Origin: a bacterium
Lineage (GTDB): Bacteria > Vulcanimicrobiota > Xenobia > Xenobiales > JADMJV01
Length of the DNA: 35,363 bases
Reading direction: 5' to 3'
Assembly: GCA_030149525.1 (NCBI GenBank)
Contig: JASBRJ010000037.1
Location: 1-35,363 of the forward strand
Position 1 is the first letter of the stretch. Each line of letters begins with the position of its first letter. The notes beneath the pieces are model-generated. The model saw nothing but the letters and a program-made list of their open reading frames with translations, had not been told where the DNA came from and ran no database searches. Positions 1 through 35,363 of the stretch are shown in pieces. The position numbers and the translations under genes are program-made.

Positions 1-1
1 C

Positions 2-907
2 TCCTCCAAAGCCGGCATCAATATGGATGCCGTTCTGTTGGTTTCCAAAGCGATCAGAGAACTGGCCCATCTCCACCCTGAGAGAGAGGGCCTGGACTGC
101 GGTCGACTGGTCATCTTCTGTAATCAAGTGGAGGACAACCCATTCATCGCCGGTGCCATGTGTGGTGCAGGTGAGCCCGAAGTAGCCATCAACGTGGGAG
201 TCAGCGGCCCAGGTGTGGTTCGCTCCATCGTGTCCAAGATGCCCGACGCTCCCCTTCACGAGTTGGCTGAGGTGATCAAGCAAACCGCTTTCAAGATCAC
301 CCGTGCCGGTGAACTGGCCGCCCGGGAAGTTTGTAAGCGGATGAATCTCCCCTTCGGAATCGTCGACCTGAGCCTGGCCCCCACGCCCGCTCGGGGAGAT
401 TCCATCGCCGAGGTTCTTCAGGCGATGGGTGTGGAACGGTGTGGAACACACGGCACCACAGCCGCACTCGCCCTACTCAACGATGCTGTGAAGCGCGGTG
501 GAGCTATGGCAAGCTCCAACGTGGGTGGCCTCTCGGGAGCCTTCATCCCCGTCACCGAAGATGGCGAAATGGCAGCCGCTGTGGGAGCCGGCGCCCTCAG
601 CCTGGACAAATTAGAATCCATGACCTCGGTCTGTTCCGTAGGCCTCGACATGGTCGCCATCCCCGGCGACTGCTCGGTAGAGACCATCGCCGGCATCATA
701 GCCGACGAGATGGCCATCGGAATGGTCAACAACAAAACCACCGCCGCTCGTCTGATCCCTGTACCAGGGAAAGGCCCGGGCGAATGGGTCGACTATGGCG
801 GACTCCTGGGAGCCGGACCGATCATCAGTGTCAACCCCTTCGACTCTTCACGCTTCGTGAATCGTGGCGGCAGAATCCCTGCTCCCCTCCACAGTTTGAG
901 AAACTAG
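2..907 (+). CDS. PFL/DUF711 (UPF0210) family protein, 5'-truncated by window edge
   Basis: This is the C-terminal two thirds of a PFL (DUF711/UPF0210) family protein. The frame is open from base 2, upstream of the first ATG at 23, and reads [10 protein letters not shown] there, so the gene enters from outside the window. Family members are about 450 residues; about 301 codons are seen here. Recognisable stretches are the [15 protein letters not shown] segment, the Gly-rich [13 protein letters not shown] segment, the [18 protein letters not shown] motif and the C-terminal [14 protein letters not shown] block, which normally ends the protein. The biochemical role of the family is not established. 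The stop codon TAG (905-907) lies inside the left end of an inverted-repeat element, so the element sits exactly at the gene's natural end and does not break it. Confidence 0.9.
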
Positions 908-1070
908 AGCCTGTCACTATTCAGCCATTTCGGCCCATAATTGTCCATTTCCGCGCTCTGGAGGCGTCTTTTCGTTAAAATACATCCAGTATTCCGCTCT
1001 CAAATCCGCCTCCACAGCACAAAAATCTCCTAATTATGGGCTCCAAAGACTGAATAGTGACAGGCTCTAG
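904..1070. mobile_element. MITE-like palindromic element with 21-bp perfect terminal inverted repeats
   Basis: Bases 904-924 and 1050-1070 are perfect reverse complements over 21 bp; each end is CTAG followed inward by agcctgtcactattcag. After symmetric 8-nt mismatched bulges (925-932 and 1042-1049), a second 10-bp arm pairs (933-942 with 1032-1041), and a third 7-bp arm pairs (960-966 with 1007-1013). The 167-bp unit could therefore fold into one long interrupted hairpin, and it has no coding capacity. The outer CTAG on both sides may be a 4-bp target duplication, as made by IS5-group elements (YTAR); since CTAG is its own reverse complement, this cannot be told apart from the repeat itself. 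No partner transposase gene is in the window. Confidence 0.75.
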
Positions 1071-1100
1071 AATTTCTGAGAAATTTGTCTCTCAAGGGGC

Positions 1101-1130
1101 TTGTTTTTATGTATGCAAATAACTTAATAT
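1101..1130 (+). promoter_or_regulatory. Candidate sigma70-type promoter for ccoG
   Basis: In the AT-rich stretch between the MITE-like element and ccoG, TTGTTT (1101-1106) and TAATAT (1125-1130) are separated by 18 bp and lie about 120 bp upstream of the chosen start. A second -10-like TATGAT is at 1173-1178 without a clear -35. I saw no clear FNR-type palindrome (TTGAT-N4-ATCAA) here. Apart from the element and this candidate, I see nothing in 908-1250. Confidence 0.35.
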
Positions 1131-1250
1131 ACAAATACAAAACATAACAGAATTTCATCTGGGCGGCACACTATGATAGTCTTTGCTTGAAAACCCGTCC
1201 GGATTTAATCGGTCTCTCAAAATGACCGATATGTGTTAAGGGAGTCCTCA

Positions 1251-2588
1251 GTGGAACACAAATTAGACAAAGCTTTTCCCAAACACCAACTCGGCCGCTT
1301 CAAAAATCTGAAGAACGTCACCAGCATCGTGCTGCAGGCCATCCTCTTCGTCACCCCCTGGATCAATTGGAACGGCCGGCAGATGATCTTACTGGATCTT
1401 CCCGGCCGCAAACTCCACCTTTTCGGATTCACGTTCTGGCCCCAGGAAACCCATTTTCTCTTCCTGATCCTCGTCTCAGCCGGTATCACGCTATTTTTCG
1501 TGACCTCTTTGCTCGGTCGAATCTGGTGTGGATACGCCTGCCCCCAGACACTCTTAAGCCACTCCTTTATCATGGTGGAACGGCTCATTGAGGGCGACCG
1601 TCACAAACGGATGAAGCTTGAGAGCGGCCCCTGGAACGGAGAGAAAGCCTCCAAGCTTCTTCTGAAATGGGCAGTCTGGTTCGGAATGTCAGTTTTCCTG
1701 GGGCTCACCTTCGCCGGATACTACACTCCTATTCGCGCTCTCTTCAAAGACTTCATCAGCGGACACGCTCAACCAAGCACTCTTCTCTTTGTCGGCTTCT
1801 TCACCGCTGTCAGCCTCCTCTTCTTCGGGTTCCTGAGGGGACGCTTCTGCAACACTATGTGTCCCTATGCCCGATTTCAGGGTGCTATGTTCGACCGGGA
1901 CACGGTGATGGTGAACTACGACTTCAACCGCGGCGAGCCTCGCGGCAAGGTGAAAGACCCCAACGCCGCCGACTGCATCGACTGCAAGCTGTGCGTCCAG
2001 GTCTGTCCCCAAAATATCGATATTCGCGATGGGGTTCAGTTCGAATGTATCAACTGTGCCGCGTGTGTCGACGCCTGCGACTCGGTGATGGAGAAAGTGA
2101 ACCGGCCCACCGGCCTGATCCGGTACACCTCTGAGGCAGAACTGGAAGGCGACAAGACCAAGCTCGTCCGAGGTCGTCCTATCCTCTACTCTATCGCCCT
2201 GGTCTGTATCCTGGTCGTCTTCTCAGGCCTTCTCTACGCCCGTGTTCCCCTGGAGCTCGATGTCGTTCGAGACGCCAAGGACGGGGTGGCGAGCATGACC
2301 TCCGACAAACGAATCAGTAACCGCTACAATGTGAGAATCATCAACAAGCAGGCTCCCGATATGCAGGTACAATTGTCTCTGGAAGGCTTGGACGGAGCGG
2401 AGTTGGTGGTCCCTGTGAACCCTCTGACCATTCCGGCAGAGGATTCCAAGTCGATTCAGGTTTTCGTGCTCGCATCGGCTGAAAAACTCAAGCCCGTGAA
2501 CAGGTTCAAAATTGTGGCAACCGACGCTTCCGACCCCAATGTTGAGAGGGCCGTAGAAACCACGTTCATCCGTGGTGCCGGTTTCTAG
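1251..2588 (+). CDS. ccoG: Cytochrome c oxidase accessory protein CcoG (RdxA/FixG family)
   Basis: CcoG is a membrane-bound polyferredoxin that reduces copper for assembly of the cbb3-type cytochrome c oxidase. The protein has an N-terminal membrane region, the conserved WCGYACPQT and RFCNTMCPYARFQGAM segments, and two 4Fe-4S ferredoxin motifs (CIDCKLCVQVCP and CINCAACVDAC). A further membrane helix (about LYSIALVCILVVFSGLLYA) follows, then a C-terminal FixG Ig-like domain. I chose the GTG at 1251 because AAGGGAG (1238-1244) sits about 6 nt upstream; the open frame begins earlier, at GTG 1233. The resulting 445 residues are normal for the family. No ccoNOPQ subunit gene lies in the window. 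The stop codon overlaps that of the convergent 94-aa ORF in a shared CTAG at 2585-2588. Confidence 0.93.
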   Translation: MEHKLDKAFPKHQLGRFKNLKNVTSIVLQAILFVTPWINWNGRQMILLDLPGRKLHLFGFTFWPQETHFLFLILVSAGITLFFVTSLLGRIWCGYACPQTLLSHSFIMVERLIEGDRHKRMKLESGPWNGEKASKLLLKWAVWFGMSVFLGLTFAGYYTPIRALFKDFISGHAQPSTLLFVGFFTAVSLLFFGFLRGRFCNTMCPYARFQGAMFDRDTVMVNYDFNRGEPRGKVKDPNAADCIDCKLCVQVCPQNIDIRDGVQFECINCAACVDACDSVMEKVNRPTGLIRYTSEAELEGDKTKLVRGRPILYSIALVCILVVFSGLLYARVPLELDVVRDAKDGVASMTSDKRISNRYNVRIINKQAPDMQVQLSLEGLDGAELVVPVNPLTIPAEDSKSIQVFVLASAEKLKPVNRFKIVATDASDPNVERAVETTFIRGAGF

Positions 2589-2869
2589 AGATAAGAGAGA
2601 GAGTGCATAGCTCGAAAGAGACACTCACGTTGCAATCGAACCCTAAGCCCCACTTCTCGCCCCTGAGAAATGAGAGCTTCGCGCATCCGCGTGAGGTCCA
2701 GGCTCTCGCATCGTGTGGATTCGGCAAATACGAGAATGCCTTTCTCGGTGTGCTCTATTCTATCGACTCGGATAGGGTGAGTTCTGAGGATGCGCTCCAC
2801 GGCCTGTGCGTCGGAACGGCCGGGTCGGAGGGGGAAAAAGGCAATTATGAGATTACAATTTTCGGTCAC
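2585..2869 (-). CDS. Conserved-looking 94-aa protein coupled to mutS2 (function unknown)
   Basis: I do not recognise this 94-aa protein. Its GTG start overlaps the mutS2 TGA stop in the tetranucleotide GTGA (2866-2869), a classic translational-coupling arrangement and the main reason to believe it. A longer open frame to 2899 exists but would run 34 bp into mutS2. The pattern reads as beta (NLIIAFFPL), helix (DAQAVERILRT), beta hairpin (VDRIEHTEKGILVFAES), helix (DLTRMREALISQ), beta (VGLRVRLQRE). This would suit a ferredoxin-like or ACT-like beta-alpha-beta-beta-alpha-beta fold, but that is inference. It ends in a CTAG shared with the convergent ccoG stop. A small regulatory or substrate-binding protein is possible; a MutS2 partner is the simplest contextual guess. 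Confidence 0.65.
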   Translation of the reverse strand: MTENCNLIIAFFPLRPGRSDAQAVERILRTHPIRVDRIEHTEKGILVFAESTRCESLDLTRMREALISQGREVGLRVRLQRECLFRAMHSLSYL

Positions 2870-5430
2870 GTGCGAACGTTCACCACTGTCACACCCCAAC
2901 CTCCCTCGTACGGATCGCCGTCTCGGAATTCGGCAACCTGACGATGACTCTTGAGATGATGATGTATTCCCTGACGTAAGGCACCTGTGCCTTTACCGTG
3001 AAGCAGTTCCACCCGCTCTACTTTGGCCAGGACAGCCCTGTCGATAAAGCGATCGACCTCAAGACGGGCCTCGTCGACCGTCTGGCCCCGAAGATCCAGG
3101 GTCACCCGAAAATTGGCCGTGGCAGATTCAGGTCTCATCTCCCCCTTAGGGGGCTCATTGTCCGGCTTGGGCTTCTTGGGGCGAGACAAGACTTCTAATT
3201 CATCACGCTGAAGCGTCATCTTGAGGGCTCCAAGCTTGACGTCTACCCGCGAGCCTTTTTGCTGGAGAACCGTTCCCTCTTGGCCAAACTTGGGCGCGTA
3301 AACCCTCGTTTCCGGGTCGAGAATATCCGGACCGGGCTTGGTGGCCGGTCGGTCATCTGCTGCCTCCGACGACTTGCCGCCCTTCTTTTTCTCCCTGGGA
3401 GGCTTGGGGTCCGGCGCAGGAGCAGGGAGAGAATTTTCCATCTCGTCCAGGCCGGACTCCATAACGCGTGCGAGAGTTCGGGCCTGATCCCCCAGGGAAT
3501 CAAAATTGATATCCTCTTCACCTGCTCCGGTTGTGCTGAAATCCAGCTCCTCTCCTCGCACCCTGTGAGCCCACTCTTGGGCCAGGCGTCGAGCGGAAAG
3601 TAGCGCGTCTTTTCGTTCCGCCCCCACTTCCTTGAGGCTCTTTTTAAACTCTTTCATGAGTCGACGAGTCTTGTTGCGAGTCTCCTCGAGAAGTTGCTCG
3701 GCCTCCAACCGGGCCGCTTCAATCTCGGCATCTTTGGCCGCTCTCAAAGCTTCCCGCTCTTCTTGAATTTTACGACGAGCCTTTCGAAGCTTATCTTTTT
3801 CCCGTTTGAGTTGGTTCTCCGATCGGCGCGCCTGATCTCGTTCCATTTCCAGGTCGTCCAAAAGCTCTTCAACGCCCTGGTATCCGCCTCCCAGATAAGA
3901 CCGGGCTTCTCGCAGCAACTCTTCTGGTAAACCCAAATGAGAAGCGATGGAGAGGGCGTTGGAACGACCAGGAATGCCCATCAGAATGCGATAGGTGGGT
4001 CGAAGGGTCTCGGTGTTGAACTCCACTGCGGCGTTCTCGAAACCCTCGGTCTTTTTCGCATGGACCTTGAGTTGCGACAGATGGGTGCTCACAATGGTTC
4101 GGCAACCCCGTCGGCTCAACTCCGACAGAAGAGCTACCCCGAGAGCGCCCCCCTCACTGGGGTCGGTTCCCGCGCCCAGTTCATCCAGCAAAACCAGCGA
4201 TCGATTGTCGGCTTGCTTGAGTATCTCCAGTATATGGACCAGGTGAGCCGAGAAGGTGGAAAGCGACTGACTGAGACTCTGCTCGTCGCCGATATCGGCC
4301 CAAACGTCTCTGATGAGAGGAAAAGTCGAACCGGGTCGAGCCGGCACGGGAAAGCCTGAAGAGGCCATCAGGCAGAGCAGACCGGTGGTCTTCAAGGCCA
4401 CCGTTTTGCCGCCCGTGTTCGGTCCGGTAATAACAAGCGTTCGAGTGCCTTCCATCAACTGCAGATCGATTGGAACGCAGTCCTCTCCCAGCAACGGATG
4501 CCGGGCCTTGCGGAGATCGAGGGCACCGTCCAACGAAACTTCAGGCAAGACGCCGCCTCTCTTCAAAGCGTAACGGGCAAGGCCCCCGTAAGCATCGAAA
4601 CGAGCCAGACATTCACACGCTCTGATGAGAGCCGAAGCGTGATCGGCCACAAGATGGCTCAATTCCACCAGGATCCTGTGACACTCCCGCTCCTCGGCAA
4701 GCTTCTTCTGGCGGAGATCGTTGCCCTGATTCACCGCAACATACGGTTCCATAAAAAGAGTGGAGCCACTGGAGGACTGATCGATGACAAGACCGGGGAA
4801 ACGCCCCTTGAACTCCGCCTTGACCGGAATGACAAATCGGCCGTCTCGCTGAGTCACGATAGGCTCCTGGTAGGTCTTGGATAACTCGGGATGGCGAAGC
4901 AACCCTTGCAGAGACCTCTGGAGCCTGCCTTCCGCCTCTCGAATATCAGCCCTTAGCTGCCGAAGTGCTTTACTGGCATCGTCGGTCACTTTGGCATCCC
5001 GGGAGATGGCCCGCCGAATTTTCTGCTCCAACCTCTGATGAGGGACCACCGCTCCCACAAGGTCGCACAAGCCGGGAAGGTCTTTACGATCCTTCATGGC
5101 ATGAAAGACGTCACGGCTCACAGAACAGAGAAGTTCCACGTCGAGCAGTTGCTCCGGCTGAAGGACCTTCCCCTTGGTGGAGGCTTTAAGCCATTCTCTG
5201 GGGTCGGTGAGGCCGCCCAGGTGGCGACCGTTCCCCTCCGCCTCGAGCTTCAGCGCTTCTTTGACCAAGGATTGACGCTGCAAAACATCGTCGAGATCGT
5301 CGAGCGGCCCAAAGTCCAGCAAAACTTCAGCACCGCCGGACCACTGACAACATTTCAGCAGGTCAACCTGAACTTGAGGCCATTCCAGAACCCGGAGAGA
5401 GCGCTCTCTATGTGACTCGCCATTATCCAC
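2866..5430 (-). CDS. mutS2: Endonuclease MutS2 (MutS-like ATPase with C-terminal Smr domain)
   Basis: MutS2 is a cytosolic DNA-binding ATPase linked to suppression of recombination and to ribosome rescue; it lacks the mismatch-recognition domain of MutS. At 854 residues it is slightly longer than the usual about 780. Visible features are the core motif DQSSSGSTLFMEP (around residue 235), Walker A GPNTGGKT (around 340), the ABC-type signature stretch SQSLSTFSAHL, Walker B SLVLLDELGAGTDPSEGGAL, a long charged coiled coil (about 515-640), and a Pro/Lys-rich linker. A small beta domain (KFGQEGTVLQQKGSRVDVKLG) precedes the Smr domain with LDLRGQTVDEA and the HGKGTGALR nuclease motif. The start is the GTG at 5430; no clear ribosome-binding site precedes it, so the exact start is uncertain. 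The gene is divergent from the beta-helix gene, with 97 bp between them. Confidence 0.95.
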   Translation of the reverse strand: MDNGESHRERSLRVLEWPQVQVDLLKCCQWSGGAEVLLDFGPLDDLDDVLQRQSLVKEALKLEAEGNGRHLGGLTDPREWLKASTKGKVLQPEQLLDVELLCSVSRDVFHAMKDRKDLPGLCDLVGAVVPHQRLEQKIRRAISRDAKVTDDASKALRQLRADIREAEGRLQRSLQGLLRHPELSKTYQEPIVTQRDGRFVIPVKAEFKGRFPGLVIDQSSSGSTLFMEPYVAVNQGNDLRQKKLAEERECHRILVELSHLVADHASALIRACECLARFDAYGGLARYALKRGGVLPEVSLDGALDLRKARHPLLGEDCVPIDLQLMEGTRTLVITGPNTGGKTVALKTTGLLCLMASSGFPVPARPGSTFPLIRDVWADIGDEQSLSQSLSTFSAHLVHILEILKQADNRSLVLLDELGAGTDPSEGGALGVALLSELSRRGCRTIVSTHLSQLKVHAKKTEGFENAAVEFNTETLRPTYRILMGIPGRSNALSIASHLGLPEELLREARSYLGGGYQGVEELLDDLEMERDQARRSENQLKREKDKLRKARRKIQEEREALRAAKDAEIEAARLEAEQLLEETRNKTRRLMKEFKKSLKEVGAERKDALLSARRLAQEWAHRVRGEELDFSTTGAGEEDINFDSLGDQARTLARVMESGLDEMENSLPAPAPDPKPPREKKKGGKSSEAADDRPATKPGPDILDPETRVYAPKFGQEGTVLQQKGSRVDVKLGALKMTLQRDELEVLSRPKKPKPDNEPPKGEMRPESATANFRVTLDLRGQTVDEARLEVDRFIDRAVLAKVERVELLHGKGTGALRQGIHHHLKSHRQVAEFRDGDPYEGGWGVTVVNVRT

Positions 5431-5527
5431 AACAGATTTTTTACACGAAAACGGCCCAAGTTTCTACGTCTTAGAAAAAATAGAAGATGATACAAGGATT
5501 TTTTGATTTTTATTCAAATTATGCCCC
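5431..5527. promoter_or_regulatory. AT-rich divergent intergenic region (mutS2 / beta-helix operon)
   Basis: These 97 bp separate the divergently read mutS2 and beta-helix genes and are clearly richer in A+T than the flanks, with runs such as tttttt, aaaaaat and gattttttgatttttatt. Promoters for both directions must lie here or inside the genes. I cannot assign convincing -35/-10 pairs, and there is no obvious inverted-repeat operator. Neither gene has a good Shine-Dalgarno sequence next to its start. Confidence 0.4.
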
Positions 5528-7354
5528 GTGATGACATTGAATCAAGTTTTAGAGTATATGGCCGACAACAACTGCGTCTTGTTCGGGCCCACCTCGGTTG
5601 AAGACCAGATCACTCTCAACTCAGGGTTAACCGTCGAAGGCGAAGGCATGGTGCTGACCTTTTCCGGCCACTTCTCTCAAATCCAGTTGGTGGGTCAGGG
5701 ACCCTTCATATTTCGCCAAATCCATTTCAAGCATGAGCATGAATTGGGACCGAGCTTCTTTCTCTGTCAGGACGCCAACGTTGTCTTCGAAGACTGCTCC
5801 TTCGAGGGCGCTTGGGGTGGACAGGAAGAGTCGCTGGCAAGCGCCGTAAGAGCTCTTGGCCGCTCCAGGGTGAGCTTTGATCGATGCCGATTCAGAAGCA
5901 ACGATCAACATTTGGTTCTCGATCACAACGCCAAGGCCGAGTTTCGCCAGTCGGAGCTTAAAGATGCTCGAGCGGACGGAATCATTCTCAAAGGGAAAAC
6001 GGAGCTTTCCGGCACCGAGATGGAAGTTTGCCGGTCCGGATGGAGTGCCATCACCCTGTCCTCCACCGCCTCTGTGCAGCTCCACGACTCCACTTTAGGA
6101 GAAAACGGATGCCACGGCCTTGAACTCAACGACGACACCCGATACTCCGGCCAGAACAATCATTTTCATGCCAACGGTTACAACGGCATCGCCCTAGCCG
6201 GACGCGCTTGCGCCTTCGCCCAGGGCGATCAACTTATCTCCAACGGGCTCTGTGGAATCGACCTTGGAGAACAGTCCTCAGCCGTTCTCAAGTGGGCCCG
6301 AGCCACCCACAACCAAAGCCACGGAATTCAAGCCCGAGACAGCGCTCGAGTCGACCTGGCAGATTGTAGCGCCAGCAACAACGAAACTTCCGGGGTAGCC
6401 CTCTTCAACGCGGCTTGTCTAGACGGCGAAGATTTCAACATGGAAAACAACGGCTACGCCGGTTTGCAGAGCGGCGATGAATGCCGAGTCACTCTGTGCC
6501 GCGCTAACGCCACCAACAACACCTCCACCTCCGTGCTCTGTTTCGGAACTTCAAGTCTGGTCTTAGAGAGAAGCCGGCTGACGGAATCCGGCGGACATGG
6601 TGTCCAACTGGCCGAACACTGTTACGCCGTCATCCGCGACTGCGAAGTTATGGAGAATAAGCGCTCGGCCGTGGTGTTTGCCGGACAATCCCGAGGACTC
6701 GTTCAGGGGAGCACCCTCGCCCACAACCACCAGGACGGACTGGTCACCGCCGACGAGAGCAAGGTGACAGCCCTGGAGAACCTGGTTCGTTCCAACGGCC
6801 GAGACGGAATTCTCATCCTCTCTTCAGGTCATGGTCAGTTATTGGAAAATCAGAGCCTGAAGAACGGACGGTACGGACTGTTTGCCGGGCCAAGTTCTCG
6901 CCCGTTGCTGTGCGACAACATCTGTAGCGAAAATGAGATGGAAGAGATTGTCCTGGAAACCCAGGAAGCTCGCTCGGCTCTGCGCGGCACGGGTCCTGCC
7001 CAGGAAACCAGCCAGGAACTTCCTCCGGGCGTCACCGTGAGCGTGGAGGACGGCCCCGACCTTCATCTACCTTTCGAACCTAAAAACCTGGAGCGCTCTA
7101 TGCTTGTGGCTCTGGCAAAGCATGGCAGACTCTCCGAGGCAGCCCTGGGCAAAGTGGCCAAAACCCGGCGGGTCGGCGGAGCCATGGAGAACCTTATCGA
7201 TCGTCTGAACAAAGCGGGAATGCCAATCATTCGCCACGATGGACAGGGGCCTGAAGGCAACATCTACGCCCTCAAGGTCGACACGACCCGACAACGCAAA
7301 ACATCTTTCACCAAAACCGAAACCACCTCAATTCAAGGGAGACAAATATGTTAA
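5528..7354 (+). CDS. Cytosolic right-handed parallel beta-helix protein with C-terminal winged-helix-like domain
   Basis: The 608-aa protein is a tandem beta-solenoid: coils of about 22-24 residues repeat motifs such as S..NG..GI.L....A.......... (for example HANGYNGIALAGRACA, LISNGLCGIDLGEQSSA, MENNGYAGLQSGDECR), typical of Beta_helix/NosD-type PbH1 repeats. The helix spans roughly residues 25-480. There is no signal peptide or membrane segment, so it should be cytosolic, unlike most carbohydrate-active beta-helix proteins. An acidic linker leads to a separate domain at about 520-590 (SMLVALAKHGRLSEAALGKVAK, then a second helix and a beta wing), which resembles a winged helix. The start is GTG 5528 or ATG 5531. 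The gene overlaps the BrxD-like ATPase by 7 bp, so the two products are probably made together. Its function is unknown; a sensor or scaffold for the ATPase is inference. Confidence 0.85.
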   Translation: MMTLNQVLEYMADNNCVLFGPTSVEDQITLNSGLTVEGEGMVLTFSGHFSQIQLVGQGPFIFRQIHFKHEHELGPSFFLCQDANVVFEDCSFEGAWGGQEESLASAVRALGRSRVSFDRCRFRSNDQHLVLDHNAKAEFRQSELKDARADGIILKGKTELSGTEMEVCRSGWSAITLSSTASVQLHDSTLGENGCHGLELNDDTRYSGQNNHFHANGYNGIALAGRACAFAQGDQLISNGLCGIDLGEQSSAVLKWARATHNQSHGIQARDSARVDLADCSASNNETSGVALFNAACLDGEDFNMENNGYAGLQSGDECRVTLCRANATNNTSTSVLCFGTSSLVLERSRLTESGGHGVQLAEHCYAVIRDCEVMENKRSAVVFAGQSRGLVQGSTLAHNHQDGLVTADESKVTALENLVRSNGRDGILILSSGHGQLLENQSLKNGRYGLFAGPSSRPLLCDNICSENEMEEIVLETQEARSALRGTGPAQETSQELPPGVTVSVEDGPDLHLPFEPKNLERSMLVALAKHGRLSEAALGKVAKTRRVGGAMENLIDRLNKAGMPIIRHDGQGPEGNIYALKVDTTRQRKTSFTKTETTSIQGRQIC

Positions 7355-8658
7355 GAACTCTGGACAAAGCCACCGCCACCGGCATCACCAACGCCCTACG
7401 GGCAGGCACTGTCCCTTCCGACGGCCTGGAGCACTTCGCTGTGGGACTGGAGCAACAGATGAACGTGCTTCGCGAACAGCGTCAGTGGGTCAAGAGTGGA
7501 CATTCGGCCTTCAAGTTTGTCCGCGGAAGCTACGGTTCGGGTAAAACCTTCCTAACATCACTTGCCGCCGCCGAAGCCAGTGCCGCCAACTTCCTGGTTT
7601 CCAAAGTGGTGATCTCCGCCACCGATACCCCGCTCTACCGATTGGCGGGCGTCTATCGCCGCATGTGTCAGAACCTGTCTCTCACCGACCGCAAGGGCGG
7701 CTCTTTGCAGACCCTGGTAGACCGTTGGCTTTTCCGCCTGGAAGATCAGGTCATTGAGATTGACGGTATGGATGAAGACGATGAGGGCTTCCCCGAAGCG
7801 GTTGCCAAAAAAGTGGAAACCAACCTCGTTCGAGTGGGAGAAAGGGCCGGCCGTCTGGCTGTTTGTCTTAAAGCCTACCATAAAGCCAAATTCGAGAATC
7901 GGTTCTCCGACGCTCGCGGGCTTCTCGACTGGATGTCCGGCGACAACAAAGTGGGCTTCGACGTGAAGAAACTGGCCGACGTCACCGGTCGAGTAGAGAA
8001 CTGGGATGTTATCCCGTTCCTACGAGGCTGGCTGGAACTGATGGAGGCCAGCGGCTACTCCGGCCTTTTCCTGGTCCTCGACGAGGTGGAAACGATTCTT
8101 CGCCTGCGTCGACCGGAGCGCCTGAAGTCATTGGAAGTTCTGCGCCAGCTGATCGACGCCATTGAGAACAATGAACTTCCCGGTCTTCACCTGATTCTGA
8201 CCGGAACTCCCGACTTCTTCGAAGGGCCGAAAGGCGTCCCCGCCCTGCAACCCCTTTACGAGAGAATTCGTGTTACAGGCCACGATGCCGAACCTACCAA
8301 CATGAGACAGCCACAGATCGAGTTACCCACCCTGGACCGGGAGCGACTCTTTCAGGTAGCCCAACGCATCCGCTCCATCTACCCTTCGGCCCATCCTGAG
8401 TTGCTGGAAACCAAAGTGCCCGATGCTTTCATCAGCGCTCTGGTCGACTCTATGACGGCAGGATTCGGCGGACGGGTGGAGGTTGTGCCCCGTATTTTCC
8501 TTCGAGAATTCGTCCACATCTTGGATCTTGTGGACCAGCACGACGACTATGACCCCTTGAGAAGCTACGTGTTCGAAAAGGATAGGGTTGAAGCCGAGCT
8601 TATGAACTCGGCCGAGCGCGCTGCGCTCCAGGAAGAGGCCGTCCCGGTTCTGCTTTAA
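7348..8658 (+). CDS. BrxD-like P-loop ATPase (DUF2791 family), BREX-independent
   Basis: The 436-aa protein matches the BREX ATP-binding protein BrxD/DUF2791 family in length and motifs. These are Walker A GSYGSGKT (residues 60-67), Walker B GLFLVLDEVETIL (around residue 240), and the family-typical LILTGTPDFFEGPKGVPALQPLYERI segment followed by a C-terminal helical lid region. In BREX type 2 loci, BrxD accompanies PglX, PglZ and others in phage defence; none of those is in this window. The ATG lies within the end of the beta-helix gene (7-bp overlap), so the pair is coupled. A strong hairpin plus T-run follows at 8682-8742. Assignment to the ATPase family is confident; a defence role here is inference, and regulation or another ATP-driven process is possible. 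The last 59 bp overlap the convergent transglycosylase gene. Confidence 0.85.
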   Translation: MLRTLDKATATGITNALRAGTVPSDGLEHFAVGLEQQMNVLREQRQWVKSGHSAFKFVRGSYGSGKTFLTSLAAAEASAANFLVSKVVISATDTPLYRLAGVYRRMCQNLSLTDRKGGSLQTLVDRWLFRLEDQVIEIDGMDEDDEGFPEAVAKKVETNLVRVGERAGRLAVCLKAYHKAKFENRFSDARGLLDWMSGDNKVGFDVKKLADVTGRVENWDVIPFLRGWLELMEASGYSGLFLVLDEVETILRLRRPERLKSLEVLRQLIDAIENNELPGLHLILTGTPDFFEGPKGVPALQPLYERIRVTGHDAEPTNMRQPQIELPTLDRERLFQVAQRIRSIYPSAHPELLETKVPDAFISALVDSMTAGFGGRVEVVPRIFLREFVHILDLVDQHDDYDPLRSYVFEKDRVEAELMNSAERAALQEEAVPVLL

Positions 8659-9454
8659 TCTGATCGAGATCTCTTAATACCAGACCGTTGGGACCAGGTG
8701 CAACGTTTCGAAGACGTTGGGCTATCCAACGGTCTTTTTTTTCCCCGACTAAAGCCTGAAACCGGTCTCGGCGAGCCATAATCTTGGCCACGTAGCGCTG
8801 GGTGATTCGGTACGGGGGAATGCCGCCGTACCTCTCCACCGCTCCAGGTCCGGCGTTGTAGGAAGCCAGAGCAAGTTCCGTTTTGTCTTCACGATACTTC
8901 CAGCGGCGACATAAAGCTGCAAGGTAGCGGGCGCAACCTTCGATATTGTCGGAGGCGCGGTAGGGATTCACCCCAAGAGTTGCGGCGGTGGAAGGCAGAA
9001 TCTGGCCCAGGCCGACCGCACCACCCGGAGAGACCACCTGCGGGCGGAATCGCGACTCTTGGGCGATCAAGGCAGCGATGAGGAGCGGGTCCATGGAATG
9101 GCGGTCACTGGATTCCTCAATGGCTTGCGCGATCTCGCGGGCGGCTTCTTGCCCGAGGGAGGGATTGTGGCTGGTCACGATTCCCACCAGTGTTGGGGTG
9201 AGACTCCAGGCTAAGGCCAGGCGCCGTCGTTGCTCTCGTAAGTGGGCTGCATAGAGCTGATTTCGCCGCACGCTGTCCCGCTCATATCGGGCCGCGATTT
9301 CGGTCCGAAACTCCGAGGACAGAGGCATCTCAAGAACGTCAATCTTCTTGAACCAGATGGTGGGCGGTGCCCAACGCTCCTGGCTGAGCGCCTGAAAGCC
9401 TGCATATAAACCGCTGCTCAAACAGAGCATGGTAAAAACGATCCTGAAACCCAA
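8600..9454 (-). CDS. Membrane-anchored lytic transglycosylase (SLT domain)
   Basis: This is a goose-lysozyme-like lytic transglycosylase that should cleave the peptidoglycan glycan strand on the outer face of the inner membrane. The N-terminus (RIVFTMLCLSSGLYAGF) is a signal anchor or signal peptide. The SLT domain covers about residues 115-250: catalytic Glu133 in ALIAQESRF, then SPGGAVGLGQILPSTAATLG, the ALASYNAGPGAVERYGG motif and a YVAKIM helix. I prefer the TTG at 9454, preceded by GGGGA at a 5-nt spacing, over the open-frame start at 9466, which has no ribosome-binding site. The last 20 or so residues are encoded antisense to the 3' end of the BrxD-like gene and run through its terminator, so the true C-terminus deserves checking. 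A terminator separates it from the RiPP cluster upstream. Confidence 0.88.
   Translation of the reverse strand: MGFRIVFTMLCLSSGLYAGFQALSQERWAPPTIWFKKIDVLEMPLSSEFRTEIAARYERDSVRRNQLYAAHLREQRRRLALAWSLTPTLVGIVTSHNPSLGQEAAREIAQAIEESSDRHSMDPLLIAALIAQESRFRPQVVSPGGAVGLGQILPSTAATLGVNPYRASDNIEGCARYLAALCRRWKYREDKTELALASYNAGPGAVERYGGIPPYRITQRYVAKIMARRDRFQALVGEKKDRWIAQRLRNVAPGPNGLVLRDLDQIKAEPGRPLPGAQRARPSS
8682..8742 (+). terminator. Rho-independent terminator of the beta-helix/BrxD-like operon
   Basis: A perfect 10-bp stem (8682-8691 agaccgttgg with 8726-8735 ccaacggtct) encloses a second 6-bp stem (8701-8706 with 8714-8719, loop ttcgaag), and the outer stem runs into eight Ts (8735-8742). It lies 24 bp after the BrxD-like stop codon. 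It also lies entirely inside the convergent transglycosylase reading frame, near its C-terminus. Confidence 0.75.
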
Positions 9455-9532
9455 GGTTGTCCCCAATATCGAAAAGATTCTCAGGACCTTACTTCATGTC
9501 GGGCAGATCATGCAAGTTTGATGGAATAAACG

Positions 9533-9563
9533 AAAAACACCCGGCGTTTGGCCGGGTGTTTTT
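9533..9563. terminator. Perfect bidirectional hairpin terminator ending the RiPP cluster
   Basis: A 13-bp perfect inverted repeat (9533-9545 aaaaacacccggc, loop gtttg, 9551-9563 gccgggtgttttt) gives a GC-rich stem with a T-run on either strand. It lies 22 bp past the stop of the second precursor peptide on the minus strand and would isolate the cluster from the transglycosylase gene. Confidence 0.9.
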
Positions 9564-9585
9564 CTCTGAAGGACTTCGGGCGCTC

Positions 9586-9690
9586 TCAAAGGGTTGTGGA
9601 CGCGAATCCGCCATAAACGGACTCGCGCGCGAAATCGTCAGCCTTAACGATCTTCTCGATCTTTGGCGCTTGATAACTGCTCTTCTTCAT
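9586..9690 (-). CDS. RiPP precursor peptide B (34 aa), downstream of the radical SAM gene
   Basis: This 34-codon gene has ATG 9690-9688, TGA at 9586 and a GGGAGGT ribosome-binding site about 11 nt upstream. The peptide has the leader Y6-Q-A-P-K-I-E-K-I-V-K, then D19-F-A-R-E-S-V-Y26, and the tail GGFASTTL. Peptide A (11790-11894) has the same 34-residue length and the same spaced pattern YxAPKxEKxVKxxDFxRESVY, but a different tail. The Y-x-x-P motif matches what PqqD-like recognition domains bind in lasso-type leaders. It follows the radical SAM gene by 34 bp and precedes a strong terminator. The inferred core is the C-terminal 8 residues, rich in Ser and Thr. Similarity of the two peptides flanking the maturase makes chance very unlikely; the mature product is unknown. 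Confidence 0.85.
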   Translation of the reverse strand: MKKSSYQAPKIEKIVKADDFARESVYGGFASTTL

Positions 9691-9724
9691 CGGTACTCTC
9701 TACCTCCCAGAATCTAAGTATAGT

Positions 9725-11713
9725 TTACTGTTGACCGGCCTTCGTCTGTACGGGTCTCCATCCTTCTCGTCTGAACAGATAGAAGGCGACCTGGAAAACC
9801 TCTCTCGTATCCGCGGCAACCTCTCTGAGGACAGTGCCCGCCCCCCTTAGGAAAAGGGCTCTGGGTATACCTCGAAGGCAAGCTCCCAGTTCGAGGAGCG
9901 CTCTACCTGGTGAGCGATCGACGACTCCGTGAAGGAATGCAAGAAACGGCTCTAACCAGAGGTTGGTGCGAATACGGTCATCCAGAAACATTTGATAGGC
10001 CATGACTCGATTAAGAAAGCGGACGGAGAAAGAAATGGAGTCTCGACGACGGGCGCCGATTCCAAGCTTCAGACCGAGATGCTCGCAAAGAAAAAATAGC
10101 TCGTGACTGAAACCGTTCTGCGCAAGTCCGTTCCAATCCACAGACTCCACTGAATTAAGAAACCGAAGATCCCAAGCCAGCGCGCCGCCTCGGCGATAGA
10201 GCCTGTTCCTCCACTGCCGTAAGCATTCCAGAGCAATTCTCTCCGGTCCCTCCAGGTCTTGCTCCCGCCTTTCCACCACAACGACCGGATAATCGAGCCG
10301 CTGGCCAAGAAGCTGCTCCACTTCCTTAACAGGGCGACCCGAAGACACGCACAATTGGCTATCGACTCTCGGATTCTCCATTTGCAAAAGTCGAGAAGTG
10401 CCAAACGGCTTCAATCCAAGCCCATGCTCCTCGCCGATTCTTAAAACTTCCGCCAGTCGTTGCTGCAGAACGGCCTGCTCCGCATCCCGACGCTCCCTGG
10501 CCTCCTCCACTCGAGCTCTAAAGAAGGCTGGGGCCCACTCCCTTAAGACTCTCCTTTGCTCGTCTTTCTCCAGCAGCGCCAACAAACCGTTCTGCTCCAG
10601 AATCACAGCGAGCCGCTCCCAGTCGAGGTCCGCACGGCCAAACACCCGATCCATAGACTGCCTGGGCCCGCTCACCAGCAACTCGGTAAAGGCACGCGGC
10701 CCCTCACGGGCGTTCACCGCATCTCTGTGAAATGTTTCGCTTCTGGCAGACTCCAGAACCAGCCCCCGGGCCAACCGTTCGGCAGCCACCTCGGGCCGGG
10801 AGAGGTATGCACGAAGCGCCTCTACGGCCTGTCCATCCCGATTGAGATCTACACAAAGTTCACACATCCCCGAGTAGTTCTTTTGCAGCGGATGATTTTC
10901 AAAGCCGGGCAGACTCAGAAGGATGTCTCTCAACCTGGCAGGCCCGTCAATACGAATAGTTTGTAGGATCGGGTCGTCTCTATGTTTTTGTAGAAGCTCC
11001 GCGATGTTGGAGTCGGGTCGGTACTCCCCTACGAATAGGCCGGACTCCGGCGGCACGAAATAGGACGGTCCGTTGCAAGCCAAAACACGACCGTTGTCGG
11101 CAAACGTGATCTGCTCACAGGCGCTACAAAACCCCTCCAATTGACCCCTGAGTTCATCCTCAAGGCTCTTAGCGAGTCCAACCGGCTGGACATCATAGAA
11201 GCGCAAATTGGTGTTGGCCCTGCCCCGAAACGGTTGCACCAACTCATCCAGGTCGGAGTCATCGAGAGACCGGGTGATATTGATATGAACGACCTGGCCG
11301 AACTCTTCTGCCGCGTCGAGAATATTCAGGAGTGGTTCAGGCCCCTGGAACTCCGCATGGAAACGATCATAAGAGAGGGCCAGCCTGACCAGCCCGGCGT
11401 CCAACAGAGCTTTCATGGTCTCTCTGGCTCGGGCGGGCTTCTTTCCCCAAAAACCGTTGGAGACAATTGTTGTCTTGACTCCCCCGGCCTTGGCGCGCTC
11501 CATCAACTCTAAGACGAGAGGCCCTCTCAATAGAGGCTCACCCCCGGTGAATTGAATCAAATCTATTCCGGCCTCCACGAGAGAGTCGACCAATGACCGG
11601 AGTTCCTCCTCCGAGGGCTGTCCCTTGATGTGAGGGTTGCTCTCCACACTGCAGTGACGACAGCTCATATTACATTTTCGCGTGACCATAATGGCTGCGT
11701 ATCGGATCTTCAT
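9725..11713 (-). CDS. Radical SAM/SPASM-like RiPP maturase with large unassigned C-terminal region
   Basis: This is a 662-aa radical SAM enzyme. Residues 14-21 carry the CxxxCxxC cluster motif (CNMSCRHC), and 57-60 are GGEP for SAM binding. Auxiliary-cluster cysteines of SPASM-like type follow at C196, C199, C213, C284 and C287, suggesting extra Fe-S clusters as in peptide maturases. About 370 further residues, mostly alpha-helical and charged, match no family I recognise; most characterised SPASM peptide maturases are far shorter. I chose ATG 11713, preceded by GGGAG at a 6-nt spacing; the open frame begins at 11827, but that stretch overlaps precursor A. The gene sits between two near-identical-leader precursor peptides. 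The likely role is oxidative modification of their cores, but the chemistry cannot be read from sequence. Confidence 0.9.
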   Translation of the reverse strand: MKIRYAAIMVTRKCNMSCRHCSVESNPHIKGQPSEEELRSLVDSLVEAGIDLIQFTGGEPLLRGPLVLELMERAKAGGVKTTIVSNGFWGKKPARARETMKALLDAGLVRLALSYDRFHAEFQGPEPLLNILDAAEEFGQVVHINITRSLDDSDLDELVQPFRGRANTNLRFYDVQPVGLAKSLEDELRGQLEGFCSACEQITFADNGRVLACNGPSYFVPPESGLFVGEYRPDSNIAELLQKHRDDPILQTIRIDGPARLRDILLSLPGFENHPLQKNYSGMCELCVDLNRDGQAVEALRAYLSRPEVAAERLARGLVLESARSETFHRDAVNAREGPRAFTELLVSGPRQSMDRVFGRADLDWERLAVILEQNGLLALLEKDEQRRVLREWAPAFFRARVEEARERRDAEQAVLQQRLAEVLRIGEEHGLGLKPFGTSRLLQMENPRVDSQLCVSSGRPVKEVEQLLGQRLDYPVVVVERREQDLEGPERIALECLRQWRNRLYRRGGALAWDLRFLNSVESVDWNGLAQNGFSHELFFLCEHLGLKLGIGARRRDSISFSVRFLNRVMAYQMFLDDRIRTNLWLEPFLAFLHGVVDRSPGRALLELGACLRGIPRALFLRGAGTVLREVAADTREVFQVAFYLFRREGWRPVQTKAGQQ

Positions 11714-11789
11714 GACCGTCTCCCAATCAACCGGAATGAAAAACACCTCGCGGGTGGCGAAGTGTCTTGTAAATGTGTTCCAGTTCTTT

Positions 11790-11894
11790 CTAATTGCTAG
11801 AAACGTTAGCAGCGTAAACCGACTCACGCTGGAAGTCTTCCGATTTCACAACCTTCTCGACTTTGGGTGCCTCATATTTTGCGGGCTTGTTCAT
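11790..11894 (-). CDS. RiPP precursor peptide A (34 aa), upstream of the radical SAM gene
   Basis: This 34-codon gene has ATG 11894-11892, TAG at 11790 and a GGAGGGAG ribosome-binding site 8 nt upstream. The leader Y7-E-A-P-K-V-E-K-V-V-K, then D20-F-Q-R-E-S-V-Y27, matches precursor B in spacing and most residues, and the tail is AANVSSN. The conserved Y-x-x-P-x-(V/I) resembles the lasso-leader motif bound by PqqD/RRE domains, in keeping with the PqqD-like protein two genes upstream. It lies 25 bp after the HPr-kinase-like gene and 76 bp before the radical SAM start. The 7-residue tail is the inferred core. The C-terminal Ser-Ser-Asn is notable because HPr-kinase-like enzymes phosphorylate a C-terminal Ser in some lasso peptides. 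Confidence 0.85.
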   Translation of the reverse strand: MNKPAKYEAPKVEKVVKSEDFQRESVYAANVSSN

Positions 11895-11919
11895 GATTCT
11901 AACTCCCTCCGGAAAATGT

Positions 11920-12807
11920 TCAGGCCGTGACATTCGCACCTATAGGATCAACACCCTCTGCTAGACGCTCAAAAAGTGACTCCATGCGACGGGCTTGCTC
12001 GGGCAAGGTAGCCCGACCCATTCGATAGACCGGGATCTTATTGGAAAGCGGCGCTAAACCGGCAAGGCTCGCACCAAGCCCCCGAGAGTAGTAGTGGTGA
12101 TTATGAACGGCAAGACTCATCACCGCCTCCGACTCTTCCAGTCTCTCCAAGCGACTTTCCGTGGCCAGCAAAAGCACCACGGCCCCCAGCCGATTCCTAG
12201 CAACGCGTCGGCAAGGGTGAAATAGAAGGCTGCCGTCATCTCCCTGGAAACAATCCTTCTGCTGGGCTATCCGAGTCCAAAGCGCGTCTCCCAGCAATTC
12301 CCGACTGGTGGCTCGAACTCGCGAGCGTCGAGAGATAGGAGTGGCTGTCCAATCCGACGTCTCCAGCTGAAAGCCGTCGTCGGAGTAGAGATTGAAGCCT
12401 CGTGACCATAGGTAAGCGGCAAGAGTCGACTTACCGGCCTCCTTGTTGCCCACCACGCCCACCGATACACCGCCTTTTTCCAGCAGGCAGGCATGAAAAC
12501 CCATGGGAGCATCGGGCCTGACAAGATCGGCGTAAACAGATTGGAACTCCACCGCCTTCAAGGCCTCAGAGACACAGGCAAAACGGCTGCTGAAGCCCTC
12601 TTTTTCTAGGAACGGCTTCATCCAGGTTGGCCCCTTCGTCTCCCAGGTGGATTCAGTGGGCTTCAGGACAACCCAATCACCCACAAACTGACTGTCGGGC
12701 GAGGGAACCCAGGGTGCGAAGACCGATTCAGCGAGAGCGAAACACTCGGATAGATCCGTGTTCAATCGAAAGCGAGAGTATCTTGTGCCCCACTCAAGCC
12801 TGTACAA
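11920..12807 (-). CDS. HPr kinase-like P-loop protein (RiPP tailoring kinase candidate)
   Basis: The 295-aa protein resembles the HPr-serine-kinase-like proteins found in lasso-peptide clusters. It has a Walker A loop at residues 120-127 (GNKEAGKS), followed by LWSRGFNLYSDDGFQLE with the Asp pair D143-D144 that HprK-type kinases use for metal and catalysis, and a Pro-Ile-Ser-Arg-Arg segment after it. There is no PTS operon nearby, so it is unlikely to be the classic HprK. In the paeninodin lasso cluster a homologous kinase phosphorylates a C-terminal Ser; by analogy this one may phosphorylate the Ser/Thr-rich precursor tails. The start is TTG 12807, overlapping the PqqD-like gene by 14 bp; its ribosome-binding site is weak, so the start is uncertain and translation may be coupled. 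Confidence 0.85.
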   Translation of the reverse strand: MYRLEWGTRYSRFRLNTDLSECFALAESVFAPWVPSPDSQFVGDWVVLKPTESTWETKGPTWMKPFLEKEGFSSRFACVSEALKAVEFQSVYADLVRPDAPMGFHACLLEKGGVSVGVVGNKEAGKSTLAAYLWSRGFNLYSDDGFQLETSDWTATPISRRSRVRATSRELLGDALWTRIAQQKDCFQGDDGSLLFHPCRRVARNRLGAVVLLLATESRLERLEESEAVMSLAVHNHHYYSRGLGASLAGLAPLSNKIPVYRMGRATLPEQARRMESLFERLAEGVDPIGANVTA

Positions 12808-13069
12808 CGACGATGCCGTTCTTGAGCAACTCCTCGATATAGGCTTCTACATCGGACTTGATGTCCTGAGGCTCAACATCAGGATGTTCCGCCTGCAGAG
12901 CCTTGATCAACTCGCTCTGAGGCGATGGACGCTCCAGCCGATTCCAAAGCCAGGAACCGGTGGGGTTCAAGACGATGGAATCGTGAGTCTCTTGATGAAA
13001 AACGACAACTCTCTGACCACTGGGATGAGTGTCGGCTTTGGGATGTCTGGCTAGAATTCTGTTGCTCAT
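12794..13069 (-). CDS. PqqD-like peptide chaperone (RiPP recognition element)
   Basis: The 91-aa protein is of the PqqD family, the winged-helix-like RiPP recognition element that binds precursor leaders and presents them to the maturase. It has the typical sequence of a short beta region (GQRVVVFHQETHDSIVLNPTGSWLWNRLE, with the family's 'LN.TG..LW..L' signature), a helix (SELIKALQAEH) and a C-terminal helix (DVEAYIEELLKNGIVVV). The start ATG 13069 follows the nucleotidyltransferase stop by 17 bp, and its end overlaps the kinase gene by 14 bp, placing it inside the operon. It is the expected partner for the YxxP leader motif in both precursor peptides. Confidence 0.9.
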   Translation of the reverse strand: MSNRILARHPKADTHPSGQRVVVFHQETHDSIVLNPTGSWLWNRLERPSPQSELIKALQAEHPDVEPQDIKSDVEAYIEELLKNGIVVVQA

Positions 13070-13086
13070 GCTCAGAAACTACTCTG

Positions 13087-14196
13087 TTAGCTTTTGAGCG
13101 CCTGCCGGATTCTTTCCTGAATCACACGGACCGGCCTGAGCAAATAGTAAAGAGGCCAGTACCAACGAGGAAGATCCATCCATTTCAGGTCCAGAGCATG
13201 GGGTCGAAAAAGGGTGAACAAGGCGTATCTCGCACGGGCCGGCCAGTCGTCAAAAAGCTGCCATTGAAAGCGATGAAGCTCTGCCAGTCCCGGTCGCTCT
13301 GAAAACATGTGAGCCCGGGCCTTCGCCGTCAGAGGTTCTAGACGTTTCGGCAGCTTCCAACCCTCGGGCGTCTTGAGTGAGAATAAGTCTTTGGCAAGTT
13401 CAAGGCCTAGCGAAAGCGATCTCACCCCTCCGCTTTCTTTGGCCACCTGTCCCACTCTCTGCCAGTCCAAGGGATGGGAACGACAGAGAGCGACCAGATC
13501 ATAGACCCAGCGGAGTTTTCTCCATCCATGTTTACCGCCATGGATAGCCAAAAGAACCAGATGCTCCTCGGGCGCGAAAGTCTCCACCGGATACCCGTTC
13601 ATCTGGACAGCGAACGGCGTCTTTTTTGATAAGCTAAAACTGTCTCGAAACGCCTCCGAGAAAGCTGAGCGGTGAAGATCCACGGTCACCCGTCTTCGAT
13701 TATGAATAAGTGTGATCTCGTAGGCCAACTTGAGATAACAGCGAGGCAGGTCGCCGAGTTCGGGCACAAACCCTTCGGCCCTGAGAAGCTGAAACGCTTC
13801 CTCGTACATCTCCGGTGCAACCAAGAGATCCAGATCTCCCCACTCTCGTCCCGAAGCGCCGCCATAAGCAAGGAAAGCCAGCGCCGGACCCTTGTAACAC
13901 GCTACCTCGATCCCTCGGGAGTGGAAGAGATCGAGAAGAGCCAGCAACTCGTTGACCTGGCGAATCTGAGCCAGTGTTCGCCAGGTGGCAGAAGACGACA
14001 TGAGTTCCGCCGTCGGTTCTGGCAGATAGGCAGCGAACTCCCTGTCCAGACACTCCCAAAGGGGCAAGGCGAGGCCTTCTTCTTCGGCCACACCCCAAAG
14101 TCGCTCCCAGTCCACTTCTCCTTGTAATTCTTGCTCCTTACGATCTCTTGAAGCACACCCAAGCAAAAGCAAAATCAATTCATATTCAGAAGACAA
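13087..14196 (-). CDS. Nucleotidyltransferase family protein (NTP_transf_5-like) of the RiPP cluster
   Basis: The 369-aa protein resembles the uncharacterised nucleotidyltransferases that accompany HPr-kinase-like genes in lasso clusters. The N-terminal helical half leads to the catalytic region CYKGPALAFLAYGGASGREWGDLDLLV, with the DxD pair in 'WGDLDLL', followed by a further Asp in VTVDLHRSAF. I chose TTG 14196 because GGAGGGG lies about 5 nt upstream; an ATG at 14220 is in frame but sits within the tRNA terminator. In paeninodin-type systems such enzymes extend the phosphate placed by the kinase, so the likely substrate here is the phosphorylated precursor peptide; a small-molecule substrate is possible. 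It is the first gene of the cluster, read away from the tRNA. Confidence 0.85.
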   Translation of the reverse strand: MSSEYELILLLLGCASRDRKEQELQGEVDWERLWGVAEEEGLALPLWECLDREFAAYLPEPTAELMSSSATWRTLAQIRQVNELLALLDLFHSRGIEVACYKGPALAFLAYGGASGREWGDLDLLVAPEMYEEAFQLLRAEGFVPELGDLPRCYLKLAYEITLIHNRRRVTVDLHRSAFSEAFRDSFSLSKKTPFAVQMNGYPVETFAPEEHLVLLAIHGGKHGWRKLRWVYDLVALCRSHPLDWQRVGQVAKESGGVRSLSLGLELAKDLFSLKTPEGWKLPKRLEPLTAKARAHMFSERPGLAELHRFQWQLFDDWPARARYALFTLFRPHALDLKWMDLPRWYWPLYYLLRPVRVIQERIRQALKS

Positions 14197-14215
14197 AGAC
14201 GCCCCTCCCTGAAAA

Positions 14216-14244
14216 TGCAAAAAGGCACGTCTTTCGACGCGCCT
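14216..14244 (-). terminator. Terminator immediately after tRNA-Gln
   Basis: On the minus strand, directly after the encoded CCA, comes the stem AGGCGCGTC, tetraloop GAAA, then GACGTGCCT and a T-run (TTTTT). One G-T pair interrupts an otherwise perfect 9-bp stem. It would end tRNA transcription before the RiPP cluster. Confidence 0.85.
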
Positions 14245-14319
14245 TGGCTGGGGTACCTGGATTCGAACCAGGGAATGCCGGAACCAAAACCCGGTGCCTT
14301 ACCGCTTGGCTATACCCCA
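14245..14319 (-). tRNA. tRNA-Gln (anticodon TTG)
   Basis: Read on the minus strand, this gives a complete cloverleaf. The 7-bp acceptor stem (TGGGGTA with TACCCCA) is followed by a D arm with AGCGGTAA and an anticodon stem CCGGG/TCCGG holding the loop TTTTGGT, so the anticodon is TTG. The T arm is CCTGG-TTCGAAT-CCAGG. Discriminator G at 14248 is right for glutamine, and CCA is encoded at 14245-14247. A terminator follows at once. Confidence 0.97.
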
Positions 14320-14355
14320 AGGACAACGGTATGATAGCTATTGATCAGCCGTTCG

Positions 14356-14784
14356 TCAACCATCTTCGAAGAGATTTTCAAAATCTTCTTCTTCCTCTAG
14401 TTGATGGTAGGCTTCTTCAAACTCTCTTTGCTTTTCAGCATTCACATCTTGCAGCTGCACCAGGAGCCGATAGCCCTCCTCAGCGCCTTTCACTAGCGCC
14501 ACAGCCTCCTGGGGATTCTCCTTGGGATCGACGGATTTGAGGGCCTCCACCGTTTCTTGCAGTTGGCTCAATCCTTGCTGGGCGGCATCGAGTAAAACCT
14601 CACCATCCGGAAAGATCTGAGGAGCGTCCATAACACGGAGTCGCTGCTCATAGACGAAGAAATGCTTCTCCAGCACACCCAGGGCCTGAATGTAGCCCGC
14701 CATCTCAATCTCGTTGCGATGGCGGGCCGACACAACCCCCTTAATGAGGGAAAGGGGGTTGCGTTGTTTGAGCTCTTTCGTCAT
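14356..14784 (-). CDS. Acidic helical protein of unknown function (142 aa), coupled to the decapeptide-repeat gene
   Basis: I do not recognise this protein. It is almost entirely predicted helix, ends in a very acidic tail (LEEEEDFENLF), and has no signal peptide, membrane segment or metal-binding cluster. Its ATG (14784-14782) comes 7 bp after the stop of the 1300-aa repeat protein and has no proper ribosome-binding site, so it is probably translated by coupling and may be its chaperone or partner; that is inference from position. The zinc-ribbon protein at 25980-26690 has a similarly acidic helical character (for example LEDLEEDEDF), but I cannot show homology by eye. The tRNA-Gln gene begins 36 bp downstream on the same strand. 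Confidence 0.8.
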   Translation of the reverse strand: MTKELKQRNPLSLIKGVVSARHRNEIEMAGYIQALGVLEKHFFVYEQRLRVMDAPQIFPDGEVLLDAAQQGLSQLQETVEALKSVDPKENPQEAVALVKGAEEGYRLLVQLQDVNAEKQREFEEAYHQLEEEEDFENLFEDG

Positions 14785-14791
14785 TCAGACT

Positions 14792-17700
14792 TTAGCCATT
14801 TCCATCAGCGAAGCTGTCGGACCGGCTGTGGTCTTTGGCGTCGGAGGCCGCGATACCACCGTCGAGAGCAAACGACTGGGCGACCGAACCACGCAAAGCC
14901 TGCGAGAGGGCTATGGCGTTGTTCAGAGCTCTCGCTCTGGCATTGGAGAACGCCGTAGCTCCGGAAACCGAAGTCGAGTGGTTGGCGGCTTCGGAATTGG
15001 CACTGGAAAAGAGGTTGGAAGTGGCGTTAGCCTGGCTACCACGGTTCGACCAGGAGCGAGCTACCGACATCCAGTTCGAGTGGGCACCCGACTGAGAGTG
15101 AGCGTTAGCTTGCGCGTTGGCGACCGAATTGTTGCTGGCAGTGGCATCGGCACCGGAATGATTCGTGGAGTTCGCGTCGGCCACCGAGTTGCCGACCGCG
15201 AAAGCTCCGGAATCGGAGTGATTGGCAGCCCCGGCCTCAGCCGTGGAAGCGTTGATTCCGTCCGCGGAGGCTCGGCTTTGATTGGTGCCCCACGCTCTGG
15301 CGATAGACGACATAGCCGCGTTGGCGCGAACTGCGGAGAATCTGTTAGCTCTGGCTCGTGCCGAGGAACCGAATTCAGCGTTTGCGGTAGAGACCGAATT
15401 TCGAGTGGCGTCGGCGTCGGCCACCGAACCGAAGTCGGCGGAGGCTCCTGCGGAGCTTCCTCTCACGGCGTTGGCGTCGGCAGCGCTGTGGTGACCGGCT
15501 ACAGCGTCAGCACCGGACCACTGACTGGCGGTGGCTGAAGCGGCAGAAGAATGGTCGGCCGCAGCTCCGGCGATGCTGTAGTCGTCGGCTTCAGCGTTGG
15601 CAGCAGAATTGCCGAAGGAGGCGGCACTAGCAGTGCTGGCACCACTGGCTTGCGCAGTGGAGTCGGAGAGATTGCCGGCGACAGCGTCGGCGGAAGAGTT
15701 AGACTCGGCAGACGCGGAAGCGGAACTCACGGTGTCGGCGTTAGCTTGAGCCGCAGAGCCACCTTCGGCGAAGGCTAGGGCGTCTGAGATGACGGAGGCA
15801 TCGGCGTTGGCGGCGGAGCCGTTGAGAGCGACCGCGTCGGCAGTGCTGGTTTCATTGGCGGTGGCGGAAGCCATGGAATCGTTGCCTCCGAAGGCGTTAG
15901 CGGCAGAGCCGGTGTTAGCCTCGGCGGATACCGAAGAGTAGTCGTCGGCGGTGGCCACCGCTGCGCTGGATTCGGTGGCGATGGCGGTCGCGTCGGCGTC
16001 GTTGGTAGCCGTAGCCGAAGCAGCGGAATCACCGGCGGCGATAGCGTTGGCGTCGGAAATGCCGTCGGCTGTGGCGGAAGCCAAAGAGTCTGAGATAGCT
16101 CCCGCTTGGGCATCGGAAGAGTTGGTTGCGGTGGCGGCCGCTTTGGAATCGTCAGCAGCCGATGCGGAAGCGGTGGAGAAGGAATCTGCCGATGCGGCCG
16201 AGGTGGACCAACCACCCGCTGCTGCATTGGCGACAGAACCTTCGTTGGCGATAGCGGAAGCATCAGAGTAATCATTAGCCAAAGCGTCGGCACCGGAAGC
16301 GTTCACGCCCACCGCGCTCGCGGAAGAGAAATCGTTGGCTTCAGCGGTAGCGTGGCCGTCGACGGCGCCCAGAGCTGTGGCGTCGGAGAAGTTGGACGCT
16401 GTAGCGTTGGCACTACCGTCGGCGGCGGCGTTGGCGTCGGCGACCGAACCGACACTGGCGTTGGCCGAAGAGGAGCTGTGCTGACTGGATTCTGCGGTAG
16501 CCACACTAGAGGCGTCGGCCACAGCAGTGGCGTCTGCGTCGTTAGCTGCATTTGCGGTTGCGGCGCTGTTGTCGCTGGCGGCAGCCAAGGTGGAGGAGAA
16601 ATCGTTGGAGGTAGCCGAGGCGGCGCTGGAACCGGAAGCCGAGGCGGTTGCATCGGCATCATCGGTTGCCGTGGCGGCAGCTACGGAATCATCCACAGCC
16701 ACGGCAGTGGACGTGGAGAGGTGATCGGCTGCGGCGCTGGCGGAGGAATCCCCTGTAGCTGCGGCGGCTGAAGTTGACCAATCGTTGGCCTCGGCAACAG
16801 CCGTGGACCAGTCGGCCGCTGCCGCATCGGCATTGGAACCGTCGTTAGCGATCGCCGTTGCGTCGGACATTCCACCTGCCACGGCGCTGGCGTCGGAGTC
16901 GATGGTGGCAACAGCACTGGCGTTGGAAGCGTCGACGGCGCTAGCATCGGCGTTACCGAAAACGGCGGCCACAGCGTTGGCGTCGGAGTTATCGGTAGCT
17001 GCTGCCGACGCGGTGGAGTTTGCTGCTGCCGTTGCGGTGGCTTCAGAATGGTTTTGAGCGGAAGAAGAGGCGTCGGAACCTTGACTGGAATCTGCGGTTG
17101 CGAAACTTCCACCAGCGGCGTTGGCCGATGCGGTGGCGGAGTTCGAGGCGTTGGACTCTGCTACCGAGTGACTGACAGCGCTTGCCGAGGAAACGGCTGT
17201 GTCGGCGGCGCTGGCAGACGCCGATGACGTGTGGTCGGCGGAAGCCAGTGCAGCGCTGTCGCCGGTGGCCACGGCGTCGGCCGAGGCATCATTGGTGGCC
17301 GTGGCTACAGCAGCGGAATTGTTGGAAGAAGCGGCGCTGGCGTCGGACACGTTGGAAGCTTCGGCGGAGCTGACCGAGTCGTCGAAGGCCACGGAGACGG
17401 CTGAGGAAGAACCGTCGGCCACGGCGCTGGAAGACGAACTTCCACCGGCACCGGCATCGGCGGTCGACCAGTCGTTGGCGTTGGCGTTGGCGGTGGAACC
17501 GCTGTCGGCCGCCGCGTTGGCCTGAGAGCCTTCTGTGGCTATGGCGGTGGAATCACTGGAGTTTGAAGCCACCGAGGTTGCGTCGGAATCGTTCACACCG
17601 GTCGCACCGGCCGAGGAAGAGTTTGTTGCGGTGGCCTGGGCGCTGCCTTCAACGGCGGCCACGGCGTTGGCGTCGGAAAGGTTTGTGGCCGAAGCTGTGG

Positions 17701-18694
17701 CGTTCGAACTCGCGGCTGCGGTGGAAGACGCCGTGCTGGTGTGGGAGGCGGTCGAGGTGGCTTCGGCGTCCTGTGTGGCGGTGGCGTCGGCTACGGCGGA
17801 GTGAGCCGCCGTTGCGCTGGCCGAGCTGTAATCCGAGGCCGCTGCGGTGGCGGCACTACCGTTACTGGCGGCAGCGGTAGCGTCGGCATCATCGTTGGCG
17901 GCGGCCTGCGCGGCTGAGCCACCAAAGGCGACGGCGTTGGCGTCGGAGGAGCTTCCCGCGTCGGCCACGGCGACGGAGTCGGCAGCGGCAGCGGCCGTAG
18001 CGTCAGAAGAATTGACTGCCACGGCACTGGCGCTGGCGCTGTCTACGGCAGCGGCTTCAGCAGAAGAACCGCTCTGGGCTTCTGCCACGGCCGTGGAATC
18101 GTCTGCGGTGTTAGCGGTGGCCACGGAACTGTCGGTAGCGATGGCCGTCGAGCTGGAATCTCCGATGGCAGCTGAAGTGGCAGTAGAATCATTATCGGCA
18201 ACCGCGGTGGCGCTGGCATCGCCCACGGCTACGGCTTGCGACTGGCTGTAGTCGTCGCTGATGGCGCTGGCGGAGGAGCCTTCATCGGCCAGCGCGTTGG
18301 CCGAAGAGCCGTCGTCCGCGTTAGCCGTGGCGCTGGAGCCGTCGTCGGCAACGGCTGTGGCAGTGGAACCGTCGCTTGCGAAGGCGCCTGCTTGAGAACC
18401 GTCTTCAGCGGTGGCGGTGGCAGTGGAGCCGTTGGAAGCGGAGGCGACAGCTACGGTGAGGTCGGGGTCGTTGAGAAGACCGTCCAACCAGTTACCCAGT
18501 CCTTGAGTGAAGTCGACTCCGGCCAGTATATCCATCCCCCCGGATAGCGAAATGCCGATTTCGGATTCACCGGCGCCTGCGTCGGCCGTGGCGGTGAGCT
18601 GCTGGTTGGGCTGAGTCTCGCCCGCAAAGTTAAAATTGATATCGAAGTTACGGGCGGTGCCGGATTGGGGGATAAACGAGTTGCCAGTGATCAA
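14792..18694 (-). CDS. Giant Ala/Ser-rich decapeptide-repeat protein (1300 aa)
   Basis: A unique N-terminus of about 80 residues has no recognisable signal peptide and includes ISLSGGMDILAGVDFTQGLG. It leads into some 115-120 tandem copies of a 10-residue repeat, approximately S-x-A-x-A-x-A-x-(N/D)-(D/G), for example DGSSATANAD, NDADATAIAT and NDWSTADAGA. The alternating small residues suggest a tightly packed beta-solenoid or beta-roll; that is inference. Aromatic residues (W, Y, F) recur at the turn before Ser. The N-terminal and middle copies are Asp-rich, while the last 250 or so residues carry Arg and Asn. There is no YadA anchor, LPXTG or membrane helix. The start is TTG 18694, with AGGAGG 9 nt upstream. 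Function is unknown; an extracellular, structural, ice- or mineral-binding role, or an intracellular scaffold, are all open. Confidence 0.88.
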   Translation of the reverse strand: MITGNSFIPQSGTARNFDINFNFAGETQPNQQLTATADAGAGESEIGISLSGGMDILAGVDFTQGLGNWLDGLLNDPDLTVAVASASNGSTATATAEDGSQAGAFASDGSTATAVADDGSSATANADDGSSANALADEGSSASAISDDYSQSQAVAVGDASATAVADNDSTATSAAIGDSSSTAIATDSSVATANTADDSTAVAEAQSGSSAEAAAVDSASASAVAVNSSDATAAAAADSVAVADAGSSSDANAVAFGGSAAQAAANDDADATAAASNGSAATAAASDYSSASATAAHSAVADATATQDAEATSTASHTSTASSTAAASSNATASATNLSDANAVAAVEGSAQATATNSSSAGATGVNDSDATSVASNSSDSTAIATEGSQANAAADSGSTANANANDWSTADAGAGGSSSSSAVADGSSSAVSVAFDDSVSSAEASNVSDASAASSNNSAAVATATNDASADAVATGDSAALASADHTSSASASAADTAVSSASAVSHSVAESNASNSATASANAAGGSFATADSSQGSDASSSAQNHSEATATAAANSTASAAATDNSDANAVAAVFGNADASAVDASNASAVATIDSDASAVAGGMSDATAIANDGSNADAAAADWSTAVAEANDWSTSAAAATGDSSASAAADHLSTSTAVAVDDSVAAATATDDADATASASGSSAASATSNDFSSTLAAASDNSAATANAANDADATAVADASSVATAESSQHSSSSANASVGSVADANAAADGSANATASNFSDATALGAVDGHATAEANDFSSASAVGVNASGADALANDYSDASAIANEGSVANAAAGGWSTSAASADSFSTASASAADDSKAAATATNSSDAQAGAISDSLASATADGISDANAIAAGDSAASATATNDADATAIATESSAAVATADDYSSVSAEANTGSAANAFGGNDSMASATANETSTADAVALNGSAANADASVISDALAFAEGGSAAQANADTVSSASASAESNSSADAVAGNLSDSTAQASGASTASAASFGNSAANAEADDYSIAGAAADHSSAASATASQWSGADAVAGHHSAADANAVRGSSAGASADFGSVADADATRNSVSTANAEFGSSARARANRFSAVRANAAMSSIARAWGTNQSRASADGINASTAEAGAANHSDSGAFAVGNSVADANSTNHSGADATASNNSVANAQANAHSQSGAHSNWMSVARSWSNRGSQANATSNLFSSANSEAANHSTSVSGATAFSNARARALNNAIALSQALRGSVAQSFALDGGIAASDAKDHSRSDSFADGNG
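14825..18450 (-). repeat. 30-bp-period coding repeat array with 200-230-residue super-repeats
   Basis: The array encodes roughly 115-120 decapeptides in constant register. A higher-order unit is visible: blocks that begin SDANAVAAVE, SDANAVAAVF and SDATALGAVD recur about 23 and 20 decamers apart. Each is followed by equivalent segments, including an SDATAIAN/SDASAIAN-like decamer four units later and a Trp decamer (ADW, GGW or NDW) after the sixth or seventh. The nucleotide copies are diverged. No unit-to-unit identity suggests recent slippage, and no spacers are present. Confidence 0.85.
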
Positions 18695-18891
18695 AGTCTT
18701 TCGCCTCCTGCGATTGTTTGTATTAGACTACTGATTTCAGTTCAATGCTGGCAAGTTGTTTACCTAGTGTTTACATGTTTTCGACCGATAATAAAACATT
18801 TTTAGAGATTTCTTAACAATTGAAGACGCCACAGGGACATAGAGCAGTACACACGTACTATTTGCAGACCTTGCCCGGCCGCGGTTGACGC
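18695..18891. promoter_or_regulatory. AT-rich gap upstream of the decapeptide-repeat gene
   Basis: This 197-bp region separates the gamma-glutamyltransferase-like gene from the repeat gene, both on the minus strand. On that strand a TTGTTA is followed after about 20 bp by TATTAT, a suboptimal promoter pair, in a strongly AT-rich context. A small perfect inverted repeat, agtac-acac-gtact, occupies 18846-18859 and could be an operator or chance. I see no convincing terminator for the upstream gene. Confidence 0.35.
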
Positions 18892-20568
18892 TTAACAGAG
18901 CCCGGCAGCGTCGCCACCGGCCCGGAAATCTCCCACTCCGTAATAGCACTGTTCTTCGGCCTCCCATACTAAGGCGGAAGCGTGACTTCTGGAAGGACCC
19001 TCCAACACTTTGTGACCGATCTGCTCTAGCCGGTTGCGCACATCCCGAGCAATATTGCTCTCCACAACCAGTTCGTTTGGAAGCCATTGATGATGGATAC
19101 GCGGAGCATCCATGCTTTGCCTGATGTTCAACTGATGATCGAAGTAATTGACGGCCATCTGCAGGACGGTAGTGGCAATTCGAGGCCCACCGGCCGAGGC
19201 CAGAGCGGCCATGGGTTTTCCATTTTCAAAGACAAGAGTGGGAGCGGAACTGGAAGCCGGACGCTTGCCCGGCTCCACCTGGTTGATTCGTGAAGACACC
19301 AATCCGAAGGCATCCGGGGTCCCGGGCTTTTTGCTGAAATCGTCCATAACATTGTTAAGGAGAATGCCGGTTCCCCGGGGCACCACCATCGAGCCGAACC
19401 AGAGATTGACGGATTCGGTGGCGACCATAAAACCTCCATTGGGGTCGGCGGCAGCGTAAGCTGCGGTTCCTCCTACGCCCGGTAGGCTGTGGCCGGCCGG
19501 CTTGGCGCACTCCAGAGGTGGCGTGGCCACAAGATCCATGGCTCTGCCTGGGCGGATCTGGGAGTGCAACTCTTGGAGCCTGCCTTCATCGAGCATCGCC
19601 CTGATAGGCACATCGAAAAAGGCCGGGTCTGCGATCCAGGAAGACCGGTCGGCAAAGGAGAGCCTCATCGCTTCGGCCTGCAGATGATAACAGTCGGCTG
19701 AGCCAAACTGGTTTGGTCCGATATCGAACGGCTCAAGCATTCGAAGCATCTGTAGCAACTGTACCCCGCCACCGGACGGTGCTCCCACTGTCCAGAACTC
19801 CTTACCTTTATAGGAAGCCCAAACCGGATCTCGCTCGATGACCGAATAGCCGGCCAGATCTTCAGGGGTAAAGATCCCCCCGCTCTCCGTGACCGCTTCG
19901 ACAATCTTCTGAGCCGTCTCTCCTTCGTAGAACTCCCTGGGCCCATTTCTGGCCAGGACCTCGTAGGTGCGGGCAAGATCGGGAAGCTTCAGCCTGTTAC
20001 CCGGTTTCGTGCAATCGAGTGCGGGGTTCAAGAAGATCCTGGAGATCTCGGAGAAATCGGCCAGATATTGACCTCGACCCAGAATCACTCGCTTGAGGTT
20101 AGGATAGACCTCGACCCCTTCCCGGGCAAGTTCGATACCGGGGGCCAGCGCTCTCTCCCAGGAAATCGTTCCAAACTCTTCCAGCAATCGGGCCATACCG
20201 GCCACCGTGCCCGGGACCCCAACGGCAAGGCCCCCCCGGGTCGAGGAGCCTTCTCCCTCACCGAACATATCGGGACCGGAACCGCCGGGTGCAGTCTCTC
20301 GAAAGTCAAAAAGCCGAGGCTTATCCATGCCCGGAAGGCAAACCAGGGCGAAGCCTCCCCCACCGATACCGGTGTACTGGGGACAAACAACTCCCAGGGT
20401 CAGGGATAAGGTCACAGCAGCGTCGACCGCGTTCCCACCCTCTTGTAACACGTCGCGGGCCGCTGCTGATGCCAGATAATGATCGCTCACTGCCATTCCT
20501 CGACTCCCCCACACAGGGAAAGGAGGTTCCGGCAATCTTGAGAGCTTCTGTTTGACGTCGTGGCTCAC
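18892..20568 (-). CDS. Gamma-glutamyltransferase family protein (Ntn hydrolase), altered cleavage-site motif
   Basis: This is a gamma-glutamyltranspeptidase homologue; such enzymes hydrolyse or transfer the gamma-glutamyl group of glutathione after self-cleaving into two subunits. Visible family features are GGNAVDAAVTLSLTLGVVCPQYTGIGGGGFALV, the RETAP motif, VGVPGTVAGM, the VNLWFGSMVVPRGTGILLNNVMDDFS block, the ASSSAPTLVFENGKP segment and the ALASAGGPRI glycine pair. The nucleophile site normally reads TTH(Y/F)S; here it is GGTAAYAAAD, so the cleaving Thr is kept but the next residues are not. No signal peptide is seen, whereas many relatives are periplasmic. I prefer GTG 20568 (AAGGG upstream); the open frame to 20613 would overlap the divergent M16 gene. 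A related function such as cephalosporin acylase-like or other amidase activity is possible. Confidence 0.88.
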   Translation of the reverse strand: MSHDVKQKLSRLPEPPFPVWGSRGMAVSDHYLASAAARDVLQEGGNAVDAAVTLSLTLGVVCPQYTGIGGGGFALVCLPGMDKPRLFDFRETAPGGSGPDMFGEGEGSSTRGGLAVGVPGTVAGMARLLEEFGTISWERALAPGIELAREGVEVYPNLKRVILGRGQYLADFSEISRIFLNPALDCTKPGNRLKLPDLARTYEVLARNGPREFYEGETAQKIVEAVTESGGIFTPEDLAGYSVIERDPVWASYKGKEFWTVGAPSGGGVQLLQMLRMLEPFDIGPNQFGSADCYHLQAEAMRLSFADRSSWIADPAFFDVPIRAMLDEGRLQELHSQIRPGRAMDLVATPPLECAKPAGHSLPGVGGTAAYAAADPNGGFMVATESVNLWFGSMVVPRGTGILLNNVMDDFSKKPGTPDAFGLVSSRINQVEPGKRPASSSAPTLVFENGKPMAALASAGGPRIATTVLQMAVNYFDHQLNIRQSMDAPRIHHQWLPNELVVESNIARDVRNRLEQIGHKVLEGPSRSHASALVWEAEEQCYYGVGDFRAGGDAAGLC

Positions 20569-20630
20569 GGGCGGACCCTTTTCGGGTGCGGGATCAAATC
20601 CCCTCGTGGGCATCGAACATAGGAGTATCC

Positions 20631-23051
20631 GTGACTGTGGCGCATAGATTTCCCGTTGTGTTTGGACTCAAGCCCCCCGGCATTAAATCGATCTCCCTAC
20701 TCCTTTGGATGGCCTTCGTCTCTCTCACCCTGGCTCAGGATTATCCCGGTGGGTCTTTCGAAATCCGACCGGTCCTCAAGGCCGAACAGGGCAGCCACCC
20801 AAGAATTCTGGTCCAGACCGTGCCGGGTGCAACGACCACCGCTACATGTCTTGTACTTCGCTATGCCGAGCCGGAGAAGACGTCTCCCTCCCCGGCGGCA
20901 GCCCACCTCCTGGAACACCTCCTTTATCGCACCTCTCCGGACGGAAAACCCGGCGGCCAGTTAGTGCGCAACGAGATTCAGGGTCATCAGGCTAGAGGAT
21001 GGATCACACCCTCTGAATTGGTTCTTTCCGAAGAAGTCCCCGCAGAAGAGGGCTTGGCCAGTCTTTCTCTTCAGTTGGCCCGACTGAAGGGAGTTCCCAC
21101 CGATCCCCAGGGCCTTAAGCTTGAAAAACGGATCATTGGAGGTGAGATCGACGCAGCTTCCAACGATGTGGACAAAGCGAGGAGAGAGATTCTCAAGGGC
21201 TGGGGACTTAACGCCGAAGTGGAAGGCACTCGGGAATCACTCCACCGAATGGATGAAAGTACTCTGGAGTCGGTTATGGCCGGTCTCAGTCTCGAAGAGG
21301 ATATCGTTATCGCCGTGATCGGGCCCCACACACAGCGGGAGGTTCGATCTCACTTGGCCAAGGTTCTCGCCCCCCTGAAACCCTCCCGGCAAGGCCCACG
21401 CGAACCCGACACGACAAGTCTGAAGGCGCCTCGGAGTCGAACCGTCAAGTCACCCCAGGGCTATCGCCAGCGGAGCCTCTTCTTCAGCTACAAGCTGCTC
21501 GACCCACGGGTGCCGGATCTAGCCTCCACGCTCTTGAAGCAGCAACTACCGGCGGGCTCCGAGGTGAGAATTCATCGCGAGGCCGATTCGGTTTACCGCC
21601 TCGACCTCTTCCCTGCCGACCTCAACCTTTCGGCGGCCTTGAAAGACCTCACGCCCGAAGAGCGGGAGACCCTGCTCAATCGGGTGAGACGGGATTGGTT
21701 GGAGCGCTTCGAGTCACCGCAGGAGCGAGCCGAGATGATGGCCCTCTCGGTGGTTCGAGGCTTTCAGCCCAGAGAACCTGTTCAAACGTCGGAACTCCAA
21801 GATTTGGTTGAGCAAGCTCACGCTATGATTAAAGCCGCCTCAAAGGGTACGAGTCTCATGCTTGAGCCTGTCTCTACGGCCGTATCCAAAGAAGGCGTCT
21901 ACCCTTTTCGCGACCGGGCCTACTTCACCGGAGGAACTCAAATTGAGACCGAGACCCTCCCCAACGGGCTCAAAGTGACGGTCAAAAGGATGGAGACCTG
22001 GCCGGTCGTCGCGGTGAGCGGTTTTTTTCGCCTGACGCCCAGTCTTTCCCCAGCAGAGGTCAACCAGCTTCAAAGCCTGCTGGAGGCGCGTTCCGCAAGC
22101 CTCAGATTCGAGGTCAAAAACGACGCCGTCTTCTTCCACGCCTGGGATGAAGCCTCGCGACTGCCCCACCTCCTCAAGCAAAGTTCCGGCGAACTCCAAA
22201 CCTTGGCAGCAGAAAAAGATCTGCTGGCCGACGCTCCTCCCTATGAACCTGGCATCTTGGAGTCGTTCTTTCTCCCTCACCTCGGTGCAGAAAGCCGCAA
22301 ACTTAAGGGAGAAAAAATCTTCAACCCCCAGAACGGACACCTGGTGATCACCGGTGCCATAGAAGTGTCCGGGCTGGATCAAGGCTTACGACCGGCTTGG
22401 AGCGGGTGGTTCGGATCCGACAGAATCGCTCCCGTCTACGCCAGTTCTCAAGCGGCGGAAGACACCGAAACGCGTGCCGTCTCGAAGGTCGTCGATATAG
22501 CGCCTCTCGCCTCCCCGGTTATCGTTGTCGGCTTCTCAGGACCCAATCGCTCTTCTCCCAACTTCCTCCCCTTCAATCTCGCCCTTCAGACTCTGGCAGG
22601 GCGTCCTACAACATCGATTCTGGCTCGCTCTCTCACCGATTCGGGAACCCCGGTTTCTTCCGTCAAACTGTTTCCTCTCACCGCTTCGGATCAAGGCGAA
22701 TCCCAAGTCTGGCTGGTGGCCCTTCGTCTGGAGACAGTCCCCCAAACAGCGGAAGCGGTGGTTGAAGAAGTGAGTCAACAACTCCAAGAGCTGGCTCGCA
22801 GCCCCCTGGCCAAGGCCGATTTGGCACGCACGCGAAGTTATCTTAAAAATAGTCTCACTCTCTCCGCCTCAAGCGTTCAGGGGCGGGCCGGTGTGTTGGC
22901 CCACGCCGAGTTCCACCGACTGAGCCAGTCCTACGCTGAGGATTTTGCCGGTCTTTACGACCATCTGGACCCCGACTTGGTCAAAAGCGTCTGCAAAGAT
23001 TACTTCTCCAAGCCTGAGATCCGATGGGTCTACTTCAAGCCGGGGGAATGA
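20631..23051 (+). CDS. Exported M16 family zinc metallopeptidase
   Basis: This 806-aa pitrilysin-type peptidase has an N-terminal signal peptide (SISLLLWMAFVSLTLA, cleaved before QDYPG). The inverted zinc motif HLLEH lies at residues 92-96 and the third ligand, Glu172, is in KRIIGGEIDAASND, exactly the spacing of active M16 enzymes. A second M16 half follows from about residue 450 and, as usual, lacks the zinc motif but has the LNGLKVTVKRME-like start and a late segment about the length of the family's substrate-binding domain. I chose GTG 20631 because AGGAG lies 5 nt upstream; the open frame begins at 20586. It probably degrades peptides in the periplasm. The GspF/PilC-like gene follows after 40 bp, likely in the same operon. 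Confidence 0.9.
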   Translation: MTVAHRFPVVFGLKPPGIKSISLLLWMAFVSLTLAQDYPGGSFEIRPVLKAEQGSHPRILVQTVPGATTTATCLVLRYAEPEKTSPSPAAAHLLEHLLYRTSPDGKPGGQLVRNEIQGHQARGWITPSELVLSEEVPAEEGLASLSLQLARLKGVPTDPQGLKLEKRIIGGEIDAASNDVDKARREILKGWGLNAEVEGTRESLHRMDESTLESVMAGLSLEEDIVIAVIGPHTQREVRSHLAKVLAPLKPSRQGPREPDTTSLKAPRSRTVKSPQGYRQRSLFFSYKLLDPRVPDLASTLLKQQLPAGSEVRIHREADSVYRLDLFPADLNLSAALKDLTPEERETLLNRVRRDWLERFESPQERAEMMALSVVRGFQPREPVQTSELQDLVEQAHAMIKAASKGTSLMLEPVSTAVSKEGVYPFRDRAYFTGGTQIETETLPNGLKVTVKRMETWPVVAVSGFFRLTPSLSPAEVNQLQSLLEARSASLRFEVKNDAVFFHAWDEASRLPHLLKQSSGELQTLAAEKDLLADAPPYEPGILESFFLPHLGAESRKLKGEKIFNPQNGHLVITGAIEVSGLDQGLRPAWSGWFGSDRIAPVYASSQAAEDTETRAVSKVVDIAPLASPVIVVGFSGPNRSSPNFLPFNLALQTLAGRPTTSILARSLTDSGTPVSSVKLFPLTASDQGESQVWLVALRLETVPQTAEAVVEEVSQQLQELARSPLAKADLARTRSYLKNSLTLSASSVQGRAGVLAHAEFHRLSQSYAEDFAGLYDHLDPDLVKSVCKDYFSKPEIRWVYFKPGE

Positions 23052-23091
23052 TTTCTGGAGGCCACCTACCGCAACCATCGAAGAGAGAACA

Positions 23092-24099
23092 ATGCGCAGT
23101 GTTATCGCCAACTCTCCATCAGCCATCCTTTTCGGCGTTTCCGGTCACAGTAAGGCAGTGTTCTTTCGCCAGCTGGCCACCATGGTCCAAGCGGGCCTGC
23201 CCGTGGGTAAGGCCGTGGTCACCGCCGGTCAACACAGTCTGGAAGCGCTTACAGCCGAACTAGCCTTGCTCATCGAAAGGCATGGCAAAACCCTTTCCGA
23301 GGCCATGGCCCAATATCCGTATCACTTCAATCGACACGAAGTGGCTCTGGTAAAAGCCGGTGAAACCTCGGGACAGATGGATCGCCAACTCAATGAGTTA
23401 GCCCACACTGCCGAACTGAACTGGCAACTTCACAAAAAGATCACAAGCAAGCTCGTGTACCCGGCTCTGGTCGCTCATAGCGCCGTTCTTCTGCCACCTC
23501 TCTTCCTGTTGGTCAAAGACGGCCTGGCTGCCTATCTCACCACGGTTTTAGGGATGCTCATACCGGCCTACATCCTATTCGGGCTGTTCTTCTTCTTTTA
23601 CCGATACTCGCGACTCTCAGGTGGAGTCCGCCGACTGACGGACCACTTTGTGGCCTCGGTGCCCATGCTGGGGGGGCCTCATCAATACGGGGCCCGCATC
23701 CGATTTTTCCAAACAATGGCAAACCTCACCGAAGCAGGCTTTTTGCCAAGCCAGGCTATCCCACTGGCGGCCGACTCAGCCGATAGCTTCTGGCTCAAGG
23801 ACAAGGTCCTCGCCTCCTACAACAAACTAGGAAAAGAAGTTCCCGTCTCCACAGTCCTCAAAGACTCGGGAGTCTTCAAACTCTTCGAGCAGGGCCTGGT
23901 TGTGAGCGGAGAAGAGTCGGGCTCTTTCGCCTCTTCTCTAAAAAAGGCTGCCGACACTCTTCGCCCCGATTACGAGGCCCAAATTCATCGTCTCACAGTC
24001 ATCCTTCCGGTCCTGCTACTTTTCCTGGTCGGGGGTATGGTTGGGTTGGTGGCCGTCAGAACCATGAGCGATATCTTTGCTCCGCTCAACATGTTCTAA
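23092..24099 (+). CDS. Type II secretion/type IV pilus inner-membrane platform protein (GspF/PilC family)
   Basis: The 335-aa protein has two T2SSF domains. The first (about residues 20-130) begins FFRQLATMVQAGLPVGKAV and contains EVALVKAGETSGQMD; the second begins RIRFFQTMANLTEAGFLPSQAIPLAADS and contains GLVVSGEESGSFASSL. Three membrane helices are visible (around LPPLFLLVKDGLAAYL, GMLIPAYILFGLFFFFY, and the C-terminal LTVILPVLLLFLVGGMVGLVAV). Such proteins anchor the assembly ATPase in pilus and type II secretion machines. No GspE/PilB, pilin or secretin gene is nearby, so it is an orphan here. The start ATG 23092 follows the M16 stop by 40 bp with GAGAG upstream. The protein is somewhat shorter than the usual about 400 residues, lacking most of the N-terminal cytosolic extension. 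Confidence 0.88.
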   Translation: MRSVIANSPSAILFGVSGHSKAVFFRQLATMVQAGLPVGKAVVTAGQHSLEALTAELALLIERHGKTLSEAMAQYPYHFNRHEVALVKAGETSGQMDRQLNELAHTAELNWQLHKKITSKLVYPALVAHSAVLLPPLFLLVKDGLAAYLTTVLGMLIPAYILFGLFFFFYRYSRLSGGVRRLTDHFVASVPMLGGPHQYGARIRFFQTMANLTEAGFLPSQAIPLAADSADSFWLKDKVLASYNKLGKEVPVSTVLKDSGVFKLFEQGLVVSGEESGSFASSLKKAADTLRPDYEAQIHRLTVILPVLLLFLVGGMVGLVAVRTMSDIFAPLNMF

Positions 24100-24131
24100 A
24101 CTGCCGGCAAAGCTCTTCGCTGCCCTGGGCT

Positions 24132-25925
24132 CTAGGGAATCGCCGAGCGGAGAGGTCTAAGGGGTTCGATATCGGTCTTTTCCAGGCGAGCATAGTCCGA
24201 CTTCACCACGATACGCACAGGGTAGTTGGAACCGGCCTGAGGAAACAATTCCACATCGACCTGTCGAACTTCTCCGGGAGCGAGAAGATATTTTCTCACC
24301 GGTAACCCTTCACCACTCGTACCCATGGGAAGATTGTAAATCTCGCCATCTAAAGCCAGAACTCCTCGGGCCGCCCCTCCACCGGAAGCGAAACCGACCA
24401 CGGCTTCTTTCTCTTCCTGCAGAGGATTCTTCAACATCAGACGGGCCCTGTAAACGGTCCCGAAATTCCCATAAGACGGGTAGCCCTTGTCAAGATCTTT
24501 CTCGTAAGGCTCGCCCCCGAACTCAAGGTATGTGAAAGGTCCACCTAAGAGATGAGAAGCGTCGAGCTTGATATCGGCCGAGAAAACCCCCGAAGCGGTT
24601 CGGCCCGGATCTCGTTCGGCGGCCGGCTCCACCGGTAGCGGACCTCCCCCGGAACTGGCCAGAACTTTCACCCCTATGGGGCCCACCGAACCAGCAAGGT
24701 CGGCGAGATAGGCCATTCCGCTAGCCGTTTGCCCCCCTTTGACAGACCGGATCTCTATGGTTCTTGTGCCTTGAGCCGGGAGCACGATCTCTTCTCCCCA
24801 CCCTCGCACTGCGGCGGCGGCGTAGTCTAACGCCGCCGTATGACCCACATGAATTTCGTCGGGAGACGGTCCGTAACTGTACCAAAGCATGCGCATCCGG
24901 CGTGTCACCCCGGTGGGATTACTCAACTGAAGGACAAGAGAGCGATCGGCACTTCCCGGTTCATTCCGATGGTGCCACATGAAACGGACAGGAGTTGCGG
25001 GGGCCGTTCGTTCGAACAGAATTCCATCGGAGACGAGTCTTTCGGGGTGATTGGAGAGAAACACGGTCCGGGCAGGCTCAAGAGGAGCGCCGGCCTGGCT
25101 CTGCACCTCAAGCGGGAAAGTATTCTCCACGCTCAAGGCTCCCTCTGCCGTGGCTCGAGCTTTGAAAGCCCGCCCATCTTTTGTCTCCACTTCTTCCAAA
25201 TCGACTTTGGCCCCAACAACAGTCCGAGCGGACAGCCAGCGGGCGAGACTTTCTCGAATTCGACTCTCCTTGAGCTCTCCCCAGAAAGTGAATTTCCGGG
25301 GTCCCTCCCCCCACCGCGCTGCCCAGGGTTGAACACTCACAGGCAGCGATGGGATGGCTTCAGAGCGAGTCGAGGAAACGCTCAAACTGGCCCGACCGGC
25401 GGTCAGGCCGCGCAATTGAAACTTGCCTTCCCCAACCTCCTTAACCTCGACGACTTCCGGATTATCGCTCGTCACCTGAATCTGGTCTTCGAGACGATAG
25501 GGACTCAGCGAAACCACACGACTCTCCCCCAGGGGAACCACCTTTCCCGATTGATCCCACTCGGGGGTGGTGTTGCTGAGCAACTTATTCAAGCGCTGGG
25601 CAAAGAGAGTGGCCAGACCCTTGGGTTCGGATTTCCATCGCTGGGCCACGCTATTCGAGATGACGAGCTTCACCGGAAGACCGAGCAAACTCGTGCCTTC
25701 CGCCCGCACGTCCACCTGTTTAGGAGGTGCGGCCAACCATTTTTTGAGCGCCTCAAGATCGGCCGACTCCAGCGCCTCTGCTTCGAGGAGCGTTTTGTCC
25801 CCGTACTTCACAAGGACGCTGTCGTTTTGCTCTACTTGAACCGGTAGGCCAAGAACGGGAAGGGTGAAAAGGAGAAGAATATAGATGACTTGTCGTCCAT
25901 AAGACGGTTTGATGACCCTAAACAT
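24132..25925 (-). CDS. Exported protein with an Ig-like (BIG2-type) segment, function unknown
   Basis: This 597-aa protein has an N-terminal signal peptide (VIYILLLFTLPVLGLP). A stretch at about residues 145-200, TSDNPEVVEVKEVGEGKFQLRGLTAGRASLSV, follows the BIG2/cadherin-like Ig pattern. The rest is rich in beta strands and contains LLAPGEVRQVDVELFPQAG, a phrase seen in fibronectin/Ig-like beta-sandwich proteins. A cluster of Gly residues (GFASGGGAARGVLAL) lies late in the protein. I do not recognise a catalytic domain. An envelope or periplasmic location is likely, and a role in pilus or surface-structure assembly is only a guess from the GspF-like gene, which is convergent with it. The zinc-ribbon gene lies 54 bp upstream, possibly in the same operon. 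Confidence 0.75.
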   Translation of the reverse strand: MFRVIKPSYGRQVIYILLLFTLPVLGLPVQVEQNDSVLVKYGDKTLLEAEALESADLEALKKWLAAPPKQVDVRAEGTSLLGLPVKLVISNSVAQRWKSEPKGLATLFAQRLNKLLSNTTPEWDQSGKVVPLGESRVVSLSPYRLEDQIQVTSDNPEVVEVKEVGEGKFQLRGLTAGRASLSVSSTRSEAIPSLPVSVQPWAARWGEGPRKFTFWGELKESRIRESLARWLSARTVVGAKVDLEEVETKDGRAFKARATAEGALSVENTFPLEVQSQAGAPLEPARTVFLSNHPERLVSDGILFERTAPATPVRFMWHHRNEPGSADRSLVLQLSNPTGVTRRMRMLWYSYGPSPDEIHVGHTAALDYAAAAVRGWGEEIVLPAQGTRTIEIRSVKGGQTASGMAYLADLAGSVGPIGVKVLASSGGGPLPVEPAAERDPGRTASGVFSADIKLDASHLLGGPFTYLEFGGEPYEKDLDKGYPSYGNFGTVYRARLMLKNPLQEEKEAVVGFASGGGAARGVLALDGEIYNLPMGTSGEGLPVRKYLLAPGEVRQVDVELFPQAGSNYPVRIVVKSDYARLEKTDIEPLRPLRSAIP

Positions 25926-25979
25926 ATTGTAGAGTCTAACTCTTACCAGACACCATCGTTCTCCTGGTGAGAAAGAGAA

Positions 25980-26690
25980 TTACGCCAGATCGGTGGAATC
26001 CGAAGGTATGAGGGGTGGCGACGACGCCTCAGCGGACGGCGCCGCAGGCTTCTCTCCGGATTTTGCGGCTCGAGCGGCATCCGCCTCTTCCTTCGTCTTT
26101 ATCTGAATCAGAGTTTCAAGATCCTGGCTGAGTTCTTTGAGATCCTTTTCCCGACCCATGAGAATATCGAAGGTCATACAGATCATGTCGTTACAACTCA
26201 ACCACTTTTTGGTTCCTTCGATCAAAGACTGGGGATCGGGAAAATCTTCGTCTTCTTCCAGGTCCTCAAGAGCGTCCAACCAGCCCTCGAACTGCTGCTC
26301 GCCTTCCACGTAGAGCTCTTCCGCCCGATCGATGAGAAACTTGAGCTGAGCGGGAACCATGTCCTCGTCCAGGACACCTTGCTGAGAGAGGCAAATATCG
26401 CGAATTTTGGGGATCTCTTCTTTGAAGCCCTCAAAAATTTCCCGAAAAGCCTCATAGGCCTCGATGACCGGCTCTAACTCCGCTTCTTCTTCTATGAAAT
26501 CGTGAACGGTCCAGGCTAACTGCTGGAGGACGGGAGACTGATAGTGAGCTTCCGGAACCAGATACTCCACATTCTCGGCGATATCCATGGATGAAGAAGA
26601 CGCCAAGGGCTGCATCGGCAAGACCGCATTACAGCTTACACAAAATTTTGTACCTTCCGGATTGTCGGTGCCGCACTGTACGCAGAGCAT
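25980..26690 (-). CDS. Zinc-ribbon protein with acidic helical region
   Basis: The N-terminus carries a zinc ribbon, CVQCGTDNPEGTKFCVSC (CxxC...CxxC), of the kind found in membrane-associated and regulatory proteins of many bacteria. About 200 mostly helical, acidic residues follow (for example DALEDLEEDEDFPDPQSLIEG), then a Lys/Ala/Pro-rich C-terminal tail. I chose ATG 26690 over the in-frame ATG 26696, because GGAGG lies directly against the latter but 6 nt from the former. No membrane helix is seen. Function is unknown. It lies 54 bp upstream of the exported Ig-like protein gene, and a terminator for the previous gene lies on its 5' side. Confidence 0.8.
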   Translation of the reverse strand: MLCVQCGTDNPEGTKFCVSCNAVLPMQPLASSSSMDIAENVEYLVPEAHYQSPVLQQLAWTVHDFIEEEAELEPVIEAYEAFREIFEGFKEEIPKIRDICLSQQGVLDEDMVPAQLKFLIDRAEELYVEGEQQFEGWLDALEDLEEDEDFPDPQSLIEGTKKWLSCNDMICMTFDILMGREKDLKELSQDLETLIQIKTKEEADAARAAKSGEKPAAPSAEASSPPLIPSDSTDLA

Positions 26691-26763
26691 GCTCATCCTC
26701 CGGAGGCCAGCTTTGACATACTATGAGGATCCCCTGGCGTTGTTTCCTACAGTCGGTGCCAAT

Positions 26764-26797
26764 AAAAAAAGGGCGAGAAGAATCTCGCCCAGTTTTT
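26764..26797 (-). terminator. Terminator of the 86-aa gene
   Basis: An 8-bp perfect stem (26771-26778 gggcgaga, loop agaa, 26783-26790 tctcgccc) is flanked on the minus strand by TTTTTTT after the stem. It lies 26 bp beyond the 86-aa gene's stop. The plus strand also has a short T-run (26793-26797), so it may work in both directions. Confidence 0.85.
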
Positions 26798-26816
26798 CTA
26801 CATCACTTTGGAAGAA

Positions 26817-27077
26817 TTAAGCGAAGCCGGGGAAATAACCCGCAGGCGCTTGCTGTGAGCCACCGGGCATACCGCTATTGGCCATAAACGGGCTCACACT
26901 GTTGAAAGCATAAGTGTTTCCGGAAGTGAGGCCACCAACTTGTTGCTGAAGCTGGGCCAGCGCCTGACGGTTCATAGCTTCCATCTGCTTGCGCTGTTTT
27001 CTCAGCTTAAGGTTCTTAATCAGACCTCCACCGAGTTGAAGGACGCCGAGTCCTATGCTGATTGCCATCAATGCCAT
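26817..27077 (-). CDS. Small protein with N-terminal hydrophobic segment (86 aa), unknown function
   Basis: I do not recognise this protein. It starts with a hydrophobic, Gly-rich segment (MALMAISIGLGVLQLGGGLI), followed at once by a strongly basic helix (KNLKLRKQRKQMEAMNRQALAQLQQQ), then a Gly/Ser/Pro-rich tail ending GGSQQAPAGYFPGFA. This suggests a single membrane anchor or a membrane-binding helix, with the basic stretch on the cytosolic side. It has a recognisable promoter (27113-27140), a strong AGGAG ribosome-binding site and its own terminator, so it looks like an independently expressed, perhaps abundant, small protein. It lies between the LuxC-fusion gene and the zinc-ribbon gene, all on the minus strand. 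Confidence 0.75.
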   Translation of the reverse strand: MALMAISIGLGVLQLGGGLIKNLKLRKQRKQMEAMNRQALAQLQQQVGGLTSGNTYAFNSVSPFMANSGMPGGSQQAPAGYFPGFA

Positions 27078-27112
27078 TGTCTTATGCTCTCCTTTTTAAG
27101 CTTTCTGGGTCT

Positions 27113-27140
27113 ATTATCTCACAGCTGGAGCAAAAGTTAA
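27113..27140 (-). promoter_or_regulatory. Candidate promoter of the 86-aa gene
   Basis: On the minus strand TTAACT (27140-27135) is separated by 16 bp from GATAAT (27118-27113), followed by AAAAAGGAG and the ATG at 27077. The -10 matches the consensus at 5 of 6 positions. The rest of the gap to 27197 is A/T-rich with no convincing terminator for the upstream gene. Confidence 0.55.
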
Positions 27141-27197
27141 GGGGTGAAAAAACTTTTTTTGTAAACAGTTTGTGAACTAAAAAGACCCGATAACGCC

Positions 27198-29828
27198 TTA
27201 CTGGCGTAAATCAACCACCGCTTTAATCTTTCCGGTACGGGTCACGCCTTCGAGACTTCCCTGACTCATGAGTTCCACTTCTAAACCGCCGAGCCAGCCC
27301 TCTCGGAAAGCCTCTTCCAATTCACTAAGGTTCTCCAGCAAAGCTTCCTTCACCCGATCCGCCGACACTTTGCCCCCCCGACTGGAGCGCTCCACCTTGA
27401 TCTGAAGATGATCTTTGGGGCCTTGCTTTGTGATGATCAGCTGAAAGATGTGCCCTACCCCGTCGAGTTGATCTAGAGTTCTGGCCACATCGGCGGGGTA
27501 GACGTCGGCGGTTCCGATTCGGATACGATCCCCGATTCGGCCTTTCAACTCGAAGACCCAGGCCTTGCTGTCCACCCAGCGACCAAGGTCGCCGGTACGG
27601 TAACGGATGAGAGGCATCAAACGCCGCCGCAAGCAGGTGACGGTGATCTCACCCACATCTCCATCGGCCACCGGTTCCCCGGTCTCAGGGTCGAGAAACT
27701 CTAAAAACTGATAGTCGTAAAGCAGATGATGATGTCCCACCGGAAGATCCAAGGTTTGATATCCTACCGGTCCGGCATCGACCGATGCATATCCCGCCGA
27801 AGCTACAGTGGTGGCCCCCAAGACTTCCTCTAGATAGAGCCTGGCTTCTCGAGACATAGCCTCACCGCCGTAGAGAACCGTGCGGACTCGCAAGTCGGCC
27901 CCGCGTTCTTCCACCAACTCCGCCAAACGCACCAGAAGCGATGGAAGTCCAAGAAGCACGGTGGGGGTAAACATGGTCAAGAATCCCAGAGTGCTGTTGA
28001 CGTCTACGTTTCCGGCTATGGGTAGCTTAATGCAGCCCAACTTCTCTAACGCCTCGGTAGCGGCCAGAAAGCTCGTCCACATATTCCCGGCCATGAACAG
28101 ATTGGCCACGGTATCTCCCTTGGTGACGCCCGCTTTCTGGTAGATGGCGGCCAGGATGTCGGTGACCTCTTCCCATTCTTCCAAAGAAAAGAAACTGAAC
28201 TTGGGCGCTCCCGTGGAGCCTCCCGAAGCAAAAATGTAGGCCCCTTCCAACGGCCCGGTCAGAAGAGCCCGTCCGGCAGGAGGCGTGTTGGTCCTGAGGG
28301 TCTCGGCGTCAAGACGAGGAAATTTCTCCAGGTCCCGAGCTTGAGAGATGGTGATATCGGGGAGCGCGTCTTGGTAAAAGGAGCTTCGACCACGAGCGTA
28401 GTCGATGAGATTCTTCAGCTTCCTAGTTTTGGAGGGGGGGATCGGCTGCAAGTTCCGTTCCGCATCAAAGCGGCGGGGCAACGACTCGATCACAGACCAG
28501 CGCACCAACTCCCGCAGCTGAAAAGTTCCGTCGTGGGGGCTGCCGTGATTGGGGCGCCACATCTCTCCCCATTCCGTGATCCGAGTGACCCCGAGATCGG
28601 AAAGAGCTAAACCGGTGTTTCGAAAATCCCTGGGCAGCCCGGCCAGGCCCACCGACTGAAGTTCACGACGAAGCGGACGTAGCCATTCCAAAAGCGCCGA
28701 CAGATGCGGGTAAGGTATGATGATGAGAGTTCGGTTGAGAGGGCTGCCTCGATGATCTTCCCATCGCCTCACATGAATCGACCAGGCGAGTTCCGAGTCT
28801 TCCATGAGCTGAGCCATCCCCTTGAGAGCTAGAAAGCGAGTGAGCTCATACTCTTTTCGAAGCTCGACTTTGACATCGAACTCAAGCTCCTTAGGCGGAG
28901 GCAGTCGCCGGTTCCAATGCTCGAAAGACTGAGCCAGCCGGTCACAAAACTCCGCTAGCTTGTCCTGGTGGAGGGTCGGCCAGAAAAGGAGTTGAGGCGA
29001 CCCGCAAGCTCGAGTTTCCCAGGTGATCACATCCTGAACGAGTCCGTCGTAATCTATCTCTTCCAGGCCCTTGGCGTTGAGGAAGCCCGCCGTGATTAGG
29101 GAGAAGCTGAACCGGGGTCCGTAGGGGATGATCTTGACCCCGTCGCCTTTTCTGGCCGACCAGGCGCGAACAGCCTCCCCACCTCCCCAGATGACAATAC
29201 CGTCGGAGTTTCGGCGAAGCACATCCTCGTGCTCGGTGCGGTCGTCAGGCAGGGTAAAGATGGAGAATCTGGGGCACAGTCGCCGTTCGGGGTCTGCGTC
29301 CATGAGACTCTGAGCAAACAGTAAAGGAAAAACCGGATCGCCCTTGGAGACTTTCACCAGATTGATGTTCTTGGTCAGAATTCCGTGAACAAGCGAGTCG
29401 GCGGCTCCCAGGAAGACGTTGCCCGGACTCACATGAGTGACAACACCAAGCGGAACGGCGCGGATATATCCTTCGTACCCTTTTCGCCACAGCCAACCGT
29501 CGAGCGTGGCCGAGCGGCGCAAGTCGTAGCGCAACTTGAACTGAAGCTCTGACCGATCGAGAAGCCGTGCCAACTCTTCCAGGCCTCGCTCCACCATTTC
29601 AGGACTGAAACCCACAATAGAAGGCAATTTCTCGATGACTTGCCGGCGCAAGGGGTAGTTGTGGTTTCTCCACATCCGCCCGGCTCGGTCCAGAATATCG
29701 AGGATCTCTCTAATGGGAACGTCCTGTAGACTCATCTCCTGACCTCGAGCCACCAGGTCTTCCAGGTCCTGGGGAGTCAGTTCGTGATCGGAAAATTCAC
29801 CGAAGAGATAGTGTTTTGCGTTGATCAC
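27198..29828 (-). CDS. LuxC-type acyl-CoA/acyl-protein reductase fused to a PaaK-like adenylation domain
   Basis: The 876-aa protein joins two domains. Residues 1-445 are a LuxC-like acyl reductase of the aldehyde dehydrogenase superfamily: VTHVSPGNVFLGAADSLVHGILTKN, and RACGSPQ with the expected catalytic Cys275. Residues 465-876 are a phenylacetate-CoA-ligase-like adenylate-forming domain: P-loop ASGGSTGAPK (534-543), LYGGEAMS, RYRTGDLG, GRIGDRIRIGTADVYPADV and a C-terminal catalytic-Lys motif (TRTGKIKAVVD), so it appears complete. It would activate a carboxylic acid and reduce it to an aldehyde. The GTG start overlaps the LuxE stop in GTGA (29825-29828), so the two are coupled; I rejected the open-frame start at 29933. 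No luciferase gene is nearby. The acid substrate is unknown. Confidence 0.88.
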   Translation of the reverse strand: MINAKHYLFGEFSDHELTPQDLEDLVARGQEMSLQDVPIREILDILDRAGRMWRNHNYPLRRQVIEKLPSIVGFSPEMVERGLEELARLLDRSELQFKLRYDLRRSATLDGWLWRKGYEGYIRAVPLGVVTHVSPGNVFLGAADSLVHGILTKNINLVKVSKGDPVFPLLFAQSLMDADPERRLCPRFSIFTLPDDRTEHEDVLRRNSDGIVIWGGGEAVRAWSARKGDGVKIIPYGPRFSFSLITAGFLNAKGLEEIDYDGLVQDVITWETRACGSPQLLFWPTLHQDKLAEFCDRLAQSFEHWNRRLPPPKELEFDVKVELRKEYELTRFLALKGMAQLMEDSELAWSIHVRRWEDHRGSPLNRTLIIIPYPHLSALLEWLRPLRRELQSVGLAGLPRDFRNTGLALSDLGVTRITEWGEMWRPNHGSPHDGTFQLRELVRWSVIESLPRRFDAERNLQPIPPSKTRKLKNLIDYARGRSSFYQDALPDITISQARDLEKFPRLDAETLRTNTPPAGRALLTGPLEGAYIFASGGSTGAPKFSFFSLEEWEEVTDILAAIYQKAGVTKGDTVANLFMAGNMWTSFLAATEALEKLGCIKLPIAGNVDVNSTLGFLTMFTPTVLLGLPSLLVRLAELVEERGADLRVRTVLYGGEAMSREARLYLEEVLGATTVASAGYASVDAGPVGYQTLDLPVGHHHLLYDYQFLEFLDPETGEPVADGDVGEITVTCLRRRLMPLIRYRTGDLGRWVDSKAWVFELKGRIGDRIRIGTADVYPADVARTLDQLDGVGHIFQLIITKQGPKDHLQIKVERSSRGGKVSADRVKEALLENLSELEEAFREGWLGGLEVELMSQGSLEGVTRTGKIKAVVDLRQ

Positions 29829-30997
29829 TTTCCTGCTCCTATCTTGAGTGCGGCAATGGCACACCCCTTGTGCTTGGTCACACCGGCGCGGCCCAACAGA
29901 GTGAGAGTAGGAGACTTGCGACCGCAGCGACATTCGGGATGAACCACTCCACGGTCGGTGGTGAGAAGACTCACGGCGGGAAAAGAATGATGATAGGGAG
30001 TCAGAAATTGAAGCAGACCGGCCTGCCCGGGCGGCAAGACCTCAAGAGTGATCGGGTCTCTTACGAGAACGCGACTGTAGTTGGGGATGTGCATTCTCCA
30101 CTTTTCACACTCGCAATAAGGAACCCCGTGCTCCACCATTCCGTAGAGATCGCGCACGTTCTGAGCCGGTATTCCGAGCCAACGGCCCACCTGTTCCCGA
30201 AAGATCCTCTTGTCGATCTGCTGGTGGTCAAAATTTTTCCAACCTCCGCCCGTGATAACAAAGCTTCGAGGCCCAAAACGGAAGCATCTGCCGTTTCGCG
30301 CTTCTACAATCTGCTGCAAAACCGACCAGGTGTGGGCAGGAAAGCCGAGGATTCGAAAAGGACGACCGGACGCCTCGAAGCGCTCCAACGATGCGGCCAC
30401 GCGGTCGACGTCGAGATGCCAATCGTTCTTTTTCTCGTCCCACACGATGGCGTAGCAAACATGATTGACTCGAGTCAGACCCGTGAGCAACTTATCGGAA
30501 AAAGCCGTCCCAACATCCTTGGCCACTTCCGGATCGTAGGTGAAACAAAGGTAATTGGTCTTCATACGATTCACCATTTCGAGGTCGAGATAAATATGGC
30601 GAACGACCCGTTTGATTCTCCGCAGCGATGTCCTATCAAGATAGATAGCACTGGTTTGACCGCTGGTGCCGGAAGACTTCAGCGTCAAGACAATCTGCTC
30701 GTCGGGCACACTTTTGACCGAGTGATACTTCAAAGCGGTGACGAAGAAATACGGAATCCTGGCGAGATCCTCCGATGTTTTGAGATCCCAAGGGAAAAAA
30801 TCTTGATCCTGGCACAGCATTTGAAACTCTGGACAGCCGAGATAATGGAAGGCAAAAGCCTCTTTCATAGCGCGAAGAAAAGCCCGCTCCTGAGCCGGAC
30901 CGATATGAAGCCCCCGTTTATATCCGATCAGGCTGTCGGTGGCTCCGCGGAACTTCTGCCAGACTCGCTTTGCAAGTTTTTCCTGTTGTGGCAACAT
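29825..30997 (-). CDS. LuxE-like acyl-protein synthetase
   Basis: The 390-aa protein resembles LuxE, which activates a fatty acid as acyl-AMP, holds it on a Cys and passes it to LuxC. Motifs seen are the adenylation P-loop LKSSGTSGQTS, VITGGGWKNF, the RDLYGMVEHG acyl-adenylate motif, and a C-terminal KGCAIAALKIG segment with the candidate acyl-accepting Cys. A Cys-rich stretch near the C-terminus (HPECRCGRKSP) is also present and could bind metal. I chose ATG 30997, 4 nt after the GNAT-like stop; the open frame to 31114 would overlap that gene. It has no good ribosome-binding site and probably depends on coupling. Its stop overlaps the LuxC-fusion start. The upstream luxD equivalent (acyl-transferase) is absent. 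Confidence 0.85.
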   Translation of the reverse strand: MLPQQEKLAKRVWQKFRGATDSLIGYKRGLHIGPAQERAFLRAMKEAFAFHYLGCPEFQMLCQDQDFFPWDLKTSEDLARIPYFFVTALKYHSVKSVPDEQIVLTLKSSGTSGQTSAIYLDRTSLRRIKRVVRHIYLDLEMVNRMKTNYLCFTYDPEVAKDVGTAFSDKLLTGLTRVNHVCYAIVWDEKKNDWHLDVDRVAASLERFEASGRPFRILGFPAHTWSVLQQIVEARNGRCFRFGPRSFVITGGGWKNFDHQQIDKRIFREQVGRWLGIPAQNVRDLYGMVEHGVPYCECEKWRMHIPNYSRVLVRDPITLEVLPPGQAGLLQFLTPYHHSFPAVSLLTTDRGVVHPECRCGRKSPTLTLLGRAGVTKHKGCAIAALKIGAGK

Positions 30998-31001
30998 AAG
31001 A

Positions 31002-32294
31002 TTAGGCGTCAAGGAGATCTTCCCAGAGTCTTTCCGTGTAAACTTTAAAGAACTCCAGTAGGTAAGGCTTGGCCGACTCGGTGAGCCGAAGACCGGAGAA
31101 GTGGAGGGGAACAAAAGTTCGAGAGGTCACAATCACATCACAACGCCGGTGTTCGCGCATCTCTGCACCTAAGAAGTAGGCACAGGGAAGGAAACCCGCA
31201 AGGTAGGCGGCCGCCTGGAGTTCCGGCTGATAGGCGGAAACCAGAAGTTCCAGATAGACAGCGCCACGGTCCTCGCAATACTCCGCCACCGACAAAAGAA
31301 CACTCACCGGCTCGTAGGGACCGGGATCCACTCCTAGAATGCTGGAGTGCCCGTCGGTTTCTTGATGGGAAAGGAATACCCGCACCTGACCGGTGGGATC
31401 ACTCAAAATCTGATTGGGCTCATGGAAAGGGAAAAAGCCGAACTGCAGGCCGCGACTGGAGCGGCGTAACATCTGTATTCGCCCTCGAGTGACACCCTCA
31501 ACCCCGACGGCCGCCACGGGAGCCAACTCCACTCGGAGATCGATCTTCTCCCGGGCCTTTTCCACGGCTGTGTAATCGAGTTCCGGAGCTTCTAAATTTG
31601 GATATCTCCGAGAGCAGATCTGATAAATGTTCGACACCTGGGGGATGAGCTTAGGGGTCTTACGACGGTTATCAAACATCCTGGGAGAGACACAGATCTT
31701 GAGACCGTGCGTCTCGTAGCGACGAACTTTCCGCACATTGGGAAAGACCCCGACGTCGGTAAAGCCGATCTTTAGAAGATCGCGATGAAAGGCCGGGGTC
31801 ACGAAGGTACGGACTACGGCGTAGACAAGATCGAAAGTATCGCCGTTGTAGAGAAGGCGGTCTAAGCCTTCCTTAAGCATGCGGTGCATGGTCTTACCGC
31901 CCCGAAAATTGGCGTCGACGACCCCGGCGAAACTCTTCCCCAAGCGATGCTCCGGGTCCCAGCCGAAAATGAGCGAACCGACCACACTCTTCTCACACTC
32001 CGCCACCAGCCAGACCCAGCCATGACCGCGTATGACCTCTCGACTCCGTTCATCGTCCACCACCTCAGGTAAGGCGTAACGATCGCCGTAAGTGGCTTTG
32101 TAAAGCGCGCGCAAAGGCTCTAGATCGGAGAGCTTCGCCTTCCGTACCAAAACCTTTCGTCCATCCTCTGTGGACCACTCCATTGTGAGCTCGGGCAAAA
32201 CCTCGTACACCCTGAACCGGTTTGAGGAGAAAGTTCGGAAAACCTCTGAACTTTGCGTCTTCTCAGAAGGCGGGAGAAATAAGTCGTTGAACAC
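31002..32294 (-). CDS. GNAT-like N-acyltransferase (possibly two GNAT domains) of the LuxE-LuxC operon
   Basis: The 430-aa protein has an N-terminal GNAT-type domain at about residues 45-200: VRKAKLSDLEPLRALYKATYGDRY, WLVAECEKSVVGSLIFG, then VVDANFRGGKTMHRMLKEGL, which fits the acyl-CoA-binding loop and helix. The second half repeats a GNAT-like pattern less clearly (around VSVLLSVAEYCEDRGAVYLELLVSAYQPELQAAAYLAGFLPCAYFLGAEM). It is the first gene of the operon, 4 bp before luxE. It may acylate an amine or supply an acyl substrate, in place of the LuxD thioesterase of bioluminescence operons; this is inference. The start is GTG 32294; an internal ATG at 32183 is an alternative. The divergent amidase gene begins only 41 bp away. 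Confidence 0.78.
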   Translation of the reverse strand: MFNDLFLPPSEKTQSSEVFRTFSSNRFRVYEVLPELTMEWSTEDGRKVLVRKAKLSDLEPLRALYKATYGDRYALPEVVDDERSREVIRGHGWVWLVAECEKSVVGSLIFGWDPEHRLGKSFAGVVDANFRGGKTMHRMLKEGLDRLLYNGDTFDLVYAVVRTFVTPAFHRDLLKIGFTDVGVFPNVRKVRRYETHGLKICVSPRMFDNRRKTPKLIPQVSNIYQICSRRYPNLEAPELDYTAVEKAREKIDLRVELAPVAAVGVEGVTRGRIQMLRRSSRGLQFGFFPFHEPNQILSDPTGQVRVFLSHQETDGHSSILGVDPGPYEPVSVLLSVAEYCEDRGAVYLELLVSAYQPELQAAAYLAGFLPCAYFLGAEMREHRRCDVIVTSRTFVPLHFSGLRLTESAKPYLLEFFKVYTERLWEDLLDA

Positions 32295-32335
32295 TTTTCA
32301 GGCTGACTTGAAAAAGAACGGCCAAGGATAGAGCC

Positions 32336-34297
32336 ATGACACAATACCGAAATCGCAAAACTTCAAATCCCAAAGCTCCCCTACTATCGTCTCTCTTGCT
32401 TCTTCTGGTGATCGCTCTGAGCGATTCCTGTTGGGCTCAATCCGCACCGGAGAAGTCGACGAGAACGATACACTGCATGGGGCAAACCTGGAAAATCCCT
32501 GTTTACTCGACCTCCGAGGAAGACATCGTTCTGCTCAAGGGCGACGACAATGTCTTGACTCAAGTCGCTCGAGCTCTGGGTCAGTCGGTCAGTTGGTCGA
32601 CCTCCGAGACGGCTCTGTCTTCCAGCCTAGGCAAAAGCCTGGCTCTGGGCCAAACGGAACTCGACATCCACGGTCGAACAGAGACTCTGAAAGTCGTCCC
32701 CGCCATCGTGAACGGAGCCGTTCACATCCCCAGCAACGGACTGGAAGGCCTACTCGATGCTAAAGTCACGGTCAAAGGTCAGTCGATCTACGTGGAACCG
32801 ATTCTTCGCTCCATGGCGTATGTAGAGGACAGTGGCAGCGGCACCAACCTGCAAATCCTGACCTCGGTTCCCGTGCGCAGAAAAGTCTTCACCTTGAATA
32901 GCCCCAAACGCACGGTCATCGACCTTGTGGGAGTGGCTATCCCCAACGGGTTCGAAGTTCCCAGTCACAATATGGTAGGTGAGGTCCGAGTGGGCCAATT
33001 CCAACTCACCCCTGCCATTACCAGAGTCGTTATTCCGATGGAAGGCAAGCTTAAAGCCAATGCAACTCGCAGCTTGGATCTGTTCGAGCATAGCATCGAG
33101 TTGAGCTGGCCCGGATCACGACGGCCCATAGCGAGCGCCCCGAAACAGACTTCCGAACGGCCCAAAGCGATCGAGATCAAACCGGTCTCCGAAACCGTTC
33201 GACGCCCGGCCATCAAAATCAAGCCGGTGGACGACCAACAGGACCAGGACACGGTTGCTCTTGAGCCTGTCGAAGAAGACCCCGATGAGCGTTCGGCCGA
33301 ACCAGACACCGCAGTCGTACAAGAAAGAACGACTCTCAACGCTATCAATTGGGAAGGGAGTCGCCTGAAGCTGTCCTTCAGTCAGCCCGTGGGCTATCAA
33401 TGGGCCCGCGTGAGTGCCGGCCAGGAACGTTTTGTCATCGACTTTCCCGGAGTCATCTATCCCAAGAAAAAGGTTCACCTGGACTCGGGGGTTCCCGGAC
33501 TTCAAGCCGTCCGAGTGGTCCAAAACATGCCTGAACCCCAGCCTATCGTTCGACTAGTCTGTGATCTGGAAGCCTCTATCGAGGTGGAGGCTGAAGGTTC
33601 CGACGAAAGAATCCTCTACCTGAGCTTCCCCGGCAGAAAAGTCTCCAACGCGCGGATGGACAAAGGCATCGGACACACCTCCAAATCCTACGTAGCGAGC
33701 ACCGGTGGCGGTCGTACCATCTGTATCGACGCAGGACACGGCGGGTCCGATCCCGGGGCACTCAATCGCAGCGTTGGGGTTAACGAAAAACAAGTGACTC
33801 TAGACATCTGTCTCAAACTTGCAGAACTTTTGAAAGCTCAGGGCTGGAACGTCATTCTGACCCGAAGCTCCGATCGGGATGTTTCCTGGGCCGGCTCGAC
33901 GGCAAAGCAAGAGTTGGGTGCGCGGGCAAGGATGGCCAACGACTACGGCGCCGACCTTTTTGTGAGCGTTCACGCCAACGCCTCGGTGAACGCCTCTATT
34001 AACGGCACCTCCATTCACTGGTACAAGTCTACCGACTATCGACTGGCGAGCCTGTTGGAAAACGGCGTCATGTCGGGAACCGGTCGCAAGAACCGAGGCC
34101 TGGTAAAGAATCGGTTCTACGTCCTGGCCCACACCACCATGCCCGCTGTTCTTATCGAAACAGCGTTTCTTACCAACTCAACCGAGGGTAAGCTTCTAGC
34201 AAGCCCGGAATACCGGACTCGCATTGCACGCGGCATTGCGGCCGGACTTCAGGTGTACGCCTCGAAAACCTATTCTAACCCGACTGCCCGCAAGTAA
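32336..34297 (+). CDS. N-acetylmuramoyl-L-alanine amidase with copper-amine-oxidase-N-like and AMIN domains
   Basis: This 653-aa cell-wall amidase has a signal peptide (LLSSLLLLLVIALSDSCWA). Next comes a region like the copper-amine-oxidase N-terminal domain (about residues 45-155), then two AMIN-type domains (about 160-260 and 335-435) separated by a charged, Pro-rich linker. The C-terminal Amidase_3 domain starts near residue 460, with zinc ligands in DAGHGGSDPGA, the Glu in NEKQVTLD and the His in LFVSVHANAS, and the catalytic Glu in VLIETAFLTN. It should remove peptides from glycan strands, typically in septal splitting. The start is ATG 32336 with AAGGA at a proper distance. It is followed by uppP after 12 bp, so both cell-wall genes are probably one operon. 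Confidence 0.93.
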   Translation: MTQYRNRKTSNPKAPLLSSLLLLLVIALSDSCWAQSAPEKSTRTIHCMGQTWKIPVYSTSEEDIVLLKGDDNVLTQVARALGQSVSWSTSETALSSSLGKSLALGQTELDIHGRTETLKVVPAIVNGAVHIPSNGLEGLLDAKVTVKGQSIYVEPILRSMAYVEDSGSGTNLQILTSVPVRRKVFTLNSPKRTVIDLVGVAIPNGFEVPSHNMVGEVRVGQFQLTPAITRVVIPMEGKLKANATRSLDLFEHSIELSWPGSRRPIASAPKQTSERPKAIEIKPVSETVRRPAIKIKPVDDQQDQDTVALEPVEEDPDERSAEPDTAVVQERTTLNAINWEGSRLKLSFSQPVGYQWARVSAGQERFVIDFPGVIYPKKKVHLDSGVPGLQAVRVVQNMPEPQPIVRLVCDLEASIEVEAEGSDERILYLSFPGRKVSNARMDKGIGHTSKSYVASTGGGRTICIDAGHGGSDPGALNRSVGVNEKQVTLDICLKLAELLKAQGWNVILTRSSDRDVSWAGSTAKQELGARARMANDYGADLFVSVHANASVNASINGTSIHWYKSTDYRLASLLENGVMSGTGRKNRGLVKNRFYVLAHTTMPAVLIETAFLTNSTEGKLLASPEYRTRIARGIAAGLQVYASKTYSNPTARK

Positions 34298-34309
34298 GAA
34301 GGAAGACCA

Positions 34310-35140
34310 TTGACTGAAATCCCTCAACTCATCCACGCTGCCGTTCTCGGCCTGATGCAAGGCCTAGCCGAGTTCTTGCCCATCTCCTCCTCGGCGCACC
34401 TGGTGATCATTCCGGAAATTCTGGGTTGGCCTTATTTGGGGAAAGCTTTCGACGTGGCTCTTCACTTCGGGACCCTTCTAGCTCTGCTGGTGGTTTTCAA
34501 AGACGATGTCATCACTCTCCTCCGAGGCACCAAGAATCTCTTTCTGCGCTCGCCGGACGCCGATCCCGGCGAGAGCAGCCTGGTGCTGAAGCTCATCGTG
34601 GGCTGCATTCCGGCCGGCGTCATCGGCCTTGCTTTCGAAGATGTGATCGAGGAAAAATTAGGCGGACTCCTCTTCGTGGCCGCCATGCTGATCGGCTGGG
34701 GCGTTCTGTTGGAACTTGCCGATCGCAAGCAGAATACGGAAGGCGGGCGCACCCTGAAGGATCTCACTTTCCGAGATGCCGTGATCATCGGTTGCGCTCA
34801 AGCGGCCGCTTTAATGCCGGGAACCTCCCGCAGCGGCTCCACTATCACCACAGCCCTGTTCCTTGGCTTCACCCGCACTGAAGCGGCCCGATTTTCCTTC
34901 TTACTCTCCCTGCCCGTGGTGGCCGGCGCCTCGCTACTCAAGGGGATCAAGATGGCCAACGACCCGAGCACGGTGGAGACTCTAGGCCCTTTGATGGTGG
35001 GCATCCTGGTATCCGCCGTCTCAGGCTTCCTCTGTATCAAGTACTTCCTCAAGTACCTGCGCAACAACAGCTTCCGCCCCTTCGTCATCTACCGCATCGT
35101 TCTGGGCCTTTTTCTCATCAGCTGGGCCTTGAATCATTAA
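34310..35140 (+). CDS. uppP: Undecaprenyl-diphosphatase (BacA/UppP)
   Basis: UppP dephosphorylates undecaprenyl diphosphate to recycle the lipid carrier for peptidoglycan. The 276-aa polytopic protein has both signature motifs, EFLPISSSAHL near residue 21 and MPGTSRSGSTI near residue 169, with the conserved active-site Glu, His, Ser and Arg residues. About eight membrane helices are evident. The start is TTG 34310, preceded by AAGGAAG at a good distance. It follows the amidase gene by 12 bp, so both probably form one cell-wall operon, and it is convergent with a gene that leaves the window. Confidence 0.95.
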   Translation: MTEIPQLIHAAVLGLMQGLAEFLPISSSAHLVIIPEILGWPYLGKAFDVALHFGTLLALLVVFKDDVITLLRGTKNLFLRSPDADPGESSLVLKLIVGCIPAGVIGLAFEDVIEEKLGGLLFVAAMLIGWGVLLELADRKQNTEGGRTLKDLTFRDAVIIGCAQAAALMPGTSRSGSTITTALFLGFTRTEAARFSFLLSLPVVAGASLLKGIKMANDPSTVETLGPLMVGILVSAVSGFLCIKYFLKYLRNNSFRPFVIYRIVLGLFLISWALNH

Positions 35141-35146
35141 TCAGGC

Positions 35147-35362
35147 CTAGCGACAGGGAGCACCCGACCACCCGAGATGGCCTCTCCGTGGCTGACAGCG
35201 CCAGGCAGACTCAGCCGAGCGCAGCAGCCAGTACCCTTGCTCTGTCCGCCAGAGCGAAATCCGGTGGCGATAATCACAAATAGAATCATCCTTCACTCCC
35301 AGGTCCGTGACCAAGACCGTGACGCAAGGGACGGCTCCCCTCATCCGGACGACCTCGACAGT
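35147..35362 (-). CDS. C-terminal part of an unknown protein, truncated by window edge
   Basis: The minus-strand frame stops at 35147 and is open to the window edge. It reads T-V-E-V-V-R before the ATG at 35344, so it is probably the 3' end of a longer gene and not a small ORF. The visible residues include a beta-like stretch (GAVPCVTVLVTDLG), then YRHRISLWRTEQGYWLL and a Trp/Cys/Pro-rich end (AWRCQPRRGHLGWSGAPC). Tyr-Trp-rich C-termini with paired Cys suit an exported beta-rich protein, but I cannot name a family. It is convergent with uppP with 6 bp between stops. Confidence 0.55.
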   Translation of the reverse strand, partial: TVEVVRMRGAVPCVTVLVTDLGVKDDSICDYRHRISLWRTEQGYWLLRSAESAWRCQPRRGHLGWSGAPCR

Positions 35363-35363
35363 G

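Follow-up and report, generated by a model that had tools for sequence, protein, structure and literature searches.

What kind of peptide comes from an operon that encodes two small precursors with YxxP leaders, a PqqD-like RRE, a radical SAM enzyme, an HprK-like kinase and a nucleotidyltransferase (NTase), but no cyclase? Such a set of genes lies in the stretch of 35,363 nucleotides analysed here (the window; Table 1), and the evidence supports its identity as a RiPP operon. Its product is likely phosphorylated and not a lasso peptide, and the locus represents a modified form of a phosphopeptide pathway described recently rather than an entirely new type of system.

Gene content and boundaries of the operon

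Table 1. Features of the operon and its flanks, in the direction of transcription
Feature	Position	Strand	Remarks
tRNA-Gln (ttg)	14245..14319	-	directly upstream, same strand; operon left boundary
Terminator-like hairpin after tRNA-Gln	14222-14245		operon left boundary
NTP_transf_5 nucleotidyltransferase	13087..14196	-	369 aa, TTG start at 14196; PF14907 7e-49
PqqD-like RRE	12794..13069	-	91 aa; PF05402 4.8e-16
HprK-like peptide kinase	11920..12807	-	295 aa; start overlaps PqqD gene by 14 nt
Precursor A (P0002)	11790..11894	-	34 aa; GGAGG ribosome-binding site
Hairpin + U-run between precursor A and radical SAM gene	11741..11767	-	attenuator candidate; -16.8 kcal/mol, z -3.06
EpeE/YydG-like radical SAM protein	9725..11713	-	662 aa; between the two precursor genes
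Precursor B (P0001)	9586..9690	-	34 aa; GGGAGG ribosome-binding site
Strong intrinsic terminator, operon end	9532..9564	-	14-bp stem, -25 kcal/mol, z -7.07

The initial annotation had placed two short genes with a shared spaced pattern on either side of the radical SAM gene, and PqqD-like, HprK-like and nucleotidyltransferase genes in the same operon; coordinates and sequences proved correct, and the three assignments are borne out by Pfam matches. The match of the kinase is weak (Hpr_kinase_C, 0.0019), but its residues H105, K126 (in AGKST), D143 and D144 have identical counterparts in the aligned HprK-like proteins from lasso-type clusters; these H-K-D-D residues are described as catalytic in lasso kinases. 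The NTase has its catalytic motifs at positions 121 (DLDLLV) and 173 (DLH), and the purine-rich site CAGGGAGGGG lies immediately 5' of its start. The RRE has weak matches to the structurally solved lasso RRE TbiB1 (0.0075) and to LppB (9x8z, 0.074), the RRE of the linear polyphosphorylated peptides (LPPs); in this weak-match alignment, the leader-contact residues N33 and D70 of LppB correspond to N35 and D73. Its predicted ligand is the YxAPx[IV] leader.

The larger ORFs were scanned with Pfam, and the result agrees with the initial annotation that the window has no asparagine-synthetase-like cyclase, transglutaminase-like B2 protease or dedicated exporter: Asn_synthase is absent from the window ORFs scanned, an archaeal-type SpI leader peptidase and an MsbA-like exporter were not found in the window cluster, and there are no M50 protease or ABC genes of the epe-operon type. 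A cyclase and a B2 protease of lasso type are encoded elsewhere in the source genome, in lasso-type sets on C1 and C222 (genes recognised by reading ORFs). A tRNA-adjacent island is unsupported: the tRNA end does not recur as a direct repeat, and the far-side gene SLT (8600-9466) has no clear orthologue in family members for an empty-site test.

The exact form of this operon is present in only two genomes, the second being a Chthoniobacterales MAG (L004) of another phylum; the same four functions are thus grouped in two unrelated genomes. In L004, a third precursor, which keeps the invariant positions of the window pair, lies beside PqqD, HprK and radical SAM genes and is likewise followed by a hairpin, and its radical SAM protein is 42% identical to that of the window. 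Related radical SAM genes in Verrucomicrobiota sit with the same partners, and four of these EpeE-like genes, from four genomes (L104-L107), lie inside lasso clusters. Radical SAM enzyme and cyclase are therefore not alternatives, and the initial proposal that a radical SAM step replaces lasso cyclisation is too simple as it stands. Wider spread in the phylum of the source genome was rejected: the other EpeE-like genes found there keep Cys-Cys, and RRE, kinase and NTase partners are absent from the four neighbourhoods examined. Plasmids returned only two distant radical SAM matches, with different neighbourhoods, and no HprK match; in viral contigs, the only matches were fragmentary and came from radical SAM genes that are unrelated.

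Two precursors and a candidate acceptor serine

Precursor A (MNKPAKYEAPKVEKVVKSEDFQRESVYAANVSSN) and precursor B (MKKSSYQAPKIEKIVKADDFARESVYGGFASTTL) have a block of 21 residues in common and consist of a leader (YEAPKVEK and YQAPKIEK, respectively), a conserved segment (DFQRESVY and DFARESVY) and divergent tails (AANVSSN and GGFASTTL). Over the 21 shared codons there are 5, 1 and 13 differences at first, second and third codon positions, with a pS of 0.92 and a pN of 0.14; given these values and the third-position bias, the similarity is more than chance, and the codon pattern indicates that both precursors are under strong purifying selection. The duplication covers the whole unit, from the ribosome-binding site through the gene to the hairpin and U-run behind it: the hairpin after A and the terminator after B are 74% identical over 34 nt. 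Codon-level selection, the duplicated precursor-plus-hairpin unit and the second genome thus all argue that the precursors are real. No further precursors of this type were found in the source genome beyond A and B.

The precursors are devoid of Cys, hence no thioether can be formed and a sactipeptide or ranthipeptide was rejected. In none of the three precursors (A, B and L004) is there an Asp or Glu after offset 17 from the Tyr, and the tails that follow RESxY (7-16 residues) therefore offer no acid for a lasso macrolactam, which takes Asp or Glu at core position 7-9 for its ring; with neither cyclase nor B2 protease in the window, a lasso peptide was rejected. The same tails weigh against a lasso-derived tailoring operon whose precursors are cyclised or cleaved in trans by the lasso machinery on C1 and C222. 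The presence of these clusters, the lasso-like leader motif and the EpeE-like genes inside lasso clusters would suit such a scheme, but Thr is missing at the lasso -2 register and the NCBIfam lasso leader models, which match the precursors of L106 and L107, do not match those of the window; we regard it as improbable.

Peptides with the sequence LESRELFAA (L069-L072/L108) contain RELFAA, which resembles RESVYAA; the similarity is weak, they have no YxxP motif, and we do not claim them as homologous precursors.

Counted from the Tyr of YxxP, a single Ser position is shared by the three precursors: Y+18, which is occupied by the Ser of RESxY (Ser25 in precursor A, 11820-11822; Ser24 in precursor B, 9619-9621). 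Because it is in exact register with S3 of the LPPs, which is phosphorylated and also at Y+18 (PMC13381572), this conserved Ser is the likely phosphate acceptor, although the agreement is one exact coincidence among about 20 possible offsets. The initial annotation had favoured a C-terminal Ser, but the only Ser in constant register lies within the conserved block. Of the LPP motif YxxPxVLxHQxIxFETxxS, the window precursors have the Y, the P, the hydrophobic residue at +5 and the Ser at +18 and lack HQ and ET, with DFxRE in place of HQxIxFET; the Thr that precedes the cleavage site in LPPs has no conserved counterpart here (A, Q, E). The prediction of a phosphorylated Ser is precise and cheap to test.

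A variant EpeE-like radical SAM protein

By sequence, the radical SAM protein belongs to the EpeE/YydG group. The YydG/EpeE epimerase ranks first among its matches in both NCBIfam and PDB (EpeE 8ai1-8ai6, E about 1e-20), and the two share the radical SAM core (CxxxCxxC; C14, C18, C21) and the second-cluster cysteines (C196, C213, C284, C287); at the second site the window protein also has an extra Cys, C199. The TIGR04078 match (3.4e-32) has 112 bits and is below the family cut-off of 300. The main difference concerns Cys223, the catalytic hydrogen donor of EpeE (PMC8326336): the aligned residue in the window protein is Asn214 (11072-11074), and Asn is found here in the window and L004 only, while all 17 other relatives aligned have Cys. 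Plain epimerisation is doubtful because of this replacement. As mutants of EpeE in Cys223 break the peptide, the natural Cys-to-Asn variant is a ready-made experiment on the outcome of radical SAM chemistry.

The enzyme could still be an ordinary peptide epimerase, with the donor moved to Cys199 and with kinase and NTase as secondary decorations. Family match and retained second-cluster cysteines fit this, as does Cys199 itself: it is an extra Cys common to the window and L004, lies near the donor segment and might substitute for the lost donor, permitting epimerisation. Yet the donor is Asn in both members, the family score is below cut-off and M50 protease or ABC genes of epe operons are missing, and we consider this explanation rather unlikely. 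The operon also differs from EpeE/YydG systems in its RRE, kinase and NTase partners and in its precursor.

A further difference to EpeE/YydG is a C-terminal NTase-like domain from about residue 350, which is degenerate in the window protein and intact in L004. Against an NTase profile that includes L004 the domain scores 20.1 bits (1000 shuffles reached at most 8.8), against a profile without L004 only 5.8 (shuffles reached 6.0); its NTase identity thus depends on L004 as a bridge. For the whole protein and for the C-terminal part alone, AlphaFold2 gave models with pLDDT values of 50-52, too low for a fold search. At the sequence level, the L004 protein, with its fused and intact NTase domain, ties the radical SAM enzyme to the phosphate branch.

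The degenerate domain and the missing protease and exporter could also mean that a lasso or LPP cluster has decayed to this operon, with loss of cyclase, protease and exporter, and that it has no product. This is very improbable: the precursors are under strong purifying selection, the enzyme reading frames are all intact, the kinase, the stand-alone NTase and the RRE keep their motifs and the same gene set is retained in another phylum.

Relation to phosphopeptide pathways

The initial annotation presented these genes as a candidate undescribed RiPP system. Its outline stands (precursors, YxxP leaders, RRE, radical SAM enzyme, no cyclase), its novelty does not: RRE, HprK and NTP transferase without lasso cyclase is the gene set of the LPPs, a described RiPP family (Popov et al. 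2026, PMC13381572). Like the LPPs, the operon has a discrete RRE, an HprK-like kinase, an NTP transferase and no macrolactam synthetase, and short precursors with a YxxP leader, a conserved N-terminal part, variable tails and the Ser at Y+18. Unlike them, it has no SpI-type peptidase or MsbA-like exporter, features that help define LPPs, and it has a radical SAM enzyme and a host outside Bacillota; as described in 2026, LPPs occur only in Bacillota and involve no radical chemistry (PMC13381572). With the phosphorylated lasso peptides of the paeninodin/pseudomycoidin type it shares PqqD/B1, the HprK-like kinase with H-K-D-D, the NTase and a YxxP-type leader, and it differs in the absence of cyclase C, B2 protease and ring acid and in a candidate acceptor Ser that is not C-terminal.

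The reading we favour, and hold to be moderately probable, is that of a cyclase-free RiPP operon which works like LPP pathways but also employs a variant EpeE-like radical SAM enzyme. Both paralogous precursors would be produced, and the hairpin found after A, if leaky, would hold the precursor level above that of the radical SAM enzyme. The RRE, with its conserved residues, would bind YxAPx[IV], and the kinase, judging from the S3 register of LPPs, would put at least one phosphate on the RE-S-xY Ser. By analogy to PsmN, the NTase may extend the phosphate with a group of nucleotide or sugar type, although LppN was inactive in a heterologous test (PMC13381572). The radical SAM enzyme would abstract a hydrogen from a residue in the RESxY block or the tail and, with Asn at the donor position, the radical would more probably make a bond or a desaturation than be re-quenched as in epimerisation. 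Leader removal and export would fall to proteins encoded outside the operon.

Only tentatively do we suggest a RiPP subclass in which an EpeE-fold radical SAM enzyme, with the donor Cys changed to Asn and an NTase-like fusion, uses a trapped C-alpha radical to crosslink or desaturate the RESxY motif of a Ser-phosphorylated peptide or to alter its backbone there; if true, radical and phosphoryl chemistry are coupled on one short motif. The kinase/NTase/RRE set extends beyond Bacillota, joined to a radical SAM enzyme with relatives in lasso clusters. The resulting series (lasso clusters that include the radical SAM gene; cyclase-free clusters with export; cyclase-free clusters whose Asn variant carries an NTase-like domain) allows tests of the loss of cyclisation and of the change in radical chemistry.

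A cassette of radical SAM, HprK-like and PqqD-like proteins is also already named in NCBIfam, as SynChlorMet (ScmC, ScmD, ScmF), although the window proteins are far below the cut-offs (11.7/125, 30.3/100 and 30.7/400 bits, respectively) and membership was rejected. The Scm radical SAM enzyme is a SPASM protein whereas that of the window is EpeE-like; a literature search found no mention of SynChlorMet. The HPr-rel-A system was rejected likewise (TIGR04352 30.4/200 bits, TIGR04353 27.8/35 bits). Phospeptin of Ca. Eudoremicrobium, a linear polyphosphorylated RiPP of a large-genome bacterium, has, like the window operon, an uncultivated host (PMC9259500). Unlike for the window, no HprK, RRE or radical SAM set is described for it: phospeptin is phosphorylated by the dehydration domain of a lanthipeptide synthetase, its sole maturase (PMC9259500).

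Operon layout and precursors

The operon consists of six minus-strand genes, and the coordinates, sequences and gene calls of the initial annotation were all correct.

Features of the operon and its boundaries in the window
Feature	Positions	Strand	Remarks
tRNA-Gln with terminator-like hairpin	14319-14222	minus	one operon boundary
nucleotidyltransferase (NTase)	13087-14196	minus	TTG start, purine-rich site
PqqD-like RRE	12794-13069	minus	
HprK-like kinase	11920-12807	minus	14-nt overlap with PqqD-like RRE gene
precursor A	11790-11894	minus	
radical SAM gene	9725-11713	minus	
precursor B	9586-9690	minus	
strong terminator	9564-9532	minus	other operon boundary

Precursors A and B, the two 34-residue candidate RiPP precursors, are real genes, because their 21 shared codons (YxAP to RESVY) show codon-position bias (5, 1 and 13 differences at positions 1, 2 and 3; pS 0.92 versus pN 0.14) and because precursor and hairpin form a duplicated unit. 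Each copy has a U-run hairpin at its 3' side (-16.8 kcal/mol for A, -25 kcal/mol for B); the hairpins are 74% identical across 34 nt and the entire unit is alignable, indicating that a precursor-hairpin cassette underwent duplication. The hairpin after precursor A separates it from the radical SAM gene and may be an attenuator. A precursor profile detected no further copies in the whole genome (G000).

A sequence-pattern scan of 84,980 species genomes recovered one close relative: L004, a Chthoniobacterales MAG contig (53-residue precursor, hairpin, PqqD, HprK-like kinase, radical SAM). The three precursors share nine invariant residues (Y, A, P, K, D, R, E, S and Y of YxAPxxxK...D..RESxY); the RES serine, at Y+18, is the only Ser at a shared offset and RESxY the sole conserved stretch past the leader.

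A radical SAM enzyme with an altered donor position

Among NCBIfam models, the radical SAM protein scores best against that of the YydG/EpeE peptide epimerase (3.4e-32, 112 bits, cut-off 300), and its closest solved structures are EpeE (8ai1-8ai6, E about 1e-20); in the PDB set the motif reads PCCS in the wild type and PCAS in a variant engineered at the second Cys. This second Cys is taken to be Cys223, which has been proposed to donate the H atom; when it is mutated, the peptide breaks (PMC8326336). The position is Asn in the window and L004 (ACNGPSYF) and Cys-Cys is kept in all 17 other aligned relatives. The two Asn-type sequences, 42% identical over residues 2-423, form one clade (support 95/89) and share an extra Cys, Cys199. 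Judged by sequence, the enzyme has the EpeE-like fold and clusters and lacks the defining donor Cys; with its score below the family cut-off, this led us to reject a classical epipeptide system. The enzyme may epimerise through a relocated Cys, or the radical may take another course. Because conservation past the leader is confined to RESxY, this block is the first candidate for the target site.

In L004 the enzyme carries a fused NTP_transf_5 domain (PF14907, 6e-18, residues 382-619). The matching C-terminal part of the window protein has lost the NTase signature (DxD is D451-S-Q, the later D/E is gone); calling it NTase-like relies on L004 as a bridge, and predicted structure models were too poor for use. 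The intact NTase of the window is encoded by a separate gene.

Radical SAM enzymes with and without a lasso cyclase

The initial annotation had noted that a lasso cyclase is absent, and none was found among the window ORFs scanned; the precursors also lack a ring acid, and a lasso system was rejected. Its proposal that the radical SAM step replaces lasso cyclisation is not supported as it stands. In one Verrucomicrobiota order, 9 of the 62 genomes have related EpeE-like Cys-Cys genes beside HprK-like and PqqD-like genes with an NTase nearby, and four of these nine loci (L104-L107) are lasso clusters or apparent parts of them. L106 and L107 have the cyclase (Asn_synthase; NF033535 in L107 with 454 bits, cut-off 525), their precursors exceed the cut-off of the lasso leader model NF033521 (KPYEAP[KR]L[IV]VHGSVEE[LI]TK...), and L106 has the B2 protease (NF033537, above cut-off). 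Since related radical SAM genes sit within lasso clusters too, the enzyme was not acquired as a cyclase substitute and is more likely an added tailoring enzyme, present with or without cyclase. Lasso peptides with radical SAM tailoring are possible products of L104-L107; such peptides were not found in the papers searched. Cys-Cys is intact in these four loci; of the partners (cyclase, B2, PqqD, HprK-like, NTase and lasso leader precursors), some loci have only a part annotated.

The other five loci (L069-L072, L108) have no cyclase and form a conserved cluster: EpeE-like radical SAM, HprK-like, PqqD, NTase, two LESRELFAA-type small proteins, a 63-residue peptide and export-like genes (HlyD-type and M50-peptidase, both annotated in L070).

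Proposed function, distribution and neighbouring loci

The nearest described system is that of the linear polyphosphorylated peptides (LPP), with RRE LppB, kinase LppK, NTP transferase LppN, peptidase LppS, exporter LppD and no cyclase (PMC13381572). LPP precursors are cut after T-1 and phosphorylated at S3, and the YxxP tyrosine is Y-16 (PMC13381572), which places S3 at Y+18, the exact offset of the RES serine in all three precursors. The kinase has the H-K-D-D residues described as catalytic for lasso kinases (PMC9266682); in the RRE, the leader-contacting Asn and Asp of LppB are retained. By this analogy, the phosphate acceptor is probably the conserved RES serine instead of a C-terminal Ser. 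The NTase might, by analogy with PsmN, decorate the phosphate, a weak proposal because LppN yielded no product in its test (PMC13381572). The LPP core enzymes are present in the window, peptidase and exporter are absent and the precursor motif is there in part; we therefore do not file the operon, known here from its genes, as LPP, and regard it as LPP-like in its presumed working. SynChlorMet and HPr-rel-A were rejected, as the window proteins score under their cut-offs. One ocean family of Ca. Eremiobacterota has a known phosphorylated RiPP (PMC9259500).

The exact operon form is known from two genomes, G000 and L004. Full-length profile searches gave a comparable score in 1 of 149 genomes of the own phylum (G000 itself; plus one weak EpeE-like match) and matches in 5/388, 10/384 and 1/213 genomes of the phylum, class and order of L004; all Verrucomicrobiota matches except L004 are stand-alone or lasso-linked radical SAM forms. 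This rare and patchy spread suggests transfer.

G000 also carries two lasso-type clusters (L055 on contig C1, L059 on C222) and, on C157 (L058), HprK-like and NTase genes with carrier/reductase, methyltransferase and glycosyltransferase-like genes. On a Tropicibacter oceani plasmid (L084), an EpeE-like radical SAM gene clusters with more radical SAM genes, a phosphotransferase, a trypsin-like peptidase and an M23 peptidase. Within the window, an orphan BrxD-like ATPase gene (7348-8658, plus strand; PF10923 4e-117, PADLOC BrxD 1e-137) follows a NosD-type beta-helix protein gene (5528-7354), with no other BREX genes recognised. On the minus strand, 14792-18694 encodes a 1300-residue protein of nearly all Ala/Ser/Asp-rich repeats with no Pfam match, and 27198-31114 holds a 911-residue LuxC acyl-CoA reductase/AMP-binding fusion and, adjacent to it, a LuxE acyl-protein synthetase.
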